A DNA stretch of 64,000 bases from Geminicoccaceae bacterium. GTDB lineage: Bacteria; Pseudomonadota; Alphaproteobacteria; Geminicoccales; Geminicoccaceae. Under the pieces are notes generated by a model. It saw nothing but the letters and a program-made list of their open reading frames with translations. It made no database searches and was not told the origin of the DNA. Location: NCBI GenBank assembly GCA_025999455.1, contig AP024683.1, positions 1,061,501 to 1,125,500 on the forward strand, in the 5' to 3' direction. This document shows, piece by piece, positions 1 through 64,000 of the stretch (position 1 is the first letter of the stretch; each line of letters begins with the position of its first letter). A program made the translations under genes and the position numbers.

Positions 1-510
1 ATGACGATCGTCGGCCAGCCCGATCCGGACAAAGCCGGGGTCGACGACACGCTCATGGTCGAGGCGGCGTTCATGGGCTCCGGCCGGCCGGCTCTCGTGA
101 TCCCCTACATCGGCCCGCGGGCGATGCCGCCGGAGCGGGTGATCGTCGGCTGGGACGGGTCGCGGGAAGCGGCACGCGCGCTCAACGACGCGATCCCGCT
201 GCTGGCCCGTGCACGGGAGGTGGCGGTCGTGATCATCGATCCACAGGCGCTCGGTGATCGGATCGGCGAGGTCCCCGGTGCCGACATCGCCGCGCATCTC
301 GCCCGCCACGGGATCGCCGTGACGGTCAAGACCGTTCCGTCCGGCGGGCTCGACCCGGGCGACGTCCTCCTTTCGACCGCCGCCGACGACGGCGCCGACC
401 TGTTGGTCATGGGCGCTTACGGTCATTCGCGCCTGCGGGAGCTGATCCTGGGCGGGACGACCGCGCACATCTTGAAGCACATGACGGTGCCGGTCCTGTT
501 CTCGCATTGA
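1..510 (+). CDS. Universal stress protein (UspA family), 5' end outside window
   Basis: This is the C-terminal part of a cytoplasmic UspA-fold protein that probably binds ATP. A beta-alpha USP core starts near residue 45 (RVIVGWDGS). The nucleotide-binding loop MGAYGHSRLREL lies at about residues 137-148, followed by GG and a Thr, a close variant of the family's G-x2-G-x9-G-[ST] motif. The opening words TIVGQPDP look like the end of a first USP domain (typically ADL-V-VGQ), so the reading frame very likely continues upstream of base 1 and the ATG at base 1 is internal. A tandem-domain Usp of about 280 residues is the usual form. The gene ends 4 bases into a possible TTG start of the next one. 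Family assignment is firm; the specific stress role is unknown. Confidence 0.85.
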   Translation: MTIVGQPDPDKAGVDDTLMVEAAFMGSGRPALVIPYIGPRAMPPERVIVGWDGSREAARALNDAIPLLARAREVAVVIIDPQALGDRIGEVPGADIAAHLARHGIAVTVKTVPSGGLDPGDVLLSTAADDGADLLVMGAYGHSRLRELILGGTTAHILKHMTVPVLFSH

Positions 511-515
511 GGGCG

Positions 516-1256
516 ATGCGGCGCCGCCTCGGCCGGCTCGTCGCGCTCGTGGTCGCGCTCGTCGCGGACGCCGGCCGGGCCGACGCCGAGCGGCTCCTGG
601 TCCTCACCGCGACGGCCGGCTACCGACACGAGTCGATCCCGGCCGCCGTGGCGGCGATCGAGGACCTCGCCCGGCCGGTCGGCCTCGTCGTCGAGCGGCT
701 CGATGGTCCGCCGCCGATCGGTCGACTGCCGCTCGACGGTGTGGTCGCGGTGGTCCTCGCCCACACCACGGGCGACTTCCTCGGCGCGGAAGCGGCCGCC
801 CGGCTCGATGCGTTCGTCCGCGAGGGTGGCGGCCTCCTGGCGCTGCACGCCGCGGCCGACGCGCATTACGGCTGGCCGGCCTACGAAGCGCTCGTCGGCG
901 CCTGGTTCCGATCCCACCCGCCGGGCTTGCAGACGACCATCGTCCGGTTCGAGCCGGACGTCCCCGGTCTCGCCGCACTCGGGGACGGCCGAGAATGGTG
1001 GGTCACCGACGAGCTCTACGATTTCCGCACCAATCCGCGCGGGCGGGTGCGGGTGATCGCGACGATCGACGAGCGCACCTATGCGGGTGGCGGGATGGGT
1101 GCCGACCATCCGATCGCCTGGTGCCACGCGGTCGGCCGAGGGCGGAGCTGGTACACCGGTCTCGGCCATCGCGCCGAGCTCTTCGCCGACGCCGTGATGC
1201 GCGAGCATCTGGGCCGCGGCCTCGCCTGGGTCACGGGCCGCGGCGAGACCTGTTGA
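516..1256 (+). CDS. ThuA-like domain protein, exported
   Basis: This 246-residue protein has a ThuA-like glutamine-amidotransferase-fold domain, a family named for trehalose utilisation but mostly of unknown reaction. Residues 1-24 form a signal peptide (basic MRRRLGR, Leu/Val/Ala core, ADA cleavage site). The fold signatures follow: LVLTATAGYRHESI, then GGLLALHAAADAHYG, then a late HPIAWCHAVGRGRSWYTGLGH segment with the Trp-Tyr-Thr-x-Leu-Gly-His end typical of ThuA. I chose ATG 516 because it opens directly on the basic signal-peptide region. A TTG at 507 overlaps the upstream stop as TTGA and is an alternative. The next gene is convergent and begins 9 bases after the stop. A periplasmic carbohydrate-related role is only a family inference. 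Confidence 0.8.
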   Translation: MRRRLGRLVALVVALVADAGRADAERLLVLTATAGYRHESIPAAVAAIEDLARPVGLVVERLDGPPPIGRLPLDGVVAVVLAHTTGDFLGAEAAARLDAFVREGGGLLALHAAADAHYGWPAYEALVGAWFRSHPPGLQTTIVRFEPDVPGLAALGDGREWWVTDELYDFRTNPRGRVRVIATIDERTYAGGGMGADHPIAWCHAVGRGRSWYTGLGHRAELFADAVMREHLGRGLAWVTGRGETC

Positions 1257-1265
1257 GGAACGGGC

Positions 1266-2324
1266 TCAGTCGACCCGGCCGCGCGCGGCGACCGCGAGGC
1301 TGCCCTCGACCCGGTCGCCGCGGACCGTGACGATCCGGTCGAAGAGGTTGGAGACCGGGCAGGCGTGGTTCGGGATCACCCGCACCTTCTCGCCGATCGC
1401 GGGACGCGCCGAACAAGCCGAAAGATCGACATGCCCGTGCTCCTCGCTCAAGGCGTAGATCACCGCCTCGGGATACTCGACGATCCGCCCGTGGCCCGTT
1501 TGGCCGTTGAGGTCGGAGGTGAGCGATTTCGAGCCCGCGTCCAGGATCGCCCGATCGGAGGTGGGACGGCTCACGACCGTCGTGAGCACGGTGAGGGCGC
1601 AGTCGTCGAGCGTGGCGGCGCCGCAGGCGACCTCCATCAGGTCGTTGTAGATGTAGGTGCCGACCCGGTACTCGGTGACGACCGGGTATTCGTGTACCCG
1701 CCACATGTCGGGTGTGCCGCCCGAGGAGACTTTCGCGACCGCCAGCCCCTCGGCCTCGATCAGAGCCTTCGCTTCGGCGAGGAAGGCAGCGGCGCGCGCG
1801 GGGGCGCCCTTGGCGGGGTAGGTCATGAGACCCGCGAACCGGAGCCCGCGGGCACGATCGATGCGGCGTGCCAGATCGCGCGCGGCCTCGGGCGTCTGGA
1901 CGCCGCAGCGCTTGGCTCCGGTGTCGCATTCGACGAGGACCGGGAGCGGCCGAGGGGCGCTCGCGAAGGCCTCGGCGAGGCCGTCGACGACCTTCGGATC
2001 GTCGGCCGAGACCTCGAGCGTGATGCGCTCGGCGAGCGCGCGGGCCCGGCCGAGCTTGGCCGGGCCCAGGAGGTTGAAGGGTACGAGGATGTCGCCGAGC
2101 CCGGCCGACGCCATGACCTCGGCCTCGCCAAGCTTCTGGCAGCAGATGCCGACCGCGCCGAGCTCGACCTGGCGGCGGGCGAATTCGACGACTTTGTGCG
2201 TCTTGACGTGCGGCCGGTTGGCGATGCCGTGCCGATCGCAATAGGCCTGGAACCGCGTCAAGTTCCGCTCGACCCGGTCGAGATCGACCAGGACCGCGGG
2301 CGTGTCGACATCCCAGATCCGCAC
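1266..2324 (-). CDS. PLP-dependent D-threonine aldolase / D-serine dehydratase-like (DSD1 family)
   Basis: This 352-residue enzyme has a fold-type III (alanine racemase-like) PLP barrel and a C-terminal beta domain. The PLP lysine sits in PHVKTHK at about residue 41. The metal site of the DSD1/D-threonine aldolase family is visible as EEHGH near residue 296 and NHACPV near residue 320, where the His and Cys bind the metal. The family cleaves D-3-hydroxy-amino acids (D-threonine to glycine and acetaldehyde) or dehydrates D-serine; I cannot tell which. The start is GTG. It lies 61 bases downstream of ftsZ on the same strand, the place where many alphaproteobacteria carry lpxC. A role in trimming D-amino acids near the wall operon is possible but unproven. 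Confidence 0.8.
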   Translation of the reverse strand: MRIWDVDTPAVLVDLDRVERNLTRFQAYCDRHGIANRPHVKTHKVVEFARRQVELGAVGICCQKLGEAEVMASAGLGDILVPFNLLGPAKLGRARALAERITLEVSADDPKVVDGLAEAFASAPRPLPVLVECDTGAKRCGVQTPEAARDLARRIDRARGLRFAGLMTYPAKGAPARAAAFLAEAKALIEAEGLAVAKVSSGGTPDMWRVHEYPVVTEYRVGTYIYNDLMEVACGAATLDDCALTVLTTVVSRPTSDRAILDAGSKSLTSDLNGQTGHGRIVEYPEAVIYALSEEHGHVDLSACSARPAIGEKVRVIPNHACPVSNLFDRIVTVRGDRVEGSLAVAARGRVD

Positions 2325-2346
2325 GAGCTCCGTCCGGGGCGAGGGT

Positions 2347-2377
2347 GGGCGCCGCTCCGGAGCCTAGCGCGGCGCCC
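2347..2377. terminator. GC-rich hairpin after ftsZ
   Basis: A perfect 9-bp inverted repeat (GGGCGCCGC / GCGGCGCCC) with a 13-base loop lies 9 bases past the ftsZ stop and before the next minus-strand gene. No T-tract follows, so it would be a weak or Rho-assisted terminator, or a 3'-end stabilising hairpin for the dcw transcript. Confidence 0.35.
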
Positions 2378-2385
2378 GCCCGGCG

Positions 2386-3762
2386 TCAGCGCTCGGAGGA
2401 GCCCTGCCGGAGGAAGGCCGGTATGTCGCTCGCTTCGGCGAGGTCCGGCTTGTTGACCTTGGCTTCCTCGACCGGCGCCGCCGCCGGCGCCCGGGCCTGG
2501 GTGGCCCGATGGAAGCCGAAGCTGCGCATCCGCTCGATGAAGGACGGCCCGCGGGTCTCGGGCGCGGTTTGCCGGGCACCCGGGCGGAGCACGCGCGGCT
2601 CGCCCGAGGGCGGCGGCCCGAAGCTCGGGATCGAGGGCTCGCCCGACGGCGTGCGCAGCTGCGCCGCGGGGCTGGTCTCGGTCGTGCGGGTGGCCGGACG
2701 GGTCGGCAGCGAGAAGGGCTGCTGGCGGTGCATCTGCGCTTTGAAGACGAAGCCCTCGGCGGCCCGCTCGGCGTCGCGGGCGGCGGGCTGCTCGCCCGGC
2801 GCGGTGATGCCGGTCGCCACGACCGAGATCCGGATCCGGCCCTCCATGGAGGAATCGAAGGCCGAGCCGAAGATGATGTTGGCGTCCGGATCGACCTCTT
2901 CGCGGATCCGATTCGCGGCGGCGTCGATCTCGTAGAGCGTCATGTCGTAGCCGCCGGTGACGTTGATCAGCACTGCCCGAGCGCCCTTCATCGAGACGTC
3001 GTCGAGCAGCGGGTTGTTGATCGCCGCTTCGGCCGCCTCGATCGCGCGGTTCTCGCCCGAGGCCTCACCGGTCCCCATCATCGCCTTGCCCATCTCGCTC
3101 ATCACCGTGCGGATGTCGGCGAAGTCGAGATTGACGAGGCCCGGCATGACCATGAGGTCGGTCACGCCGCGCACGCCCATGTGCAGGACCTGATCGGCCA
3201 TGCGGAAGGCGTCGGCGAAGGTGGTCTTCTCGTTGGCCAGCCGGAAGAGATTTTGGTTCGGGATGACGATCAGCGTGTCGACATATTGCTGCAGCTCGGC
3301 GAGCCCCTGCTCGGCGAGCCGCATCCGCCGGGCCCCTTCGAAGTGGAAGGGCTTGGTGACGACCGCGACGGTCAAGATCCCCTGCTCGCGGACGGCGCGA
3401 GCGATCACCGGGGCCGCACCGGTCCCCGTGCCGCCGCCCATGCCGGCGGTGATGAACACCATGTGGCTGCCCTGGAGCTGATCCAGGATCTCGTCGAGCG
3501 CCTCTTCGGCGGCCGCCCGGCCGACCTCGGGCCGGGCGCCCGCACCGAGCCCGTGGGTGAGCGACACGCCGAGCTGGATCTTCCGATCCGTGAGGCAGTT
3601 GGCGAGGGCTTGCGCGTCCGTGTTGCAGACCACGAACTCCACGCCCTCGAGATGCGCGGTGATCATGTTGTTGACCGCGTTGCCGCCGGCCCCGCCCACG
3701 CCGACCACGGTGATCTTGGGCTTGAGTTCCGCGCCCAAGGGCATCGAAAGGTTGATCGTCAT
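2386..3762 (-). CDS. ftsZ: Cell division protein FtsZ
   Basis: This is the tubulin-like GTPase that forms the cytokinetic ring at midcell (458 residues). The GTP-binding loop [11 protein letters not shown] is at about 21-31, the tubulin signature GGGTGTG at 109-115, and the T7 synergy loop NLDFAD at 211-216 supplies the catalytic aspartates. A Pro/Ala-rich linker of roughly 120 residues leads to DIPAFLRQ, the conserved alphaproteobacterial tail that binds FtsA and other partners. A strong ribosome site (GGAGGAGGAG) sits just before the ATG, unlike the coupled genes upstream, so translation is probably set independently and high. It is the last dcw gene, 90 bases after ftsA. Confidence 0.98.
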
Positions 3763-3852
3763 CCCCGTTCTCCTCCTCCACGCTCGTTGCGGCCTTCGGC
3801 CGTCTCCCGGCCGCGGGGCAAGCGCGGCCGGCCGGGCGACCCCTCGCCCGCC

Positions 3853-5139
3853 TCAGAAATTCTGCCGGAACCAGGCGCGGAAGCGACCGAGCCGGTCGCC
3901 GACCCCGCGCCGCCCGTCGAAGGTCGGCAGCGGTGTCCCGCCCCCTCCGTCGCGGCCGAACGCGAGGGCGCCCAGCACGGCGCTCAGTCCCGGATCCTCG
4001 TCGCTGCGCAGCCCGCTCGAGAGGCCGCGCGGCCGGCCGATCCTGGTCGGCAGGCCGAACGTCTCCTGGGCGAGCTCGTCCATCCCTTCGAGCTGCGCCG
4101 CACCACCCGTGAGCACGAGGGCCCGGGGCGGCCGCGCCCGCAGGATCGCGCCGTTCTCGCGGAGCCGGGCGCCGAGCGCGTCGAAGATCTCGACGACCCG
4201 GGCCCGTACGATCGTCGTGAGGCGGGTCCGCGGAACCTCGCCCGTGGCCACCTCGTTGCCGTCGCCGAGCTGGCGGAGCTCGATGCGGACGTGATCGTCG
4301 CACGCGCGCCAGACCACCGCCCCGTAGAGGTTCTTGATGCGCTCGGCCTCGCGCCGCGTGGTCGAAAGCCCCCAGGCGACGTCGTGGGTGATCCGCTCGC
4401 CGCCGAGCTCGACGCGGTCGACGTGGAGGAGCCGGCCGCCCGCGAAATGAGCGACCTGGGTGGCGTCGGCGCCGATGTCGACCAGGAGACAGCCGCGCTC
4501 GCGCTCGTCCTCGGTGAGACAGCCGAGGCCCGCGGCGTAGGGTGCGGCGACGAGCCCACGCACCGAGAGGTGGCAGCGCTCCAAACAGCGCATGACGGCC
4601 AGGAGCGGCTCGCGCTCGGCCGCCACGACGTGGACGAGGAGCGCGAGCGTCCGGCCTTCGAGGCCGCGCGGGTCGACCACCGGCCGGCCGCCGTCGACCC
4701 GGGCTTCGATCGCGACCAGGTGGAGGACCGCGAGGCCCTTGCCGACCACCTCGTCCCGGGCGCGGGCGAGGGCCGCTTCGAGGTCGCTCTCGTCGACGGT
4801 TCGCCCGCCGAGCGGACGTTCGACCTCGAGCAGGATGGACCGCGGTTGACCCGCGCCGACGGCCGCCACCACGGTCTCGACGGTGAGGCCGGCCTGCTCT
4901 TCGGCCTCCTGGAGGACGGCCCGGACCGCCGCCTCGGCGGCCTCGAGATCGACGATCTCGCCACGTTCGAGCCCCTCGGCCGACTGCAGGCCGCGACCCA
5001 ACAGAGCGAGACCGCCGCCGGGTCCGGCGGTGGCGATGAAGCAGGCGATCTTGCTCGTGCCGAGATCGAGCGCGGCGAGCGTGGTGCCCGACCGGGCGCC
5101 CACCACCCGCTGGCGTCCGAGCGGCAGGGCGAGGCTCAT
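3853..5139 (-). CDS. ftsA: Cell division protein FtsA
   Basis: This actin-like ATPase tethers FtsZ to the inner membrane and recruits late division proteins (428 residues). LAALDLGTSK near residues 17-26 is the phosphate-1 motif, GCLLVDIGADATQVA the phosphate-2 motif, and VLTGGAAQLEGM the adenosine motif. The C-terminus RLGRFRAWFRQNF is the amphipathic membrane anchor. I place the start at ATG 5139, which overlaps the ftsQ stop as ATGA. A longer frame upstream runs through ftsQ and has no FtsA homology. The ftsQ-ftsA-ftsZ order is the standard one. Confidence 0.96.
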   Translation of the reverse strand: MSLALPLGRQRVVGARSGTTLAALDLGTSKIACFIATAGPGGGLALLGRGLQSAEGLERGEIVDLEAAEAAVRAVLQEAEEQAGLTVETVVAAVGAGQPRSILLEVERPLGGRTVDESDLEAALARARDEVVGKGLAVLHLVAIEARVDGGRPVVDPRGLEGRTLALLVHVVAAEREPLLAVMRCLERCHLSVRGLVAAPYAAGLGCLTEDERERGCLLVDIGADATQVAHFAGGRLLHVDRVELGGERITHDVAWGLSTTRREAERIKNLYGAVVWRACDDHVRIELRQLGDGNEVATGEVPRTRLTTIVRARVVEIFDALGARLRENGAILRARPPRALVLTGGAAQLEGMDELAQETFGLPTRIGRPRGLSSGLRSDEDPGLSAVLGALAFGRDGGGGTPLPTFDGRRGVGDRLGRFRAWFRQNF

Positions 5140-5993
5140 GCGCCGCGTCCTCCCGAGGCGGTCGGCTTCTTGGCCGGCGGCTCGATCATCCGGACGACGA
5201 TCCAATCGGCCGAGCGCAGATCGATCGCCTCGACCGCCCGGTCCAAGAGACGGTTGGCGCGGTCCTCGGCCGCCAAGCGGCGGAGGGCCGTGGCCTCGCC
5301 CTCGGCCGGCAGCCGGACCTCGATCCGACCGTCGACGTAGAGATTCCAGCGGCGGCCGCCCACGAAGCTCGCCACGGTGGTCCGCTTGGCGATCTCGGGC
5401 TCGCTCGCGAGCAGGTTCAGAAAGCGCGCGGCATCACGTGGGGCGCCCGCCCCGATCAGGAGCGGCAGCCCGGCGAAGGGTCGCAGGTCAGCGACGGGGA
5501 CGATGTCGCCCTCCTCGTCGATCAGCCGGGTGCGCGCGCCCGGTTTCTCGCGCCAGAGGGCGAGTGGGCGATGCTCCTCGATCACCGCGTGCAGGGTGCC
5601 GGGCAACTGGCGCCGGACGGCGGCGGACTTGACCCACGGCAGCCCTTCGAGTTGTTTCCTGACGTCCTCTAATTCAACCGAAAGTATAGAGGCGCCGACC
5701 CGGCTTTCAAGCGCTTTGGCGAGGTCCCGGGGATCCGTCCGGACCCGACCCTCCACCGTCACCTCGCGCACCACGAAGCCCGTGGTCCGAGCCAGGCGAT
5801 CGAGCCCCGCCTCGAGACCGTCGCCGATCCGGCCCGCGACCCCCGATTGCCGTGCCCAAAAGCCACCTCCGACCGCGAGGACGAGGGCCGTTGCGAGAAG
5901 AACCGCGCGTTTCGCCCGCCGCCGCCAGGGGCGCTCGCGATCACGTCGGATCGAGGCGCGCAGGCGTCGCGACAGACGGCTCACCGGTCGCAT
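5136..5993 (-). CDS. ftsQ: Cell division protein FtsQ
   Basis: This bitopic divisome protein (285 residues) links the early and late division machinery. A very basic cytoplasmic tail (residues 1-29) is followed by one membrane helix (about 30-47). A POTRA domain begins at GFVVREVTVEGRVRTD near residue 72, and a periplasmic beta domain contains WRLRQ-like LPGTLHAVIEEHRPLALWRE. ATG 5993 is chosen because it opens on the basic tail; the frame extends upstream only as an out-of-family shadow. The start overlaps the end of ddl by 13 bases and the stop overlaps ftsA as ATGA. Confidence 0.94.
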   Translation of the reverse strand: MRPVSRLSRRLRASIRRDRERPWRRRAKRAVLLATALVLAVGGGFWARQSGVAGRIGDGLEAGLDRLARTTGFVVREVTVEGRVRTDPRDLAKALESRVGASILSVELEDVRKQLEGLPWVKSAAVRRQLPGTLHAVIEEHRPLALWREKPGARTRLIDEEGDIVPVADLRPFAGLPLLIGAGAPRDAARFLNLLASEPEIAKRTTVASFVGGRRWNLYVDGRIEVRLPAEGEATALRRLAAEDRANRLLDRAVEAIDLRSADWIVVRMIEPPAKKPTASGGRGA

Positions 5994-6895
5994 CGTGCCT
6001 CCTCCACGAGCCGGACCACGAGATCCTCGAAAGCGATACCACAATGGGCGGCTTGCTCGGGCACGAGCGAGAGCGGCGTCATGCCCGGCTGGGTGTTGAC
6101 CTCGAGCAGGTAGAGACCGTCCGCGCCGTAGCGTTCGTCGAATCGGAAATCGGCGCGGCTGACCCCGCGGCAGCCCAGGACCCGGTGGGCGGTGAGCGCC
6201 CACGCCATGACCCGCTCGTAGATCGCCTCGGGCAGAGGCGCGGGGACCAGGTGCCTCGCCAGGCCTTCGGTGTATTTCGCGCGATAGTCGTAGAAGCCGG
6301 ATTCGGGTGCGATCTCGGTCACCGCGAGCGGCCGATCGTCGAGCACGGCGCAGGTGAGCTCCCGGCCCGGCACGTAGGTCTCGACGAGCAGCCGATCGTG
6401 CGGCTCCAGGCTGTTGCGAGCGAGGACGGGACCGAGATCGCCGTCGGTGACGATGTGGACCCCGACGCTCGAGCCCTCGCAGGCGGGCTTGACGACGAAA
6501 GGCGGCGGCAGCGGCGAGCCTTCGCGCGCGAGCCGGGCGGGGGTCGTCTCGACCCCCTCCGGGCAGCGCAGGCCGGCCGAAGTGAAAAGGCGTTTCGCCA
6601 TCGGCTTGTCCATGGCGAGGGCGGAGGCGAGGACCCCGGAATGGGTGTAGGGTATCCCCAAGAGGTCCAACAGGCCCTGCACGCGGCCGTCTTCACCCAT
6701 CCGACCGTGCAGCGCGTTGAAACAGCAATCGGGGCGCAACTCCGCGAGCCGCTGCGGAAGATCGCGGCCGACGTCGATCCGGCTCACCCGGTACCCCCGT
6801 GCTTCGAGCGCACGTGCGCAGGCCTCGCCCGAGACGAGGCTCACCTCGCGCTCGGCCGACCATCCGCCCATGAGCACCGCGACGTGCCGGCTCAT
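5981..6895 (-). CDS. ddl: D-alanine--D-alanine ligase
   Basis: This ATP-grasp enzyme (304 residues) joins two D-alanines for the peptidoglycan stem. Visible marks are VLMGGWSAEREVSL at the N-terminus (Ddl signature), FNALHGRMGEDGRVQGLLDLLGIPYTHSG split around residue 60, PFVVKPACEGSSVGV (ATP-grasp lysine and glycine loop), and the C-terminal RADFRFD and LLEVNTQPGMTPLS segments that hold the magnesium ligands. The start is ATG 6895, overlapping murB by ATGA. It acts in the cytoplasm and feeds MurF. Confidence 0.96.
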   Translation of the reverse strand: MSRHVAVLMGGWSAEREVSLVSGEACARALEARGYRVSRIDVGRDLPQRLAELRPDCCFNALHGRMGEDGRVQGLLDLLGIPYTHSGVLASALAMDKPMAKRLFTSAGLRCPEGVETTPARLAREGSPLPPPFVVKPACEGSSVGVHIVTDGDLGPVLARNSLEPHDRLLVETYVPGRELTCAVLDDRPLAVTEIAPESGFYDYRAKYTEGLARHLVPAPLPEAIYERVMAWALTAHRVLGCRGVSRADFRFDERYGADGLYLLEVNTQPGMTPLSLVPEQAAHCGIAFEDLVVRLVEEARCDR

Positions 6896-7809
6896 GCCGG
6901 AACCCCCACCGGTGCCGGATCGCCCACCCGCACGATTTCCCATTCGAGCGTGACACCGCTGTGCGCGCGCACCCGCTCGCGCACGAGCTCGCCCAGGCCC
7001 TCGAGCTCGGCGGCACGGGCCCCGCCCGTGTTGATCAGGAAGTTGCAGTGCTTCTCGGAGACCATGGCCGCGCCCAGCCGGAGCCCCCGGCAGCCCGCCG
7101 CCTCGATGAGTCTCCAGGCCTTGGCCCCGGGCGGGTTCTTGAAGGTCGACCCCCCGGTCGCGACGCCGATGGGTTGCGTCGCCTCGCGCTCGGCACGGAT
7201 CGCGTCCATCCGCGCCCGGATCGCGGCCGGATCGCCCGGCACGAGGACGAAGGCGGCGCGCACGACGATCCAATCGGCGGGCACGGCACTCCGTCGGTAA
7301 GCGAGGCCGAGCTCGTCGCGCGCGAGACGGTGGAGGCGTCCCTCGGCATCGACGAGTTCGGCCCAGAGCAGTCGATCGGCCGTCTCGCCGCCGAACGCAC
7401 CGGCGTTCATCTTCACGGCGCCGCCGATCGTCCCCGGGATGCCGATCAAGAATTCGAGGCCGGCGAGCCCGGCCCGGCAGGCCTCCTGCGCGACCCTTTG
7501 GTCGCGCGCGCCGGCGCCGGCGAGGAGCGTCGTGCCCTCGATCTCGATCCGCGCGAGCTCCCCACCCAGCCGGACCACGACCGCCCGAACCCCACCGTCG
7601 CGGACGAGGAGGTTCGAGGCGACACCCATCGGGAAGATCGGGGTGGAGCCGTTCAGCGCACGGCGGAAGTCGCGCAGGTCGGCGAGGTCGGCCGGCTGGA
7701 AGAGGAACCGTGCCGGACCACCGACCCGGAGCCAGGTGAGTGGCCCGAGCGGCACCTCCGCCCGCAGCGTGCCGCGCACCGGCGGGAGATCGATCGAAGC
7801 CCGACTCAT
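6892..7809 (-). CDS. murB: UDP-N-acetylenolpyruvoylglucosamine reductase
   Basis: This FAD- and NADPH-dependent enzyme (305 residues) reduces UDP-GlcNAc-enolpyruvate to UDP-MurNAc. The FAD-binding segment includes [12 protein letters not shown] (about 62-73) and the loop [19 protein letters not shown] (124-142). YRRS near 171 marks a type II Mur[11 protein letters not shown] at 219-228 carries the proton-donor serine, and the C-terminal [10 protein letters not shown] is also typical. The start is ATG 7809, overlapping murC by ATGA. No murA lies in this window. Confidence 0.96.
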
Positions 7810-9227
7810 GCGGCGATCTCGCGGCGGCGACGGGCGAGCTCGGCCGGCAGCGCGTTGGCCCACTGGGTGATCGAGCCGGCACCGAGGCAGACCACGTAAT
7901 CGCCGGGCCGGGCGAGCGCCGCTACCCGCTCGTAGACCTGCTCGGGTCCGTCGACGACCTCGACCGCGCGTTGGCCGTGCGCGAGCATGCCGCGCACGAG
8001 GGCTTCGTGGTCCACGCCCGGGATCGGCGCCTCGCCGGCCGGGTAGACCGGGGCCACGAGGACGATGTCGGCGTGCTGGCAGCAGGTGCAGAAGGGGTCC
8101 ATGAGATCGCGCAGCCGCGTGTAGCGGTGCGGCTGCACGACGGCGAGGATCCGGCCCGAGCAGCGCTCGCGGGCGGTCGCGAGGACGACTTTGATCTCCT
8201 CGGGATGGTGCCCGTAATCGTCGATCACTGTGATCCCGTCGACCTCGCCGGTTCGGGTGAAGCGGCGCTTGACCCCTTCGAGCCCGGCCAGTGCCGCGCG
8301 GATCACGCGCTCGGGCAGCCCGAGCTCGAGCCCGATCGCGACCGCGGCCATGGCGTTCTGGACGTTGTGCCGGCCGGGCAGCGCGATCACGAAGTCGCGG
8401 AACAGCCGTTCGGCCCGGCCCGGGCCCGCCGCGAGCCGGATGTCGACGAGCGAGCCCGTCCCGTGCGGTCGGAGCGCGCTCGCGCTCACGTCGGCCTGCG
8501 GGCTGAAGCCGTAGGTGACGACCCGGCGATCGGTGATCTTGGGCAAAAGGGCTTGGACTTCCGGATGGTCGAGGCAGAGGACGCCGAACCCGTAGAAGGG
8601 CAGCCGCTCGACGAAGGCGAGATAAGCCGAACGGACCGCGTCGAAGCTGCCCCAATAATCGAGATGTTCGGGATCGATGTTGGTCACCACACCCACGGTC
8701 GCGGGCAGGCGCAAGAAACTCCCGTCGCTCTCGTCCGATTCGACGACCATCCATTCACCACGGCCGAGCCGGGCGTTCGTCCCCCAGGCGTTGATGATGC
8801 CGCCGTTGACCACGGTCGGGTCGAGCCCCGCGGCATCGAGCAGGGCCGCGATCATCGCCGTGGTCGTCGTCTTGCCGTGCGTTCCGGCCACCGCGATCGC
8901 CCGCTTGAGGCGCATGAGCTCGGCCAGCATGTCGGCGCGGCGGACGACCGGCAGGCGGCGGGCGCGGGCCGCCACGAGCTCCGGATTGTCCGCACCGACC
9001 GCGGAAGAGAAGACGACGACCCGCGCATCGCCGAGGTTCTCGGCGCGATGGCCGATCGCCACCGGGATGCCGGCGGCGCGCAGCCTCTGCACGTTGGCGC
9101 TCTCGGCGACGTCCGAGCCCTGGACCGTGAAGCCGAGGGAGCGCATGAGCCCGGCGATCCCGCTCATGCCGATCCCGCCGATGCCGATGAAGTGGATCGG
9201 GCCCACTTCCTGCGGGTCGAGCCTCAT
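7806..9227 (-). CDS. murC: UDP-N-acetylmuramate--L-alanine ligase
   Basis: This ATP-dependent ligase (473 residues) adds the first stem amino acid, L-alanine, to UDP-MurNAc. Domains in order: an N-terminal Rossmann domain ([14 protein letters not shown], 12-25), the central ATPase with P-loop [12 protein letters not shown] (112-123) and magnesium residues in ESDESDGS, and a C-terminal domain with [10 protein letters not shown] and the [12 protein letters not shown] segment. The start is ATG 9227, overlapping murG as ATGA. It belongs to the same translationally coupled series as murB and ddl. Confidence 0.97.
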
Positions 9228-10309
9228 CGGGTCGCATCCTTTCCGGCGAGGGCCAAGAGCGCATCGGCGATCCGGGCCGCCGCGTCCGGGCGGGCGAGCC
9301 GCGCCGCCGCCTCGGACATCGCCCGTCGCCGCTCGGGATCGTCGAGGAGCGTGCCGAGCAGCCGCGCGCAACTGGCCGGTGTCGCTTCGCCTTGCGGCAG
9401 GAGCACGGCCGCCCCGGCCCGCTCGAGGGCTCGGGCGTTGGCCGTCTGGTGGTCGTCGGCGGCCGCCGCGTAGGGGATCAGGAGAGACGGCCGGGCGAGG
9501 GCCAGGAGTTCGGCGATCGTCGAAGCCCCGGCCCGCGCGATCACGAGGTCGGCGGCCGCCATCCGCCGTGGCACGTCGTCGAAGAAGGTGGCGAGCTCGA
9601 CCGTTTGGCCGATCGCACGATAGGCGACCGTCACCCGCTCCAGATCCTCCGGCCGGCATTGTTGGGCGATCGCGAGGCGGGCGCGCAGCGCCGGTGCGAG
9701 CAAGGCCACCGCCGCGGGCACGACCTCGCTCAGGATCCGTGCCCCCTGGCTGCCGCCCAGGACGAGGAGCCGGAGCCGTCCGTCGCCCGCGGCGGTGGCG
9801 GTTCCCGGCGCGAAACCCGGCCGGACCGGATTGCCGGTGACGATCAGCCGCTCGGCCGGCACGGCGGGCACGGCGGCCGTGCCGTCGAAGGTGAGGGCGA
9901 GGCGTGCCGCGAGCCGCGCGAGCAGCCGATTGGCCCGGCCCATCACCGCGTTCTGCTCGTGCACGAGGAGGGGCACCCGGCGCAGGACGGCGGCCAGCGC
10001 CGCGGGAACCGAGGCGTAGCCGCCGAAGGCCGCCGCCGCCGCCGGACGCAGCCGGCCGACCGCGGCGAGGCTCTGCGCCAAGCCACGACCGAGCTGCGCG
10101 AGTGCTGTGATCCGGTCGAGCGCCGCGCCGCGCGGGGCGGCCGCGCCGATCACCGTGACCGCGGGCTCGGCGGTCGCGAAGCGGGCGCCGCGCGGGTCCG
10201 TCAAGAGCGCCACCTCCGCACCCCGCCGGCGGAGTTCGGCCGCGACCGCCAAGGCCGGGAACATGTGCCCACCCGTACCACCCGCGGCGACCAGGAGCGG
10301 CCGGTTCAT
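9224..10309 (-). CDS. murG: Undecaprenyldiphospho-muramoylpentapeptide beta-N-acetylglucosaminyltransferase
   Basis: This peripheral inner-membrane GT-B glycosyltransferase (361 residues) converts lipid I to lipid II. The glycine-rich loop [12 protein letters not shown] at 8-19 binds the lipid pyrophosphate. FGGYASVP and [15 protein letters not shown] follow. The donor site includes LVLGGSQGA and [10 protein letters not shown], and [15 protein letters not shown] contains the Gln-Thr pair of the UDP-GlcNAc pocket. The start is ATG 10309, overlapping ftsW as ATGA. Confidence 0.96.
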
Positions 10310-11421
10310 GCCGGTCGCTCCAGCCGGGCGCGTGCCCGGGTGAGCGCGAGCGCCCAGCCCATGCCGATCCCGAGGGCGAGCATCGAGGAGCCGCCGTACG
10401 ACACGAACGGCAGGGTCATGCCCTTGGTCGGCACGAGGTTGAGGTTCACGGCCATGTTCACGAGCGCCTGCAGCGCGAGCTGGCAGACGAGCCCCACCGT
10501 GGCGATCTGGCAGAAGCGGTCGACCGCCTGGTGCGCCCGCCACAGCCCGCGCACCAGGAGGAAGGCGAACAGGCCCGCGATCAAGAGGCAGGCGAGGATG
10601 CCGAACTCCTCCGCGGTCGCCGCGTAGACGAAGTCGGTGTGCGCATCGGGCAGGGTGAACTTGACGATCCCCTCGCCCGGCCCGCGCCCGAAGAGCCCGC
10701 CCGAAGCGACCGCGCGCAGGGCCTTTTCGATCTGCGTGAACTCGGCCGGCGGGGCCATGAATTGGTCGACCCGCGCGGCGACGTGCGGGAAGAGCTCGTA
10801 GGCGGCGAGCGCACCCGCGAAGGCGAGCCCGCCGAGGCCGAGGACGAGGAGCCAGGGCAAGCCCGCGACGAAGAGCTGGAGGCCCAGCGTCGCGAGCACG
10901 ATCGCCGCCATCCCGAGATCGGGCTGGAGCAGCAAGAGCCCGATCACGAGCCCGGCGAGCGCGAGGCTCGCGAGGGCCGCCTGGGGCCAGGGCCGGGTCG
11001 CGGCCAGCCAGGCCGTGAGAACGCAGAGCGCCGGCTTCACGAACTCGCTCGGTTGCAGTTGGACCTCGCCGATCCGCACCCAGCGATGGGCGCCGTTGAT
11101 CTCGGGCCCCGCCAGGACGGCGAGGACCATGAGCGCGATCCCCACCGCGGCGAGCCCCTTGGCGGCGCGGAGCACGCCCAAGGGCGCGAGCAGCGAGCAA
11201 ACGAACAAGAGGCAGAGCGCCGGACCCGTGAAGACGAGGTGGCGGACGATGAAATAGTGGGGATCCTTGTGCCGCAGGGCTCCCACGGGCGGGCTCGCCG
11301 CCAAAACGATCACGATGCCCGCGAAGACGAGGACGAGCACACCCGTGAGCAGCACGCGGTCGACCGTCCACCACCAAGTCGCGAGCAGGGAGCGGTCGGT
11401 GCGGGGAAAGACGTTGGTCAC
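10306..11421 (-). CDS. ftsW: Peptidoglycan glycosyltransferase FtsW
   Basis: This SEDS-family lipid II polymerase (371 residues, about ten membrane helices) works with FtsI at the septum. Marks include [19 protein letters not shown] after helix 1, GAHRWVRIG and [11 protein letters not shown] (the SEDS signature), LLLQPDLG with the essential aspartate, and the C-terminal [16 protein letters not shown]. It starts with GTG, giving a GTGA overlap with the murD stop. Pairing with ftsI in the same operon is standard. Confidence 0.96.
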
Positions 11422-12806
11422 GTCGCCGCCTCCGCCAGCCCCCGGAGCCGGGCGCGGACCAGTTCGCGGAAGACGTCACCCCGGTGCTCGTAGCTCTTGA
11501 ACTGGTCGAAGGATTTGCAGGCGGGCGCGAGGAGGACGACCGCCTCTTCGCCGCTGGCACGTGCCGCATCGAGCGCCGCGTCGAGGGCCACCTCCAACGT
11601 GCCCGCATGCTCGAGCGGGGCCAGGTGACCGAGCTCCGCGGCGATCGCCTCGGCCGCCTCGCCGATGAGATAGCCTCGGCGGACCCGTGCCATGAAGGGG
11701 GCGAGCGCGGCGAAGCCGCCGGGGCCGGCCCGGCCGCCCGCGATCCAGAAGACGTTCTCGAACGAGCCCAAGCTCTTGGTCGCGGCGTCCGGGTTCGTGG
11801 CCTTGCTGTCGTTGACGAGCGCCACCCGGCCGATCCGGCCGACCTCTTCCATCCGGTGCGGTAGGCCCTGGAAGCTCGCGAGCCCCGCGGCCGCCGCTGC
11901 CGGATCGAGCCCCAGCGCCCGAAGCGCAGCGTAAGCCGCGGCCGCGTTCTGCTGGTTGTGGGCCCCTTTGAGCGCGCGCAGGTCACGCAGGTCCGCGACC
12001 TCCCGCGGCGTGCCGTCGAGGGCGTCGACGAGCCGCCCCTCGACCACGCCCACCCCGGCTTCCGGCACACGCCCGACGCTCACCCGGATCGGCCGGCGGC
12101 CGAGCCGCTCGAGCTCGAGGGCCACGGCGGCGCTGATCGCATCGTCCACCCCGACGACCGCCCGATCCTCGGGTGCCTGGCGGGCGAAGATCCGCTTCTT
12201 CGCGGCGACGTAGGCTTCGAGGCTGCCGTGCCGGTCGAGATGATCGGGGGTGAGGTTGAGCCAGACGGCCACCTTGCAGGCCAGCTCCCGGCAGAGCTCC
12301 AGTTGGAAGGAGGAGAGCTCGAGGACGATCGTCTCGGTCGGCTCGCCGAGGACGAGGTCGAACACCGGCCGCCCGATGTTGCCGCCGAGGAGGGCCGGCC
12401 GGCCGGCAGCGAGCAGGAGGTGGTGGGCGAGGGCACTCGTCGTCGACTTGCCGTTGGTTCCCGTGATGCCGACGATGGGCCGCGGTGCGGCCACCTCGGC
12501 GAAGAGGTCGACGTCGCCGGTGATCGGCACGCCCGCGGCGCGCGCCGCGGCCACGAGCGGATGCGGCGCCGGGAAGCTCGTCGGCACACCCGGGCTCACG
12601 ACGAGGGCGGCGAGTTCGGCCAGGTCCTCGGCTTCGCCGGGCCAGGCGCCGAGCTCCATGGCGCGCTGGAGAGCCGCCGGATCGTCGTCCCAGGCGACCA
12701 CGTCGGCGCCACCCGCGCGCAGTGCCCGGGCGACCGCGAGCCCACTTCGGGCGAGGCCCAGCACACCCACCCGGCGGTCGCGGAAGCGGCTCAGGGCCGA
12801 GCGCAT
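11418..12806 (-). CDS. murD: UDP-N-acetylmuramoyl-L-alanine--D-glutamate ligase
   Basis: This cytoplasmic Mur ligase (462 residues) adds D-glutamate to UDP-MurNAc-L-Ala. The Rossmann-like first domain begins at VGVLGLARSGLA. The P-loop GITGTNGKSTT spans about 113-123, NLTPDHLDRHGS follows, VNDSKATNPDA marks the C-terminal domain, and LLAPACKSFDQFKSYEHRG carries the late SFDQF motif of MurD. The start is ATG 12806, 14 bases after mraY; this is one of the few dcw junctions without an overlap. Confidence 0.97.
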   Translation of the reverse strand: MRSALSRFRDRRVGVLGLARSGLAVARALRAGGADVVAWDDDPAALQRAMELGAWPGEAEDLAELAALVVSPGVPTSFPAPHPLVAAARAAGVPITGDVDLFAEVAAPRPIVGITGTNGKSTTSALAHHLLLAAGRPALLGGNIGRPVFDLVLGEPTETIVLELSSFQLELCRELACKVAVWLNLTPDHLDRHGSLEAYVAAKKRIFARQAPEDRAVVGVDDAISAAVALELERLGRRPIRVSVGRVPEAGVGVVEGRLVDALDGTPREVADLRDLRALKGAHNQQNAAAAYAALRALGLDPAAAAAGLASFQGLPHRMEEVGRIGRVALVNDSKATNPDAATKSLGSFENVFWIAGGRAGPGGFAALAPFMARVRRGYLIGEAAEAIAAELGHLAPLEHAGTLEVALDAALDAARASGEEAVVLLAPACKSFDQFKSYEHRGDVFRELVRARLRGLAEAAT

Positions 12807-12820
12807 GGCGGGCCCGGTCC

Positions 12821-13909
12821 TCAGCGCAGCTTGAGGGTCGAAAGGCCGACGAGGGCCAGGATCATGGCGATGATCCAGAAGCGGATGACGATCGTGGGCT
12901 CCTTCCATCCCTTCTTCTCGAAGTGGTGGTGCAAGGGCGCCATGCGGAACACCCGCCGGCCGGTGAGCTTGAACGAGACGACCTGGACGATCACCGAGAC
13001 CGCCTCGAGCACGAAGAGACCACCCACGATCGCGAGCACGAGCTCGTGCTTGACCGCGACGGCGATCGCGCCGAGCGCCCCGCCGGTGGCGAGCGAGCCC
13101 GTGTCGCCCATGAAGACCATGGCCGGTGGCGCGTTGAACCAGAGGAAGCCCAAGGACGCACCGATCATGGCGCCGCAGACCACGGCGAGCTCGCCGGTCC
13201 CGGGGACGTAGGGGATGCCCAGATAGTTCGAGAAGATCACGTTGCCCGCGAGATAGGCGATCAGCGCGAAACAAGCGGCGGCGATCATGACCGGCACGAT
13301 CGCGAGCCCGTCGAGACCGTCGGTGAGGTTCACGGCGTTCGAGGCGCCGACCATGACGAAGGCGGCGAAGATCGGGAAGGCCATCCCGAGCGGGATCAAG
13401 AGGTCCTTGAAGACCGGCACGGCGATGCTCGTCGCGAGCTTGGGATCGGTGAGCTTGACGAGCACCATCGCCGCGACGAGCCCGATCACCGTCTGACCCG
13501 CGAGCTTGAGCCGGCCGGGTAGGCCGCCGCTCGAGCGTTTGGTGACCTTGAGGTAATCGTCGACGAAGCCGATCAGACCGTAGCCGATCGTCACGAGGAG
13601 CACGGTCCAAACGAAGCCGTTGCGCGGATCGGCCCAGAGCAGGGTCGAGACCGCCATGGCGATCAAGATCAGGACTCCGCCCATGGTGGGGGTCCCGGCC
13701 TTGGTCAAGATGTGGCTTTCCGGCCCGTCGGTACGGATCGGCTGGCCACCCTTCTGCTTGAGCCGCAGCCAGCGGATCAGCCAGGGACCCAAGAGAAAGC
13801 TCACGACGAGCGCGGTCATGACCGCGCCGCCCGTGCGGAAGGTGATGTAGCGGAAGAGGTTGAGCCCCGGGACGTAGGGGGCGAGCGGGACCAGGAACTC
13901 GTACAGCAT
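12821..13909 (-). CDS. mraY: Phospho-N-acetylmuramoyl-pentapeptide-transferase
   Basis: This integral membrane enzyme (362 residues, ten predicted helices) transfers phospho-MurNAc-pentapeptide to undecaprenyl phosphate to make lipid I. The family motifs are KAGTPTMGG near 70, GFVDDYLKV at 114-122 with the catalytic Asp pair, [13 protein letters not shown] near 195, and the [12 protein letters not shown] cytoplasmic loop near 325. The start is ATG 13909, two bases after the murF stop. All key residues are present. Confidence 0.97.
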
Positions 13910-13911
13910 GC

Positions 13912-15303
13912 TCAGCTCCGCGCCGAGGCCTCGAGGGCCTCGATCACGCGCGCCATCCGGCTGCCGAGCGAGCCCTTGACCAGAACGACGTCGCCGGGCT
14001 GCAGCTCGTCCACGACGAGAGGGGCGAGCGCCGCGGAATCGGCGGCGTGCGGTCCGCGCATCGACGCGGGTAGCGCCCGATCGAGCGCCGCCATGAGCGG
14101 ACCACAGGTGAAGACCCGCGCCACGGTCGCGGCGCGGAGCGGTTCGGCAAGCGCCGCGTGCATCGCTTCCGCCCCCTCGCCGAGCTCGAGCATGTCGCCG
14201 AGCACCGCGATCCGCCGCCCGGCTTGCAGGCCCAAGAGCGCGATCGCGGCGGCCATCGAGGCGGGGTTGGCGTTGTAGCTCTCGTCGAGGAGCAGGATCT
14301 CGCCGTCGCGCCAGCGGAGCCGCCGCTGCCGCCCGCGCCCCGAAGGCGGGGCGAAATCGGCGAGTTCGGCGGCCGCCCGGTCGAGGTCGGCGCCGAGCGC
14401 CTCGACCGCGGCGAGTACGGCGAGCGCGTTGCTCGCCCAGTGCCGACCCGGCGCGCCGAGCCGGAAGCGGCGGATCCGACCGGCGCGCTCCGCCTCGACC
14501 GTGGAGCCCTTGGGACCGAGCTCGACCGCCCGCAGGCGCCAATCGGCCGAAGCCGCTTCGCCGAAGGTCACGATCCGCGCGACCCCGGCGCGTTCCGCGG
14601 CCTCGAGGAGGATCGGGAATTGCGGCGTGTCGGCCGGGAGCACGGCGGTCCCGCCGGGCTCGAGACCTTCGAGGATCTCGGCTTTGGCCCGGGCGATCCC
14701 CTCGATCCCGTCGGCGAAGTTGCCGATGTGGGCGGGGGCGATTGCGGTGATCACGGCGACGGCCGGCCGGGCGAGCGGGACGAGGGCGCGGATCTCGCCC
14801 GCGTGGTTCATGCCGATCTCGACCACGGCCCAGGAAATCGCTTCGGGGAGCCGCGCGAGCGTCAAGGGCACGCCCCAGTGGTTGTTGTGGCTCGCGGCGC
14901 TGGCGTGACAGCCGCCTTGCCGGTCGAGCACGTGGCGGAGCGCTTCCTTGGTGCCGGTCTTGCCGACCGAGCCCGTGACCGCGACGACGCGGGCGCGGCT
15001 CCGTGCCCGGCCCGCTCGGGCGAGCGCCCACAGCCCCTCGAACGTGTCGCGGACCAGCAAGAGCGGCGCATCGGGCGCGAGCCCCTCGGGCCGTTTGTGG
15101 ACCATCGCCGCCGCGGCACCACGGGCGAGCGCGTCGGCGACGAAGAGGTGCCCGTCCTGCCGCTCGCCCACGAGCGCCACGAAGAGCTCGCCCGGGGCGA
15201 GTGTGCGGCTGTCGATCGAGACTCCGCTCGCGCGCCAGGGGCGCGTCGCCGTGCCGGCGGTTGCCGTGGCAGCCGCTTCCGCGGTCCAGAGAGTGGGGCT
15301 CAT
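13912..15303 (-). CDS. murF: UDP-N-acetylmuramoyl-tripeptide--D-alanyl-D-alanine ligase
   Basis: This Mur ligase (463 residues) adds D-Ala-D-Ala to complete the UDP-MurNAc-pentapeptide. The N-terminal domain has the MurE/F uridine-binding segment [18 protein letters not shown] (about 27-44). The P-loop reads [12 protein letters not shown] (109-120), a usual MurF variant. The central domain shows [13 protein letters not shown] and [10 protein letters not shown]; the C-terminal domain has [12 protein letters not shown] and VLGDMLELG. The start is ATG 15303, overlapping murE by ATGA. Its substrate dipeptide is supplied by ddl in the same operon. Confidence 0.97.
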
Positions 15304-16745
15304 CGCGCCGCTCCCACGAGTTCGCGGACCACGGCGGCATCGTCGAACGGCAGGACCTCCTCGCCCACGATCTGACAGGTCTCGTGGCCCTTGCCCGCGA
15401 CGAGCAGAAGATCGCCGGGCCCGAGCCGCTCGATCGCCGCAGCGATCGCGGCCCGCCGATCACCGATTTCCAAGGCGCCGGGACAAGCGTCGAGGATCGC
15501 CCGACGGATCGCCGCCGGGTCCTCGCTGCGCGGATTGTCGTCGGTGACGATCACCGAATCGGCGAGCCGAGCGGCGATCGCACCCATCTCGGGCCGTTTG
15601 CCCCGGTCACGGTCGCCGCCGCAGCCGAAGACCAGGTGCAACTTGCCGCCGCAGTGCGGCCGCAGCGCCTCGAGCGCCTGGCGGAGCGCCTCGGGCTTGT
15701 GGGCGTAGTCCACGTAGATCGCGGCACCCGACGGGAGATCGGCCACGTGCTGCATCCGGCCGGGCGCGCCTTCGAGGGCCCCGAGGTGCGCCGCGGCCTC
15801 CTCGAGCCGTCCGCCCGTGGCGACCACGAGCCCGAGAGCGGCCAGCAGGTTCCGCGCCTGGAACGCGCCGATCAGCCGGGTCTCGACCGTCCAGGGGCTC
15901 CCTTCGAGCCGGAGCTCCAGGCGTTGGCCGGACGGCAGCGGGGTCTGTGCCTCGAGGCGCAGACGTTCCGCGTTGCGGCCGTAATCGACGAGGGCGAGCC
16001 CGCGGTCGTGAGCGATCTCGGCGATCCTCCGCCCTTCCGCGGTGTCGGCGTCGACCACGGTGGTCGCGCCCGGCGGCAGGAGCTCTTCGAAGAGGCGGAG
16101 CTTGGCGGCCCGGTAGGCTTCCATCGTGCCGTGATAGTCGAGATGGTCGCGCGAGAGGTTCGTGAAGGCGGCGGCGGCGAAGCGGACGCCCTCGACCCGA
16201 CGCTGATCGAGGGCGTGGCTCGAAACCTCCATCGCCAGATGCGTGATCCCGGCGCGGGCGAGGGCCGCGAGGTCGCGGTGGAGCTCGATCGGATCGGGGG
16301 TGGTGAGCGCACCGGGTCGCTCGAGGCCGGGGGCGACGAGACCGAGCGTGCCGAGGCTCGCCGCCCGCCGGCCGAGCCGCTCCCAGAGCTGGCGCGTGAA
16401 ATTCACGACCGACGTCTTGCCGCTCGTGCCCGTGACGCCGACCACGGTGGCGGGCTGTGCGGCGAAGAAGCGGGCGGCGATACGGGCGAGTGCCGCGCGG
16501 GGATCTTCGGCCACGAGGATCGGGACGCCGAGTGGGCGATCGCGCAGGCGATGATCGCCGAGCACGGCCACGGCACCGGCCGCCACCGCGGTTTCGGCGA
16601 AGGCGAGACCGTCGCTGCGCGTGCCGGGCAGGGCGGCGAACAGGTCGCCCGGCCGCACGCGGCGGGAATCGAGTGCGAGGCCCGTGACCTCGCGGTCGGG
16701 CCCCTCGAGCCGGGCGAGCTCAGCGGCGAGGGTCGAGAGCCGCAA
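15300..16745 (-). CDS. murE: UDP-N-acetylmuramoyl-L-alanyl-D-glutamate--2,6-diaminopimelate ligase
   Basis: This Mur ligase (481 residues) adds meso-diaminopimelate to the stem. The uridine-binding segment is [18 protein letters not shown], the P-loop [10 protein letters not shown] is at 103-112, and [11 protein letters not shown] follows. The motif [10 protein letters not shown] near residue 400 contains DNPR, which selects diaminopimelate rather than lysine, so the wall is DAP-type. The start is TTG 16745, 26 bases inside the end of ftsI; no ATG or GTG is available nearer. The weak codon may hold synthesis down relative to its neighbours. Confidence 0.95.
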
Positions 16746-18465
16746 GGCGCGGACCTCCCGTGGCGACGGCGGCGGTCGGGCGCATCGCCGACCAGCGCTC
16801 CTTGTATCGCGCCTCGACCGCGGGATCGGAGGGGGGCACGCCCAAGAGCGGGCCGATCCGGGCGATCACGGACCCGACGACCGGGGCCGCGACCTGGCCG
16901 CCGTAGCGTGTCCCGCCGGAGGCGGCCGTGGCCTTGGGCTCGTCGACGATGGCGAGCACGAGGTAACGCGGTGCGTCCAGGGGGAAGACACCGACGAAGG
17001 AGGCGAGCACGGCACCGCGCCGGTAGCCGCCTCGGCCCGGCTTGTCGGCGGTGCCGGTCTTGCCGCCCACGAGATAGCCGGGCACGGCAGCTTTCTTGGC
17101 GGTGCCGTCGGCGACCGTGAGCCACATCATCCAACGCAGATCCTCGACCGTGCGGCGGCTGGCCACGCGCGGCCCCGGCTCGATCGCCGCATCGTGGGGG
17201 CGCTTGAGGAGCGTCGCCCGCACGAGAGTCCCGTCACCCACGAGCGAGGCCACCGCCTCGGCGAAGCGCAAGGGGGACACGGCGATCCCGTGGCCGAAGG
17301 AGACCGTCGCGGTCACCACGTCCGGCCAGGACTTCTGGACTTGCGGGCGGGCGATCTCCAGGATCTCGAGCGGCGCCCGCTCGAAGAGACCGAGCCGGCC
17401 GAGCATGGCCCGCAAGGGTTCGGCGCCGCCTGCCGCGAACACCATCTGGGCGGTGCCGATGTTCGAGGAGTGCGAGAAGATCTCGGCCGCCGTGAAGGGC
17501 CGGCGGGCCGGGTGCACGTCGCGGATCGTGTGCCGGCCGATCCGAAGCGCAGGCGGGATCTCGAAGCGCTGGCCCACCCGCACCCGCCCGCTGTCGAGGG
17601 CGGCGGCGTGCGAGAGGACCTTGAAGAGCGAGCCGAGCTCGTAAGAGCCGCCCGTGCAACGATTCTTGCGCTGCTCGGGCCGTGCGCCGCCGCCGAGATT
17701 CGAGTCGAAATCGGGCAGGCTCACGAGGCCCAGGAGCTCGCCCGTGCGGACATCGAGGACGAGCCCGCAGGCGCCGATCGCCCGGAACTCCCGGAAGGCT
17801 CGGCCGAGCTCGTCGCGCAGCGCCTCTTGGACCCGCAGATCGAGGCTCAGCGCGATCTCGCGGGCGTCCCGGAGCGCGCTCAATCGGCCGTGATCGAGGG
17901 CGTGCTCGACGCCTGCGAGCCCCCGATTGTCGATGTCGACGAAGCCCAACAAATGCGCGGCGGCGTGGCCCTTGGGGTAGACTCGGTGCTCGCTCGTGCG
18001 CAGGACGATCCCCGGGAGACCGGCCTCCAGCACGGCGCGCTCGGCCGCGGGCGAGACCCGGTGCGCGACCCACTCGAACCGCCGGCCCGCCGCCTTGGCC
18101 TTGACCAAGCGGCGTTCGAGCACGCTCGGATCGATGCCGCCCACGATCCGGGCGAGCCGCTCGGCGGTGCGGCGCGGATCACCCACCTGGAGCGGATCGA
18201 CGGCGAGCGAGGGGACCGGTACGTCGGTGGCGAGGAGTTCACCCCGCCGGTCGAGGAGATCCGGTCGGCGGCGCAGCGGCTCGACGGGCGCCGGCTCCGG
18301 TGCCGCCTCGGCGGTACGCTCCTCGGGCGCGAGGTGCAGGAGCCGCAGACCGAGGCCCGCGAACAGGGCGACGAAGAGCACGCCCACGAGGACGAGCCGC
18401 CGCCGACCGCGCGAGAGCGCCGGATCGGGCGGCTCGAGCGAGGCGTCGAGCGCGGACCAGCTCAA
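16720..18465 (-). CDS. ftsI: Septal peptidoglycan transpeptidase FtsI (PBP3)
   Basis: This class B penicillin-binding protein (581 residues) cross-links septal wall with FtsW. One membrane helix at about 23-44 (LVLVGVLFVALFAGLGL) is followed by the pedestal domain with RRPDLLDRRGELLATDV. The transpeptidase domain has the active serine in GSLFK (SxxK), then HSSN (SxN), then VGGKTGTADK (KTG box). I place the start at TTG 18465, which overlaps the ftsL stop as TTGA, matching the ATGA/GTGA pattern of the operon and giving a short cytoplasmic tail. The frame stays open upstream through ftsL, so automated callers may overextend it. Confidence 0.93.
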   Translation of the reverse strand: MSWSALDASLEPPDPALSRGRRRLVLVGVLFVALFAGLGLRLLHLAPEERTAEAAPEPAPVEPLRRRPDLLDRRGELLATDVPVPSLAVDPLQVGDPRRTAERLARIVGGIDPSVLERRLVKAKAAGRRFEWVAHRVSPAAERAVLEAGLPGIVLRTSEHRVYPKGHAAAHLLGFVDIDNRGLAGVEHALDHGRLSALRDAREIALSLDLRVQEALRDELGRAFREFRAIGACGLVLDVRTGELLGLVSLPDFDSNLGGGARPEQRKNRCTGGSYELGSLFKVLSHAAALDSGRVRVGQRFEIPPALRIGRHTIRDVHPARRPFTAAEIFSHSSNIGTAQMVFAAGGAEPLRAMLGRLGLFERAPLEILEIARPQVQKSWPDVVTATVSFGHGIAVSPLRFAEAVASLVGDGTLVRATLLKRPHDAAIEPGPRVASRRTVEDLRWMMWLTVADGTAKKAAVPGYLVGGKTGTADKPGRGGYRRGAVLASFVGVFPLDAPRYLVLAIVDEPKATAASGGTRYGGQVAAPVVGSVIARIGPLLGVPPSDPAVEARYKERWSAMRPTAAVATGGPRLAALDPRR

Positions 18466-18860
18466 GGCCGGGTCCCTCCGCTCGGTCGGAGCGGGAGCGC
18501 CGGTGCCAGGATCGGCTTGAAGCGCAACTCGATCGCCTCGCCGGCGGCGAGTTCGACGGTCAAGCTCCGGCCGGCGAAGGCGAGCGCGACCGCATCGGGC
18601 AGGTCGTCCGTCCGCACGAATCGATCGATCCGCGCGGGCTCGAGGCCGAGCTGGCGGGCCTGGGTTACCAGTCGCTCGGGTCGGCCGAGCCAGGCGAGAT
18701 CGGCCCTGAGCGTGCGGATCCGAGCCTTTTCCTCGGCGATCGCCCGCTCCAGCCGGGCGAGCTCGCGCTCGCGCTCGTGGACGAGGCGCTTGAGCTCGAA
18801 CACGCCCATGGCCGCGAACAACGCCGCGATTCCTGTGAGGATCGCCGGTCGCAGGCTCAT
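18462..18860 (-). CDS. ftsL: Cell division protein FtsL
   Basis: This small bitopic protein (132 residues) is predicted to be part of the FtsQLB complex. It has one N-terminal membrane helix (about 5-22, ending GVFELKRLVHERE). A leucine-rich coiled coil with many Glu/Arg (LARLERAIAEEKARIRTL) follows to about residue 60, then a short periplasmic tail with RLVTQARQLGLEPA. Sequence conservation in this family is low, so the call rests mainly on size, topology and its position between rsmH and ftsI. The start is ATG 18860 (ATGA overlap with rsmH). No ftsB is visible in the window. Confidence 0.88.
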   Translation of the reverse strand: MSLRPAILTGIAALFAAMGVFELKRLVHERERELARLERAIAEEKARIRTLRADLAWLGRPERLVTQARQLGLEPARIDRFVRTDDLPDAVALAFAGRSLTVELAAGEAIELRFKPILAPALPLRPSGGTRP

Positions 18861-19831
18861 GCTGCCCTCCGCTCGGGTCGCGGTTCGGCCTCTGCCTCGG
18901 CCGGCGCGTCGGTGCGCTCGGCGACACGGAGGCGGGCGGAACGGGCTCGCGGGTTGCGGGCGCTCTCGGCGGCCGAGGGTAGGATCGGGCCGCGCACCGC
19001 CCATACGAAGCGCGGCGGCACGGCCTCGGGCGGTGGCGGGCGGTGCCGCGATCCGGCCAGCCGACGACCGCCGTCGCTTTCGACCCAGCGCTTGACGATC
19101 CGGTCTTCGCCCGAGTGGAAGGCGACGATCGCGAGCCTTCCGCCCGGGACCAGGAGGCGCGTCGCCGCCGCGAGGAGCCGGCCGAGCTCGCCCGGCTCGT
19201 CGTTCACCGCCATGCGCAGCGCCTGGAAGGTCCGGGTCGCCGGGTCGTGCCGACCGCTGCGCCCGCCCTTCACCGCCGTCACGAGCGCGCGCAACTCCCC
19301 GGTTCGCGTCAAGGGCGCCCGTTCGCGCCGGCGGACGATCGCACGGGCGATCCGGCGCGCATCGGGCTCGTCGCCGTAGCGGAAGAGGATGTCGGCCAGG
19401 GCCGCTTCGTCGAGCCGGGCGAGCAGCTCGGCAGCGGTCGGACCGTGCGGGTCCATCCGCATGTCGAGCGGACCGTCCTCTCGAAAGGCGAAGCCGCGGG
19501 CGGCGTCGTCGAGCTGGTCGGAGGAGAGCCCGAGGTCGGCGACGATCCCGTCGACCCGCGTGATGCCGGCCTCGGCCAGGAGGCGGTCGAGCTCACCGAA
19601 CCGTCCCTCGAGGGCCAGGAGCCTGGGGTCCTCGCGGGCGAGGTCGCGTGCGCGCGCCGCCGCCGCGGGATCGCGGTCGACCGCCACGACGCGGGCGACC
19701 GGGTGGGCGAGCAAGGCACGGCTGTAGCCGCCGCCGCCGAAGGTCGCGTCGACATAGGTGCCATTTGCCCGCGGTGCGAGCGCTTCGATCGCTTCGGCGA
19801 GCAGGACGGGCACGTGGCGCGTTTCGCTCAC
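18857..19831 (-). CDS. rsmH: 16S rRNA (cytosine(1402)-N(4))-methyltransferase RsmH
   Basis: This SAM-dependent methyltransferase (324 residues, formerly MraW) makes N4-methyl-C1402 in 16S rRNA. HVPVLLAEAIEAL opens the protein; motif I is YVDATFGGGGYS near 26-37. VDGIVADLGLSSDQLD, GPLDMRMD and the C-terminal AIVAFHSGEDRIVKRW are all family signatures. I use GTG 19831, because translation from there gives the usual short lead into HVPVLL; GTG 19843 is an equal alternative. It is the first gene of the dcw operon here, since no mraZ is found upstream. Confidence 0.94.
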   Translation of the reverse strand: MSETRHVPVLLAEAIEALAPRANGTYVDATFGGGGYSRALLAHPVARVVAVDRDPAAAARARDLAREDPRLLALEGRFGELDRLLAEAGITRVDGIVADLGLSSDQLDDAARGFAFREDGPLDMRMDPHGPTAAELLARLDEAALADILFRYGDEPDARRIARAIVRRRERAPLTRTGELRALVTAVKGGRSGRHDPATRTFQALRMAVNDEPGELGRLLAAATRLLVPGGRLAIVAFHSGEDRIVKRWVESDGGRRLAGSRHRPPPPEAVPPRFVWAVRGPILPSAAESARNPRARSARLRVAERTDAPAEAEAEPRPERRAA

Positions 19832-20290
19832 CGGGTTTTCCACAGGCTTTTTGCTACCGATAGTCGAGCGCCTTCGCCGGTTGACCGGTGCGGGGCACGA
19901 CCGGCCATCGGCGGCGACGCGGCCTCCGCCAATCGATCGCGAGGAATCGCGAGAATCGTGTCGACGAAAAGATCGAGCTCGATCGGCGCGGAGGTCGCGC
20001 GCGCCGCGAAGCGACCAAGGTGCGAAGAACGAACGACGATTCTCCTTTGACCCTCGCGAGAGGGTCGGCGAACGTCGAGCTGGTCCACCCCCGCCACGTC
20101 GTCCTCGGGACAAAGAATTTGGAACGGTCTCGATCCGATTACTTTCCGGGCAAGGAAGAAAGCATCGGATCTGTGATCTTCATTGAAGGGTAAACCCTGG
20201 CGCGACGGCGGTCAAGCCACTCGAGCGGTTGCCGGCAAACCTCTGTCAAGTCGAAATCCGACGCCATTGAAAAGTTTTGTGGACAAATTT
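19832..20290. other. 459-base gap upstream of rsmH: long leader, no mraZ
   Basis: No convincing gene is visible. The stretch is less GC-rich than its surroundings. It contains a DnaA-box-like TTTTCCACA (19836-19844, plus) and a one-mismatch copy TTGTCCACA (20278-20286, minus). It also holds a 7-bp inverted repeat with a GCGA loop (20049-20066), a TCGCGAG direct repeat near 19937-19952, and the candidate dcw promoter. The longest minus-strand frame here (89 codons) shows no similarity to MraZ. Confidence 0.6.
20187..20215 (-). promoter_or_regulatory. Candidate promoter for the dcw operon
   Basis: Read on the minus strand, TTGACC (20215-20210) and TACCCT (20192-20187) are 17 bases apart, a sigma70-like layout. 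Transcription from it would give a leader of about 350 bases before rsmH. A second TTGACA (20249-20244) has no good -10 partner. The prediction is from sequence only. Confidence 0.35.
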
Positions 20291-20326
20291 GGGAAAAATC
20301 TTGCACTCAACCCTGAGTTGTGCAAG
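20291..20326 (-). terminator. Intrinsic terminator of rnpB
   Basis: On the minus strand a stem CTTGCAC...GTGCAAG, with inner pairing around a GGG loop and a two-base bulge, is followed at once by ATTTTT. It begins about 25 bases past the predicted 3' end of RNase P RNA and separates rnpB from the dcw leader. This is one of three hairpins in the window with a clear U-tract. Confidence 0.8.
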
Positions 20327-20350
20327 TGCGCCACACCCTGCGAGGCGCCG

Positions 20351-20769
<419 letters not shown>

Positions 20770-20770
20770 C

Positions 20771-21472
20771 TCAGATGCGGATCGGCGGGCCGTTCGACAA
20801 GGCCGCGACCGCCTCCAGAAGGCCCATCGTCTCGGCGTCGAGCCGACCGTCGACCCGCCACGGCCGGAAGCGGCGCTGGAACGCCGCGAGCACCGCCCGC
20901 CGCTGCCGCTCGTCGGCGGCCGGGCGGTAGCCGATCGCCGCGGCGAGCCGGTCGGCCTCGACCGGGTCGGGCCTACGCGCCGACACCTGCTCCGGCCAGA
21001 GCGCGAGCCCGGCGCGGGCGAGGCGTGGCCAGGGGAACCGCTCGCCCGGGTCGAGCTTGCGGTCGGGGGCGACGTCGCTGTGACCGAGGACGCCCGCGGG
21101 GCCGATCGGCCAGCGCGCGAAGAGCTCGGCCAAGAGCGCCTCGAGCCTTCGGAGCTGCGCCTCGGCGAAGGGCACGAGCCCGTGGGCGTGGCCCGGATTG
21201 ACGAGCTCGATGCCGATCGAGACGTCGTTGAGCCGCTCGCGGCCGCGCCAGTAGCTGATCCCGGCGTGCCAAGCGCGCTCGCCCTCGTCGACCAAGGACC
21301 AGAGCGTGCCGTCCTCTTCGACGAGATAATGGGCGCTGACCTCGGCCGTGGGATCGCACAGCCGATCGAGCGCGGCCGCGGCACCGCTCATGCCGGTGTA
21401 ATGCAGGATCACGAGCTCGACCCGCGCACCCGCGGGCCGAGCGTCGCGATTGGGCGAGCGACGGACCCGCAC
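20771..21472 (-). CDS. N-acetylmuramoyl-L-alanine amidase (AmpD/AmiD type) with peptidoglycan-binding tail
   Basis: This 233-residue zinc amidase (Amidase_2 fold) cuts the bond between MurNAc and L-alanine of muropeptides. Zinc ligands are in LVILHYTG (His near 24) and LGHSDVAPDRKLDPG (His near 130 and Asp near 138). HAGISYWRGRERLNDVSIGIELVNPG is the conserved middle, with the catalytic Glu in IELVN. The last 60 residues form a peptidoglycan-binding-1-like helix bundle (QRRAVLAAFQRRFRP). No signal peptide is seen, which favours cytoplasmic recycling of anhydro-muropeptides (AmpD-like) over an outer-membrane AmiD. The start is GTG 21472, eight bases after the DUF4175 gene. Confidence 0.88.
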   Translation of the reverse strand: MRVRRSPNRDARPAGARVELVILHYTGMSGAAAALDRLCDPTAEVSAHYLVEEDGTLWSLVDEGERAWHAGISYWRGRERLNDVSIGIELVNPGHAHGLVPFAEAQLRRLEALLAELFARWPIGPAGVLGHSDVAPDRKLDPGERFPWPRLARAGLALWPEQVSARRPDPVEADRLAAAIGYRPAADERQRRAVLAAFQRRFRPWRVDGRLDAETMGLLEAVAALSNGPPIRI

Positions 21473-21480
21473 CCGTCCGA

Positions 21481-24090
21481 TCAGAACCGATCGAGGAGCC
21501 GCTTGTAGTAATCGAGCTCGAGCGGCGGCCGGTTCCGTTCGCCGGACCGCCGGTAGAGCTCCTCGAGCACGTCGCGGGCGCGACCGAGATCCGCCTCCTC
21601 GGGCACGAGCTCACCGCGCGGATCCCAGCCGCCGTCGTTGAACTGCGAACGGCCGAGCGGGTCGCGCGAGCGCCGTCCCTGGGCCAGAGGCTCGCGGCCC
21701 GGGCCCGGGCCTTGGTCCTGGCCCATCTGCTGCTGCATCTGCTCGAGCATCGCTTGACCGCCCTGCTGGAGCAGGTCGAGCGCCTGGGCCTGAGGCTGGG
21801 TGGCGCGTCCCGGGTCGCCCTCGCCGAGCGCGTCGCGGGCGCTGCGCATCGAGAGCTCCGCCTGGCCGAGCTCGCGCGGGATCGGCATGCCCTGCTCGCC
21901 CATCCGCCGCATGAGCTCGCCGAGCGCCCGACGCAGCCCTTCCTGCTCGGCAGCGGCGCGACCGGGCGAGTCGGGGAGCGCGTTCTCGGCCTCGCCACCC
22001 TCCATGGGCTGGCCTTCGCCCATCTGGCCCTGCCCCTGTTGACCGCGCTGGCGCTGGCCGCGTTGGCCCTGCTGCTGGCCCGGCTGGCGGCCGCGCTGCC
22101 CTTGGCGACCCTCCTGTTGGCCCTGCCGACCCTGCATGCCCTCCTGCTGCCGCTGCTGGTCGCCCAGCGCACCCTGCTGCATGCGGTGGCTGCGGTCGAG
22201 GAGATTGCGCTGCAGCTCGATCATCTTCTGCAGATCGGAAAGCGCCTTCTGCTCCGGAGACTGCCGCTGCTGGCCGCGCGCGACCTGCAGGTTCTCGAGC
22301 ATCTCGCGCAGCTGGGACAGGAGCTGGCGGGCGGCGTCGCGCTGGCCCGAGCGCATGAGCTCGCGGGCCCGGTCGAGCATCCGCTGCAGATCCTGGCGAT
22401 CGACGAGCTGCGAGGGGTCGACCGGTTGCATCGGTTGCTGTTCGCCCGCCGTCGGATCCTGCTGCTCGGCGAGCGCTTGCCGGGCGAGCTCTTCGAGGAA
22501 GCGATCGAGCGCCTCCTGCAGCTCCGCCATCAACTGCTCGAGCTCGGCGTCGCTCGCCTGTTCGGCCAGCGCCCGCTCGAGCCGCTCCTGCAGCGCCCGC
22601 AGTTCCCGCTCGGCGGTCGAGAGCGCACCGTCCTCGATGTAGAGCGCGATCTCCCACAAGAGGTCGACCACCGCCCGGCGTTGCTCACGGGTCTCGGCAT
22701 CACGGGTGCGCAGCGCGGCGATCCGCAGGCTCAGCGGCACCGTGGCGCCGATCGCGACCGCCGCCTGGGTCTCGGCCAAGGCGGCGAGGCGGCCGGCGAT
22801 CTGCGGCTGCTGCTCCGGGGTCGCGACGAGGGCCTTGCGCTGCTCGATCACCGCGCGGGCGAGCGGGTTGCGGAACTGGCGCTCGGGCAGCGTCACTTCG
22901 AGCGCGCCGCTGAACCCCGATTGGCCGATCGAATCGACCGCCTCGAGGCGCATCTTGACCGGCAGCCCCGCGAAGGGATGGGCCAAGAGGTCGCTGTAGG
23001 CGGCCGAGGCGAACTTGCCCGGCTTCGGCTGGGTCTTGGCGAGCGGCAGCCGCTCGGTCTCGTCCGGCCGCGTCGTCGTGGCGATCTCGAGGGCGATCTC
23101 GCTCACCCCGTAATCGTCCGCGGCCTCGAACGCGATCCGCAGGACGCCCCGGTGGGTCACCTTGGGTTCGTCGACGAAGGCCACCGTCGGTGCCAGATCC
23201 GGCACGACCTCGAGCGTCCAGCCGGCGAGCTCCGCCCCGTCCGGCCCGAGGATCGCGAGCCGGCCGGATTGCGCGAGCGTCGCTTTCGCCTCACCGCTGC
23301 CCGGCCCGAGCGCCGCGAAGGGCTGCGGCTCGGCGCCCGGGACCTGGAGCCGGGCGGTCGTGGGGTCGACCCCGGGCGGGAGGTGGTGGATCTGCCCGAG
23401 CGCCTCGCTTCCGGCCGGAACGACGAGCCGATCGGTGGTCCGCGCCTGATCGGCACCGATCGGGGCTTTGCGGGTGTAGGCGGGTGGGGTGACCCAGAGC
23501 GCCACGCTCACCGCGGGCGGCTGCGGCTTCTCGGCGGCCGCCGGCACGAAGGCCGCGAGGAGGCGCGCGCCGTACTCGCCACGGGCGTCGACCAAGGCGA
23601 CCACGAGGAGGAGCAGGAGGGCCGCGCGCACCGCCCAAGGATCCCGCGCCGGCAGCGCCGAACGCGGCGGCGTGACCCGCAGCCGGCCGACGAGCCGGGC
23701 GAGCCGCGCCCGATGCGCCTCCCAGAGCGCCCGGGTGACCGGATCGGCGACCTCCTCGGGCAGCCGGTCGTCGAGCGCCCGCAGGGCCCGATGCGGGATC
23801 GCGCTGTCGCGCTCGAGCCGGGCGAGGGCCGCCTCGGCATCGATCCCGGCGAGCGCGCCGCGGGCCCGCCAGAGCGCGAGGGCGAAGCCGACCGCGAAGG
23901 CCACGAGGCCGGCGACGTGCAGGACGGGCGGAAGTCGGTGCCAGAGGTCGAGCAAGCTCAGCGCGAGGAACAGCCCCGCCAGGCCCACCGCCGGCCAGAT
24001 CGCGGGCCAGACACGTTCGACCGCGACGACCACCCGGGCGAGCCGGACGCGCAGCTCGAAGCCGCGCCGCAACCTCGGGTCGTCGCTCAT
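21481..24090 (-). CDS. DUF4175 / TIGR02302-type membrane protein of unknown function
   Basis: This 869-residue protein is a family I know mainly from alphaproteobacteria; no reaction is established. Two adjacent membrane helices at about residues 27-65 and a third near 150 are followed by a large periplasmic region with beta-rich stretches (VSVALWVTPPAYT). Long helical parts follow, including a run of Leu/Arg heptads around 490-600. Residues about 650-760 are low complexity, dominated by Gln, Gly and Arg (repeats of the QRGQ type). The C-terminus LELDYYKRLLDRF is a typical family end. ATG 24090 has an upstream GGGAGA site. It sits directly after lysA, a frequent arrangement, and beside a wall amidase, which hints at an envelope role. 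Confidence 0.82.
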   Translation of the reverse strand: MSDDPRLRRGFELRVRLARVVVAVERVWPAIWPAVGLAGLFLALSLLDLWHRLPPVLHVAGLVAFAVGFALALWRARGALAGIDAEAALARLERDSAIPHRALRALDDRLPEEVADPVTRALWEAHRARLARLVGRLRVTPPRSALPARDPWAVRAALLLLLVVALVDARGEYGARLLAAFVPAAAEKPQPPAVSVALWVTPPAYTRKAPIGADQARTTDRLVVPAGSEALGQIHHLPPGVDPTTARLQVPGAEPQPFAALGPGSGEAKATLAQSGRLAILGPDGAELAGWTLEVVPDLAPTVAFVDEPKVTHRGVLRIAFEAADDYGVSEIALEIATTTRPDETERLPLAKTQPKPGKFASAAYSDLLAHPFAGLPVKMRLEAVDSIGQSGFSGALEVTLPERQFRNPLARAVIEQRKALVATPEQQPQIAGRLAALAETQAAVAIGATVPLSLRIAALRTRDAETREQRRAVVDLLWEIALYIEDGALSTAERELRALQERLERALAEQASDAELEQLMAELQEALDRFLEELARQALAEQQDPTAGEQQPMQPVDPSQLVDRQDLQRMLDRARELMRSGQRDAARQLLSQLREMLENLQVARGQQRQSPEQKALSDLQKMIELQRNLLDRSHRMQQGALGDQQRQQEGMQGRQGQQEGRQGQRGRQPGQQQGQRGQRQRGQQGQGQMGEGQPMEGGEAENALPDSPGRAAAEQEGLRRALGELMRRMGEQGMPIPRELGQAELSMRSARDALGEGDPGRATQPQAQALDLLQQGGQAMLEQMQQQMGQDQGPGPGREPLAQGRRSRDPLGRSQFNDGGWDPRGELVPEEADLGRARDVLEELYRRSGERNRPPLELDYYKRLLDRF

Positions 24091-24106
24091 GTCGTTCTCC
24101 CGCTCG

Positions 24107-25387
24107 TCACGCCCGCCCGGGGTCGTCGAGCCAGGGCGGGATCCGTTCGCTCGCCATCTGTTCTTCGGGCTCGCGCCGCGGTCGGACCACCGCGAACCGC
24201 GCACCGTCCACCAGCACCTCGGCCGGCGACGGCCGGGAATTGTAGTCCGACGCCATCACCATGCCATAAGCACCGGCGGTGTGGAACACCAGGAGATCAC
24301 CGGGACCGAGCCGAGGCAGCCGATAATCACGGCCGAAGATGTCGGAAGATTCACAAATCGGTCCGACCACGTCCATCCGCAGGATCTCGTCCTCCGGGCG
24401 CGGCGCACGGACCGGTGCGATCGCGTGCCGCGCGCCGTACATGGCCGGTCGCACGAGCGTGTTCATGCCCGCATCGAGCACGAGGAACCGCCGTCCGCCG
24501 GCCTCCTTGAGATAGATCACGGAGGCCACGAGAACACCCGCCTCGGCCACGAGAAAACGCCCAGGCTCCAAGACGAGCTCGAGGTCGAGCCCGGCGGTGG
24601 CGCGCCGCACGAGGGCGGCGAAGGCGCGGAGGTCGGCCGGGCCCTCGTCGCCGTAGCGCACCCCGAGCCCGCCGCCGAGGTCGAGCCGGCGGATCGGGAT
24701 GCCCCGTGCCCTGAGCTCGCGGACGAGCTCGACCGCCCGGCCGTAGGCGCGCTCGAACGGGGCGAGGTCGAGGATCTGCGAGCCGATGTGGAGATGCACG
24801 CCCACGGGCTCGACCCCGGGAAGAGCGTTGGCGCGCTCGTAGAGCGCCGGGGCCTCGGCCAGGTCGATGCCGAACTTGTCGTGTTTGCGGCCGGTCGCGA
24901 TCTTGTCGTGGGTCGTCGCGGCCACGTCGGGATTGACCCGGAGCGCGATCGGCGCGCTGCGCCCCACGGCCGAAGCGATCGCGGCGATCCGCTCGAGCTC
25001 CTGAGCGCTCTCGACGTTGAGCTGGAGGATCCCCTTCTCGAGGGCGAGGCGGATCTCTTGGTCCGTCTTGGCCACACCCGCGAAGACGATCTTCGAGGCC
25101 GGCACGCCGGCGCGGCGGGCACGCAGGATCTCGCCGGCCGAGACCGTATCGGCGCCGGCGCCCAGGGCCGCGAGCGTGCGGATCACGGCGAGGTTGTGGT
25201 TGGCCTTCAAGGCGTAGCAGACGAGCGGCGGATCGGGCGCGAAAGCCTCGACGAGCGCGCGGTAGCGGGCGCGGATCGCGTTCGCCGAATAGACGTAGAG
25301 AGGCGTGCCGAAGCGGCGGGCGAGTTCGGCGAGCGGCACCTCTTCGCACCGGAGCTCGCCGTCCCGATGAGAGAAGAACTCGTCCAC
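24107..25387 (-). CDS. lysA: Diaminopimelate decarboxylase
   Basis: This PLP enzyme (426 residues) decarboxylates meso-diaminopimelate to L-lysine. The PLP lysine is in VCYALKANHN near residue 61. Other marks are the HIGSQ segment (VGVHLHIGSQI), the Gly-rich phosphate loop DLGGGLGVRYG, EPGRFLVAEAG, and the C-terminal GPICESSDIFGRD with the Cys-Glu-Ser triad that reads substrate across the dimer, plus GAYGMVMASDYNSRP. The start is GTG 25387. It competes with MurE for diaminopimelate. A gap of 131 bases with no gene separates it from trkH. Confidence 0.96.
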   Translation of the reverse strand: MDEFFSHRDGELRCEEVPLAELARRFGTPLYVYSANAIRARYRALVEAFAPDPPLVCYALKANHNLAVIRTLAALGAGADTVSAGEILRARRAGVPASKIVFAGVAKTDQEIRLALEKGILQLNVESAQELERIAAIASAVGRSAPIALRVNPDVAATTHDKIATGRKHDKFGIDLAEAPALYERANALPGVEPVGVHLHIGSQILDLAPFERAYGRAVELVRELRARGIPIRRLDLGGGLGVRYGDEGPADLRAFAALVRRATAGLDLELVLEPGRFLVAEAGVLVASVIYLKEAGGRRFLVLDAGMNTLVRPAMYGARHAIAPVRAPRPEDEILRMDVVGPICESSDIFGRDYRLPRLGPGDLLVFHTAGAYGMVMASDYNSRPSPAEVLVDGARFAVVRPRREPEEQMASERIPPWLDDPGRA

Positions 25388-25518
25388 GCGACCCCCGCGT
25401 TCCGTCCCGCCCCGGCGCTAGCACGCATGCCGCCCGCGCAGAAGCGGGCCGGGCCCCGGGGTCCCGCTGCGCCGCGCGCGTCCACTGCCGCGCGGGCCGT
25501 CTTCTCGGGCGGAGAGCC

Positions 25519-26907
25519 TCACCCCCGCCAGAAGAGTGGCGTGAACAGCACGAGCACGGTGAAGAGCTCGAGCCGGCCCAAGAGCATCGCCGCCGACAGC
25601 ACCCATTTGGCGGCATCGGGCAGATCACCGAAATGGCCGGCGGGTCCGATGATCGGGCCGAGCCCGGGTCCGACGTTGGCGAGCGCCGTCACCGAGGCGG
25701 ACATCGCCGTCAGATAATCGAGCCCGAGGGCCGCCAACAGCCCGGCCACGACCGTGAAGGTCACCGCGAACAAAAAGAAGAAGGCCATCACCGAGATCGC
25801 CGTCTCTTCGCCGATCGTCCGGCCGTTGTAGGTCATCCGGAAGACCGCGCTCGGTTGGACGAGACGCGCCATCTGTATGCGCGCGACCTGGTAGAGCACG
25901 ACGAAGCGGAACATCTTGATCCCGCCGGTGGTCGATCCGGTGCAGCCACCCATACATTTGAGAAAGAACAAGAGAATGATCGGGAACGTGCCCCAGAGGC
26001 CGTAATCGGTCGAGGCGTAGCCCGTTCCGGTCATGATCGAGGTGGCGGTGAAGGCCGCCGAACGCAGCGCCTCGAGCGGGGGCGTCCCGTGCTGCCGGAC
26101 GAGCCAGAGGGTGAGCAGGAGCGAAGCGCCGACCAGCACGGCCAGGTACCAACGCACCTGGACGTCGGTCCAGAGCTGACCGGGTCGCCCGCGCAGGGCT
26201 TGGAGATAGAGCACGAAGGGGATCCCGCCGGCCGCCATGAAGACGGTCGCCGCCCACTCGATCGCCGGGCTCGCGAAATGGCCGATCGAGGCGTCGGAGG
26301 TCGAATAGCCGCCCGTCGCCACGGTCGTCATCGCGTGCACCGTGGCTTCGAAGGGCGTCATGCCGAGCCACCAATAGGTCGAAAAGCACGCGATCGTGAG
26401 CGCCAGGTAGAGCCCGCCGATCGCCGAGGCGATCTGGGCGCTGCGCGGCAGGACCTTCTCCGAGCGGTCCGAACTTTCGCTGCGGAAGAGCTGCATGCCG
26501 CCCACGCTCAAGACCGGCAGGATCGCCACGCCGGTCACGATGATGCCGATCCCGCCGAGCCATTGCAGGATGCCGCGCCAGAGCAGGATGCCCGGCGGGG
26601 CCGTGTCGAGGCCGGTCATGACGGTCGAGCCGGTCGTCGTGATGCCGGAGACCGCCTCGAAGACCGCATCCGCGATCGAAAGGCCGAGCCCCGAAAGGGC
26701 GAGCGGCAGCGCTGCGAAGGCGGCGACGCTCGTCCAGGCGAGCGTCGTCAGCATGAAGATCTGGCGTGTGGTCAAGGCGGCGAAATCGGCCCCCCGGTTG
26801 GCGAGCACGAGTGCCGCACCCACGAAGAGCGTGAGGGCGGCGGAGGCCAAGAAGACCTCCCAATCCTCGTGCCCGACCGAGAGATCGGCGAGCATGGGCA
26901 CGAGCAT
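25519..26907 (-). CDS. trkH: Potassium uptake protein TrkH, start probably further upstream
   Basis: This is a membrane channel subunit for K+ uptake, expected to work with a TrkA regulator that is not in the window. The four pore loops are visible: SGITTTGSTV, TTVATGGYST, SIMTGTGYAST and ALANVGPGLG. KCMGGCTGSTTGGIK is the usual cytoplasmic motif. From the first ATG (26907) the protein is 462 residues and lacks the normal first helix. The frame upstream encodes exactly that helix (FSGLELGPILYVCGLLLIG) but has no ATG, GTG or TTG. The best full-length candidate is a CTG at 27048, overlapping the upstream stop as CTGA. Coordinates here are the conservative ones. Confidence 0.9.
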   Translation of the reverse strand: MLVPMLADLSVGHEDWEVFLASAALTLFVGAALVLANRGADFAALTTRQIFMLTTLAWTSVAAFAALPLALSGLGLSIADAVFEAVSGITTTGSTVMTGLDTAPPGILLWRGILQWLGGIGIIVTGVAILPVLSVGGMQLFRSESSDRSEKVLPRSAQIASAIGGLYLALTIACFSTYWWLGMTPFEATVHAMTTVATGGYSTSDASIGHFASPAIEWAATVFMAAGGIPFVLYLQALRGRPGQLWTDVQVRWYLAVLVGASLLLTLWLVRQHGTPPLEALRSAAFTATSIMTGTGYASTDYGLWGTFPIILLFFLKCMGGCTGSTTGGIKMFRFVVLYQVARIQMARLVQPSAVFRMTYNGRTIGEETAISVMAFFFLFAVTFTVVAGLLAALGLDYLTAMSASVTALANVGPGLGPIIGPAGHFGDLPDAAKWVLSAAMLLGRLELFTVLVLFTPLFWRG

Positions 26908-27044
26908 GGCGATCCCGAGGCCGATCAGGAGCAGGCCGCAGACGTAGAGGATCGGCCCGAGCTCGAGCCCGGAGAAACGCCGCCCGGGAACGCCGAGCGG
27001 AACCCCGCGCGGCGGCCGGCGACGGGTCCGGCGGGCGAGTGCCC

Positions 27045-28763
27045 TCAGGGCCGCCCCTCCCCGGCGAGCGACGGACGGTCCGGCCCGTCCCGGCCGAGCG
27101 CCGCCGACGCGTCCCCGAAGTCCTCCGCCGGCGCGGACTTCGGTGCCTCCTCCCGAGCCCGCAGCTCCGCGCGCCGGATCTTGCCCGTGGCGGTCTGGGG
27201 AAGGCTCTCGGCGAAGGCGATCTCGCGGGGATATTCGTGCGCCGCGAGCCGTTCCTTGACGAAAGCCTGGATCGAAGCGGCGAGCTCGGCGCTAGGCACG
27301 ACGCCCGGCTGCGGCACGATCCAGGCCTTCACCCGCTCGCCGCGGACAGGGTCGGGCACGCCCACGACCGCACAGAGTGCCACGGCCGGATGGCGCATGA
27401 GACAGTCTTCGATCTCGGCCGGGCCGATCCGGTAGCCCGCCGAGTTGATCAGATCGTCCTCGCGACCGAGATAGGTGAAGTAGCCGTCGGCGTCGACCCG
27501 GCCGAGATCGCCGGTCCGCAGCCAATCGCCCGAGAACTTGGCCCGCGTCGCCTCGGGCTGGTTCCAATAGCCCAAGAACATGACCGGATCGGGCCGGCGC
27601 ACCCCGATCACGCCGACCTCGCCCGGCGGCAGCGGGCGGCCCTCGCCGTCGAGCACGGCGACGCCGTGGCCCGGTACGGCGCGGCCCATGGCGCCCGGCC
27701 GTGGCGGGAAGAGCGCCCGGCAGGAGGCAACCACGAGATTGGCCTCCGTCTGGCCGTAGAACTCGTCGACCGGGCAGCCGAATGCCGCCTCGGCCCAGAG
27801 CCGTGTCTCCTCGCCGAGCCGCTCGCCGCCCGTGCCGATCGAGCGCAGGGCGACGCCCTGCTCACGGGGTCGAACCCCGGCGCGGCGCAACAGGCGGAGG
27901 GCGGTCGGCGGCGCGAAGAGGTTGCGCACGCCGTGCCGGGCCATGAAGGCGACCGCCGCTTCGGGGTCGAACTTGGCCGCCCGGCCGGCCACGACCGGCA
28001 CACCGAACCAGAGCGAGGGTAAGAGCACGTCGAGCAGGCCACCGATCCAGGCCCAATCCGCCGGTGTCCAGAAGCGGTCGCCCGGCTGCGGGAAGAGCTC
28101 GTGGGGGAGCTGCACGCCGGGCAGATGGCCGAGCAGGACGCGATGGGCGTGCAGCGCCCCTTTGGGCTGCCCCGTCGTGCCCGAGGTGTAGATCAAGAGC
28201 GCCGGATCCTCGGCGCCCGTGTCGATCGTCGGATCCGTTTCGGCGGCGCGGTCGAGGGCGGCCCAGAGATCCTCGGCCGGGGCCGCCGCCGGCTCGACGG
28301 TCCAGATCCGCCGCAGCGCCGGCAGCTCGGCGAGGAGCGGTCGCACCTTCTCGAGGCCGGTGGCGTCCGTCACGAGGCCCGCGGCGCCGCTGTCGGCGAG
28401 CCGGAACCGGAGCGCGTCGGGGCCGAAGAGGGTGAAGAGCGGCACCGCGATCGCCCCGAGCCGGTAGGCCGCGAGGTGCGCGAGCAGCGTTTCGACCCGC
28501 TGGCCGAGCAGGATCGCGAGCCGATCGCCGCGCCCGATCCCGCCTTCGGCGAGGAGGTTGGCGAGGCGCAGCGACAGGCGCCCGAGCTCGGCGAACCGCC
28601 AGGTCCGAACCGTCCCGTCCGCGAGCTCCTCGATCAGCGCCACGGCCTCGGGGCGGGTCTCGGCGTGGCGGTCGATGCAGCCGCGGGCGATGTTGAAGCG
28701 CTCCGGGATCGCCCAACGGAAGCGGGCCGTGATCTCGTCGAGTGTGCGACCCTCGGGCAGCAT
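27045..28763 (-). CDS. Acyl-CoA synthetase (AMP-dependent, acetyl/medium-chain type)
   Basis: This is an ANL-superfamily adenylate-forming ligase (572 residues) that activates a carboxylic acid to its CoA thioester in two steps. The P-loop [13 protein letters not shown] is near residue 205, the A5-like [12 protein letters not shown] near 350, the hinge [19 protein letters not shown] near 440, and the catalytic lysine in [13 protein letters not shown] near 535. Overall it resembles the ACSM/acetoacetyl-type group more than classical Acs, so the acid is uncertain. ATG 28763 follows GGGGAGG at good spacing; a GTG 24 bases upstream is less likely. Its stop shares bases with the putative CTG start of trkH. 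It diverges from gmd. Confidence 0.88.
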
Positions 28764-28863
28764 GGCGGTCGAGCCTCCCCTCGGCACCGCGCTTCACCGG
28801 CTGTTTACCACGGCCCGCCAACATGGCACCAAGCCCCGGGACCCGGAGCGGGAGCGGCTGCGG

Positions 28864-29940
28864 ATGCGCAAGGCCTTGATCACCGGCATCACCGGCCAGG
28901 ACGGCGCCTATCTCGCCGAGTTGCTGCTCGCCAAGGGCTACGAGGTGCACGGCGTCAAGCGCCGCTCGAGCTCCTTCAACACCGGCCGGATCGACCATCT
29001 CTACGTCGACCCGCACACCGAGGGCGCCCGCTTCAAGCTCCATTACGGCGACCTCACGGACGCCACCAACCTCATCCGGATCGTCCAGGAGGTCCAGCCC
29101 GACGAGATCTACAATCTCGCCGCCCAGAGCCACGTGAAGGTGAGCTTCGAGACCGCCGAGTACACCGCCAATGCCGACGGCATCGGCACGCTGCGGCTGC
29201 TGGAGGCGATCCGGATCCTGGGTCTCGAGAAGAAGACCCGCTTCTACCAAGCCTCGACCAGCGAGCTCTACGGCGCCTCGCCGCCGCCGCAGAACGAGGA
29301 GACCCCCTTCCGCCCGCAGAGCCCGTATGCGAGCGCCAAGCTCTACGCCTACTGGATCACGCGTAATTATCGCGAGGGCTACGGCCTCTTCGCCTCGAAC
29401 GGCATCCTCTTCAACCACGAGAGCCCGCTGCGCGGCGAGACCTTCGTCACCCGCAAGGTCACCCGCGGTGTCGCCGCGATCGTCCTCGGGCTGCAGGATC
29501 GGCTCTGGGTCGGCAATCTCGAGGCGCGGCGCGATTGGGGCCACGCCCGCGACTATGTCGAAGGGATGTGGCGGATCCTCCAGCACGAGGAGCCCGACGA
29601 TTGGGTGCTGGCGACCGGCGAGTCGCACTCGGTCCGCGAATTCGTCGAGCGTGCCTTCGCCGAGGTCGGAATCGAGCTCGTCTGGAAAGGAAGCGGGGTC
29701 GAGGAGAAGGGGATCGATGCGCGCTCCGGCCGCGTGCTCGTCGAGGTCGACCCGCGCTATTTCCGCCCGCTCGAGGTCCACCATCTCGAGGGCGATCCGT
29801 CGAAAGCGCGCTCGAAGCTCGGCTGGCGGCACCGGGTGAGCTTCGCCGAACTCGTGGCGGAGATGGTGCGGGCCGACCTCGCCGCCCTCGAGCGGGAGGC
29901 GCGAGCGGAGCGCCGTCGCCTGGACCGCGCCGCGGAGTGA
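28864..29940 (+). CDS. gmd: GDP-mannose 4,6-dehydratase
   Basis: This extended short-chain dehydrogenase (358 residues) converts GDP-D-mannose to GDP-4-keto-6-deoxymannose using bound NADP. The Rossmann motif [14 protein letters not shown] opens the protein. [15 protein letters not shown] binds the cofactor phosphate, STSELYG holds the catalytic Thr and Glu, and [11 protein letters not shown] the Tyr and Lys. [15 protein letters not shown] is a Gmd signature. It is first of a two-gene unit with fcl, overlapping it by GTGA, and together they make GDP-L-fucose for surface glycans. Confidence 0.96.
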
Positions 29941-30908
29941 AGCGGGTGGCCGACCGCGTCCCCTTCCCGCTCGACGGCAAGCGGGTGTTCGTGGCCGGCC
30001 ATCGTGGCATGGTCGGCAAAGCGCTCGTCCGTCGGCTCGCCCACGAGCCGGTCGAGATCCTGACGGCCGGCCGCGCCGAACTCGACCTCACGCGCCAAGC
30101 CGAGGTCGAGGCCTGGTTCGACCGCCACCGGCCGCAGGTCGTGATCCTCGCCGCCGCCAAGGTCGGCGGGATCCTCGCCAACGCCACCTACCCGGTCGAC
30201 TTCCTCGAGCAGAACCTCCTGATCGAGGTCAACACGATCCGCGCCGCCCACCGTTCGGGGGTGGAAAAGCTCCTCTTCCTCGGCTCGTCCTGCATCTACC
30301 CGAAGCACGCGCCTCAGCCGATCCCCGAAGAAGCGCTGCTCACGGGGCCGCTCGAGCCCACCAACGAATGGTACGCGATCGCCAAGATCGCCGGGCTCGA
30401 GCTCTGCCGTGCTTACCGCCGCCAGTACGGCGCCGACTTCATTTCGGCCATGCCGACCAATCTCTACGGCCCCGGCGACAATTGGGACCTCGCCTCGAGC
30501 CACGTCGCAGCGGCGTTGATCCGCAAGGCCCACGAAGCGAAGTCCCGCGGCGACCGGGTCCTCGAGGTCTGGGGCACCGGCACGCCGCTCCGCGAGTTCC
30601 TGTTCGTCGACGATCTCGCGGATGCCTGCGTCTTCCTCCTCCGCCATTGGAGCGACGAGTTGCCGATCAACGTGGGCTCGGGCGAGGAGGTTTCGATCGC
30701 CGAGCTCGCCCGGCTCGTCTGCACGGTCGTGGGCTTCGAGGGCGAGCTCCGCTTCGACCCGTCCAAGCCCGACGGCACGCCCAGGAAGCGGCTCGACACC
30801 CGGCGGCTCGACGCCCTCGGCTGGCGCGCCCGGACCCCACTTCGCGAAGGTCTCGCGCGGGCTTACGCGGCCTTCCTCGAGGAGACCCGCGACCGGCCGT
30901 CGCTGTGA
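29937..30908 (+). CDS. fcl: GDP-L-fucose synthase
   Basis: This bifunctional epimerase and NADPH reductase (323 residues) turns GDP-4-keto-6-deoxymannose into GDP-L-fucose. Marks are [14 protein letters not shown] (Rossmann loop), [35 protein letters not shown] (with the catalytic Ser/Cys), and [15 protein letters not shown] with the Tyr-x3-Lys pair. [10 protein letters not shown] and [18 protein letters not shown] are also diagnostic. I choose GTG 29937, which overlaps the gmd stop as GTGA; GTG 29946 is possible. Together with gmd it forms a complete branch from GDP-mannose. Confidence 0.96.
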
Positions 30909-30981
30909 TGTCGCTTCACCTTGATCCGGTCGTGGATCGTCTCGAAGCTGCACCGTCGAAGGCGCAGCGGGGGTGCCGGCC

Positions 30982-32202
30982 ATGATCGATTACGAAGCCC
31001 GGTTCGCGGATGCGGTCGAGCGGGTGCGGAAGGAGGGGCGGTACCGCGTCTTCGCCGAGCTCGAGCGGATCGCCGGGCGTTTCCCGACGGCGCGTCTTTA
31101 CCGCGACGGGACGGTCCGCGAGATCACCGTCTGGTGCTCGAACGATTATCTCGGGATGGGCCAGCACCCGGCGGTGCTCGAAGGCGCCGTCGAGGCGATC
31201 CGCCGCTACGGCTCGGGTGCGGGCGGCACCCGCAACATCTCCGGCACGACGCATCTCCACGTCGAGCTCGAGAAAGCGCTCGCCGCCCTGCACGGCAAGC
31301 CCGCGGCCCTCCTCTTCACCTCGGGCTACGTCGCCAACGAGGCCACGCTGTCCACGCTCGGCAAGCTGCTCCCGGGCTGCCTCATCCTCTCGGACGAGAA
31401 GAACCACGCCTCGATGATCGCCGGGATCCGCGCCTCGGGCTGCGAGAAGGCGATCTTCCGCCACAACGATCTCGACCATCTCGAATCGCTCCTGAAGGCG
31501 CAGCCGCTGGAGCGACCCAAGATCATCGCCTTCGAGGGCGTCTATTCGATGGACGGTGATTTCGGGCCGGTCGAGGCGATCTGCGATCTGGCCGATCGCT
31601 ACGGCGCGATGACCTATCTCGACGAGGTCCACGCCGTCGGCCTCTACGGGCCCAGGGGCGGGGGGATCGCCGACCGCGACGGCGTGGCCGAACGCGTCAC
31701 CGTGATCCAGGGCACGCTCGCCAAGGCGATGGGGTGTATGGGCGGTTACATCGCGGGCTCGGCCGCGCTCGTCGATGCGATCCGCAGCCACGCCGCGGGC
31801 TTCATCTTCACGACCTCGCTCGCTCCGGCGGTGGCCGGTGCCGCGCTCGCGAGCCTGCGCATCCTCACGAGCGAAGAGGGTGCCCGACTCCGCGCGCGTC
31901 ACCAGGAACGGGCGGCCACCCTCAAGGACCGGCTCGCCGCGGTCGGGGTGCCGGTCATGCCCTCGCCGTCGCACATCGTGCCCGTCATGGTGGGCGATCC
32001 GGTCGCCTGCAAGGCCGCCTCCGACGAGCTCCTCGACGCCTTCGCCATCTACATCCAGCCGGTCAACTACCCGACCGTGCCCAAGGGCACCGAGCGGCTG
32101 CGGATCACGCCCTCGCCGCTCCACGACGATCGACTGATGGACGAGCTGGTCGACGCCCTCGTGCGAGTTTTACCGGCCCGGGCCCTCGCTCGCGCCGCCT
32201 GA
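30982..32202 (+). CDS. hemA: 5-aminolevulinate synthase
   Basis: This PLP enzyme (406 residues) condenses glycine with succinyl-CoA to start tetrapyrrole synthesis by the C4 route, typical of alphaproteobacteria. The N-terminus [15 protein letters not shown] and [13 protein letters not shown] are family signatures. [20 protein letters not shown] follows. [15 protein letters not shown] contains the PLP-contacting Asp and His, and [16 protein letters not shown] the Schiff-base lysine near residue 246. [11 protein letters not shown] and the C-terminal [19 protein letters not shown] also fit. ATG 30982 is preferred over GTG 30973. It lies alone, with no other haem gene nearby. Confidence 0.96.
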
Positions 32203-32265
32203 CCGTCACGCGCCCGTCACCGAGCCCCGCCAAGCCTCTCGCGCGCAAGCGAGAGGGAGTGGGAC

Positions 32266-33555
32266 ATGCGGCGCGCTGGTCTGGTCGCAGCTTCGTTGCT
32301 CGGCTCGTGCCTCGGGTTTTCGGCGTCGGCCGGTCCGGTGATCGAGCTCTACCGGAGCGACGATCCGCAGCTCCGGCTCGGCTCCGTGGCGTTCGAGGGC
32401 GGCAAGACCCTGGAGCTCTCGGTCGGCATCGGCTCGGCCGCCTTCCGTCGACCGGGCGCGCCCGACGGGGTGTTCGTGACGGTCTCCGACCGCGGGCCGA
32501 ACTTCCCGTGCGGCGAAGCGAAGGAGATCGTGGGCGTCGACGGCGCGCAGCTCTGCGCCGGCATCGAGGGCGGTCGCATCTACCCGCTGCCCGACTACAG
32601 CCCGACGATCTACCGGATCGAGGTGAAGGAGGGCGGTTTCCGGATCCTGCAGGCGATCCCGATCACCGATCGTGCAGGCCGTCCCGTCACCGGCATGCCC
32701 AACCCGCTCACCAAGGCCACGACCGAGACCCCGGTCGATGGGCGCGGCGGCAAGCTCCAGCCGCGGGCCTCGGCGATCGACGCCGAGGGGATCGTCGAGC
32801 TCGCCGACGGCAGCTTCTGGATCGGTGAGGAGAACGCGACCTCGATCCTGCAGGTCGGCGCCGACGGGAAGGTCGTGCGGCGGCTCGTCCCGGCCGGGAG
32901 CGAGGGCGACTTCGCCGAGGCCGGCTACCCGGTCGAGGGCAAGCTCCCCGCGATCCTCACGAAGCGCCAGCTCAACCGCGGCATCGAATCGATGGCGGTG
33001 AGCCCGGACGAGCGCTTCTTGTGGTTCATGCTGCAAAACCCGCTCGCCAACCCCGACGCCAAAGCCTACCAGGCCGCGCGCAACACGCGCCTCTTCCGCT
33101 ACGACCGCGTCGAGGACCGGCTCGTTGGCGAATATGTCTACGAGCTCACGCCCATGGCCGAGTTCGAGGGCGAGCAGAGCAAGGCCCAGAGCACCGCGCG
33201 CGTCTCGGAGCTCACCGCGCTCGACGGCGATCGCTTGCTCGTGGTCGACCGGACCGAGCGGACGACCAAACTCGTCTTGATCGACACCCGCGGTGCGACG
33301 AACATCCTGGGCTCGAAGTGGGACGATCCGGCGACCTCCCCGTCACTCGAGCAGATCTCCCTCGCCGAGGCCGGGATCGTGCCCGTCACGAAGAAGCTCG
33401 TCTTCGATACGAGCGCGCATCCCGAACTCCCGAGCAAGATCGAGGGGGTCGCCTTCTTCGCCGACGGCTCCTTGATGCTGGTCAACGACGACGATTTCGG
33501 CATCGAAGGCCGTCGGACGGTGATCGCCCGCGTGCGCGGGCTCGAGTTGCGCTGA
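32266..33555 (+). CDS. Esterase-like activity of phytase family protein, exported
   Basis: This 429-residue protein belongs to the phytase-like esterase domain family, a beta-propeller group often secreted by proteobacteria. A signal peptide covers about 1-22 (MRRAGLVAASLLGSCLGFSASA). The domain signatures are VTVSDRGPNF, DAEGIVELADGSFWIGEE near residue 175, RGIESMAVSPDERFLW, and the late KIEGVAFFADGSLMLVNDDDFG. The repeated Glu-Gly-Ile/Val elements line the putative metal-binding face. A good ribosome site (GAGGGAG) precedes ATG 32266. The substrate is unknown; hydrolysis of phosphate or carboxyl esters is a family guess. Confidence 0.83.
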   Translation: MRRAGLVAASLLGSCLGFSASAGPVIELYRSDDPQLRLGSVAFEGGKTLELSVGIGSAAFRRPGAPDGVFVTVSDRGPNFPCGEAKEIVGVDGAQLCAGIEGGRIYPLPDYSPTIYRIEVKEGGFRILQAIPITDRAGRPVTGMPNPLTKATTETPVDGRGGKLQPRASAIDAEGIVELADGSFWIGEENATSILQVGADGKVVRRLVPAGSEGDFAEAGYPVEGKLPAILTKRQLNRGIESMAVSPDERFLWFMLQNPLANPDAKAYQAARNTRLFRYDRVEDRLVGEYVYELTPMAEFEGEQSKAQSTARVSELTALDGDRLLVVDRTERTTKLVLIDTRGATNILGSKWDDPATSPSLEQISLAEAGIVPVTKKLVFDTSAHPELPSKIEGVAFFADGSLMLVNDDDFGIEGRRTVIARVRGLELR

Positions 33556-33567
33556 GCGACGCGACCG

Positions 33568-33593
33568 GGGCGGGGGGTCGTGACCCTCCGCCC
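33568..33593. terminator. Hairpin between convergent genes
   Basis: An 11-bp GC stem with one G-T pair and a CGTG loop sits in the 51-base gap between the convergent esterase and mtnA genes. There is no T-tract on either side. Its position suggests a bidirectional stop or 3'-end protecting hairpin. Confidence 0.4.
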
Positions 33594-33606
33594 GGCGCCG
33601 CCCGGC

Positions 33607-34704
33607 TCAAGCGGCGGCGCGCTCGGGGAACAGCGCGAGGAGCCCGGCCTCGTTCGCCGGGCACACGCCCCGTTCGGTCACGAAGGCCGTGACGAGCCGC
33701 GCCGGGGTGACGTCGAACGCCCAATTGCCGCAGGCAGTCCCGTCGGGTGTGATCCGGACGGTCTCGATCCGCCCGTCGCGCGTCCGGCCGCTCACGAGGG
33801 CGAGCTCCTCGCCCGCACGCTCCTCGATCGGGATCGCCGAGCCGTCGCGGATGGTCCAATCGATCGTGCTCGACGGCAAGGCGACGTAGAACGGCACGCC
33901 GTTGTCGAACGCCGCCAAGGCCTTGAGATAGGTCCCGATCTTGTTGGCGACGTCGCCGTTGCGGGCGACCCGGTCGGTGCCGACGAGGCAGAGATCGACC
34001 ATGCCCTGCCGCATGAGGTGGCCGCCCGCATTGTCGGCGATCACCGTGTGCGGCACGCCTTCCTGGCCGAGCTCGAAGGCGGTGATCGCCGCCCCCTGAT
34101 TGCGCGGCCGCGTCTCGTCGACCCAGACGTGGACGGGGATCCCCTTGCGGTGGGCGAGATAGATCGGCGCGGTCGCGGTCCCCCAATCGATCGTCGCGAG
34201 CCAGCCGGCGTTGCAATGGGTCAAGACGCGGACGGGCTCGCCCGGACGCTTCCGCCGCGCCACGGCCTCGAGGAGCGGGAGGCCGCGTTCGCCGATCGCC
34301 CGACAGATCGCGACGTCCTCCTCGGAGATCGCCGCCGCCTCGGCATAGGCCCGGCTCTCGCGCTGCCCGGGAGGCAGGGGGGCCAGCACGGCCCGCATCC
34401 GCTCGAGCGCCCAGCGCAGATTGACCGCGGTCGGGCGCGTCGCGGCGAGGGTGGCGCAGGCCTCCTCGAGGGCCGCATCGGAAGGGTCGGCGCGCATCGC
34501 GAGGGCCACGCCGTAGGCCGCGATCGCCCCGATCAGCGGCGCACCCCGCACCTGCATCTCGCGGATCGCGCGCGCCGCATCGGCGAGCCGTTCGAGGGCG
34601 ATCACCGGCAGCTCGTGCGGTAGCCGGGTCTGATCGAAGGTCAGGACGGTGCGGCCGTCTGCGGCCAGCCAGACGGTCCGCCGATGTTCGCCGCCGATCC
34701 GCAT
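33607..34704 (-). CDS. mtnA: S-methyl-5-thioribose-1-phosphate isomerase
   Basis: This methionine-salvage enzyme (365 residues) isomerises methylthioribose 1-phosphate to the ribulose form. Family marks are VRGAPLIGAIAAYG near 52-65, PTAVNLRWALERM, VLTHCNAGWLAT with the catalytic Cys near 165, GTDRVARNGDVANKIGTY with the catalytic Asp near 240, and the C-terminal GNWAFDVTPARLVTAF. ATG 34704 follows GGAGG at five bases; a GTG two codons upstream overlaps that site and is less likely. No other mtn gene is in the window. Confidence 0.95.
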   Translation of the reverse strand: MRIGGEHRRTVWLAADGRTVLTFDQTRLPHELPVIALERLADAARAIREMQVRGAPLIGAIAAYGVALAMRADPSDAALEEACATLAATRPTAVNLRWALERMRAVLAPLPPGQRESRAYAEAAAISEEDVAICRAIGERGLPLLEAVARRKRPGEPVRVLTHCNAGWLATIDWGTATAPIYLAHRKGIPVHVWVDETRPRNQGAAITAFELGQEGVPHTVIADNAGGHLMRQGMVDLCLVGTDRVARNGDVANKIGTYLKALAAFDNGVPFYVALPSSTIDWTIRDGSAIPIEERAGEELALVSGRTRDGRIETVRITPDGTACGNWAFDVTPARLVTAFVTERGVCPANEAGLLALFPERAAA

Positions 34705-34757
34705 GTCCACCTCCGAGCCCGCCGGCTGCCCGCTCGCCTCGGGAGCAGCGGAAGGCC

Positions 34758-34786
34758 TTGCTTCCTTTCAACCGGCGGTTTATAGG
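34758..34786 (+). promoter_or_regulatory. Candidate promoter for the GH19-type gene
   Basis: TTGCTT (34758-34763) and TATAGG (34781-34786) are spaced by 17 bases, 30 bases before the ATG and inside the divergent gap with mtnA. This stretch is markedly more AT-rich than its surroundings. It is one of the better sigma70-like matches in the window. Confidence 0.5.
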
Positions 34787-34815
34787 AATTCTCACCGACA
34801 ACGAGGGAAAGAACC

Positions 34816-35658
34816 ATGCGCCCGGTCCTGCGCCGTGGCTCGACGGGCCACGACGTCGCCCGACTCCAAGAACTCCTCGCCCGAGCCGGCTTCCCGCCGG
34901 GGCCGATCGACGGGCGCTTCGGTGCCGCCACCGAGGCCGCGCTCGTGGCCTTCCAGCGCGCCCACGAGCTCCTCGCCGACGGGATCTGCGGGCCCATCAC
35001 CTGGGCCATGTTGATCGAGGGTCGGCCGGGCAAGCCGGTCTCGGTGCTGGCCCGGATCGACGTCGAGTTCACGGCTCAACTCTTCCCCTTCACCGCGCTC
35101 GACGCCCTCGCCCGCAACCTGCCGCACGTCAAGGCCGGGCTCGAAGCGGCGGGTCTCGTCGACAAGCCCATGGTGCTCGTCGCCCTCGCCACGGTCCGGG
35201 CGGAGAGCGAAGGGTTCGAGCCGATCGACGAGGCGATCTCGCGCTTCAACACCTCACCCGGTGGGCGGCCGTTCGACCTCTACGACCACCGCGCCGATCT
35301 CGGCAACGAAGGGCCGCCCGACGGTGAGCGGTACCGGGGCCGCGGCTTCGTACAACTCACCGGGCGCTTCAACTACGAGTGGGCGAGCCGGCGGCTGGGC
35401 TGGGGCGATCGGCTCCTGCGCGAGCCCGAAGCGGCCAACGATCCGGCCACCGCCGGGGCGATCCTGGGTCTCTTCCTGGCCGAACGCCAGCTCGCCATCA
35501 AAGAAGCGCTGCTCGAAGGGGATCTCCGGCGCGCCCGCCGGCTCGTGAACGGCGGCCTGCACGGCTTCGACCGGTTCCGCGACGCCTACCGGCGGGGCGA
35601 GCGGCTGCTCGTCGATCCGGTCTGGACGGTCCGTCCGGAGCGCGCGCTCGCCGCTTGA
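34816..35658 (+). CDS. Peptidoglycan-binding and GH19-type (chitinase/endolysin) protein
   Basis: This 280-residue two-domain muralytic protein has a peptidoglycan-binding-1 domain at residues 1-70 (LRRGSTGHDVARLQELLARAG, FGAATEAALVAFQRAH). A catalytic domain at about 85-265 resembles glycoside hydrolase 19 endolysins: VRAESEGFEPIDE holds the likely general acid, and YRGRGFVQLTGRFNY is the family signature. There is no signal peptide and no membrane segment, as in phage or gene-transfer-agent endolysins that need a holin. Neighbours are housekeeping genes and I see no phage genes, so it looks like a domesticated single gene. A candidate promoter and a GAGGGAAAG site precede it. The true bond cut is unknown. 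Confidence 0.78.
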   Translation: MRPVLRRGSTGHDVARLQELLARAGFPPGPIDGRFGAATEAALVAFQRAHELLADGICGPITWAMLIEGRPGKPVSVLARIDVEFTAQLFPFTALDALARNLPHVKAGLEAAGLVDKPMVLVALATVRAESEGFEPIDEAISRFNTSPGGRPFDLYDHRADLGNEGPPDGERYRGRGFVQLTGRFNYEWASRRLGWGDRLLREPEAANDPATAGAILGLFLAERQLAIKEALLEGDLRRARRLVNGGLHGFDRFRDAYRRGERLLVDPVWTVRPERALAA

Positions 35659-35666
35659 GCCGGGCG

Positions 35667-35972
35667 TCAGCGCGGCCGCCGCGGCGGCAGGATCTCGATC
35701 TCGTCGGGGCGGATCTCGACCTCGTGCTCCCAGCGCTCGATCCGGACCTCGCCCGGCCGGTCGAGCGGTGGCGTTCTGCGCCCCGCGAGCCAGCGCGCGA
35801 CGAGCCCGACCACGAGCGCGACCGGGAAGATCAGGAGGAAGAGCACGCCCGCGAGCACCGCGAGGGTGACCGCGAGGGCGAGGGCCGCGGCGAGCGCAAC
35901 GAGCTCGCGCCAACTCAAGAGCCGCAAGAGGCTCCAAGGCGAGCCGCTCGTGATGGTGATCCGCTCGCGCAT
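35667..35972 (-). CDS. Small membrane protein of unknown function
   Basis: This 101-residue protein is not one I recognise. A short soluble start (MRERITITSGSPWSLLRLLSW) is followed by one long or two closely spaced hydrophobic helices at about 24-60, built from Ala, Leu and Val with FLLIFP in the middle. A charged cytoplasmic or periplasmic tail ends in RRPR. ATG 35972 has a GGGAGA ribosome site. It converges on the GH19-type gene with an 8-base gap and is 79 bases after prfC on the same strand. It could in principle be a holin partner of that gene by proximity, but the opposite orientation argues against one transcript. Confidence 0.65.
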   Translation of the reverse strand: MRERITITSGSPWSLLRLLSWRELVALAAALALAVTLAVLAGVLFLLIFPVALVVGLVARWLAGRRTPPLDRPGEVRIERWEHEVEIRPDEIEILPPRRPR

Positions 35973-36051
35973 GTCCGTCTCCCGCTGCTCGTCCTTCAGA
36001 TGGCCCCGCGGCCCCTTACGGGCAAGCCGCCGGGCGCGGACCCCTCGACGC

Positions 36052-37635
36052 TCAGTGCCGCTCGCGGGTGGCGGTGAAGCGGATCTTCGGAAAGTCCTCC
36101 TGGACCCGATTGAGATCCCAGGCGTTGCGGGCGAGATAGACGGGCTCGCCGTCGCGGTCGCGGCCGATCGAGCTGCGCTTGGTCGCGAGGAGCCGGTCGA
36201 GCTCGGCGCGATCCTCGGCGTGGCACCAGCGGGCGGTGACGTAGGGGGCCGGCTCGAAGTCGATCGGCAGGTCGTATTCGCTCGCGAGCCGGGTCTTGAG
36301 CACGTCGAGCTGGAGCTGGCCCACCACGCCCACGATCCAATCGGCGCCGATCTCCGGGCGGAAGACCCGCACGACACCCTCTTCCGCCATGTCCTCGAGC
36401 GCCTTCTTGAGATGTTTGGCGCGCATCGGATCGCCGAGCCGCACCCGCATCAAGATCTCGGGCGCGAAATCGGGCAGGCCCGTGAAGCGGATCGGCTCAC
36501 CTTCGCTCAAGCTGTCGCCGACCCGGAGCTGGCCGTGGTTGGGCAGGCCCACGATGTCGCCGGCATAGGCCTCTTCGACGAGCGCCCGCTCGCGCGCGAG
36601 GAAGAAGATCGGGGCTGCCGTGCCGACCGGCTTGCGCTCGCGGGTCGCGACGAGCTTCATGCCGCGGGTGAAGCGGCCCGAGCAGAGCCGCACGAAGGCG
36701 ACGCGGTCGCGGTGCTTCGGGTCCATGTTGGCCTGGACCTTGAAGACGAAGCCCGTGACCCGCGGCTCGCCGGGCTCGACCTGCCGTTCGGCCGCGGGCT
36801 GGGGCCGCGGCGGCGGAGCGAACCGCGCCAGGAAGTCGAGCAGCGCCCGCACCCCGAAGGTCTTCAGAGCACTGCCGAAGAAGACCGGGGTCAGGTGCCC
36901 CTCGCGATAGGCCTTTTCCTCGAAGGCGGGGAGCGCGCCCTCGACGAGCTCCATCTGCTCGTCGAGGAGCTGGAGCTGCTCGGCCGGCACCCGCTCGAGG
37001 AGCTCCCGCGTGCCGCGCTCGAGCGGGCGTTCCGGCACCGGCCCGGCGTCCGGGTCGAACAGCAGCACCTCGCGCGTGCCGCGCACCGCGCAGCCGCGGA
37101 AGTCGACACCCATCCCGATCGGCCAGAGCACCGGGGCGACGTCGAGCGCGAGCTTGTCGTGGATCTCGTCGAGGAGCGCGAAGGGGTCGAGCGATTCGCG
37201 GTCGAGCTTGTTGACGAAGGTCACGATCGGCACGTCGCGCAGCCGGCAGACCTCGAACAGCTTCAAGGTCTGCGATTCGATGCCCTTGGCCGCGTCCAGG
37301 ACCATGATCGCCGAATCGACGGCGGTGAGCGTGCGGTAGGTGTCTTCCGAGAAGTCCTCGTGGCCGGGTGTGTCGAGGAGGTTGAGCACGCAGCCGGCGT
37401 GCTCGAAGGTCATGGCCGAGGTCGTGACCGAGATGCCGCGCTGCTGCTCGATCGCCATCCAGTCCGACCGGGCCCGCCGCCGCTCGCCCTTGGCCTTGAC
37501 CTCGCCCGCGAGGTGGATCGCGCCGCCCAGGAGCAGGAGCTTCTCGGTGAGCGTGGTCTTACCGGCATCGGGATGCGAGATGATGGCGAAGGTGCGGCGG
37601 CGCGCGGCCTCCGCCGCGACGGCGGGATCGATCAA
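36052..37635 (-). CDS. prfC: Peptide chain release factor 3
   Basis: This translational GTPase (527 residues, close to the 529 usual for the family) removes RF1/RF2 from the ribosome after release. G1 is SHPDAGKTTLTE near 19-30, the RF3-typical RRRARSDWMAIEQQRGISV is switch I, DTPGHEDFSEDTYR is G3, and FVNKLDRES is G4. The C-terminal RF3 domain carries VVGQLQLDVLKTRL. The frame is open far upstream, but homology begins at a TTG (37635) preceded by GGGAG at seven bases. I therefore place the start there. Confidence 0.94.
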   Translation of the reverse strand: MIDPAVAAEAARRRTFAIISHPDAGKTTLTEKLLLLGGAIHLAGEVKAKGERRRARSDWMAIEQQRGISVTTSAMTFEHAGCVLNLLDTPGHEDFSEDTYRTLTAVDSAIMVLDAAKGIESQTLKLFEVCRLRDVPIVTFVNKLDRESLDPFALLDEIHDKLALDVAPVLWPIGMGVDFRGCAVRGTREVLLFDPDAGPVPERPLERGTRELLERVPAEQLQLLDEQMELVEGALPAFEEKAYREGHLTPVFFGSALKTFGVRALLDFLARFAPPPRPQPAAERQVEPGEPRVTGFVFKVQANMDPKHRDRVAFVRLCSGRFTRGMKLVATRERKPVGTAAPIFFLARERALVEEAYAGDIVGLPNHGQLRVGDSLSEGEPIRFTGLPDFAPEILMRVRLGDPMRAKHLKKALEDMAEEGVVRVFRPEIGADWIVGVVGQLQLDVLKTRLASEYDLPIDFEPAPYVTARWCHAEDRAELDRLLATKRSSIGRDRDGEPVYLARNAWDLNRVQEDFPKIRFTATRERH

Positions 37636-37687
37636 GGCGGGCTCCCGGGAGGGAACGAACGGGTCGCCCGGTAGATGGCGTCGCCCG

Positions 37688-39124
37688 TCAGGCCCCGCAA
37701 CCCGGCGCCGGGCCGCGGCGCGCTTCGGCGGCACGCGCGCCGGCGATCCGCCCGAGCACGATGGCGGAGAGGAGACCGTTGCCCGAAAGATATCCTCCCG
37801 CCCCAGGCCCCGAGACCCCGCGCGCCGCCCCGCCACCCGCGAACAGGCCGGCGATCGGCGAACCGTCGGGCCGCAGAACCCTGGCCTCGGTGTCGACCAC
37901 GAGCCCGCCCTGGGTGTGGAACAAAGCACCCGTGACCTTCACCGCGCGGTAGGGTGGTGCGAGCGGGGCTTTGCCCGCGAAGCAGCGGCCGAACCGGTCG
38001 GTGCCACCGGTCCGGGCGAGCTTCTGCACCTCCGCGACTGTCTCTTCGAGGGCCTCGGCCGGCAGGCCGGTGACCGCAGCGAGCCCGGCCGGGTCGGGTG
38101 CCGAGCGGATCGCGCCCGCCTCGAGCGCGCGCCGATAATCCTCGAAGCTTAGGGCCAGACGGTGGCGGGCTTCGTCGAAGAGGATCCAGGCGACCCCGCC
38201 CGGGCGAGCCCGGACGAGGGCCGCCTGCTCGGAATAGCCGCGGGTCTCGTCGGCGAAACGCCGCCCCGTCGCGTCGACCTGGACGCCGCCCTCCATCACG
38301 ATCGCCCAGGTGATCAAGACCTCGTGCGGTACGGCGAGGCCGGCGTGCCCCTGATAAGCGCCGAGATCGGCGAGGGCCGCACCGAGGGCTTCCCCCCAGC
38401 GGAGCGCATCGCCCTGGTTGCCGGCGTGGCCGTGATAAGGTGCTTCGGCCATCTCGGGGACGAACCGGCGGACGAGATCGGGCGCACCGCCGTAACCGCA
38501 GCAGGCGAGCACGACCGCCGCGGCGCCGACCGTCTCGAGCCGCCCGTCACGGCGTTCGACCCGCAGGCCACGGACCCGGGCGATTCCACCGTCGGCCTTC
38601 CGCTCGACCAGGAGCGCGTCGACCCGCGCCTCGCAGACGAGGCCGGCGCCGTGCTCCTCGACCGCTCGCAAAAGACCGCCCACGAGTTCGGCCCCGCTCC
38701 GGTCCGGCGGCGCGTGCATGCGCGGCCGCGAGTGGCCCGGATAGAGGAAGCCCTCGACGAGGTCCAAGGGCAAGCCGAACCGATCGACGAGCCATTCGAC
38801 CGTGGGCCCCGCGGCCCGCGCCAAGGTGTCGACGATGCGCCGGTCGGTCGCCCCGCCGTTCTTGGCGAGGATGTCGGCGGCGAACCGTTCGGGATCGTCC
38901 TCGATCGCGCGGGCCCGCTGGAAGCGCGTGCCGGCCGCCGGGATCATGCCCGAGGACATGGCGGTCGAGCCGCGCGGCACGCGGTCCCGCTCGAAGAGCC
39001 AGACCTCGGCCCCGGCCTCGCGCGCGGCGAGCGCGGCCGTGAGCCCGCAGCCACCCGCGCCCACGATCGCGACCTCGGTCTCGAGGTCGAAACGGTCGGG
39101 CGGGTCGAGGAGCAGCCCCGTCAC
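37688..39124 (-). CDS. FAD-dependent oxidoreductase, fumarate reductase flavoprotein type
   Basis: This 478-residue member of the FAD_binding_2 family includes fumarate reductases, 3-ketosteroid dehydrogenases and tricarballylate dehydrogenase. The dinucleotide motif VAIVGAGGCGLTAALAA lies near 18-34, with FERD ending the beta strand at about 46. RGSTAMSSGM follows. LFHTQGGLVVDTEARVL contains the His of the catalytic site, and GLFAGGGAARGVSG with GGYLSGNGLLSAIVLG closes the FAD domain. It acts on a C-C single or double bond next to a carboxyl or carbonyl. The start is GTG 39124, overlapping the isochorismatase-like gene as GTGA. It is the last gene of the hydantoinase operon. Confidence 0.88.
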   Translation of the reverse strand: MTGLLLDPPDRFDLETEVAIVGAGGCGLTAALAAREAGAEVWLFERDRVPRGSTAMSSGMIPAAGTRFQRARAIEDDPERFAADILAKNGGATDRRIVDTLARAAGPTVEWLVDRFGLPLDLVEGFLYPGHSRPRMHAPPDRSGAELVGGLLRAVEEHGAGLVCEARVDALLVERKADGGIARVRGLRVERRDGRLETVGAAAVVLACCGYGGAPDLVRRFVPEMAEAPYHGHAGNQGDALRWGEALGAALADLGAYQGHAGLAVPHEVLITWAIVMEGGVQVDATGRRFADETRGYSEQAALVRARPGGVAWILFDEARHRLALSFEDYRRALEAGAIRSAPDPAGLAAVTGLPAEALEETVAEVQKLARTGGTDRFGRCFAGKAPLAPPYRAVKVTGALFHTQGGLVVDTEARVLRPDGSPIAGLFAGGGAARGVSGPGAGGYLSGNGLLSAIVLGRIAGARAAEARRGPAPGCGA

Positions 39125-39741
39125 CGCGCCGCCGCCCTTTCGAGAAGGGCGAGGATCTCCGAACAGCGCGCCGTCTCGCTCACCGTGCGCAGCGAGGCGA
39201 GGGTGGCCTCGTGCGCCCCTTCGGAGAAGGCGGCGCAGCCGTCCTCGAGGAGGATCGTCCGGTACTCGCGGACGTGCGCGTCCCGTAGTGTGCTCGCGAC
39301 CCCGCCGTTCGTGACGATCCCGCCGATCAGGAGCACATCGATCCCGGCCTTCTCGAGGACCCAGTCGAGCCGGCTCATGTAGAAGGCCGAATAGGCCACC
39401 TTCTCGACCTCGAAGTCGGCCGGCTGCAGCTCCTCGACGAGCCTTTGGCCCCAGCTCCCCGGGGCGAAATGGCCGGGTCCGAGGAAGGGGCGGAGCCGGG
39501 CGAGGTGCGGGGCCACGAGTGGCAGGCCGCCCCGCCCGGGCACCAGGGTGAAGAGGGTCGCCACGACCACGCCACCCGCGCTTCGAACGGCGCGGGCCAG
39601 GGGTGCCAGACGGGCAGGCAGGGCCGTGGCCGCTTCCGAACGAACCCCGGCCCGCCCGTAGGCACCCTCGGGATGCAGGAAGTCGTTCTGCAGATCGACC
39701 AGGAGGAGGGCCGTGCGGTTCGGATCGAAGGCTTCCTTCAC
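39121..39741 (-). CDS. Isochorismatase-fold hydrolase lacking the catalytic cysteine
   Basis: This 206-residue protein has the cysteine-hydrolase (isochorismatase/nicotinamidase/carbamoylsarcosine amidase) fold. The family Asp is in LLVDLQNDFLHP near 17 and the Lys in VEKVAYSAFY near 115. The nucleophile position of the usual T-N-x-C-V motif reads GGIVTNGGVASTLRDA, so Gly replaces Cys near residue 146. I checked the codons: ACG AAC GGC GGG GTC. The active-site surroundings are otherwise intact. It may be inactive, bind rather than cut, or use another group. It starts at GTG 39741 and overlaps both neighbours by four bases, so it is coupled to hydantoinase A. Confidence 0.85.
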   Translation of the reverse strand: MKEAFDPNRTALLLVDLQNDFLHPEGAYGRAGVRSEAATALPARLAPLARAVRSAGGVVVATLFTLVPGRGGLPLVAPHLARLRPFLGPGHFAPGSWGQRLVEELQPADFEVEKVAYSAFYMSRLDWVLEKAGIDVLLIGGIVTNGGVASTLRDAHVREYRTILLEDGCAAFSEGAHEATLASLRTVSETARCSEILALLERAAAR

Positions 39742-41813
39742 GCGTCACCTCCGCGCCGGATCAGGAGGTTGCCGAACCGGTCGACGGTCGCGACCATGCC
39801 GGGCTCCACGAGCACGGTGGCATCCGGCTGCTCGAGCACGGCCGGCCCCGGAATCGTGGCCCCGACTGGAAGCGCCAACCGATCGAAGACCCGCGTCTCG
39901 AGCCAGCGCCCGTCGAAGCGGACCGGTCGGCCGCCGCGTGCCGCCCGCTCGATCGAGGCGTCCGGGCCGGGCGCGAGGATCGCCGGATCGAGCCGCGGCC
40001 GCTCGCCGATCGAGGCGAGCCTGAGATTGAGCAAGCGGACCGGCACGCCCGCGAGCGGACGGCCGAAGGCCGCCCGGTAGGCGGCCTCGAAGGCCGCGTG
40101 GAGCCGATCGCGGTCGAGGCCCGTACGGCCGTTCACGAGCTCGAGCTCGCTCGAAAGGGGCACGGCCACCGTGTGCGTCTGGCCCTGGTAGAGCATGTCG
40201 GCTTCGAGCACGAACCGCGTCCGCTCCAGGCTCGCGCGCGCCCGGGCGAGCCACTCGCGACCCTGCTCGACGAGCTCCACCACGGCCGCGTCGAACGCGT
40301 CGAGATCGAGCTGGGTGAGCGGGCGGTCGAGCGTGCGGACCTGGTCGTAGCGCCAATCGGCGAGCACGCACCCGAGCGCCGAGGTAACTCCCGGGAAGCG
40401 TGGGACGAGGGCGGCCTCGAGCCCGACCTCGCGGACCAGCGCCCCCACGTGCAGCGCACCGCCGCCGCCGTAAGGCACGGCCACGAGCCGCTTCGGGTCG
40501 TGGCCGCGTTCGATCGACACGAGCCGGATCGCCCCGGCCATCCGGGCATTGGCGACCGCGAGGATCGCCTCGGCGGCATCGAGCGGATCGAGCCCGAGCG
40601 GCCGTCCGACCCATCGGCCGATCGCCTCGCGCGCCGCCTCGACGTCGAGCCGCCGCAGCTTGCCGCCGATCGGCCGGTCCGGATCGATCCGGCCGAGCAG
40701 GAGATTGGCGTCGGTGACGGTCGGTCGATCGCCGCCCGCGGCATAGCAGGCGGGCCCCGGCACGGCGCCCGCACTCTCGGGCCCGACCTGCAGGATGCCG
40801 CCCGCATCGACCCGGGCGATCGAGCCGCCGCCCGCGCCGATCGTCGCGATCTCGATCATGGGCGCGCGCACGACGAGGCCGAAATCGAGCGCGGTCTGCG
40901 CGGCCAGGGTCGGTGCGCCGTCGCGCACGAGGGCGACGTCGAAGCTCGTTCCACCCATGTCGCAGGTCACGAGGTCGCGGAACCCGGCCGCCTCGGCGAT
41001 CCGCACCGCCGCCACGACCCCGGCCGCGGGGCCGCTCAGAATCGTGTGCACGGGTCGCAGTCGGGCATCGGCGGCACTCGCGAGCCCACCGTTCGACTGC
41101 ACGATCGAAAGCGGTGCGCGCACGCCGCGCCGGCCGAGCTCGCGCTCCAGCACCTCGAGGTAGCTGCCGACGACGGGTTGCAGGCAGGCGTTCAGGACCG
41201 TCGTCGAAGTCCGCTCGAACTCGCGGATCTCGGGCAGGATCTCGTGGCTCGCCGTGACGAAGGCGGGTTCGGGCCAGAGCGCGCGGACGATCTCGGCCGC
41301 CCGGCGCTCGTTCGTCGGGTTCGCATAGGCGTTCACGAAGACGATCGCGACCGCCCGGCAGCCGAGCTCCAGGAGGCGCCGCGCCGCCGCGGCGACCTCC
41401 TCGGGGGCGATCGGCTCGCGGATCTCACCCGAAGCCAGCGTGCGTTCGCCGACCTCGAGGCGCCGGTCGCGCGGGACGATGGGCGTGAAGGTCCCCCAGA
41501 GGCCCCAGGTCCAGGGCCGGTCGCGCCGGCGCATCTCGAGCACGTCGCGGAAGCCACGAGTCGTGAGGACCCCGGTCGGCGCCACCTTGCGCTCGAGCAC
41601 GGCGTTCGTGCCGACCGTCGTGCCGTGGACGATGGCCGCGATCGAACGGCTGCGTCCGGCCGCCGCGTCGAGGCCTTCGAGGAAGCCCACCGCCTCGCGG
41701 CCTCGGGTGCTCGGCACCTTCGCGGTCTCGACCCGGCCGCTCCGCTCGTCGAGGAAGACGAAGTCCGTGAAGGTCCCGCCGACGTCGACGCCGACCGTCC
41801 AGCCGCCGCTCAC
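39738..41813 (-). CDS. hyuA: Hydantoinase/oxoprolinase subunit A
   Basis: This 691-residue ATP-dependent amidase subunit is of the HyuA/5-oxoprolinase type, which opens cyclic amides such as hydantoins, oxoproline or N-methylhydantoin. The actin-like ATPase start GVDVGGTFTDFVFLDE is at 8-23. IVHGTTVGTNAVLERK and LTTRGFRDVLEMRRRDRP follow, then DMGGTSFDVAL near 310 and GAGGGSIA near 352. It also has the C-terminal hydantoinase domain (ADMLYQGQTHTVAVPL). It works with HyuB, whose gene directly precedes it. GTG 41813 overlaps hyuB as GTGA. Which ring it opens cannot be read from sequence. Confidence 0.92.
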   Translation of the reverse strand: MSGGWTVGVDVGGTFTDFVFLDERSGRVETAKVPSTRGREAVGFLEGLDAAAGRSRSIAAIVHGTTVGTNAVLERKVAPTGVLTTRGFRDVLEMRRRDRPWTWGLWGTFTPIVPRDRRLEVGERTLASGEIREPIAPEEVAAAARRLLELGCRAVAIVFVNAYANPTNERRAAEIVRALWPEPAFVTASHEILPEIREFERTSTTVLNACLQPVVGSYLEVLERELGRRGVRAPLSIVQSNGGLASAADARLRPVHTILSGPAAGVVAAVRIAEAAGFRDLVTCDMGGTSFDVALVRDGAPTLAAQTALDFGLVVRAPMIEIATIGAGGGSIARVDAGGILQVGPESAGAVPGPACYAAGGDRPTVTDANLLLGRIDPDRPIGGKLRRLDVEAAREAIGRWVGRPLGLDPLDAAEAILAVANARMAGAIRLVSIERGHDPKRLVAVPYGGGGALHVGALVREVGLEAALVPRFPGVTSALGCVLADWRYDQVRTLDRPLTQLDLDAFDAAVVELVEQGREWLARARASLERTRFVLEADMLYQGQTHTVAVPLSSELELVNGRTGLDRDRLHAAFEAAYRAAFGRPLAGVPVRLLNLRLASIGERPRLDPAILAPGPDASIERAARGGRPVRFDGRWLETRVFDRLALPVGATIPGPAVLEQPDATVLVEPGMVATVDRFGNLLIRRGGDA

Positions 41814-43474
41814 GCGCGAACCTCCCGCGCGGCGCCTGCTTCCGTCGCGTAGCCGAGGGCCAGATCGCGCTCGATCGCGGCGGGCGCGCGCTCACGAGGA
41901 TCGCCCCAGCCGCCGCCACCCGGTGTCTCGAGGCGCAGCCGGTCGCCGCGGCGGATCCGGATCCCCGTGAGCTTGGACCGCTGGGCCGGCTCGACCCGCC
42001 CGTCGGCGCGCAGGACCTTGAAGCGGGTCGGCGCCCCCGGGCCGCCGCCCGCGACACCGGGTGGCCCGCTCCGGCCGCGATCGCCGAACAGGAAGACCTC
42101 GGCCTCCTCGGCCAGGAGCTCGAGCTCGTAGATCGCGCCGAGCCCGCCTCGGTGGCGGCCCGGCCCGCCGCTGTCCGGGCGCAGTGCCCATTGCGTGAAC
42201 ATCACGGGATAAGCCGCCTCCAGGATCTCGACCGGCGGGATCGTCGCGGTCGAGATCGGCGCGTTGCCGTGGTCGAGCCCGTCGCCCAGCGGGTGGCCGC
42301 CATGGCCGCCGCCGAAGAAGGTGAACATCACCCAGCGCCGCCCGTCGGGCCGGTGGCCGGAGACGGAAAGCGCGTTGATCGTGCCGTAGGCACAGCCGTT
42401 GCTCCGTTCCGGGGCGGCCATGGCGAGCGTGCGGAAGACGAGATCGACGAGCCGCAGCACGGTCTCGGTGTAGCCGCCCACCGGGCGCGGCGGGCGGGCG
42501 TCCAGGATCGAGTGTTCCGGGATCGTGAAGTCGATCGGCTCCAGCACGCCCGCATTGGCCGGGACCTCGCGGAAGACGTGCTTCAAGGCCACGTAGCAGC
42601 CGGCGATCGTGGTCGCGCGCGAGATGTTGAGGGGGCCCTTGCAGGCCGGCGCCGTGCCCGTGAAGTCGAAGCCGAGCCGATCGCCCCGGACGGTCAGGGT
42701 GAGGGTGATCGGAATGGGATCGTCGTCGATCCCGTCACCGTCGAGGACGTCGGTGCAGCTCCAGCTTCCGTCCGGTAGCTCGCGGATGTGTGCGCGCACG
42801 AGATCGGCGGCGCGGCGACGGAGCTCGCCGAAGGCGGCCTCGACGGTGGCCGTGCCGTACTCGTCGAGGAGCTCGTGCAGCCGTCGCTCGCCGAGCTCGA
42901 GGGCGGCGAGTTGGGCTTCGAGGTCGCCCTCGACCGCGATCGGCAGGCGACTGTTGGCGGCCAGGAGTTCGACGATCTCGCGGCGCAGCCTGCCACCCTC
43001 GACGAGCCGGAGCGGCGGCACGAGGAAGCCTTCCTGGAAGCACTCCGTGGCGGAGGGGTTGTAATTGCCCGGCACCGCACCGCCCACGTCGTGCCAGTGG
43101 CCGACCGAGGCGAGCCAGCAGAAGAGCCGGCCGTCGCGGAAGAAAGGCCGGACGAGCTTGAAATCCGACAGATGCGTGCCGCCCTCGTAGGCGTCGTTGA
43201 AGACGAACACGTCGCCCGGGCTCGGACCGCCCACCTTCGCGGCCCGGTCGATCACGGCCTTCACCGCGAAGGCCATGGCGCCCACGAAGATCGGCAGGCC
43301 CGACTTGCCCTGGACGAGGGTCGCCCCGGTCGCGGCATCGTAGAGGCCGTGCGCGGCGTCGTGCGCCTCGGCGATGATCGGGTTGAAGGCGCCGCGGAAG
43401 AGGAGCGCGTCCATCTCGTCGGCGATCTGCTCGAGGCGGCCCTGGAGGACCGCGAGCGTCACGGGGTCGAGCAT
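41810..43474 (-). CDS. hyuB: Hydantoinase B/oxoprolinase subunit
   Basis: This 554-residue partner of HyuA carries the hydrolytic centre. The start LDPVTLAVLQGRLEQIADEM is the family signature. GDVFVFNDAYEGGTHLSDF near 90 and SVGHWHDVGGAVPGNYNPSA near 123 contain the conserved His and Asp residues that probably bind metal. The Gly-rich FFGGGHGGHPLGDG and the tail LETPGGGGWGDPRER are also typical. ATG 43474 lies 16 bases inside the upstream lyase gene. The pair forms the core of the catabolic operon. Confidence 0.93.
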   Translation of the reverse strand: MLDPVTLAVLQGRLEQIADEMDALLFRGAFNPIIAEAHDAAHGLYDAATGATLVQGKSGLPIFVGAMAFAVKAVIDRAAKVGGPSPGDVFVFNDAYEGGTHLSDFKLVRPFFRDGRLFCWLASVGHWHDVGGAVPGNYNPSATECFQEGFLVPPLRLVEGGRLRREIVELLAANSRLPIAVEGDLEAQLAALELGERRLHELLDEYGTATVEAAFGELRRRAADLVRAHIRELPDGSWSCTDVLDGDGIDDDPIPITLTLTVRGDRLGFDFTGTAPACKGPLNISRATTIAGCYVALKHVFREVPANAGVLEPIDFTIPEHSILDARPPRPVGGYTETVLRLVDLVFRTLAMAAPERSNGCAYGTINALSVSGHRPDGRRWVMFTFFGGGHGGHPLGDGLDHGNAPISTATIPPVEILEAAYPVMFTQWALRPDSGGPGRHRGGLGAIYELELLAEEAEVFLFGDRGRSGPPGVAGGGPGAPTRFKVLRADGRVEPAQRSKLTGIRIRRGDRLRLETPGGGGWGDPRERAPAAIERDLALGYATEAGAAREVRA

Positions 43475-44352
43475 CGCTCGCTCTCTCCGCTTTCGGGGTC
43501 GTAACGTCGGGCACGCGCGAGCAGCGCCTGCGTGCCCAAGAGCGCGTTCAGGCCCTGGAAATCGAGCATCCGCTCGCGGAAGGGTGCGGTCGTGCCGTGC
43601 GCCTTCAGGGACGCGAAGAAGGCGCGCGCGGTCTCGGCCAGCGCACGGACGAGCCCGCCCGGGAAGATCACGACCGCGTAGCCGAGCGCTTCGAGTGCCG
43701 CGGCGTCGAGGGCCGGCGTGCTGCCACCCTCGACGATGTTGGCGACGAGCGGCGGGCCTCCTTCGAGCCGGCGCGGGATGGCGGAAAGCTCGTCGAGCGA
43801 GCGCGGGGCCTCGACGAAGAGGAGGTCGGCACCCGCCTCGGCATAGGCCCGGGCGCGCTCGATCGCGCGGTCGAAGCCCTCGACGGCGATCGCGTCGGTG
43901 CGCGCGACGATCAAGAGGTCGGGGCTCGTCCGCGCATCCAGGGCGGCGCGGATCTTGCCGACCATCTCGCCGGTCGGGATCAGGCTCTTGCCGGCCAGAT
44001 GCCCGCACCGTTTGGGCGTGACCTGGTCCTCGATCTGGACGGCCGAAGCGCCCGTGCGCTCGAGCAAACGGATCGTGCGCTGCACGTTGAGCGCATTGCC
44101 GAAGCCCGTATCGGCGTCGACCAGGATCGGGAGGTCGGTCCGCTCGCGGATGCGGCCGAGGGCGTCGACGAGCTCGCTCTGCGTGACGAGGCCGATGTCG
44201 GGGAGCCCGAGCCGCGTGTAGGCGAGGCTCGCGCCCGAGAGATAGAGCGCCTCGAAGCCCGCGGCCTCGGCGAGGGCCGCCGAGAGTCCGTCGAACACAC
44301 CCGGAGCGATCAGGATCGGGCGACGTCGCAGACGCGCGGCGAGCCCGCTCAT
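43459..44352 (-). CDS. Isocitrate lyase/PEP mutase superfamily lyase
   Basis: This 297-residue (beta/alpha)8-barrel belongs to the superfamily of 2-methylisocitrate lyase, 2,3-dimethylmalate lyase, oxaloacetate decarboxylase and PEP mutase. LSGASLAYTRLGLPDIGLVT opens the barrel. PILVDADTGFGNALNVQR holds the Mg-binding Asp residues near 85, and IEDQVTPKRCGHLAGK near 118 has the KRCGH motif whose Cys acts in C-C lyases. IVARTDA and NIVEGG follow. With the hydratase pair immediately upstream, a retro-aldol-type split of a 2-alkylmalate to pyruvate or oxaloacetate plus an acid is the best reading. The start is ATG 44352, overlapping the hydratase small subunit as ATGA. Confidence 0.87.
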   Translation of the reverse strand: MSGLAARLRRRPILIAPGVFDGLSAALAEAAGFEALYLSGASLAYTRLGLPDIGLVTQSELVDALGRIRERTDLPILVDADTGFGNALNVQRTIRLLERTGASAVQIEDQVTPKRCGHLAGKSLIPTGEMVGKIRAALDARTSPDLLIVARTDAIAVEGFDRAIERARAYAEAGADLLFVEAPRSLDELSAIPRRLEGGPPLVANIVEGGSTPALDAAALEALGYAVVIFPGGLVRALAETARAFFASLKAHGTTAPFRERMLDFQGLNALLGTQALLARARRYDPESGESERCSTP

Positions 44353-44864
44353 CGCCCGCCCTCCGCGCGCCCGGCTGCGAGCCGGCGCTCGAGCCAGGGC
44401 ACGATGCCGCCGCTCTCCACCATCTCGAGGAGGTGCGCCGGGATCGGCCGGCAGGCGAAGCTCCGCCCCGAAGCGAGATGGACGAGCCGGCCCGCGCGGG
44501 GATCGAGGCGGACCCGATCGAGCGGTGCGATCCCGTCCCACGCCGGACAGACCACGGCGAGAAGGCCGAGATTGAGTGCGTTCCGGTAGAAGATCCCGGC
44601 GAAGGAGCGGGCGACGACGGCCCGGATGCCGAGGATCGAGAGGGCTTGCGCCGCCTGCTCGCGCGAGGAGCCGGTCCCGAAATTTCGACCGGCCAGGAGG
44701 ATGTCGCCCGGCTGCACGCGGCGCGCGAAGTCCGGATCGAGGGCTTCGAGGCAGTGTCGGGCGAGCTCCTCGACCGGGCCCTTCATGTAGGCGCCGGGTG
44801 CGAGCATGTCGGTGTCGACGTCGTCGCCCACCAGGAAGGCGCGGCCCTCGAGCTCAGCCGACAA
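44349..44864 (-). CDS. Aconitase-family hydratase small subunit (LeuD type)
   Basis: This 171-residue swivel domain of a two-subunit isopropylmalate isomerase-like or dimethylmaleate hydratase-like enzyme has these marks: DDVDTDMLAPGAYMKG near 15, GRNFGTGSSREQAAQAL near 60 (the substrate-binding Ser-Ser-Arg-Glu), and ARSFAGIFYRNALNLGLL near 85. TTG 44864 is the start, with GGAGG six bases upstream, 11 bases inside the large-subunit gene. Because it sits with a lyase and a hydantoinase rather than leuA or leuB, I doubt a role in leucine synthesis and leave out the leu symbol. Confidence 0.85.
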   Translation of the reverse strand: MSAELEGRAFLVGDDVDTDMLAPGAYMKGPVEELARHCLEALDPDFARRVQPGDILLAGRNFGTGSSREQAAQALSILGIRAVVARSFAGIFYRNALNLGLLAVVCPAWDGIAPLDRVRLDPRAGRLVHLASGRSFACRPIPAHLLEMVESGGIVPWLERRLAAGRAEGGR

Positions 44865-46188
44865 GGTCCACCTCCGCCGAGATCGGCTCCGCCGGCTTCC
44901 CTTCCGCGAGGAACGGCCTCGGGTCGGCGATCCGGCCCGCGACCGCGCTCGCCGCCACGGTGAGCGGAGAAGCGAGGTAGACGCGCGAGCTCGGTGCCCC
45001 CATCCGCCCTTTGAAATTGCGTGCGGTCGAGGCGATGCAGACCTCGCCCTCGGCGAGCACGCCCGCGCCGTAGCCCGCGCAGGCTCCACAACCCGAGGGC
45101 AGCATGATCGCCCCCGCCTCGGTGAGCGTGGCGAGCGTGCCGTCGGCGGCCGCCTCGCGCCACACCCGGGCCGAGGCCGGGGCCACGAGGAGCCGCGTTC
45201 CGGCTGCCACTTTGCGGCCGCGCAGGACCGAAGCCGCCATCCGCAGATCGACGAGCTTCGCCCCCGTGCAAGCCCCGATGTAGGCCTGGTCGATCGGCAC
45301 GGGCTCGACCTCGTCGACCGGTGCGGCATTGGCCGGACTGTGCGGTGCCGCGACCTGCGGGGCGAGCCCGTCGAGCTCGAGCCGCACCGTCTCGCCGACC
45401 GGTGCCTCCGGATCGCTCCGCCAGCGTTCGAGCTCCGCTGGGTCGAGCGACACGCCGGCCCGCTCGAGCCAGGCGAGGGTGTGGCGATCGGGCGGGATCA
45501 GGCCCGTGATCCCGCCGAGCTCGGCCGCCATGTTGGAGAGCGTCATCCGCTCTTCCATGCCGAAGCCGGCGAGCCCGTCGCCCGCATATTCGATCGCCCG
45601 GTAGCCGGCCCCACCCAGCCCGATCCGGCGGCAGAGGGCGAGCACGACGTCCTTGGCCACGACCCCGGGTCCCGGCCGACCGAGGAGGAGGATCCGCAGC
45701 GTCTCCGGCACCTCGAGCCAGATCTCGCCGGTGGCGAGCACGGCGGCCATCTCGCTCGCGCCCACACCCATGGCGAAGGCGCCGAAGGCCCCGGCCGTGG
45801 GCGTGTGGCTGTCGCCGCCCACGACGAACAGGCCGGGCCGGACGTGACCGTGCTCGGCCAGCACCACGTGACAGATCCCGAGCATGTCGTAGTGGCGCGC
45901 GACACCTTGCGTCCGGCCCCAGCGCCGCGTGAGATCGAGGATCCGAGCACTCTCCGGGTCGACCGCCGGCACGTAGTGGTCGGAGACCAGGACGACCCGG
46001 CTCGGGTCCCACACCCGCGCGCCGAGCCGTTCGAGGATCGGCGCGACCCGCCGCGGACCGCCCGAGTCGTGGAGCATGACGAGATCGACCCGGCAGGTCA
46101 CGAGCTCGCCCGGCTCGACGGTCTTTCGACCGGCCGCCTCGGCCACGATCTTCTGTGCCGAGGTCTTCTGCGCCGAGGTCGGGGCCAT
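44854..46188 (-). CDS. Aconitase-family hydratase large subunit (LeuC type)
   Basis: This 444-residue [4Fe-4S] hydro-lyase subunit has MLHDSGGPRRVAPILE near the start. GGDSHTPTAGAFGAFAMGVGASEMA splits into the aconitase signature near 125. The three cluster cysteines are in YIGACTGAK near 305 and SGCGACAGYG near 360. ASTARNFKGRMG carries the late substrate residues. It should add or remove water at a citraconate-, maleate- or dimethylmaleate-like C=C. The start is ATG 46188, four bases after livF. Being in one operon with a KRCGH lyase recalls the dimethylmaleate hydratase plus dimethylmalate lyase pair of nicotinate fermenters; that parallel is inference. Confidence 0.86.
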   Translation of the reverse strand: MAPTSAQKTSAQKIVAEAAGRKTVEPGELVTCRVDLVMLHDSGGPRRVAPILERLGARVWDPSRVVLVSDHYVPAVDPESARILDLTRRWGRTQGVARHYDMLGICHVVLAEHGHVRPGLFVVGGDSHTPTAGAFGAFAMGVGASEMAAVLATGEIWLEVPETLRILLLGRPGPGVVAKDVVLALCRRIGLGGAGYRAIEYAGDGLAGFGMEERMTLSNMAAELGGITGLIPPDRHTLAWLERAGVSLDPAELERWRSDPEAPVGETVRLELDGLAPQVAAPHSPANAAPVDEVEPVPIDQAYIGACTGAKLVDLRMAASVLRGRKVAAGTRLLVAPASARVWREAAADGTLATLTEAGAIMLPSGCGACAGYGAGVLAEGEVCIASTARNFKGRMGAPSSRVYLASPLTVAASAVAGRIADPRPFLAEGKPAEPISAEVDLVG

Positions 46189-46192
46189 CGCT

Positions 46193-46877
<685 letters not shown>

Positions 46878-46900
<23 letters not shown>

Positions 46901-47633
46901 CCTCGCGCAACAGACGCTCGGCCGCACCCCGGCCGAGATAGGCCTCGATCACGGCCGGGTCGCGGACGACCGTGGCCGGCGGGCCCGAGGCGACGATCCG
47001 CCCGCCCACGAGCACCCAGACCCGATCGGACAGGCGCATGACCGCCTGCATCACGTGCTCGATCAACAGGACGGTGATCCCGTCCGCGCGCAAGCCGCGG
47101 ATCACCGGCTCCATCTCGGCGACCTCGGCCGGGTTGAGGCCGGCCAGGACCTCGTCGAGGAGGAGAAGGCGCGGCTCGGTCGCGAGCGCCCGGGCGAGCT
47201 CGAGCCGCTTGCGCCCGGCGAGGGTCAGCTCGGCCGCCGGCCGATCGAGGCGATCCTCGAGCCGGACCCGCGCGGCCACCCGCTCGGCGAGCGCGAGGGC
47301 GGCCTTGCGGCTGGCGTGACGGAGATGGGCGGCGACCGCGATGTTCTCGCGTACCGTGAGCCCGGCGAAGGGCCGCGTCACCTGGAAGGTGCGCACGAGG
47401 CCCAGGGCGCAGAGCCGTTCGGGCGGCATCCCGCCGACCTCGCGGCCGGCGAAGCGGACCCGCCCGGCCTGCGGGCGGAGGAAGCCCGAGATCGCGGCGA
47501 AGAGCGTCGTCTTGCCGGCGCCGTTCGGGCCGATGACGGCCGTGATCTCGCCGGGTGCGACCGCGAGGGTCACATCCGCGAGCGCGGTGAGGCCGCCGAA
47601 GCGCACCGAGAGCCCCTCGACCTCGAGCAGCAT
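46878..47633 (-). CDS. livG: Branched-chain-type ABC transporter ATPase LivG
   Basis: This second ATPase (251 residues) pairs with LivF. Walker A IGPNGAGKTTLFAAI is near 38, the LivG mark VRTFQVTRPFAGLTVRENI near 85, Walker B RLLLLDEVLAGLNPAE near 160, and IEHVMQAVM near 195 with the switch His. The signature region reads ELTLAGRKRLELARAL instead of LSxGQ, a variant seen in one LivG subgroup. ATG 47633 shares one base with the livM stop (TGATG). Confidence 0.92.
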
Positions 47634-48592
47634 CAGCCCGTGACCCCGCGGGCGTCGGCAGCGCGGGCGCGGCCCATGCCGATGATGCCGTCCGGGAAGA
47701 AGCGGACGATGAGGACGAGCACGATCCCGTAGGCGACGAGATTGGCGCCGGTCGCCCCGCCCGTGAGCGCCCGACTCGCTTCGCCGAGGAGCTGGAGCAC
47801 CGCAGCACCCAGAACCGGCCCCCAGAGCGAGGCCGTACCGCCCACGATCGGCCCCAAGAGCGCTTCCACCGACACCTGTGGGCCGAAGGCGATGTGCGGG
47901 TCGAGATAGAGGAAGAGTTGCGTGTAGAAGGCGCCGACCGCGCCTGCGAGCCCGGCCGAAAGGAGGATCGCCTGCATCTTGACGGCGAAAGCGTCGACCC
48001 CCAGCGCCCGGGCCGCTTCCTCGTTCTCGCGCACCGCGGCGAGCCGCGCGCCGAGGCGCGACTCGCGCACGAGGGACGCGAGCACGAGGCCGCCCGTGCA
48101 GAGCACGAGGGCGAACCAGTAATAACCCGCCTTGTCGGCGAACTGCAGCCGATCGAGGCCCGGCGCGAGGGGCAGGAGGAGCCCCACGCCCGCGCCCGTG
48201 ATCTCGAGGCTGTTGGCCAGGATCCGCGCCACCTCGGCGAAGGCCAGGGTGACGAGGGCGAAGTAGGAGCCGCGCAGGCGGAAGCGGAAGCTCGCGAAGC
48301 CGACGAGCGCGCCCATCGCGACCGCGGCGAGGATCGCGAGGGCGAAGCCGCTCCAGGCATCGAGCCCGAAGCGGATCTGGGCGATCGCGGTGGCGTAGGC
48401 ACCGGTCCCGAAGAAGGCGGCGTGGCCGAAGGAGAACTGGCCCGCCATGCCACCCAGGAGGTTCCAGGCCTGGCCGAGGGTCGCGAAGAGCAGGACCATG
48501 GTGGCGAGGTTGAGGACCGTGCCGGAGCTCGTGAGCCAGGGCAGCGGCAGGGCCGCGAGGGCGAAGAAGCCGATCGCCGGGAGGCTGCGCAC
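47633..48592 (-). CDS. livM: Branched-chain-type ABC transporter permease LivM
   Basis: This inner-membrane permease (319 residues) has about eight to nine helices. GMAGQFSFGHAAFFGTGAYATA near 48-69 is the LivM signature. FRLRGSYFALVTLAFAEV follows near 108, and RENEEAARALGVD near 190 is the cytoplasmic coupling loop to the ATPases. VEALLGPIVGGTASLWGPVLGA is also typical. The start is GTG 48592, four bases after livH. The longer frame upstream is livH shadow. Confidence 0.92.
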   Translation of the reverse strand: MRSLPAIGFFALAALPLPWLTSSGTVLNLATMVLLFATLGQAWNLLGGMAGQFSFGHAAFFGTGAYATAIAQIRFGLDAWSGFALAILAAVAMGALVGFASFRFRLRGSYFALVTLAFAEVARILANSLEITGAGVGLLLPLAPGLDRLQFADKAGYYWFALVLCTGGLVLASLVRESRLGARLAAVRENEEAARALGVDAFAVKMQAILLSAGLAGAVGAFYTQLFLYLDPHIAFGPQVSVEALLGPIVGGTASLWGPVLGAAVLQLLGEASRALTGGATGANLVAYGIVLVLIVRFFPDGIIGMGRARAADARGVTG

Positions 48593-48596
48593 GGGA

Positions 48597-49469
48597 TCAG
48601 ACCGCCCGACCGAAGAGGCCCGTCGGCCGGAGCAGGAGCGTCGCGATGAAGATCGCGAAGATCCCGATCTGGCCGAGGCTCTCGCCGAGGAAGAGGCCGC
48701 CCAGGCTCTCGACGACACCGATCAGGAGCCCGCCCCAGAACGCCCCCCAGAAGCTCCCCATCCCGCCGAGCACGACGATCGTGAAGGCGATCAAGACGAA
48801 GCCGTGGCCGACCTGGGGCGAGACGTAATAGGTGGGCAACAAGAGGCAGGCGGCGGCGCCGAGCGTGGCGGTGCCGATCGCGAAGGCGAGGGCGAAGACG
48901 TGGTCGACGTCGATGCCCACGAGCCGTGCCGCCTCGCGCTCCTTCGCCACCGCCCGGATCGCGCGGCCGAGATCGGTCGCGCGTACGACTGCCCAGAGCG
49001 CGAGGACCGCGACGAGGGCTCCCGCCGCCGCGGCGAGTTTGGCCGCCGGCAGGAGTGCCGGGCCCACCGCGACCATCTCGAAGGCCCAGCCCGTCTCGAT
49101 CGTGCGGGTGTCCGAACGGAAGAGCGCGAGCGCCAGGTTCTCGAGCACGAGCGCCACGCCGAGGGTCACGAGGAGCACCGCCTCCTCGCGTCCGCGGCTC
49201 GCCTTCGCGACGACGTAGCGATGGAGCAGATAGCCGACCACGCCCGCGGCCGGGACGAGGATCGGGATCGCCGCGTAGGGATCGAGACCGACCCGCTCGA
49301 CGAGGAAGTAGACGGCGTAGAGCGCCGCCATCAACAACGCACCGTGGGCGAAGTTGATGATGTGCAACACGCCGTAGACGAGGCTCAGCCCGAGCGCCAC
49401 GAGCGCGTAGACCGCGCCGTTGGCGAGGCCGTGGATCAGCGAGGCGGCGAGGATCGAAGGCTCGAGCAT
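48597..49469 (-). CDS. livH: Branched-chain-type ABC transporter permease LivH
   Basis: This inner-membrane permease (290 residues, about eight helices) pairs with LivM. GLANGAVYALVALGLSLVYGV near 14-34 and INFAHGALLM near 38 are family signatures. The coupling loop AVAKEREAARLVGIDVDHV is near 168, and VLGGMGSFWGAFWGGLLIG near 222 is the conserved exit motif. The start is ATG 49469, 67 bases after the binding-protein gene, the widest gap inside the operon. Confidence 0.92.
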   Translation of the reverse strand: MLEPSILAASLIHGLANGAVYALVALGLSLVYGVLHIINFAHGALLMAALYAVYFLVERVGLDPYAAIPILVPAAGVVGYLLHRYVVAKASRGREEAVLLVTLGVALVLENLALALFRSDTRTIETGWAFEMVAVGPALLPAAKLAAAAGALVAVLALWAVVRATDLGRAIRAVAKEREAARLVGIDVDHVFALAFAIGTATLGAAACLLLPTYYVSPQVGHGFVLIAFTIVVLGGMGSFWGAFWGGLLIGVVESLGGLFLGESLGQIGIFAIFIATLLLRPTGLFGRAV

Positions 49470-49536
49470 GGGCGTCGCGAGGGGCGCGGCGACCGGCGGG
49501 AGGAGGGGCCACCGGTCGCCGCGCGGGCTCCGGCCG

Positions 49537-50772
49537 TCAGGCCCGCGGCATCGGGAAGACGGGCCGGGCCGAAGCGAACTCGGCTGGGAAGATCACCTCG
49601 ATCGTACCGTTCAGCACCTGGGTGTTCACGGGCCGCGCCCCCTCGTTCTGGCCGTTCACGAACCGGGTCGGCCCGTAGGGCATGAAGTGCCCGTCCCAGC
49701 TGCTCGTCGCGAGGGCTTCGACGATCCGCTCGCGGCTCGCCGACCCGGCCCGCTCGAGCGCATCGGCCAAGAGCCGCACGGCCTCGTGGGCGAGGAAGAC
49801 TTCGTAGGTGTAATAGAGGCCCTTGGCCTCGGCCTTGCGGCGCAGCTCCAGCGCCTCCGCCTTGCGCGGATCGTACCAATGGTTGCAGTCCATGATGTAC
49901 GCCGCGTCGTCCGGGAACTCCTTGACGAACTTGAAGCTCGAGGCGGCGCCACCGAGGACCGAGTAGATCGCCTTGGGCCGCACCCCCTGCTGCCGCATGG
50001 TCCGCGCGAGCAGCACGTACTCGTTGTAATAGTTGGCGGGGATCACGATGTCCGGGGCCAGAGCCTTGAGCTTGAGCACGACGTTCGTGAAGTCGCGCGT
50101 CGGGTTGGCGTGCTTGGCCACCTCGACGACCTCGAAGCCGCGCGCCGGCAACTCCTTCTGCAGGAGCTGCGCGGTCCCGGTGCCGAACAGGCTCTCCTCG
50201 TGGACGATCGCGACCGTGCGGGCGGGCTTCCCGGCGGCGTCGTTCAGGGCCACGAGATTGTCGATCGCGATCTTGGCGATCACCCCGTAGCCCGGGCAGA
50301 AGCGGAAGGTGTTCGTGAGCCCGCGTTGGACGATCTGGTCGGACACGCCGACGTCCACGATGTGCGGGATGCCGTACCGCGCGGCACTCTGGGTCGTGGC
50401 GAGGCTGATGGCGCTCGCGTAAGCGCCGACGATCGCCGCCACGCCGGCCTCGTTCATCTTCTCGACCTCGGCCGCGCCGACCTCGGGCTTGGATTGCGCA
50501 TCGCCAAGCACGGGCTCGAGCTTGGCCCCACCCAGCGACTTGATCCCGCCCGCGGCGTTGATCGCCTCGATCGCCAGGAGCGCACCCTCGCGGCATTGCT
50601 GGCCGGAGAAGGCGAGGAAACCCGTGACCGGGTGGAGGAGCCCGATCTTCACGGGCGCCGGTTGGGCGCGGAGGATCGCCGGGGCGGCGAGCGCCGCGGC
50701 ACCGAAGGCGGTGCCCGCGAGCAGATGGCGGCGGGACAGGCTCGAGCGGGAAAAGATGGCGGGTCGGTTCAC
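49537..50772 (-). CDS. ABC transporter substrate-binding protein, branched-chain type, Tat-like signal
   Basis: This periplasmic binding protein (411 residues, Peripla_BP_6 fold) belongs to the importer encoded downstream. The leader SSLSRRHLLAGTAFGAAA has a twin-arginine motif and ends at about residue 36 (RAQPAP). VKIGLLHPVTGFLAFSGQQC opens the mature domain. GAYASAISLATTQSAARYGIPHI and VHEESLFGTGTAQLL are characteristic of amide, urea or aromatic-acid binders as well as leucine binders. The ligand is unknown. GTG 50772 overlaps the regulator stop as GTGA. The long frame upstream is shadow. Confidence 0.9.
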   Translation of the reverse strand: MNRPAIFSRSSLSRRHLLAGTAFGAAALAAPAILRAQPAPVKIGLLHPVTGFLAFSGQQCREGALLAIEAINAAGGIKSLGGAKLEPVLGDAQSKPEVGAAEVEKMNEAGVAAIVGAYASAISLATTQSAARYGIPHIVDVGVSDQIVQRGLTNTFRFCPGYGVIAKIAIDNLVALNDAAGKPARTVAIVHEESLFGTGTAQLLQKELPARGFEVVEVAKHANPTRDFTNVVLKLKALAPDIVIPANYYNEYVLLARTMRQQGVRPKAIYSVLGGAASSFKFVKEFPDDAAYIMDCNHWYDPRKAEALELRRKAEAKGLYYTYEVFLAHEAVRLLADALERAGSASRERIVEALATSSWDGHFMPYGPTRFVNGQNEGARPVNTQVLNGTIEVIFPAEFASARPVFPMPRA

Positions 50773-51644
50773 GGGACGGCCTCCTCTCGAGGATCCTCGG
50801 TCGATCGGGTGGCGGCGGGCTCCGCGGCACGGGACGGCACCCAGGTCCGGGTGCCGTCGGCGCGAGTTCGATCGAGCGCCATGCGCAGCCGGTAGCGATC
50901 GGGCCGGTAGAGCCCGGTGATGTGTTCGACGACCCGGTCGCTCTCGTCGCGCACGATCCGGGTGATCTCGAGCAGCGGCGAGCCGATCGGTACTTCGAGG
51001 AGCCGCGCCACGCGCGGTTCGGCGGGCCGCGCGCTCACGACCTGATCGGCCCGGGCGACCCGCACGCCGGCCCGCTCGAGCAGGACGAGGAGCGGGGTCG
51101 TGGCGAGCGCCTCGCGGCCGATCCGCGCGCCGATCTCGGCCGGAACCCAAGTCTCGAGATGGGAGAACGGGCCTTCCTCGAGCGAGCGGACCCGGAGCGC
51201 GTAGAGCATGGGCGTGCCGACCGGGATCCCGGCCGCCCGGGCGACGGGGGCCGGTGCCGGCCGTTCCTCGCAGGCGAGCAGACGGACCTGCGTTTCGAGC
51301 CCCATCGCCACGAGGTTCTCGAACAGCCCTTCGAGGGTGGCACGGACCTCGCGCACGCCGGCTTCCGGGCGGAGCCGAGTGCCGCGCCCGGGCGCCCGCT
51401 CGATCCAACCCTCGGCCTCGAGTTCGGCGAGCGCCCGCCGCGCGGTGACCCGGGCGACCCCGAACTCGGCGACGATCTCGTGCTCGCTCGGGAGGCGGCC
51501 GTCGGCGGCGTAGCGGCCGGCTTCGATTCGGCTGCGCAGGACGAGATAGACCCGATGCCAGAGCGGCATCGGCGAGCGTTCGGCGAGTTCGCCCGGCGGC
51601 GCGCGTCGACCGTCCATCCGTGGTGAGCTCGCCTCCCTGCGCAT
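50769..51644 (-). CDS. GntR-family regulator with UTRA ligand domain (HutC subfamily)
   Basis: This 291-residue predicted local regulator of the catabolic operon has a winged helix-turn-helix at about 22-90 (LWHRVYLVLRSRIEAGRY, LPSEHEIVAEFGVARVTARRALAEL split by the turn, GWIERAPGRGTRL). A UTRA ligand-binding domain spans about 110-270, ending with EHITGLYRPDRYRLRM. ATG 51644 coincides with the predicted transcription start, so the message may be leaderless. ATG 51617 is the alternative, with GGGAGG rather far upstream. It is the first gene of the operon and overlaps the binding-protein gene by GTGA. A perfect palindrome lies over its -10 box, which suggests autorepression. Confidence 0.88.
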   Translation of the reverse strand: MRREASSPRMDGRRAPPGELAERSPMPLWHRVYLVLRSRIEAGRYAADGRLPSEHEIVAEFGVARVTARRALAELEAEGWIERAPGRGTRLRPEAGVREVRATLEGLFENLVAMGLETQVRLLACEERPAPAPVARAAGIPVGTPMLYALRVRSLEEGPFSHLETWVPAEIGARIGREALATTPLLVLLERAGVRVARADQVVSARPAEPRVARLLEVPIGSPLLEITRIVRDESDRVVEHITGLYRPDRYRLRMALDRTRADGTRTWVPSRAAEPAATRSTEDPREEAVP

Positions 51645-51648
51645 GCCG

Positions 51649-51664
51649 CATTGTTCGAACAATG
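51649..51664. promoter_or_regulatory. Perfect 16-bp palindrome, likely GntR operator
   Basis: CATTGTTCGAACAATG reads the same on both strands. It lies between the divergent regulator and cyclophilin genes, four bases from the regulator ATG. It is AT-rich within GC-rich DNA and has the size and symmetry expected of a HutC-type operator. It overlaps the predicted -10 of the operon promoter. Confidence 0.6.
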
Positions 51665-51679
51665 GGACAAAGCCGTCAA
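51650..51679 (-). promoter_or_regulatory. Candidate promoter of the catabolic operon
   Basis: On the minus strand TTGACG (51679-51674) and AACAAT (51655-51650) are 18 bases apart. The -10 lies within the palindromic operator. A start of transcription about seven bases on would fall at or next to the regulator ATG. Confidence 0.45.
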
Positions 51680-51759
51680 GGCCGATCCGCGCCGGCTTTG
51701 CCCGCCGCAGCCGATGCGCTAGGTTCGTGGCACCGCGTTCCACCCGAAGGACCTGCCGC

Positions 51760-52305
51760 ATGCGCTCCCGCCTCGCCCGCCTCGGCCTCGCCGCCGCGGC
51801 CTGCTTCGCCGTCGCCGAGCCGGCCGGTGCCGCCGACCCGGAGAACACGCTCTTGATCGACCTTTCGACCGGCGGTCGGGTGGTGATCGAGATGTTGCCC
51901 GAAATCGCGCCCAAGCACGTCGCCCGCATCAAGGAGCTCGCCCGCGCCGGCTTCTACGACGGGATCGTCTTCCACCGGGTGATCGACGGCTTCATGGCCC
52001 AGACCGGTGATCCGACCGGCACCGGGACGGGCGGGTCGGGGCGCGGCAAGCTGCCGGCCGAGTTCTCCAAGGTGCCGTTCGAGCGCGGCGTGGTCGGCAT
52101 GGCGCGCACGCCGGACCCGAACAGCGCCGACAGCCAGTTCTTCATCATGTTCGCCCCGGCGCCGCACCTGAACGGCCAGTACACGGTCTGGGGCCGGGTC
52201 GTCGAAGGCATGGAGTTCGTCGACAAGATCGCCCGCACCGAGCCGCGTCGGCCGGCCCAGCTCGATCGGATGATCAAGGTCCGGGTCGCCGCCGACCAGC
52301 GCTGA
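51760..52305 (+). CDS. Cyclophilin-type peptidyl-prolyl isomerase, exported
   Basis: This 181-residue isomerase catalyses cis-trans change of X-Pro bonds. A signal peptide covers 1-24 (MRSRLARLGLAAAACFAVAE, cleavage after GAA). The short bacterial cyclophilin core follows: HVARIKELARAGFYDGIVFHRVIDGFMAQTGDP split near residues 45-77 with the catalytic Arg in FHR, then SADSQFFIMFA, and LNGQYTVWGRVVEGMEFVDKI. GAAGGA precedes ATG 51760. A periplasmic folding role is likely. It diverges from the GntR operon and is followed by an epimerase gene after 20 bases. Confidence 0.93.
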   Translation: MRSRLARLGLAAAACFAVAEPAGAADPENTLLIDLSTGGRVVIEMLPEIAPKHVARIKELARAGFYDGIVFHRVIDGFMAQTGDPTGTGTGGSGRGKLPAEFSKVPFERGVVGMARTPDPNSADSQFFIMFAPAPHLNGQYTVWGRVVEGMEFVDKIARTEPRRPAQLDRMIKVRVAADQR

Positions 52306-52325
52306 GCGGGGCGGGAGGTCGGCTC

Positions 52326-53324
52326 GTGGCCGTGCTCGTGACCGGGGCCGCCGGCTTCGTCGGCATGCACGTGGCCGCGGCACTCCTGGAGCGCGGCGAA
52401 GCCGTGCTCGGCGTCGACAATCTCAACAGCTATTACGATCCGGCCCTCAAACGAGCCCGGCTGGCCGAACTCGAGCGCCGGCCGGGCTTCCGCTTCACCC
52501 GGCTCGACCTCGCCGAGGAAGCGGAGGTCCAGGCCTTCGCCCGGGCGCATGCCGAGGAGATCCGCACGGTCGTCCATCTCGCGGCGCAAGCCGGTGTCCG
52601 CTTCAGCCTCGAGCGGCCGATGGAGTACGTCCGCTCGAACCTGGTCGGCCACATGGTCGTCCTCGAGACCTGCCGGCACCATCTGCCGCGGCTCGAACAT
52701 CTCGTCTATGCGAGCTCGAGCTCGGTCTACGGCGCCAACGAGAAGGTGCCGTTCGCGGTCGGCGACCCGGTCGAGAAGCCGGTCTCCCTCTACGCCGCGA
52801 CCAAGCGGTCCGACGAGATCCTCTCGCAGGTCTACGCCCATCTCTACGGCATTCCGCAGACCGGGCTGCGCTTCTTCACCGTCTACGGCCCCTGGGGCCG
52901 GCCGGACATGGCCTATTACGCCTTCACCGACGCGATCACCGCCGGCCGGCCGATCACGCTCTTCAACGAAGGCCGGATGCGGCGCGACTTCACCTGGATC
53001 GGCGACGTGGTCGAAGGCGTGCTCGCCGCCCTCGACCGGCCACCCGCCGCCGAGCCGGGCCGGCCGCCGCACCGGCTCTACAATCTCGGCAACCACGAGC
53101 CGGTCGAGCTCCGCCACTTCGTCGCGGTGCTCGAGCGGGCGATCGGCAAGAAGGCGGAGATCCGGCTCGCGCCCATGCAGCCGGGCGACGTGGTCGAGAC
53201 CTTCGCCGACATCGACGCCACGACCCGCGATCTGGGTTGGCGGCCGACCACCCCGATCGAGGAAGGCCTACCGCGCTTCGTCGCCTGGCACCGCGCCTAT
53301 CACGGCATGCGCGGCTCGGGCTGA
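52326..53324 (+). CDS. NAD-dependent epimerase, UDP-glucuronate 4-epimerase type
   Basis: This extended short-chain dehydrogenase (332 residues) has VTGAAGFVGMHVAAALLERG at 5-24 and DNLNSYYDPALKRARL near 32, a mark of the UDP-glucuronate epimerase group. LAAQAGVRFSLERPMEY follows, then SSSSVYGAN and LYAATKRSDEIL with the Tyr-x3-Lys pair. FTVYGPWGRPDMAYYAFT and RDFTWIGDVVEG complete the set. It probably makes UDP-galacturonate for surface polysaccharide. The start is GTG 52326. Its last 57 bases overlap the end of plsC on the other strand. Confidence 0.9.
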   Translation: MAVLVTGAAGFVGMHVAAALLERGEAVLGVDNLNSYYDPALKRARLAELERRPGFRFTRLDLAEEAEVQAFARAHAEEIRTVVHLAAQAGVRFSLERPMEYVRSNLVGHMVVLETCRHHLPRLEHLVYASSSSVYGANEKVPFAVGDPVEKPVSLYAATKRSDEILSQVYAHLYGIPQTGLRFFTVYGPWGRPDMAYYAFTDAITAGRPITLFNEGRMRRDFTWIGDVVEGVLAALDRPPAAEPGRPPHRLYNLGNHEPVELRHFVAVLERAIGKKAEIRLAPMQPGDVVETFADIDATTRDLGWRPTTPIEEGLPRFVAWHRAYHGMRGSG

Positions 53325-54050
53325 GACCCCGGCCTCCAACACCCGCTGGCGGGCCTCGATCCGCTCCTCGAGGAGGGTCATGAAGCGCTGCCGGTCGAGC
53401 CCCGGCGGGATCGGCTCCAGGAGCTCGACGACCGCGCGGCCGGGCCGCTTCACGAAGGACCGGCGTGGCCAGAAGAGCCCGGTGTTCAACGCCACGGGCA
53501 CCACCGGGACGCCGAGCGCGGCGTAGAGTGCGGCCACGCCCGATTTGTAATCGGGCGGCGCGCCGGGTGGTTTCCTCGTTCCCTCGGGGAAGATCACGAT
53601 CGAACAGCCGCGCTCGACCGCCGTGCGGGCCCCGCGCACGAGCGACTTCAACGCCGTGGCGGCACCGCCCCGGTCGACGAAGATGTTGCCCGAACGGCCG
53701 AGATAGAGCGCGAAGACCGGGATCCGGCCGAGCTCGCGCTTGAGACCGTAGACGACGTCGGTGCGGATCGTGTGGAAGAGCAGCGTGTCGAGCGCCGATT
53801 GATGCTTGGCGGCGAAGATGACGGGGCCTTCGGGCAGCCGCTCGAGCCCGCGGATCTCGACCTCGAGCCCGACGATCCGGCGCAGGAGCCCGAGCACCCC
53901 GCGCATCCAGAGACGGGCGTAGAGGCGGACCCCGTGGGGCGAGAGGAAGGGCAGGGCCGGCAGGCCCGCGATCGCCGCGACCGTCGTGTAGGCGAAGAAC
54001 AGCACGTTGAAGGCCGCCGAGCGCAGCCAGACGATCGGCCCGTCCTGCAC
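53268..54050 (-). CDS. plsC: 1-acyl-sn-glycerol-3-phosphate acyltransferase
   Basis: This membrane-associated acyltransferase (260 residues) makes phosphatidic acid. A hydrophobic N-terminal helix (about 10-35) precedes the domain. AAKHQSALDT near 80 contains the catalytic H-x4-D, IFVDRGGAATALKSL the glycerol-phosphate site, and IVIFPEGTRKPPG near 150 the FPEGT motif. I choose GTG 54050 because GGGGAGG lies five bases upstream and the family start fits; a TTG at 54107 would add 19 unrelated residues. It follows ftsX on the same strand. Confidence 0.92.
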   Translation of the reverse strand: MQDGPIVWLRSAAFNVLFFAYTTVAAIAGLPALPFLSPHGVRLYARLWMRGVLGLLRRIVGLEVEIRGLERLPEGPVIFAAKHQSALDTLLFHTIRTDVVYGLKRELGRIPVFALYLGRSGNIFVDRGGAATALKSLVRGARTAVERGCSIVIFPEGTRKPPGAPPDYKSGVAALYAALGVPVVPVALNTGLFWPRRSFVKRPGRAVVELLEPIPPGLDRQRFMTLLEERIEARQRVLEAGVSARAAHAVIGAVPGDEAR

Positions 54051-54114
54051 ACCCTCCTCCCCGCGTCGACGCTCGCCGATCCAAGCGGCCGCGGATCGAT
54101 CCGGCAAGCCGCGC

Positions 54115-54996
54115 TCAGCGCAGTCGGGCGAGCCCGTAGACGGCGGCCAGTCGTGCCGAGAGGGTGATCAGGAGGGCGGCCAGGACCGGCACGATCGCGA
54201 GCAGGATCCAATCGAGCGGCCGCGGGACGACCGGGACGAGGCGGACCCCCCAGAGCGCCGGCAGGTGGACGAGGCCCAGGATCGTCGCGAGCGCGAGGGC
54301 GAAGCCGACGCTGCCGCCACGCAGCGCGCTCGCCATGGCGTGGAGCTCGAATTGGCGGGCGACGTAGCGGTCGGGCGCGCCGAGCAGCCGCAGGAGATCG
54401 ACCGTCTCGTCGTGCAGATCGAGGCTCGAGCGGGTGACCACGACCACCGCCACGACGAGGACGAGGAGGACGAGGAGCCCGGCACCCCCGCCGATCCAGC
54501 GCAGCCGGAGCGCCACCTCCTCGAGCGCGCCGCCGGTCGGGCTCGTTTCCTCGACCATCGCACCGGGAGCGACCGCCCGCACGCGGCGCGTGAGGTCTTC
54601 GACGTCCGGGACGACGCCCGGCTGGAAGCGGACGTCGAGCAGCCGCGGCAGCAGGATCTCGGCGCGGGCTTCCGGCGAAACGCGGCCGATCCAGGGCTCG
54701 ACGAGTTTGTCGAGCTCGTCCTTCGAGACGAGCGCCGTCCAGGCGACACCGGGTAGCTGCTCGAGCAGGCTGCGCACTTGCGCGAGCTCGGCCTCGGCCT
54801 CGGCCGGATCCTCGACCGCCGGCAGGGCCACGGTGACGATCCGCGGCCGCTCGGCGAGCCGGTCGACCGCGCTTTGGGAGAAGATCGCGACGGCACAGGC
54901 GAGCACCGCCAAGAAGACGAGCCCGCCGATGAGCCAGGCGAGGAAACGGCTCGCCGGGGTGTCGTCGAGCGGGAGATCGAGCTCGGCCGCGCTCAT
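54115..54996 (-). CDS. ftsX: Cell division protein FtsX
   Basis: This is the membrane subunit (293 residues) of the FtsEX complex, which couples division to septal wall hydrolase activation. There is a first helix at about 18-42, a periplasmic loop to about 170 (TALVSKDELDKLVEPWIG), then three helices (about 175-195, 220-245, 265-285). ALRLRWIGGGAGLLVLLVLV and LHDETVDLLRLLGAPDRYVARQFE split across helix 2 are FtsX marks. ATG 54996 is four bases after ftsE. Only four helices and no ATPase fit the family. Confidence 0.92.
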   Translation of the reverse strand: MSAAELDLPLDDTPASRFLAWLIGGLVFLAVLACAVAIFSQSAVDRLAERPRIVTVALPAVEDPAEAEAELAQVRSLLEQLPGVAWTALVSKDELDKLVEPWIGRVSPEARAEILLPRLLDVRFQPGVVPDVEDLTRRVRAVAPGAMVEETSPTGGALEEVALRLRWIGGGAGLLVLLVLVVAVVVVTRSSLDLHDETVDLLRLLGAPDRYVARQFELHAMASALRGGSVGFALALATILGLVHLPALWGVRLVPVVPRPLDWILLAIVPVLAALLITLSARLAAVYGLARLR

Positions 54997-55000
54997 CGCC

Positions 55001-55735
55001 TCACTCCGCGGCGGCCCGGTCGGTCGGCAACGGCCGGATCAGTCGCCCCCGCTCGATGTGCAGCACGGGGAAGGCCCAGCGGCGGAGGAGCTCGCGCGAG
55101 TGCGTCGCGAGGACCACCGCGGTGCCGAGCCGGTGCAGCTCGCTGAAAAGGAACATGAGCCGTTCGACCCGCGCCGGCTCGACGTTGCTCGTGGGCTCGT
55201 CGGCGAGCAGGAGGTCGGGCTTGGTGACCACCGCGCGGGCCACCGAGACGAGCTGGCGTTGGCCCATCGAGAGCTGGGCGGGCTTGGCTTCCATCCGTTC
55301 GGCGAGGCCGAGCCAGCTCAACATCTGCGAGACGTAGGCCGAAATCTGCTCCTCGTCGGCCCCGCCGATCCGCAGAGGCAACGCCACGTTGTCGAAGGCG
55401 CTCAAATGATCGAGGAGCCGGAAATCCTGGAACACCACGCCGATCCGCCGGCGCAATCGGCCGAGCTCGTCGCGGTCGACGAGGGCGACGTCGCGGCCGA
55501 ACAGGACGACGGTCCCGCGCGACGGCGGCGCGGACAAGGCCATCACGCGCAGAAGCGAGCTCTTCCCGGCGCCGCTCGGCCCGACGAGATAGTGAAAGGT
55601 TCCGGCGTTGATCGTAAGGTCGATGTCGCGTAGGACTTCGTCGCCGGAGCCGTACCGCATGCCGACTCCGTGCAGCTGCAGGATGGCCCGCCCGCTCCGG
55701 TCCTCGTCCACCGCTCCGCTCGACCCGGCCGACAT
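55001..55735 (-). CDS. ftsE: Cell division ATP-binding protein FtsE, divergent motifs
   Basis: This is the ATPase (244 residues) of FtsEX. Walker A is GPSGAGKSSLLR near 52, Q-loop VFQDFRLLDHLSAFDNVALPLR near 98, and Walker B LLLADEPTSN near 175, with switch VLATHSREL. Two motifs differ from the FtsE norm: the signature is LSMGQRQLVS instead of LSGGEQQRV, and the D-loop is SNVEP rather than GNLDP/GNVDP, with Glu for Asp. A 20-residue acidic N-terminal extension is also present. The context with ftsX makes the assignment safe. It diverges from the zinc-ribbon gene across 93 bases. Confidence 0.9.
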   Translation of the reverse strand: MSAGSSGAVDEDRSGRAILQLHGVGMRYGSGDEVLRDIDLTINAGTFHYLVGPSGAGKSSLLRVMALSAPPSRGTVVLFGRDVALVDRDELGRLRRRIGVVFQDFRLLDHLSAFDNVALPLRIGGADEEQISAYVSQMLSWLGLAERMEAKPAQLSMGQRQLVSVARAVVTKPDLLLADEPTSNVEPARVERLMFLFSELHRLGTAVVLATHSRELLRRWAFPVLHIERGRLIRPLPTDRAAAE

Positions 55736-55828
55736 GCTCGCCTCATATTGCAGATCGCGCGAAATTCGTCCACTGGGGACCAACCGAGAGGCGAGATGCC
55801 GCCGCTCGCCTAGCCTTCGGGGCGAGCC

Positions 55829-56557
55829 ATGATCGTCACCTGTCCGGGCTGTGGCGCGAGCTTCCGGGTCGACCCGGCGCGGCTCGGGCCGCAAGGGCGG
55901 CGGGTGCGGTGCTCGGCCTGTGGCCATCGCTGGCTCGTCCGCCCGGAGTCCGAGCCGGCGAGTGCGGCACCGGCGGCCGAGCCTCGCGAGGCGGCGGCAC
56001 CGGCTCGGGTCGAACGGACCGCCAATCTCTCCGTCGTCGCGGGTGACACGGCGAAGGCGGGCGGGTTCGACGAGCCGCCACCACCGCTCGCGGCCGCGCC
56101 GCCGCTCGGCCAGCCACCTTCGGGCCGCGGGGTGGCGATCGCCGGCTGGCTCGTCGTCGTGCTCCTCCTCCTCGTGCTCGCGGGGCTCGTGGTCGGTCGC
56201 AACGAGGTGGTCGCGGCCTTCCCGCAGGCCCTCGCGATCTACGATCGGCTCGGCCTGCCCGTCACGGCACGGCTCGGCCTCGAGCTCCGCGGTCTCACCG
56301 CACGGCGGCTCGAGGAGCACGGGGTGACGGTGTTCCTCGTCGAAGGCGAAGTCCACAACCTCACCCGCTCCGAACGTCCCGTCCCGCCGGTGCGCGTGGC
56401 CTTGCTCGACGGCGAAGGCCGCGAGCTCGATTCCGCACTCTTCCGCGCCGCCCAGCCGACCGTGGCCGGCAACGGGGTCGTCCGGTTCGAGGCCAAGATG
56501 CTCGACCCGCCGCTCGCCGCGCGCAGCTTCCGCGTGGCTTTCGAGCCCGGCTCGTGA
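55829..56557 (+). CDS. Zinc-ribbon (MJ0042) and DUF3426-like membrane protein
   Basis: This 242-residue protein has an N-terminal zinc ribbon: IVTCPGCGASFRVD, then RVRCSACGHRW, giving the four cysteines near 5, 8, 28 and 31. A Pro/Ala-rich linker runs to about 105. One membrane helix lies at about 106-124 (LVVVLLLLVLAGLVVG), and a periplasmic DUF3426-like domain ends in FEAKMLDPPLAARSFRVAFE. Genes of this kind often lie beside ftsEX in alphaproteobacteria. Function is unknown; a link to envelope or division is suggested only by position. Confidence 0.85.
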   Translation: MIVTCPGCGASFRVDPARLGPQGRRVRCSACGHRWLVRPESEPASAAPAAEPREAAAPARVERTANLSVVAGDTAKAGGFDEPPPPLAAAPPLGQPPSGRGVAIAGWLVVVLLLLVLAGLVVGRNEVVAAFPQALAIYDRLGLPVTARLGLELRGLTARRLEEHGVTVFLVEGEVHNLTRSERPVPPVRVALLDGEGRELDSALFRAAQPTVAGNGVVRFEAKMLDPPLAARSFRVAFEPGS

Positions 56558-56576
56558 AGCGGTGCCGGAAAGCCCG

Positions 56577-57008
56577 ATGGCCCGCGCGCTGGCCGAGGCC
56601 GAGGCGGCCGCACGGCGCGGCGAGGTCCCGGTCGGCGCCGTCCTGACCGGGCCCGACGGCGAGATCCTCGCCGCCGACGGCAACCGTGTGGAAGAGCTCG
56701 CCGATCCGACCGCGCACGCCGAGATCCTCGTGCTGCGCGCCGCCGCCCGCCGGCTCGGCGTGCCGAGGCTCGTGGGCTGCGATCTCTGGGTCACCCTGGA
56801 GCCTTGCCCGATGTGCGCCTACGCCCTCGCCCTCGCGCGCATCCGCCGGCTCTATTTCGGCGCGGCCGATCCCAAGACCGGGGCGGTCGAGCACGGCCCG
56901 CGGCTCTTCGCGAGCCCGGTCTGCCACCACCGCCCGGAGGTCTACGGCGGGATCGCCGAACGGGCGGCGGGCGAGCTCCTGCGCGACTTCTTCCGCGAGC
57001 GCCGCTGA
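56577..57008 (+). CDS. tadA: tRNA-specific adenosine deaminase
   Basis: This zinc deaminase (143 residues) converts A34 to inosine in tRNA-Arg(ACG). RRGEVPVGAV near 14 is the family start. TAHAEILVLRAA near 45 contains the zinc His and the proton-shuttle Glu, and LEPCPMCAYAL near 75 has the two zinc cysteines. YFGAADPKTGAVEHG follows. ATG 56577 has GGAAAG five bases upstream; a GTG at 56562 would add five residues. It is 19 bases after the zinc-ribbon gene and probably co-transcribed. Confidence 0.93.
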   Translation: MARALAEAEAAARRGEVPVGAVLTGPDGEILAADGNRVEELADPTAHAEILVLRAAARRLGVPRLVGCDLWVTLEPCPMCAYALALARIRRLYFGAADPKTGAVEHGPRLFASPVCHHRPEVYGGIAERAAGELLRDFFRERR

Positions 57009-57072
57009 TCGGGCGCGCCCTGCCGGTCGGCGCGGACCGGCCGCGTGGCGGTTCGGCGATCGCCCCCGACGC

Positions 57073-57285
57073 TCAAGCGGGCTTGGGTGGCTCGCTCCCG
57101 GGCGGGGGAAGCTTGCTCGGTTCGGCCGGCGGCGAGGCCGTCGCCGTCTCCTCCTCCTTGAGCCCGGCCTTGAACGTCTTGATCCCTTTGGCGAGGTCGC
57201 CCATCACGGTCGGCAGCTTCCCGGCGCCGAAGATCACGAGGACGATCCCGAGGACCAACAGCGCTTCCCAGAATCCGAAGACCAT
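57073..57285 (-). CDS. tatA: Twin-arginine translocase subunit TatA
   Basis: This is a 70-residue pore-forming subunit of the Tat exporter. One membrane helix at about 5-21 ([21 protein letters not shown]) ends in the FGxxKLP motif, followed by the amphipathic helix [16 protein letters not shown] and a Pro-rich tail. GGAGGG precedes ATG 57285. The usual partners tatB and tatC are not next to it. The transporter binding protein in this window has a Tat-like leader and could be one client. Loss of neighbours suggests regulation apart from tatBC. Confidence 0.92.
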
Positions 57286-57389
57286 CCGACCCTCCACCCG
57301 GCGCCGACCGCCGCCCTCCATCTGGGGAGGACCGGCGCCACGGGCAAGCACCGGTACCGCCGCGGCGGCCGCGACCCGGCGCCGACCGC

Positions 57390-59408
57390 CTAAGACTCGC
57401 CGGGAAGGCGCTCGCGCAGGCCGGCCCGGCGCAGACCCTCGGCGTAGAGCTCGAGGTCGCGGGCCCTTCGCAGCGGGTAGTGGCGCCGGAACGCCTCGAG
57501 CGTGAAGGACGGCTCGATCCGGTAGACGTCGGCGAGGAGGGCGCCGGCCTGCTCCCGCTCGCCGAGATGGCCGAGGGCCGAGAGCATCGGCAGATAATAG
57601 CCGAACAGGAGTGGTTGGCGGCCGAACAAGGGGCGCCCGGCGGCGACCGCCGCCGCGAAGCGGCCGGTCAAGAGGTGGGCGAAAACCTCGGCCCTGCCGA
57701 ACAGGCCCTGGAACGGGTCGAACGGGGACAAGCGGCGATAGCGGGCCATCGCCTCGAGCGCCGCTTCGGGCTCGCCGCGATAGCAATGGATCACCGCCCG
57801 GCGGCCCCAGGCCATGGGCAGGGCCGGGTTGATCGCGATCGCCCGCTCGCAGAGCACGAGCGCTTCGTCCAAGTCGCGGCGGAGGGCTCGAACTTGGGCG
57901 AGCGTACAGAGCGCGAGCGGCTCCAAGGGATCGAGCTCGACGGCCCGGCTCGCCGCCGTTGCGGCGTCGGCGACGAGCTCGGCGTGGCCGGGTCGCCAGG
58001 GATATCCCGCCCGCAGGAGCTGGACGGTGGCGAGCCAAGCGTGGGCGAGGGCGCGATCCGGATCGAGCTCGATCGCGCGCCGCACGAGCCCCGCGGCCTC
58101 GACGAGTCGCGGCAGATCGAGCGCGAAGACCGACCGGGCTGCCTTCAAGACGAGCAGATGGGCCTCGCCGCGCGGCGTCGCCGGGCGGTCGGCGCGCGCG
58201 CTCTCGCGGACCACGAGTTCGCGGGCCACCCGCGCCGCGATCGCCTCGGCGAGACCGGTCCCGGCCTCGTCCGGGGTGGCCGGACGGAGAATTTCGTCGT
58301 CGGTCCAGAGCAGCCGGGCGCTCTGCGGTTCGACGAGCTCGACACGCAGCCGCAGCGCCCCACCCGAGCGGCCGATCCGCCCGCAGAGCAGGTAGCGGGC
58401 GCCGAGCCGGCGGGCGATCGTGCGCGGATCGGCGAGCTCGCGGGCCAGGACCACGGCCGAGCTCGGCGCGACGACGGCGATCCAGCGGAACCGCGCGAGG
58501 GCGGCCGAGATCTCTTCGGCGAGCCCCTCGCCGAGCGGGGGGAGATCGCGGGGTCGGTCCTGCTCGCGGAACGGCAGGACCACGAGCGAGGTGCCGTCCT
58601 CCACCGTCTCGTCGGCCGCACCCGTCTCGATCGTGCCCGGTCCGGCGACGGCACCGGCGCGGATGCGGGCCAGGAGCCGCTGCGTGGGTTCGCTCGGCCG
58701 GGCATCGAGCAGCCGATCGAGCGCTTCTCGGCAGACCTCGTATTGACGGATCGCCGCGGCCGTGTCGCCGCGCTGGGCGTGCAGGAGCATGAGAGCGCGG
58801 TGGGCCGGCTCGTGGGCCGGCTCGAGCGCCAAGATCCGCGTCACGAGCGCCGCTCGTGTGCTCGGGTCGGAAGCCGCTTCGAGCTTGCGCTCCAGCGCCT
58901 CGAGCGCGAGGTTCCGCCAACGTGCCCGCTGGCCGGCCAGCCACGCCTCGAAGGGCCCGCCGAGACCGTCGAGGCCTTCGAGCAGCTCCCCGGCGGGTAG
59001 CTCGTCCGAACCGGACCCGGCGGCCCCGTCGGCGAGCCGCAGCGCGTCGACCTCGACCCGATCGACCGCGAGCGCGACCCGATCGCGATCGACGCGCAAC
59101 GCACCGGGATCGGGGAGGCACTGCCGCAGCTCGCGCAGGGCTTGGCGGAGGCTCGCTCGGGCTTGTTCCTCCGGCCGTTCGGCCCACAGCAGCCCGGCGA
59201 GCCGCTCTCGGGTCACCGGCTGGCCCGCGGCCAGGGCGAGGACGGCGAGCAGGCCGCGCGTCTTGCGGCCGACGGGCGTCCGGTCGGTGCCGTCGGGTGC
59301 CCGCAGACGACAGCCGCCGAGAAGCTCCAGCCGCCAGACGGGGCTTCGGCCGGCACGCGCCGGTTCGGTCGGGGGCTGCTCGCGGGTCTCGACGGCGGTG
59401 GCCGACAT
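57390..59408 (-). CDS. SARP-like transcriptional regulator with BTAD, TolB-N-like and TPR regions
   Basis: This 672-residue protein has an OmpR-type winged helix at about 25-105 ([38 protein letters not shown]), then a bacterial transcriptional activation domain to about 255 ([26 protein letters not shown]). A middle segment at about 280-400 resembles the TolB N-terminal/adenylate-cyclase-associated type ([27 protein letters not shown]). TPR-like helices at about 430-650 finish it ([16 protein letters not shown]). No membrane helix is seen. SARPs are best known from actinobacteria, but this long TPR form occurs in alphaproteobacteria. Targets are unknown. It diverges from speE across 318 bases. 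Confidence 0.8.
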
Positions 59409-59726
59409 CGATCGGAGCGCTCCGGTTCGCCTCTTCAGTCTCGCGTTATTTATGCAAGATTCACGTTTCGGGCCAGGTTGCGAGCGGGCGCGTTCACGAT
59501 CGCTTCCGCGCCGGCTGCGACAAAGGGCTGCGCGCGTTCGCGATCGGCCCCGCGCCGGATCGCGGAAGCATCGTCGACCTCGCCGGGGCGGGCGACCGTC
59601 CCGGCTTTTTTTCGCGACGCGGGCGTCGATCCGGCTCGCGGCGCGGCCGCGCCGCCTCGACGCTCGCCCCCGGCTGCGCTAGGGGCAGCCGACGGGTTGC
59701 ACGGTGTCGCTCGCGGGTGATCGGCG
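59409..59726. other. 318-base divergent gap between the SARP-like gene and speE
   Basis: No convincing gene is visible. It holds a 12-bp palindrome CGGAGCGCTCCG (59413-59424) just before the SARP-like ATG, an AT-rich patch near 59445-59460 (TTATTTATGCAAG) that could serve promoters in either direction, and a strong plus-strand terminator at 59582-59612. From 59452 a plus-strand Arg-rich frame runs to 59682, most likely a high-GC artefact. Confidence 0.6.
59582..59612 (+). terminator. Strong intrinsic terminator upstream of speE
   Basis: A 10-bp stem (GCCGGGGCGG / CCGTCCCGGC, one G-U pair) with a GCGA tetraloop is followed by seven T. It points toward speE and ends 115 bases before its ATG. 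No plus-strand gene precedes it, since the SARP-like gene runs the other way, so it must end a leader or a small RNA. Confidence 0.8.
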
Positions 59727-60572
59727 ATGGAGTGGTTCGAGGAGACGCTCTGGCCCAACTGGGCGCAGAAGATCCGGGTCAAGGAGGTCCTCTATCACGA
59801 GAGGACCGCGGTCCAGGACCTGATCGTCTTCGAATCCTGGAGCTGGGGGCGGGTCCTGGCGCTCGACGGGGTGGTCCAGGTCACGACCGCCGACGAGTTC
59901 GTCTACCACGAGATGATGATCCACCCGGCGGTGCTCGCCCACGGCCGGGTCGAGGAGATGTTGATCATCGGTGGCGGCGACGGCGGCTGCCTGCGCGAGG
60001 CCTGCCGCTACCCGACGATCCGCCGGATCACCCAGGTCGAGATCGACGCCGGCGTCATCGAGTTCTGCCGCCGCTACCTGCCGACCGTCTCGGCCGGTGC
60101 CTACGACGACCCGCGGGCGCGGATCGTGATCGCCGATGGCGCGGCCTACGTCCGCAACTGCCCCGACCGGTTCGACGTGATCGTCGTCGATTCGACCGAT
60201 CCGCGCGGCCCGGGCGAGGTCCTCTTCACCGCCGAGTTCTACACCGCCTGCCGTTCGCTGCTGCGGCCGGGCGGGATCATGGTCACCCAGTGCGGCAACC
60301 CGGCCATCTACCCGGACGAGCTCGTCTTCACCCAAGAGCGGCAGCGCAAGGCCGGCTTCGCCGACGTCACCTACTTCTTCGCGCCCGTGCCGACCTACAT
60401 CGGCGCCAACATGGCCCTCGGTTGGGCCTCCGACGAGCCGGCCCACCGCCGGTTGACCGTCGAGGACCTGCGCCGCCGCGGCGTGCCGGCCGGCCTCAAG
60501 CACTACACGCCGGAGATCCACCTCGCCGCCTTCGCGCATCCCGCCTGGATGATCGAGCGGGTGGGCTATTGA
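59727..60572 (+). CDS. speE: Polyamine aminopropyltransferase (spermidine synthase)
   Basis: This 281-residue enzyme transfers aminopropyl from decarboxylated SAM to putrescine. LYHERTAVQDLIVFES and GRVLALDGVVQVTTADEFVYHEM form the N-terminal beta domain. IIGGGDGGCLREACRY near 80 is the cofactor loop, VEIDAGVIEFCRRYLP follows, and VIVVDSTDPRGPGEVLFTAEFY near 152 contains the catalytic Asp pair. No speD lies beside it. An intrinsic terminator upstream makes a regulated leader or an alternative promoter downstream of it plausible. Confidence 0.95.
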   Translation: MEWFEETLWPNWAQKIRVKEVLYHERTAVQDLIVFESWSWGRVLALDGVVQVTTADEFVYHEMMIHPAVLAHGRVEEMLIIGGGDGGCLREACRYPTIRRITQVEIDAGVIEFCRRYLPTVSAGAYDDPRARIVIADGAAYVRNCPDRFDVIVVDSTDPRGPGEVLFTAEFYTACRSLLRPGGIMVTQCGNPAIYPDELVFTQERQRKAGFADVTYFFAPVPTYIGANMALGWASDEPAHRRLTVEDLRRRGVPAGLKHYTPEIHLAAFAHPAWMIERVGY

Positions 60573-60662
60573 GGTGCCGGCCGGCGGGCCGCGCATAAGA
60601 CGGTACCGTCGTCGGTCGATTGAAAGGTTCGGCCGATCGCCCGGTGTCCGGCCGCGCTTGTG

Positions 60663-60677
60663 TTAACTTCCGGGTAA
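60663..60677 (+). promoter_or_regulatory. CtrA-like site
   Basis: TTAACTTCCGGGTAA matches the alphaproteobacterial CtrA layout TTAA-N7-TTAA with one mismatch (GTAA in the second half). It lies 110 bases before the unknown gene at 60786. A single near-match can occur by chance. Confidence 0.25.
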
Positions 60678-60694
60678 GGTTAGTCGGCTAGACA

Positions 60695-60719
60695 CGACGG
60701 CGCGAAGGACGCGCCGTCG
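60695..60719. terminator. Perfect 10-bp hairpin after speE
   Basis: CGACGGCGCG and CGCGCCGTCG pair around an AAGGA loop, 122 bases past the speE stop and 66 bases before the next ATG. Only GTTT follows on the plus strand, so termination would be weak. Alternatively it shapes the leader of the following gene. Confidence 0.4.
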
Positions 60720-60785
60720 GTTTCGGGGAGTGCGTCGGGGCCGCTCGGGGGAGCTGCCCGTAGAGATCCGTCAGCGGGTGCGACG

Positions 60786-61163
60786 ATGGTCAGTGGTGCT
60801 GCGAAGACGAGCCGCCCGGGCGGCACGAAGGTCCCGGTCGAACCGGCCGCGACGGAGTGGCCCGTCGTCGAGGGGACGGCCCTCGAGGGCCTGCTCGCCG
60901 ATCCCGGCGAGGAGGTCGTGACGCTGCAGCTGTCGGATCTCGTCCAGGACGCGAACGGCGAAATCGTCCTCTTCAACGACTCCAATCTGCGCCGCCTCGC
61001 CCTCGTGACCGAGGCGCACGAGCTCGCTCGCGGCCGCGCCCCGCACCACGTCACCGCGGCGGGCGAGGACGTGACGGGTTTCGCTTACGTCACCTTCGAC
61101 AACGGCGTGACCCTCTACTACCAGCCGCCGCTCGAGCTCGAGGTGCATTCCGAGCGCAGCTGA
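60786..61163 (+). CDS. Hypothetical protein
   Basis: I do not recognise this 125-residue protein. It has a basic, Gly/Pro-rich start (about 1-20), an acidic middle with LSDLVQDANGEIVLFND near 50, and a beta-rich end AGEDVTGFAYVTFDNGVTLYYQPP near 90-112. It has no signal peptide, membrane helix or cysteine. The plus-strand frame is favoured over its antisense partner by third-position GC bias and a balanced composition. It lies between speE and the amidohydrolase gene, 14 bases before the latter, so it may be co-transcribed with it. The last segment vaguely recalls repeats of secreted adhesins, too weak to name. Confidence 0.6.
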   Translation: MVSGAAKTSRPGGTKVPVEPAATEWPVVEGTALEGLLADPGEEVVTLQLSDLVQDANGEIVLFNDSNLRRLALVTEAHELARGRAPHHVTAAGEDVTGFAYVTFDNGVTLYYQPPLELEVHSERS

Positions 61164-61177
61164 GCCGCGAGTGGACG

Positions 61178-62035
61178 ATGCCGGCCCATCCGGTCGTCGA
61201 CACGCACGTCCACCTCTACGACCCGACCGTCCTGCCCTATGGCTGGATGCGGGGTGATCCCGTGCTCGATCGGCCGCACGGTTTGGCCGAGTTCGACCAC
61301 GCGGTGGGCGCGGTGCAGGTCGAGCGGCTCGTCTTCGTCGAGGTCGCGGTCGATCCCGGCCGGCACCTCGACGAGGCCCGCCGCATCCAAGCCCTGGCCG
61401 ACCGTGACCCGCGGATCGCTGCGATCGTCGCCCACGCGCCGGTCGAGCTCGGTGCCGCGGTCGAAGCCGAGCTCGACGCGCTCCAAAGGCTGCCGGCGCT
61501 GCGCGGCATCCGCCGGCTCATCCAGGACGAGCCGGATCCGGCCTTCTGCCTCGCCCCCGACTTCGTCGAAGGCGTGCGTCGGGTGGGGGCCCGCGGGCTC
61601 GTCTTCGAGCTCTGCCTGCGCGCCGGACGCGGCCAGCTCGGGCCCGCGACCGAACTCGTCCGGCGCTGCCCCGACACCCGCTTCGTCCTCGACCATCTCG
61701 GCAAGCCGCCGGTCGCCACGGGTGCCCTCGACCCCTGGCGGCGGGAGATCGCCGAGCTCGCCCGCTGCCCGAACGTCGTGTGCAAGCTTTCGGGGCTGAT
61801 CACCGAGGCCGATCCGGCACGTTGGACCCGTGACCAGCTCCGCCCCTACCTCGACTACGCGCTCGCCTGCTTCGGCCCGGAGCGGGTGATGTACGGCAGC
61901 GACTGGCCCGTGAGCGCCCGCACCCACCTCTACGGCACCTGGGTCGCGATCCTCGACGAGCTCCTCACGGGGCTCGACGCGGCCGCGCGCGAGCGCGTGT
62001 GGCGCGGCAACGCCCGGGCCGTTTACCGGCTCTGA
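61178..62035 (+). CDS. Amidohydrolase-family lactonase (COG3618, L-fuconolactonase-like)
   Basis: This 285-residue metal-dependent TIM-barrel hydrolase has the start VVDTHVHLYDPTVLPYGWM with the His-x-His metal ligands near 10-12. LRGIRRLIQDEPD is near 108, RFVLDHLGKPPV near 170, VVCKLSGLITEAD near 198, and VMYGSDWPVS near 234 with the late metal Asp. These are the marks of the group holding L-fuconolactonase, L-rhamnonolactonase and pyrone-dicarboxylate lactonase. The aldo/keto reductase that follows is of the L-fucose dehydrogenase type, so sugar-lactone opening is the likeliest role. ATG 61178 lacks a strong ribosome site. Confidence 0.83.
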   Translation: MPAHPVVDTHVHLYDPTVLPYGWMRGDPVLDRPHGLAEFDHAVGAVQVERLVFVEVAVDPGRHLDEARRIQALADRDPRIAAIVAHAPVELGAAVEAELDALQRLPALRGIRRLIQDEPDPAFCLAPDFVEGVRRVGARGLVFELCLRAGRGQLGPATELVRRCPDTRFVLDHLGKPPVATGALDPWRREIAELARCPNVVCKLSGLITEADPARWTRDQLRPYLDYALACFGPERVMYGSDWPVSARTHLYGTWVAILDELLTGLDAAARERVWRGNARAVYRL

Positions 62036-62140
62036 CCGACCGGCTGCGGGCCTGCCCCGCCGCGATCGAACGCCTGTGCGCCCTCGCCGCCCGCTCCGGG
62101 CTCGGCTAGCCTTTGCGCCGGCTCGGACGGGGAGGCGGAG

Positions 62141-63166
62141 ATGGCGGAAGAGCTGCCGCGGCGGCGGGTCGGGCGGACCGACCTCGAAGTGACGGTGCTT
62201 GGGCTCGGCGGGGCACCGCTCGGCGATCTCTACGAGAAGATCCCGGATGCGCGCGCCTGGGCCACGATCGAGGCCGCCTGGCAGGCCGGGATCCGGCTGT
62301 TCGACACGGCCCCGCTCTACGGCCACGGGTTGAGCGAGCACCCCATGGGCGAGGTGCTGCGCTCGAAGCCACGGGATTCCTTCGTCCTGTCGACCAAGAT
62401 CGGCCGCGTCCTCGAGGCGGCCGATCCGCGGACGATCGATCGCGGTCAATGGGCCGGTGGGCTGCCGATGCGCTGGCGGTTCGACTACACGGCCGACGGT
62501 ACCCGCCGCTCGCTCGAGGACAGCCTGCAGCGGCTCGGGCTCGAGCGGATCGACATCGTCTTCGTCCACGATCTCGATCCCTGGTGGTGCCCCACGGCCG
62601 AGATCTTCGAAGCGAGGCTGCGCGAGCTCATGGCGGGCGGTTGGAAGGTCCTGGACGAGCTGCGCGCGGCCGGGACCATCCGGGCGATCGGTCTCGGCGT
62701 GAACGCGGTCGAGCCCTGTCTGCGCCTCGCCCGCGAGGCCGATCCCGACGTCTTCCTTTTGGCCGGGCGCTACACCTTGCTGGAGCAGGGCGGGCTCGGC
62801 GATCTCCTGCCGCTCGCCCGCGAGCGGGGTTTCTCCTTCCTCTTGGGCGGTCCCTACAATTCCGGGATCCTCGCGACCGGCGCCGTCCCCGGCGCGCGCT
62901 ACGACTACAAGCCCGCACCACCCGAGATCCTGGAGCGCGTGCGGCGCATCGAGGCGGTCTGTGCCCGCCACGGCGTGCCGCTCAAGGCGGCGGCGATCCG
63001 CTTCCCCTTGGGCCTCGATCGGGTGGCGGCGATCGTGCCGGGGGCGGTCCGCCCCGAGGAGGTCGAGGAGAACCGCCGCTTGATCTCGATGCCGATCCCG
63101 CGGGCGTTCTGGGACGAGCTCGTGGCCGAGGGGCTCTTGGCCGCGGAGGCGCCGCTACCTCCTTGA
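62141..63166 (+). CDS. Aldo/keto reductase (D-threo-aldose 1-dehydrogenase / L-fucose dehydrogenase type)
   Basis: This 341-residue NAD(P)-dependent barrel enzyme has the catalytic tetrad in FDTAPLYGHG (Asp and Tyr near 52-57), LSTKIGR (Lys near 87) and IVFVHDLD (His near 144). The insert GGLPMRWRFDYTADGTRRSLEDS split near 108-130 is a mark of the D-threo-aldose/pyridoxal dehydrogenase group. FLLGGPYNSGIL and RHGVPLKAAAIRFPL follow. The ribosome site GGGGAGGCGGAG precedes ATG 62141. It is 105 bases after the lactonase gene; the two together would oxidise L-fucose or a similar sugar to its acid. Confidence 0.87.
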   Translation: MAEELPRRRVGRTDLEVTVLGLGGAPLGDLYEKIPDARAWATIEAAWQAGIRLFDTAPLYGHGLSEHPMGEVLRSKPRDSFVLSTKIGRVLEAADPRTIDRGQWAGGLPMRWRFDYTADGTRRSLEDSLQRLGLERIDIVFVHDLDPWWCPTAEIFEARLRELMAGGWKVLDELRAAGTIRAIGLGVNAVEPCLRLAREADPDVFLLAGRYTLLEQGGLGDLLPLARERGFSFLLGGPYNSGILATGAVPGARYDYKPAPPEILERVRRIEAVCARHGVPLKAAAIRFPLGLDRVAAIVPGAVRPEEVEENRRLISMPIPRAFWDELVAEGLLAAEAPLPP

Positions 63167-63185
63167 GCGAGGGGCTAGGGCCTCC

Positions 63186-63228
63186 GAAGAAAATGGCCCG
63201 CGCCTGCCGTTTCCGACGGGCGCGGGCC
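63186..63228 (-). terminator. Intrinsic terminator on the minus strand
   Basis: A perfect 10-bp stem GGCCCGCGCC / GGCGCGGGCC is followed, reading the minus strand, by ATTTTCTTC. On the plus strand no T-tract follows, so it stops minus-strand transcripts. The nearest gene upstream in that direction is unknown; none is annotated between here and 63420. Confidence 0.6.
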
Positions 63229-63420
63229 CCAAGGATGTCTCAGCCCTCAGCGCCTTCTCCTCTACCGCGCGACGAGCCGCGATTCTGTGGCGAAACGCAC
63301 AGGTCGCAGCAGCGGGCGCGCCTATAGCCGGGATCGGGCCTCGACCGCCTCCGCGGCCGTGGCCCGGGAGAGGCGAAGGGCCGCCGGTCCGACCGGCGGC
63401 GGTCGAGGAGGACCCGATCC

Positions 63421-64000
63421 ATGCCCTTGTCCGAACGCGACCTCGCGATCGTCCAGCTCGGCATCGATTCGCTCACCCGGACGATCGCCGAGCTCGGGCT
63501 CACGCTCGTAATCGAGCAGGATTTCGAAGGGCTCGCGGCGTTCTTGGCGGCGCGCGGCACCTTCGTGAACCCGAGCTTCGACCCGAAGACGAGTCGGCTC
63601 GGCTGGCGCGATTTCTGGGTCCACCTCCTGGATCCGGCCGGCCGGTCGATCGCCTGCAGCGCCGAGAAGGTGATCGAGACCGAGGACTTCATGGAGGAAG
63701 TCGCGACCGGGCGGATCTGGTACGAGGGCGGCTTCGCGAGCCGGGGCGGGCCGGCGCGGATCGAGGTCCTGCAGCCGAGCGTGCGCCTTTCCGGCACGCT
63801 CAGCCATTCGGGCTCGACCTGGGTCGACCCGGTCTGGCGCGGTCAGGGACTCGCCATGCTCATGACCCGGCTCTCGCGCGCGCTCTCCTTCCGCAACCAC
63901 GGCGTGGCGGCGAACACGGGTTTCGTCCGCCACAGCCTCTACGTGACCCCGGTGCCGACCGAGAGCTACGGCTACGCCCACGTCGAGAAGTGCCTCGACG
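63421..64000 (+). CDS. GNAT-like protein, 3' end outside window
   Basis: This is 193 residues of an open frame that runs off the window. I do not recognise a named family. It starts MPLSERDLAIVQLGIDSL after a GAGGAGG ribosome site. It has a middle segment with LGWRDFWVHLLDPAGRSIAC and IETEDFMEEVATGRIWYEGG, then TWVDPVWRGQGLAMLMTRL near 138-156. That last part looks like the acyl-CoA loop and helix of GNAT acetyltransferases (R-G-x-G-L/I-A). FRNHGVAANTGFVRHSLY follows. A short-lived enzyme role cannot be named. The gap before it (63167-63420) contains only the terminator and a TATAGG-like box. Confidence 0.65.
   Translation, partial: MPLSERDLAIVQLGIDSLTRTIAELGLTLVIEQDFEGLAAFLAARGTFVNPSFDPKTSRLGWRDFWVHLLDPAGRSIACSAEKVIETEDFMEEVATGRIWYEGGFASRGGPARIEVLQPSVRLSGTLSHSGSTWVDPVWRGQGLAMLMTRLSRALSFRNHGVAANTGFVRHSLYVTPVPTESYGYAHVEKCLD

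Follow-up and report, generated by a model that had tools for sequence, protein, structure and literature searches.

A conserved 13-gene operon possibly serving the catabolism of a tetrapyrrole-derived cyclic imide

In the window (the whole stretch of 64,000 nucleotides analyzed), 13 minus-strand genes at positions 37688-51617 formed an operon that may serve the catabolism of a tetrapyrrole-derived cyclic imide, the leading candidates being hematinic acid and its dihydro form from chlorophyll (probability approximately 0.46). In the proposed route, whose substrates and reactions are predicted from sequence, the imide would be taken up by the Liv-type ABC importer and its ring would be opened by HyuAB with ATP, giving a half-amide. 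The isochorismatase-fold protein would aid the release of ammonia, leaving a methyl-homoaconitate-type tricarboxylate, to which the LeuCD-like hydratase would add water. The resulting 2-methylhomoisocitrate-type acid would be split by the KRCGH lyase into pyruvate and glutarate, the latter proceeding via glutaryl-CoA. Desaturation of the reduced (dihydro) form would fall to the FAD_binding_2 enzyme, comparable to TcuA on tricarballylate, and the GntR/UTRA protein would regulate the operon. With somewhat less confidence, the route could be one by which alpha-, beta- and gammaproteobacteria feed on pyrrole rings from heme, bilins and chlorophyll via hematinic or dihydrohematinic acid, using a dedicated homoaconitase-like enzyme and a new lyase that yields pyruvate and glutarate.

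According to PMC7318184, chlorophyll alone is made and degraded yearly on a scale of 10^12 kg. PMC10343206 and PMC7318184 report that oxidation of heme and chlorophyll ends in hematinic acid, among other products, and describe the chemistry and enzymes that break tetrapyrroles down to hematinic acid and maleimides. Among the matches listed in one open-access library, no paper on bacterial use of hematinic acid or maleimides as food was found, and no pathway with the operon's gene set was found in that library. If the main reading is true, genes could be assigned to a widespread gap in how the nitrogen and carbon of heme and chlorophyll are turned over, and a specific substrate is offered for assay. 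Even with another imide as substrate, the pathway would be modular and widely shared, and new specificities would be predicted for its lyase and hydratase.

Operon layout and conservation

Each of the 13 gene products scored above the curated cut-off of a Pfam family (Table 1), in the families originally named; gene starts were refined. Neighboring genes overlapped by 1-23 bases or were separated by 4-base gaps, with the exception of the binding protein and LivH genes (67 bases). As had been stated, neither leuA nor leuB lay between the 13 genes. The NCBIfam model nearest to the GntR/UTRA regulator was HutC, with a score below cut-off. The description of a self-contained import and catabolic operon was supported.

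Table 1. Genes of the operon, in window coordinates.
Gene product	Position	Strand	Supporting match
GntR/UTRA regulator	50769-51617 (start may be 51644)	-	Pfam GntR + UTRA
ABC importer binding protein, branched-chain amino acid type	49537-50772 (refined start)	-	Pfam Peripla_BP_6
LivH-type permease	48597-49469	-	Pfam BPD_transp_2
LivM-type permease	47633-48592 (alternative GTG start 48718 would overlap livH)	-	Pfam BPD_transp_2
LivG-type ATPase	46878-47633	-	Pfam ABC_tran + BCA_ABC_TP_C
LivF-type ATPase	46193-46900	-	Pfam ABC_tran
Hydratase large subunit, aconitase superfamily, LeuC/HacA-like	44854-46188	-	Pfam Aconitase
Hydratase small subunit, LeuD/DmdB family, Lys28	44349-44864	-	TIGR02087, 160 bits (cut-off 108.95)
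KRCGH lyase, ICL/PEP mutase family, methylisocitrate-lyase-like	43459-44352	-	Pfam PEP_mutase
HyuB, ATP-dependent cyclic-amide hydrolase subunit	41810-43474	-	Pfam Hydantoinase_B, 568 bits
HyuA, ATP-dependent cyclic-amide hydrolase subunit	39738-41813	-	Pfam Hydant_A_N, Hydantoinase_A, Hydant_A_C
Isochorismatase-fold hydrolase, Gly147 at catalytic Cys position	39121-39741	-	Pfam Isochorismatase
FAD_binding_2 oxidoreductase, flavocytochrome c/TcuA-like	37688-39124	-	Pfam FAD_binding_2

The loci compared were the best 80 of at least 585 relatives from a genome scan, many of them cut by contig ends; 39 of these 80 had 9 kb on both sides and are referred to as well flanked. Because the gene caller used on the flanks overlooked genes and reported some antisense shadow frames as genes, flank annotation was incomplete and modules were counted by tblastn instead, matches below set identity thresholds being dropped. 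Proteins of 75% of the query length or less were left out of the alignments and the LeuC tree. In 12 of the best 80 of at least 585 loci, all 13 genes recurred with order and strand unchanged, so the arrangement is not due to chance, and the gene set behaves as a conserved unit. The operon site was empty in two same-genus genomes. Within the best 80 of at least 585 relatives, the LeuCD-like hydratase was linked to the lyase in 36 of the 39 well-flanked loci, and TctC or TRAP transporters were present in 16 of the 39. No tetrapyrrole-metabolism genes were recognized among the annotated flank genes of relatives, for which annotation was incomplete. A small SnoaL or tautomerase-SnoaL gene lay near 20 of the 80 loci (best 80 of at least 585); a search of the window did not find one.

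Ring opening, hydration, cleavage and the glutarate linkage

The Hydant_A_N (166 bits) and Hydantoinase_A (301 bits) domains scored, like Hydantoinase_B, above the Pfam cut-offs, and the best PDB relatives of HyuA were N-methylhydantoinase (408 bits) and 5-oxoprolinase (399 bits). The caprolactamase CapA/CapB equivalogs were missed (500.4 and 287.5 bits vs a cut-off of 1000). In other relatives, HyuB-HyuA-ICH was replaced by two PuuE-allantoinase-like hydrolases and another isochorismatase-fold protein. This exchange (21 against 9 of the 39 well-flanked loci within the best 80 of at least 585; P = 2e-4) was mutually exclusive in that the two sets were never both complete in one locus (0/39, same loci). 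In the LeuC tree the module switched several times, with L044, which has the Hyu set, and L045, which has the PuuE-like set, joined at a support of 100; a further locus (L086) retained the first 82 HyuB residues (85% identical) beside the PuuE-like set. The exchangeability of HyuAB with a PuuE-like hydrolase pair supports the original prediction that the substrate would be a cyclic amide or imide.

The catalytic triad of isochorismatase-fold amidohydrolases consists of Asp, Lys and Cys. In the window-type protein, D16 and K114 were invariant and the Cys position was Gly147 in all 36 aligned rows (36/36), so that the triad is incomplete, the amidase step is not canonical, and a Cys-dependent amidase role of this protein is not supported. 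In the HyuAB branch, the Cys may have been lost because the amide of a dialkylmaleamate can be expelled by the carboxylate next to it.

The LeuC-like protein exceeded the cut-off of the hacA_fam subfamily (470 vs 385.7 bits) and fell below those of the leuC (227.7 vs 560.25 bits) and methanogen HacA (406 vs 550 bits) equivalogs. Elsewhere in the genome, a true LeuC scored 819.2 bits (cut-off 560.25) and AcnA scored 1381 bits (cut-off 945). In an alignment to 2pkp, Lys28 of the LeuD-like subunit fell on homoaconitase Arg26, the residue of homoaconitase-type substrate recognition; a basic residue thus occupies this position in the operon's protein. Of 88 rows, 82 had K, 3 had R and 3 had A or S at position 28, and all of the dehydrogenase-linked rows had K (8/8). 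The control was imperfect: among 14 distinct small subunits of more distant relationship, 3 had K or R (the others having S, V, Y, L, F, H, E or A), so a basic position 28 is not unique to the operon's family.

The KRCGH motif (lyase residues 114-118) was found in 72 of 75 rows, the remaining 3 having KKCGH; together with the PEP_mutase domain, it places the protein among the KRCGH lyases of the ICL/PEP mutase superfamily. The prpB equivalog was missed (291.3 vs 354.4 bits). Residues F179/I229/P231 aligned with PrpB F186/L234/P236, presumably the methyl pocket of methylisocitrate lyase, where isocitrate lyase has W/F/T; a literature search found no residues of methylisocitrate lyase specificity. 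The methylisocitrate-lyase-like pocket suggests pyruvate as a product. PDB relatives of the lyase included petal death protein (194.9 bits) and 2,3-dimethylmalate lyase 3fa3 (176.5 bits). The predicted succession of hydratase and KRCGH lyase was supported.

The FAD_binding_2 protein scored 234 bits with flavocytochrome c and 132.9 bits with TcuA, both below cut-off (TcuA, 369). Conserved residues were seen in this protein. We propose that the enzyme is a succinyl-to-maleyl-type dehydrogenase, although, from our reading of the sequence, the fumarate reductase Arg residues are presumably absent, which speaks against the main reading.

A glutaryl-CoA dehydrogenase lay near the hydratase in 7 of the 80 loci (best 80 of at least 585) vs 0.33 expected. 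The copy tested scored 614 bits to solved glutaryl-CoA dehydrogenases; no NCBIfam model matched the linked dehydrogenases over its cut-off, the best being FadE-type. CaiB in two loci was nearest to succinate-glutarate CoA-transferase, below the cut-off of that model, and the best CaiB matches of the window genome had 43-45% identity to B. plantarii CaiB. One glutaryl-CoA dehydrogenase locus (L092) also carried a window-type isochorismatase-fold gene (62%). The window operon held no glutaryl-CoA enzyme, and within the stretches fetched the dehydrogenase lay beside HyuAB in 0 HyuAB loci. Among the 30 genomes searched, the dehydrogenase was found in 29, three of which belong to the same genus and lack the operon; it was not found in one operon-bearing genome (G004). 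Because the enzyme is near-universal, also where the operon is missing, its presence in a genome was dropped as evidence, and only linkage is informative. The glutarate idea arose from generic acyl-CoA dehydrogenase and CaiB annotations before the family tests and was not a blind prediction; we infer glutarate as the putative product from relatives of the window operon. The dehydrogenase linkage, the Lys at the Arg26 position and the TctC/TRAP transporters of relatives indicate that the acid intermediate is probably a tricarboxylate yielding glutarate. The route first envisaged stands in outline; its alkyl-maleate intermediate is probably to be replaced by a tricarboxylate.

Alternative substrates

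Broadly as first envisaged, the substrate could be a simple maleimide with one or two alkyl groups (citraconimide, dimethylmaleimide or methylethylmaleimide), converted via a dicarboxylic alkyl-maleate to pyruvate and a short monocarboxylic acid, but this is unlikely. Anaerobic nicotinate degradation in Eubacterium barkeri uses dimethylmaleate hydratase and 2,3-dimethylmalate lyase to form propionate and pyruvate, and the operon shares these enzyme classes, its LeuCD-like hydratase preceding a KRCGH lyase whose predicted substrate is likewise a 2-alkyl-malate. The LeuD/DmdB match of the small subunit, petal death protein and 2,3-dimethylmalate lyase among the lyase's relatives, and a pocket fitting a pyruvate-forming enzyme also agree with such a substrate. 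However, the conserved basic residue at position 28, the glutaryl-CoA dehydrogenase linkage and the TctC and TRAP carboxylate transporters speak against it. That part of nicotinate degradation differs in that it is not known to include HyuAB, an isochorismatase-fold protein or an importer, and in its dicarboxylic substrate.

Hematinic acid is 3-methyl-4-(2-carboxyethyl)maleimide. Its unmethylated analogue, 2-(2-carboxyethyl)maleimide, would lead via homoaconitate and homoisocitrate to glyoxylate and glutarate, a reading we hold to be rather improbable. The glutarate and homoaconitase arguments apply to it equally, and the large subunit falls within the homoaconitase family model; however, the lyase has the F/I/P of the presumed methyl pocket of methylisocitrate lyase, not the W/F/T of isocitrate lyase, and the compound is not known to occur abundantly in nature.

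The same tricarboxylate could also derive from a six-membered cyclic imide or lactam of pyridine-type ring degradation, with a flavin monooxygenase upstream. Of the 80 loci (best 80 of at least 585), 6 carried a FAD_binding_3 monooxygenase gene and 5 a gene for an Amdase-family protein; both, like the SnoaL-type gene of 20 loci in that set, would fit this origin, but the monooxygenase and Amdase genes were missing from most of these 80 loci and from the window's 13 genes, and no pyridine-degradation genes were recognized among the annotated flank genes; it has little probability. An isonicotinate/citrazinate route to cis-aconitate and succinate was also considered: the glutarate linkage speaks against a succinate product, and a literature search found no paper on such a route.

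Hydantoin or oxoproline, among the substrates originally suggested, fits less well, and hydantoin was kept as a minor alternative of similarly low standing. In such a hydantoin or ureide pathway, the ring of a substituted hydantoin would be opened by HyuAB and its carbamoyl group taken off by the isochorismatase-fold protein, leaving an amino acid. HyuA has N-methylhydantoinase as a near relative, the exchange module is similar to PuuE allantoinase, and its isochorismatase-fold partner bears STSGCVRA or STSGCIRA, a motif of N-carbamoylsarcosine amidohydrolase. However, the operon has no deaminating enzyme through which an amino acid could reach the hydratase and lyase, and the window-type isochorismatase-fold protein has no Cys. 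Leucine biosynthesis by a LeuCD-like pair beside unrelated genes, favored by family resemblance only, was rejected as virtually untenable, in line with the original prediction, since a LeuC above the equivalog cut-off is encoded elsewhere in the genome, the operon's LeuC misses that cut-off, and the hydratase is linked to the lyase in 36/39 well-flanked loci (best 80 of at least 585).

Relation to known systems

The operon's lyase shares its family and pyruvate-type pocket residues with PrpB of the methylcitrate cycle but has VEGG in place of PrpB TEFG and misses the prpB cut-off; it is paired with a hydratase of LeuCD/HacAB type instead of AcnD or AcnB. The hydratase resembles methanogen HacAB at the family level and in the basic residue of the small-subunit specificity loop, and differs in having Lys instead of Arg, in its catabolic setting and in missing the HacA equivalog. 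HyuAB belongs to the ATP-dependent ring-opening family of 5-oxoprolinase, N-methylhydantoinase and caprolactamase (HyuAB/CapAB), although it remains below the CapA/CapB cut-offs. With the TcuA system of tricarballylate utilization, the operon has in common the FAD_binding_2 family and the proposed desaturation next to a carboxylate, whereas the TcuA cut-off was missed and no TcuB or TcuC was present among the 13 genes. Blastobacter reportedly degrades cyclic imides by an imidase and a half-amidase to a dicarboxylate, and the logic of imide, half-amide and diacid is the same. The Blastobacter imidase is dihydropyrimidinase-like, as worded in a paper's title; the operon type would use HyuAB or the PuuE-like pair, followed by the hydratase and lyase.

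Layout, site and conservation of the operon

The thirteen minus-strand genes of the original prediction were found where it had put them, and Pfam backed the family assigned to each. With refined starts, neighbouring genes overlapped by 1 to 23 bases or were 4 bases apart; the sole larger gap (67 bases) lay between the binding-protein gene and LivH. LeuC (819 bits; cut-off 560.25) and AcnA were also encoded elsewhere in the genome. An ordinary cell-wall gene cluster, with Mur ligases and a penicillin-binding protein, lies next door.

Features of the window and of related loci (L, loci from the LeuC scan; G, genomes)
Feature	Location	Strand	Remark
Thirteen-gene operon	window 37688-51617	-	
Release factor 3 gene	window 36052-37929	-	downstream of operon
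Cyclophilin gene	window 51643-52305	+	divergent, upstream of operon
Isochorismatase-fold gene	window 39121-39741	-	within operon
Cell-wall gene cluster	window 7806-18927		
Empty site	G001 contig C99; G003 contig C53		release factor 3 and cyclophilin genes adjoining
HyuB remnant	L086:12675-12920		directly after lyase
Second locus type	L077:487-17781		
SnoaL-like-domain genes	L052:19391-19975; L062:3768-4343		cluster c9
More distant LeuCD-like locus	L046:11589-29129		Peribacillus frigoritolerans plasmid 2

In G001 and G003, same-genus genomes lacking a close LeuC relative, the release factor 3 and cyclophilin matches shared a contig and were 129 and 305 bases apart; the operon is therefore a clean gain or loss at this site. 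In G004 and G005 it started next to the same cyclophilin gene as in the window. The two flank genes of G002 were on separate contigs, and so were uninformative.

The catabolic operon is real, widely conserved and modular. A LeuC search of 145 genomes, the window's own among them, gave matches at 56-91% identity in ten others, surrounded by the core (LeuC, LeuD and the KRCGH lyase) with the other modules present or absent. Plasmid records contributed Paraburkholderia, Variovorax, Cupriavidus and Burkholderia, and the annotated P. largidicola locus kept the operon order, with the lyase shifted to the last place and the FAD gene missing. A LeuC-alignment scan of named genomes returned at least 585 relatives, of which the best 80 were analyzed. 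At set identity thresholds, and with many loci ending at contig edges, these 80 contained LeuD in 77, the lyase in 64, HyuB in 40, HyuA in 37, the window-type isochorismatase-fold protein in 31 and the FAD_binding_2 protein (FAD2) in 20. Co-occurrence of the gene set elsewhere, the check proposed originally, was observed: all thirteen genes were present in 12 of these best 80 of at least 585 loci, with identical order and strand in 12/12 (Ferrovibrio, Rhizobiaceae, Nisaea, Roseibium, Stappia, Phyllobacteriaceae and others). Among the 39 of the 80 that were well flanked (at least 9 kb on either side), LeuD was present in 39 and the lyase in 36.

Exchangeable putative ring openers

Where HyuAB was missing, the core was often adjoined by an isochorismatase-fold protein plus a tandem pair of polysaccharide-deacetylase-family proteins (together, the PuuE-like set). 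The best named solved relative of the tandem hydrolases was PuuE allantoinase, slightly outscored by a structure labelled conserved hypothetical protein; their NCBIfam match to PuuE was below cut-off. A title cited in PMC9863593 describes PuuE as an allantoinase recruited from polysaccharide deacetylases.

In the 39 well-flanked loci (from the best 80 of at least 585), HyuAB was found in 21, the PuuE-like pair in 9, neither in 9 and both complete in none (hypergeometric P 2e-4, kinship ignored). Locus L064 carried the PuuE-like set in place of HyuB, HyuA and the isochorismatase-fold protein in an otherwise identical operon, Liv importer and FAD2 included. Locus L086 still had the N-terminal 82 residues of HyuB (at 85% identity to the window protein), adjoined on the other strand by a PuuE-like set; this fragment is apparently left over from a module swap. 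In a quick LeuC tree (89 rows), the distribution of the PuuE-like set required 8 changes, at least 3 of them forced by starred branches, and L044, with HyuAB, and L045, with the PuuE-like set, clustered with L049 at support 100. From the exclusion, the swaps and the tree changes, we read the two sets as non-homologous openers of the same ring. Locus L077 represents a second type, in which the same hydratase was surrounded by two lyases, dehydrogenases, a binding protein and a more distantly related HyuAB pair.

Glutaryl-CoA dehydrogenase linkage and residues of the core

Glutaryl-CoA dehydrogenase was encoded in 7 of the best 80 of at least 585 loci, vs 0.33 expected if genomes are assumed to carry 1.1 copies per 4.5 Mb (Poisson P 7e-8); in four it was directly divergent from LeuC. 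Independent linkages are fewer than seven, because L089/L093 and L115/L127 are kin pairs on the LeuC tree. Hosts included alpha-, beta- and gammaproteobacteria. The dehydrogenase of L032, from the same genome as L089, matched the solved glutaryl-CoA dehydrogenase 1sir (presumably the human enzyme) at 614 bits, and its top structural match, 4w9u (615.5 bits), is named merely acyl-CoA dehydrogenase. The B. plantarii copy was 66% identical to the L032 copy, and the other six of the seven linked copies were 68-91% identical to one or other of these two queries. Nothing in NCBIfam exceeded its cut-off for the three copies scanned, the best being FadE-type. The dehydrogenase was found in 29 of 30 genomes searched, operon present or absent (the operon-bearing G004 being the one without a match), so that only linkage, and not presence, is informative.

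Outside the best 80, plasmid p1 of B. plantarii joined the core to FAD2, ETF subunits, the dehydrogenase and CaiB, with a PuuE-like set alongside. For CaiB of p1 and of L092, the top family was succinate-glutarate CoA-transferase (542 and 510 bits, below the cut-off of 750), the next best scoring 318 and 297 bits; the best CaiB matches in the window genome were at 43-45%. In L092 a window-type isochorismatase-fold gene (62%) accompanied the dehydrogenase and CaiB, with no HyuAB within the stretch examined. No HyuAB locus had the dehydrogenase within its examined stretch.

LeuD Lys28 aligned with Arg26 of the homoaconitase small subunit 2pkp, which we take to serve in substrate recognition, and with Val in the isopropylmalate/citramalate isomerase 3vba (both presumably from M. 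jannaschii). This small-subunit region sets substrate preference, according to passages of PMC7308503 citing Jeyakanthan 2010. Position 28 was Lys in 82 of 88 rows (including 8/8 dehydrogenase-linked rows), Arg in 3, and A or S in 3, two of these from HyuAB loci. Of 14 distinct small subunits that are more distantly related, 11 had S, V, Y, L, F, H, E or A and three had K or R (L021, L022 and L023, each beside or across an alignment gap); Lys28 is thus typical of the operon's LeuD family, not unique to it. Lyase residues F179, I229 and P231 aligned with PrpB F186, L234 and P236; F179 and P231 were conserved in all 75 rows and I229 in 74. We take these three residues to form the pyruvate-methyl pocket, different in isocitrate lyase. 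Since these residues were the same in HyuAB, PuuE-like and dehydrogenase-linked loci, save one V for I, and Lys28 prevailed in each, the glutarate reading may, with caution, be extended from the relatives to the window operon.

Candidate substrate and other possible ring sources

The predicted outline, in which an imide is opened, de-nitrogenated, hydrated and split, still stands; the acid formed is probably a tricarboxylate and not the plain alkyl-maleate proposed, judging from the dehydrogenase linkage and LeuD Lys28. On sequence grounds, hematinic acid is the best single substrate candidate: it is the imide that, after loss of ammonia, would match a maleate with methyl and carboxyethyl substituents. 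TctC or TRAP carboxylate transporters, found in 16 of the 39 well-flanked loci (of the best 80 of at least 585), fit a carboxylated substrate. Counting against this candidate, no tetrapyrrole-metabolism genes were recognised among the annotated flank genes. In Skermanella, a gene annotated as heme-binding protein lies near a more distant LeuC pair.

The D ring of chlorophyll bears a propionate. That ring is hydrogenated, except in chlorophyll c (passages of PMC7318184). Hematinic acid has been detected in leaves, and the same passages report it, with maleimides, from senescent leaves and lake sediments. A hydrogenated D ring would give dihydrohematinic acid, suited to a TcuA- or fumarate-reductase-like FAD2. 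According to passages of PMC10343206, oxidation of heme, bilirubin and chlorophyll has hematinic acid among its end products, and E. coli ChuS also forms it. Bacterial porphyrin transformation yields products including single-pyrrole compounds, no genes being named in the passages concerned (PMC8669743). In the one open-access library searched, no paper dealing with both hematinic acid and carbon source was found, which is not proof of absence. As far as found, the operon has no published pathway in that library, where no paper joined its families (most subscription journals were outside the scope).

Against hematinic acid stands the window-type isochorismatase-fold protein, in which Asp16 and Lys114 were present and Gly147 occupied the amidase Cys position in 36/36 rows; the PuuE-linked protein kept the Cys in 14/14 (one row being a repeat of L064). 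Dialkylmaleamic-type acids expel amide unusually fast. Either the window-type protein is not an amidase in the HyuAB branch, or, in a dialkylmaleamate, the carboxylate next to the amide takes the place of the nucleophile. An invariant NGGV replaced the usual Cys-bearing motif in the window protein and 35 relatives.

Among the best 80 of at least 585 loci, a FAD_binding_3 monooxygenase was found in six and an Amdase-family protein (arylmalonate decarboxylase family) in five; they may point to other ring sources. Both lay near the hydratase core in L092, L099, L114, L116 and L121, where they might carry out upstream ring chemistry. A small SnoaL-like-domain gene occurred near the operons of L052, L062 and 18 further loci and was not found in the window; in L062 it had a fused N-terminal 4-oxalocrotonate-tautomerase-type domain by Pfam, and in others likewise by eye. 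In L046, the more distant LeuCD-like pair was accompanied by CaiB, HMG-CoA-lyase-like, Asp/Glu racemase-like and tartrate-dehydrogenase-like genes; this locus may encode a different 2-alkylmalate pathway.
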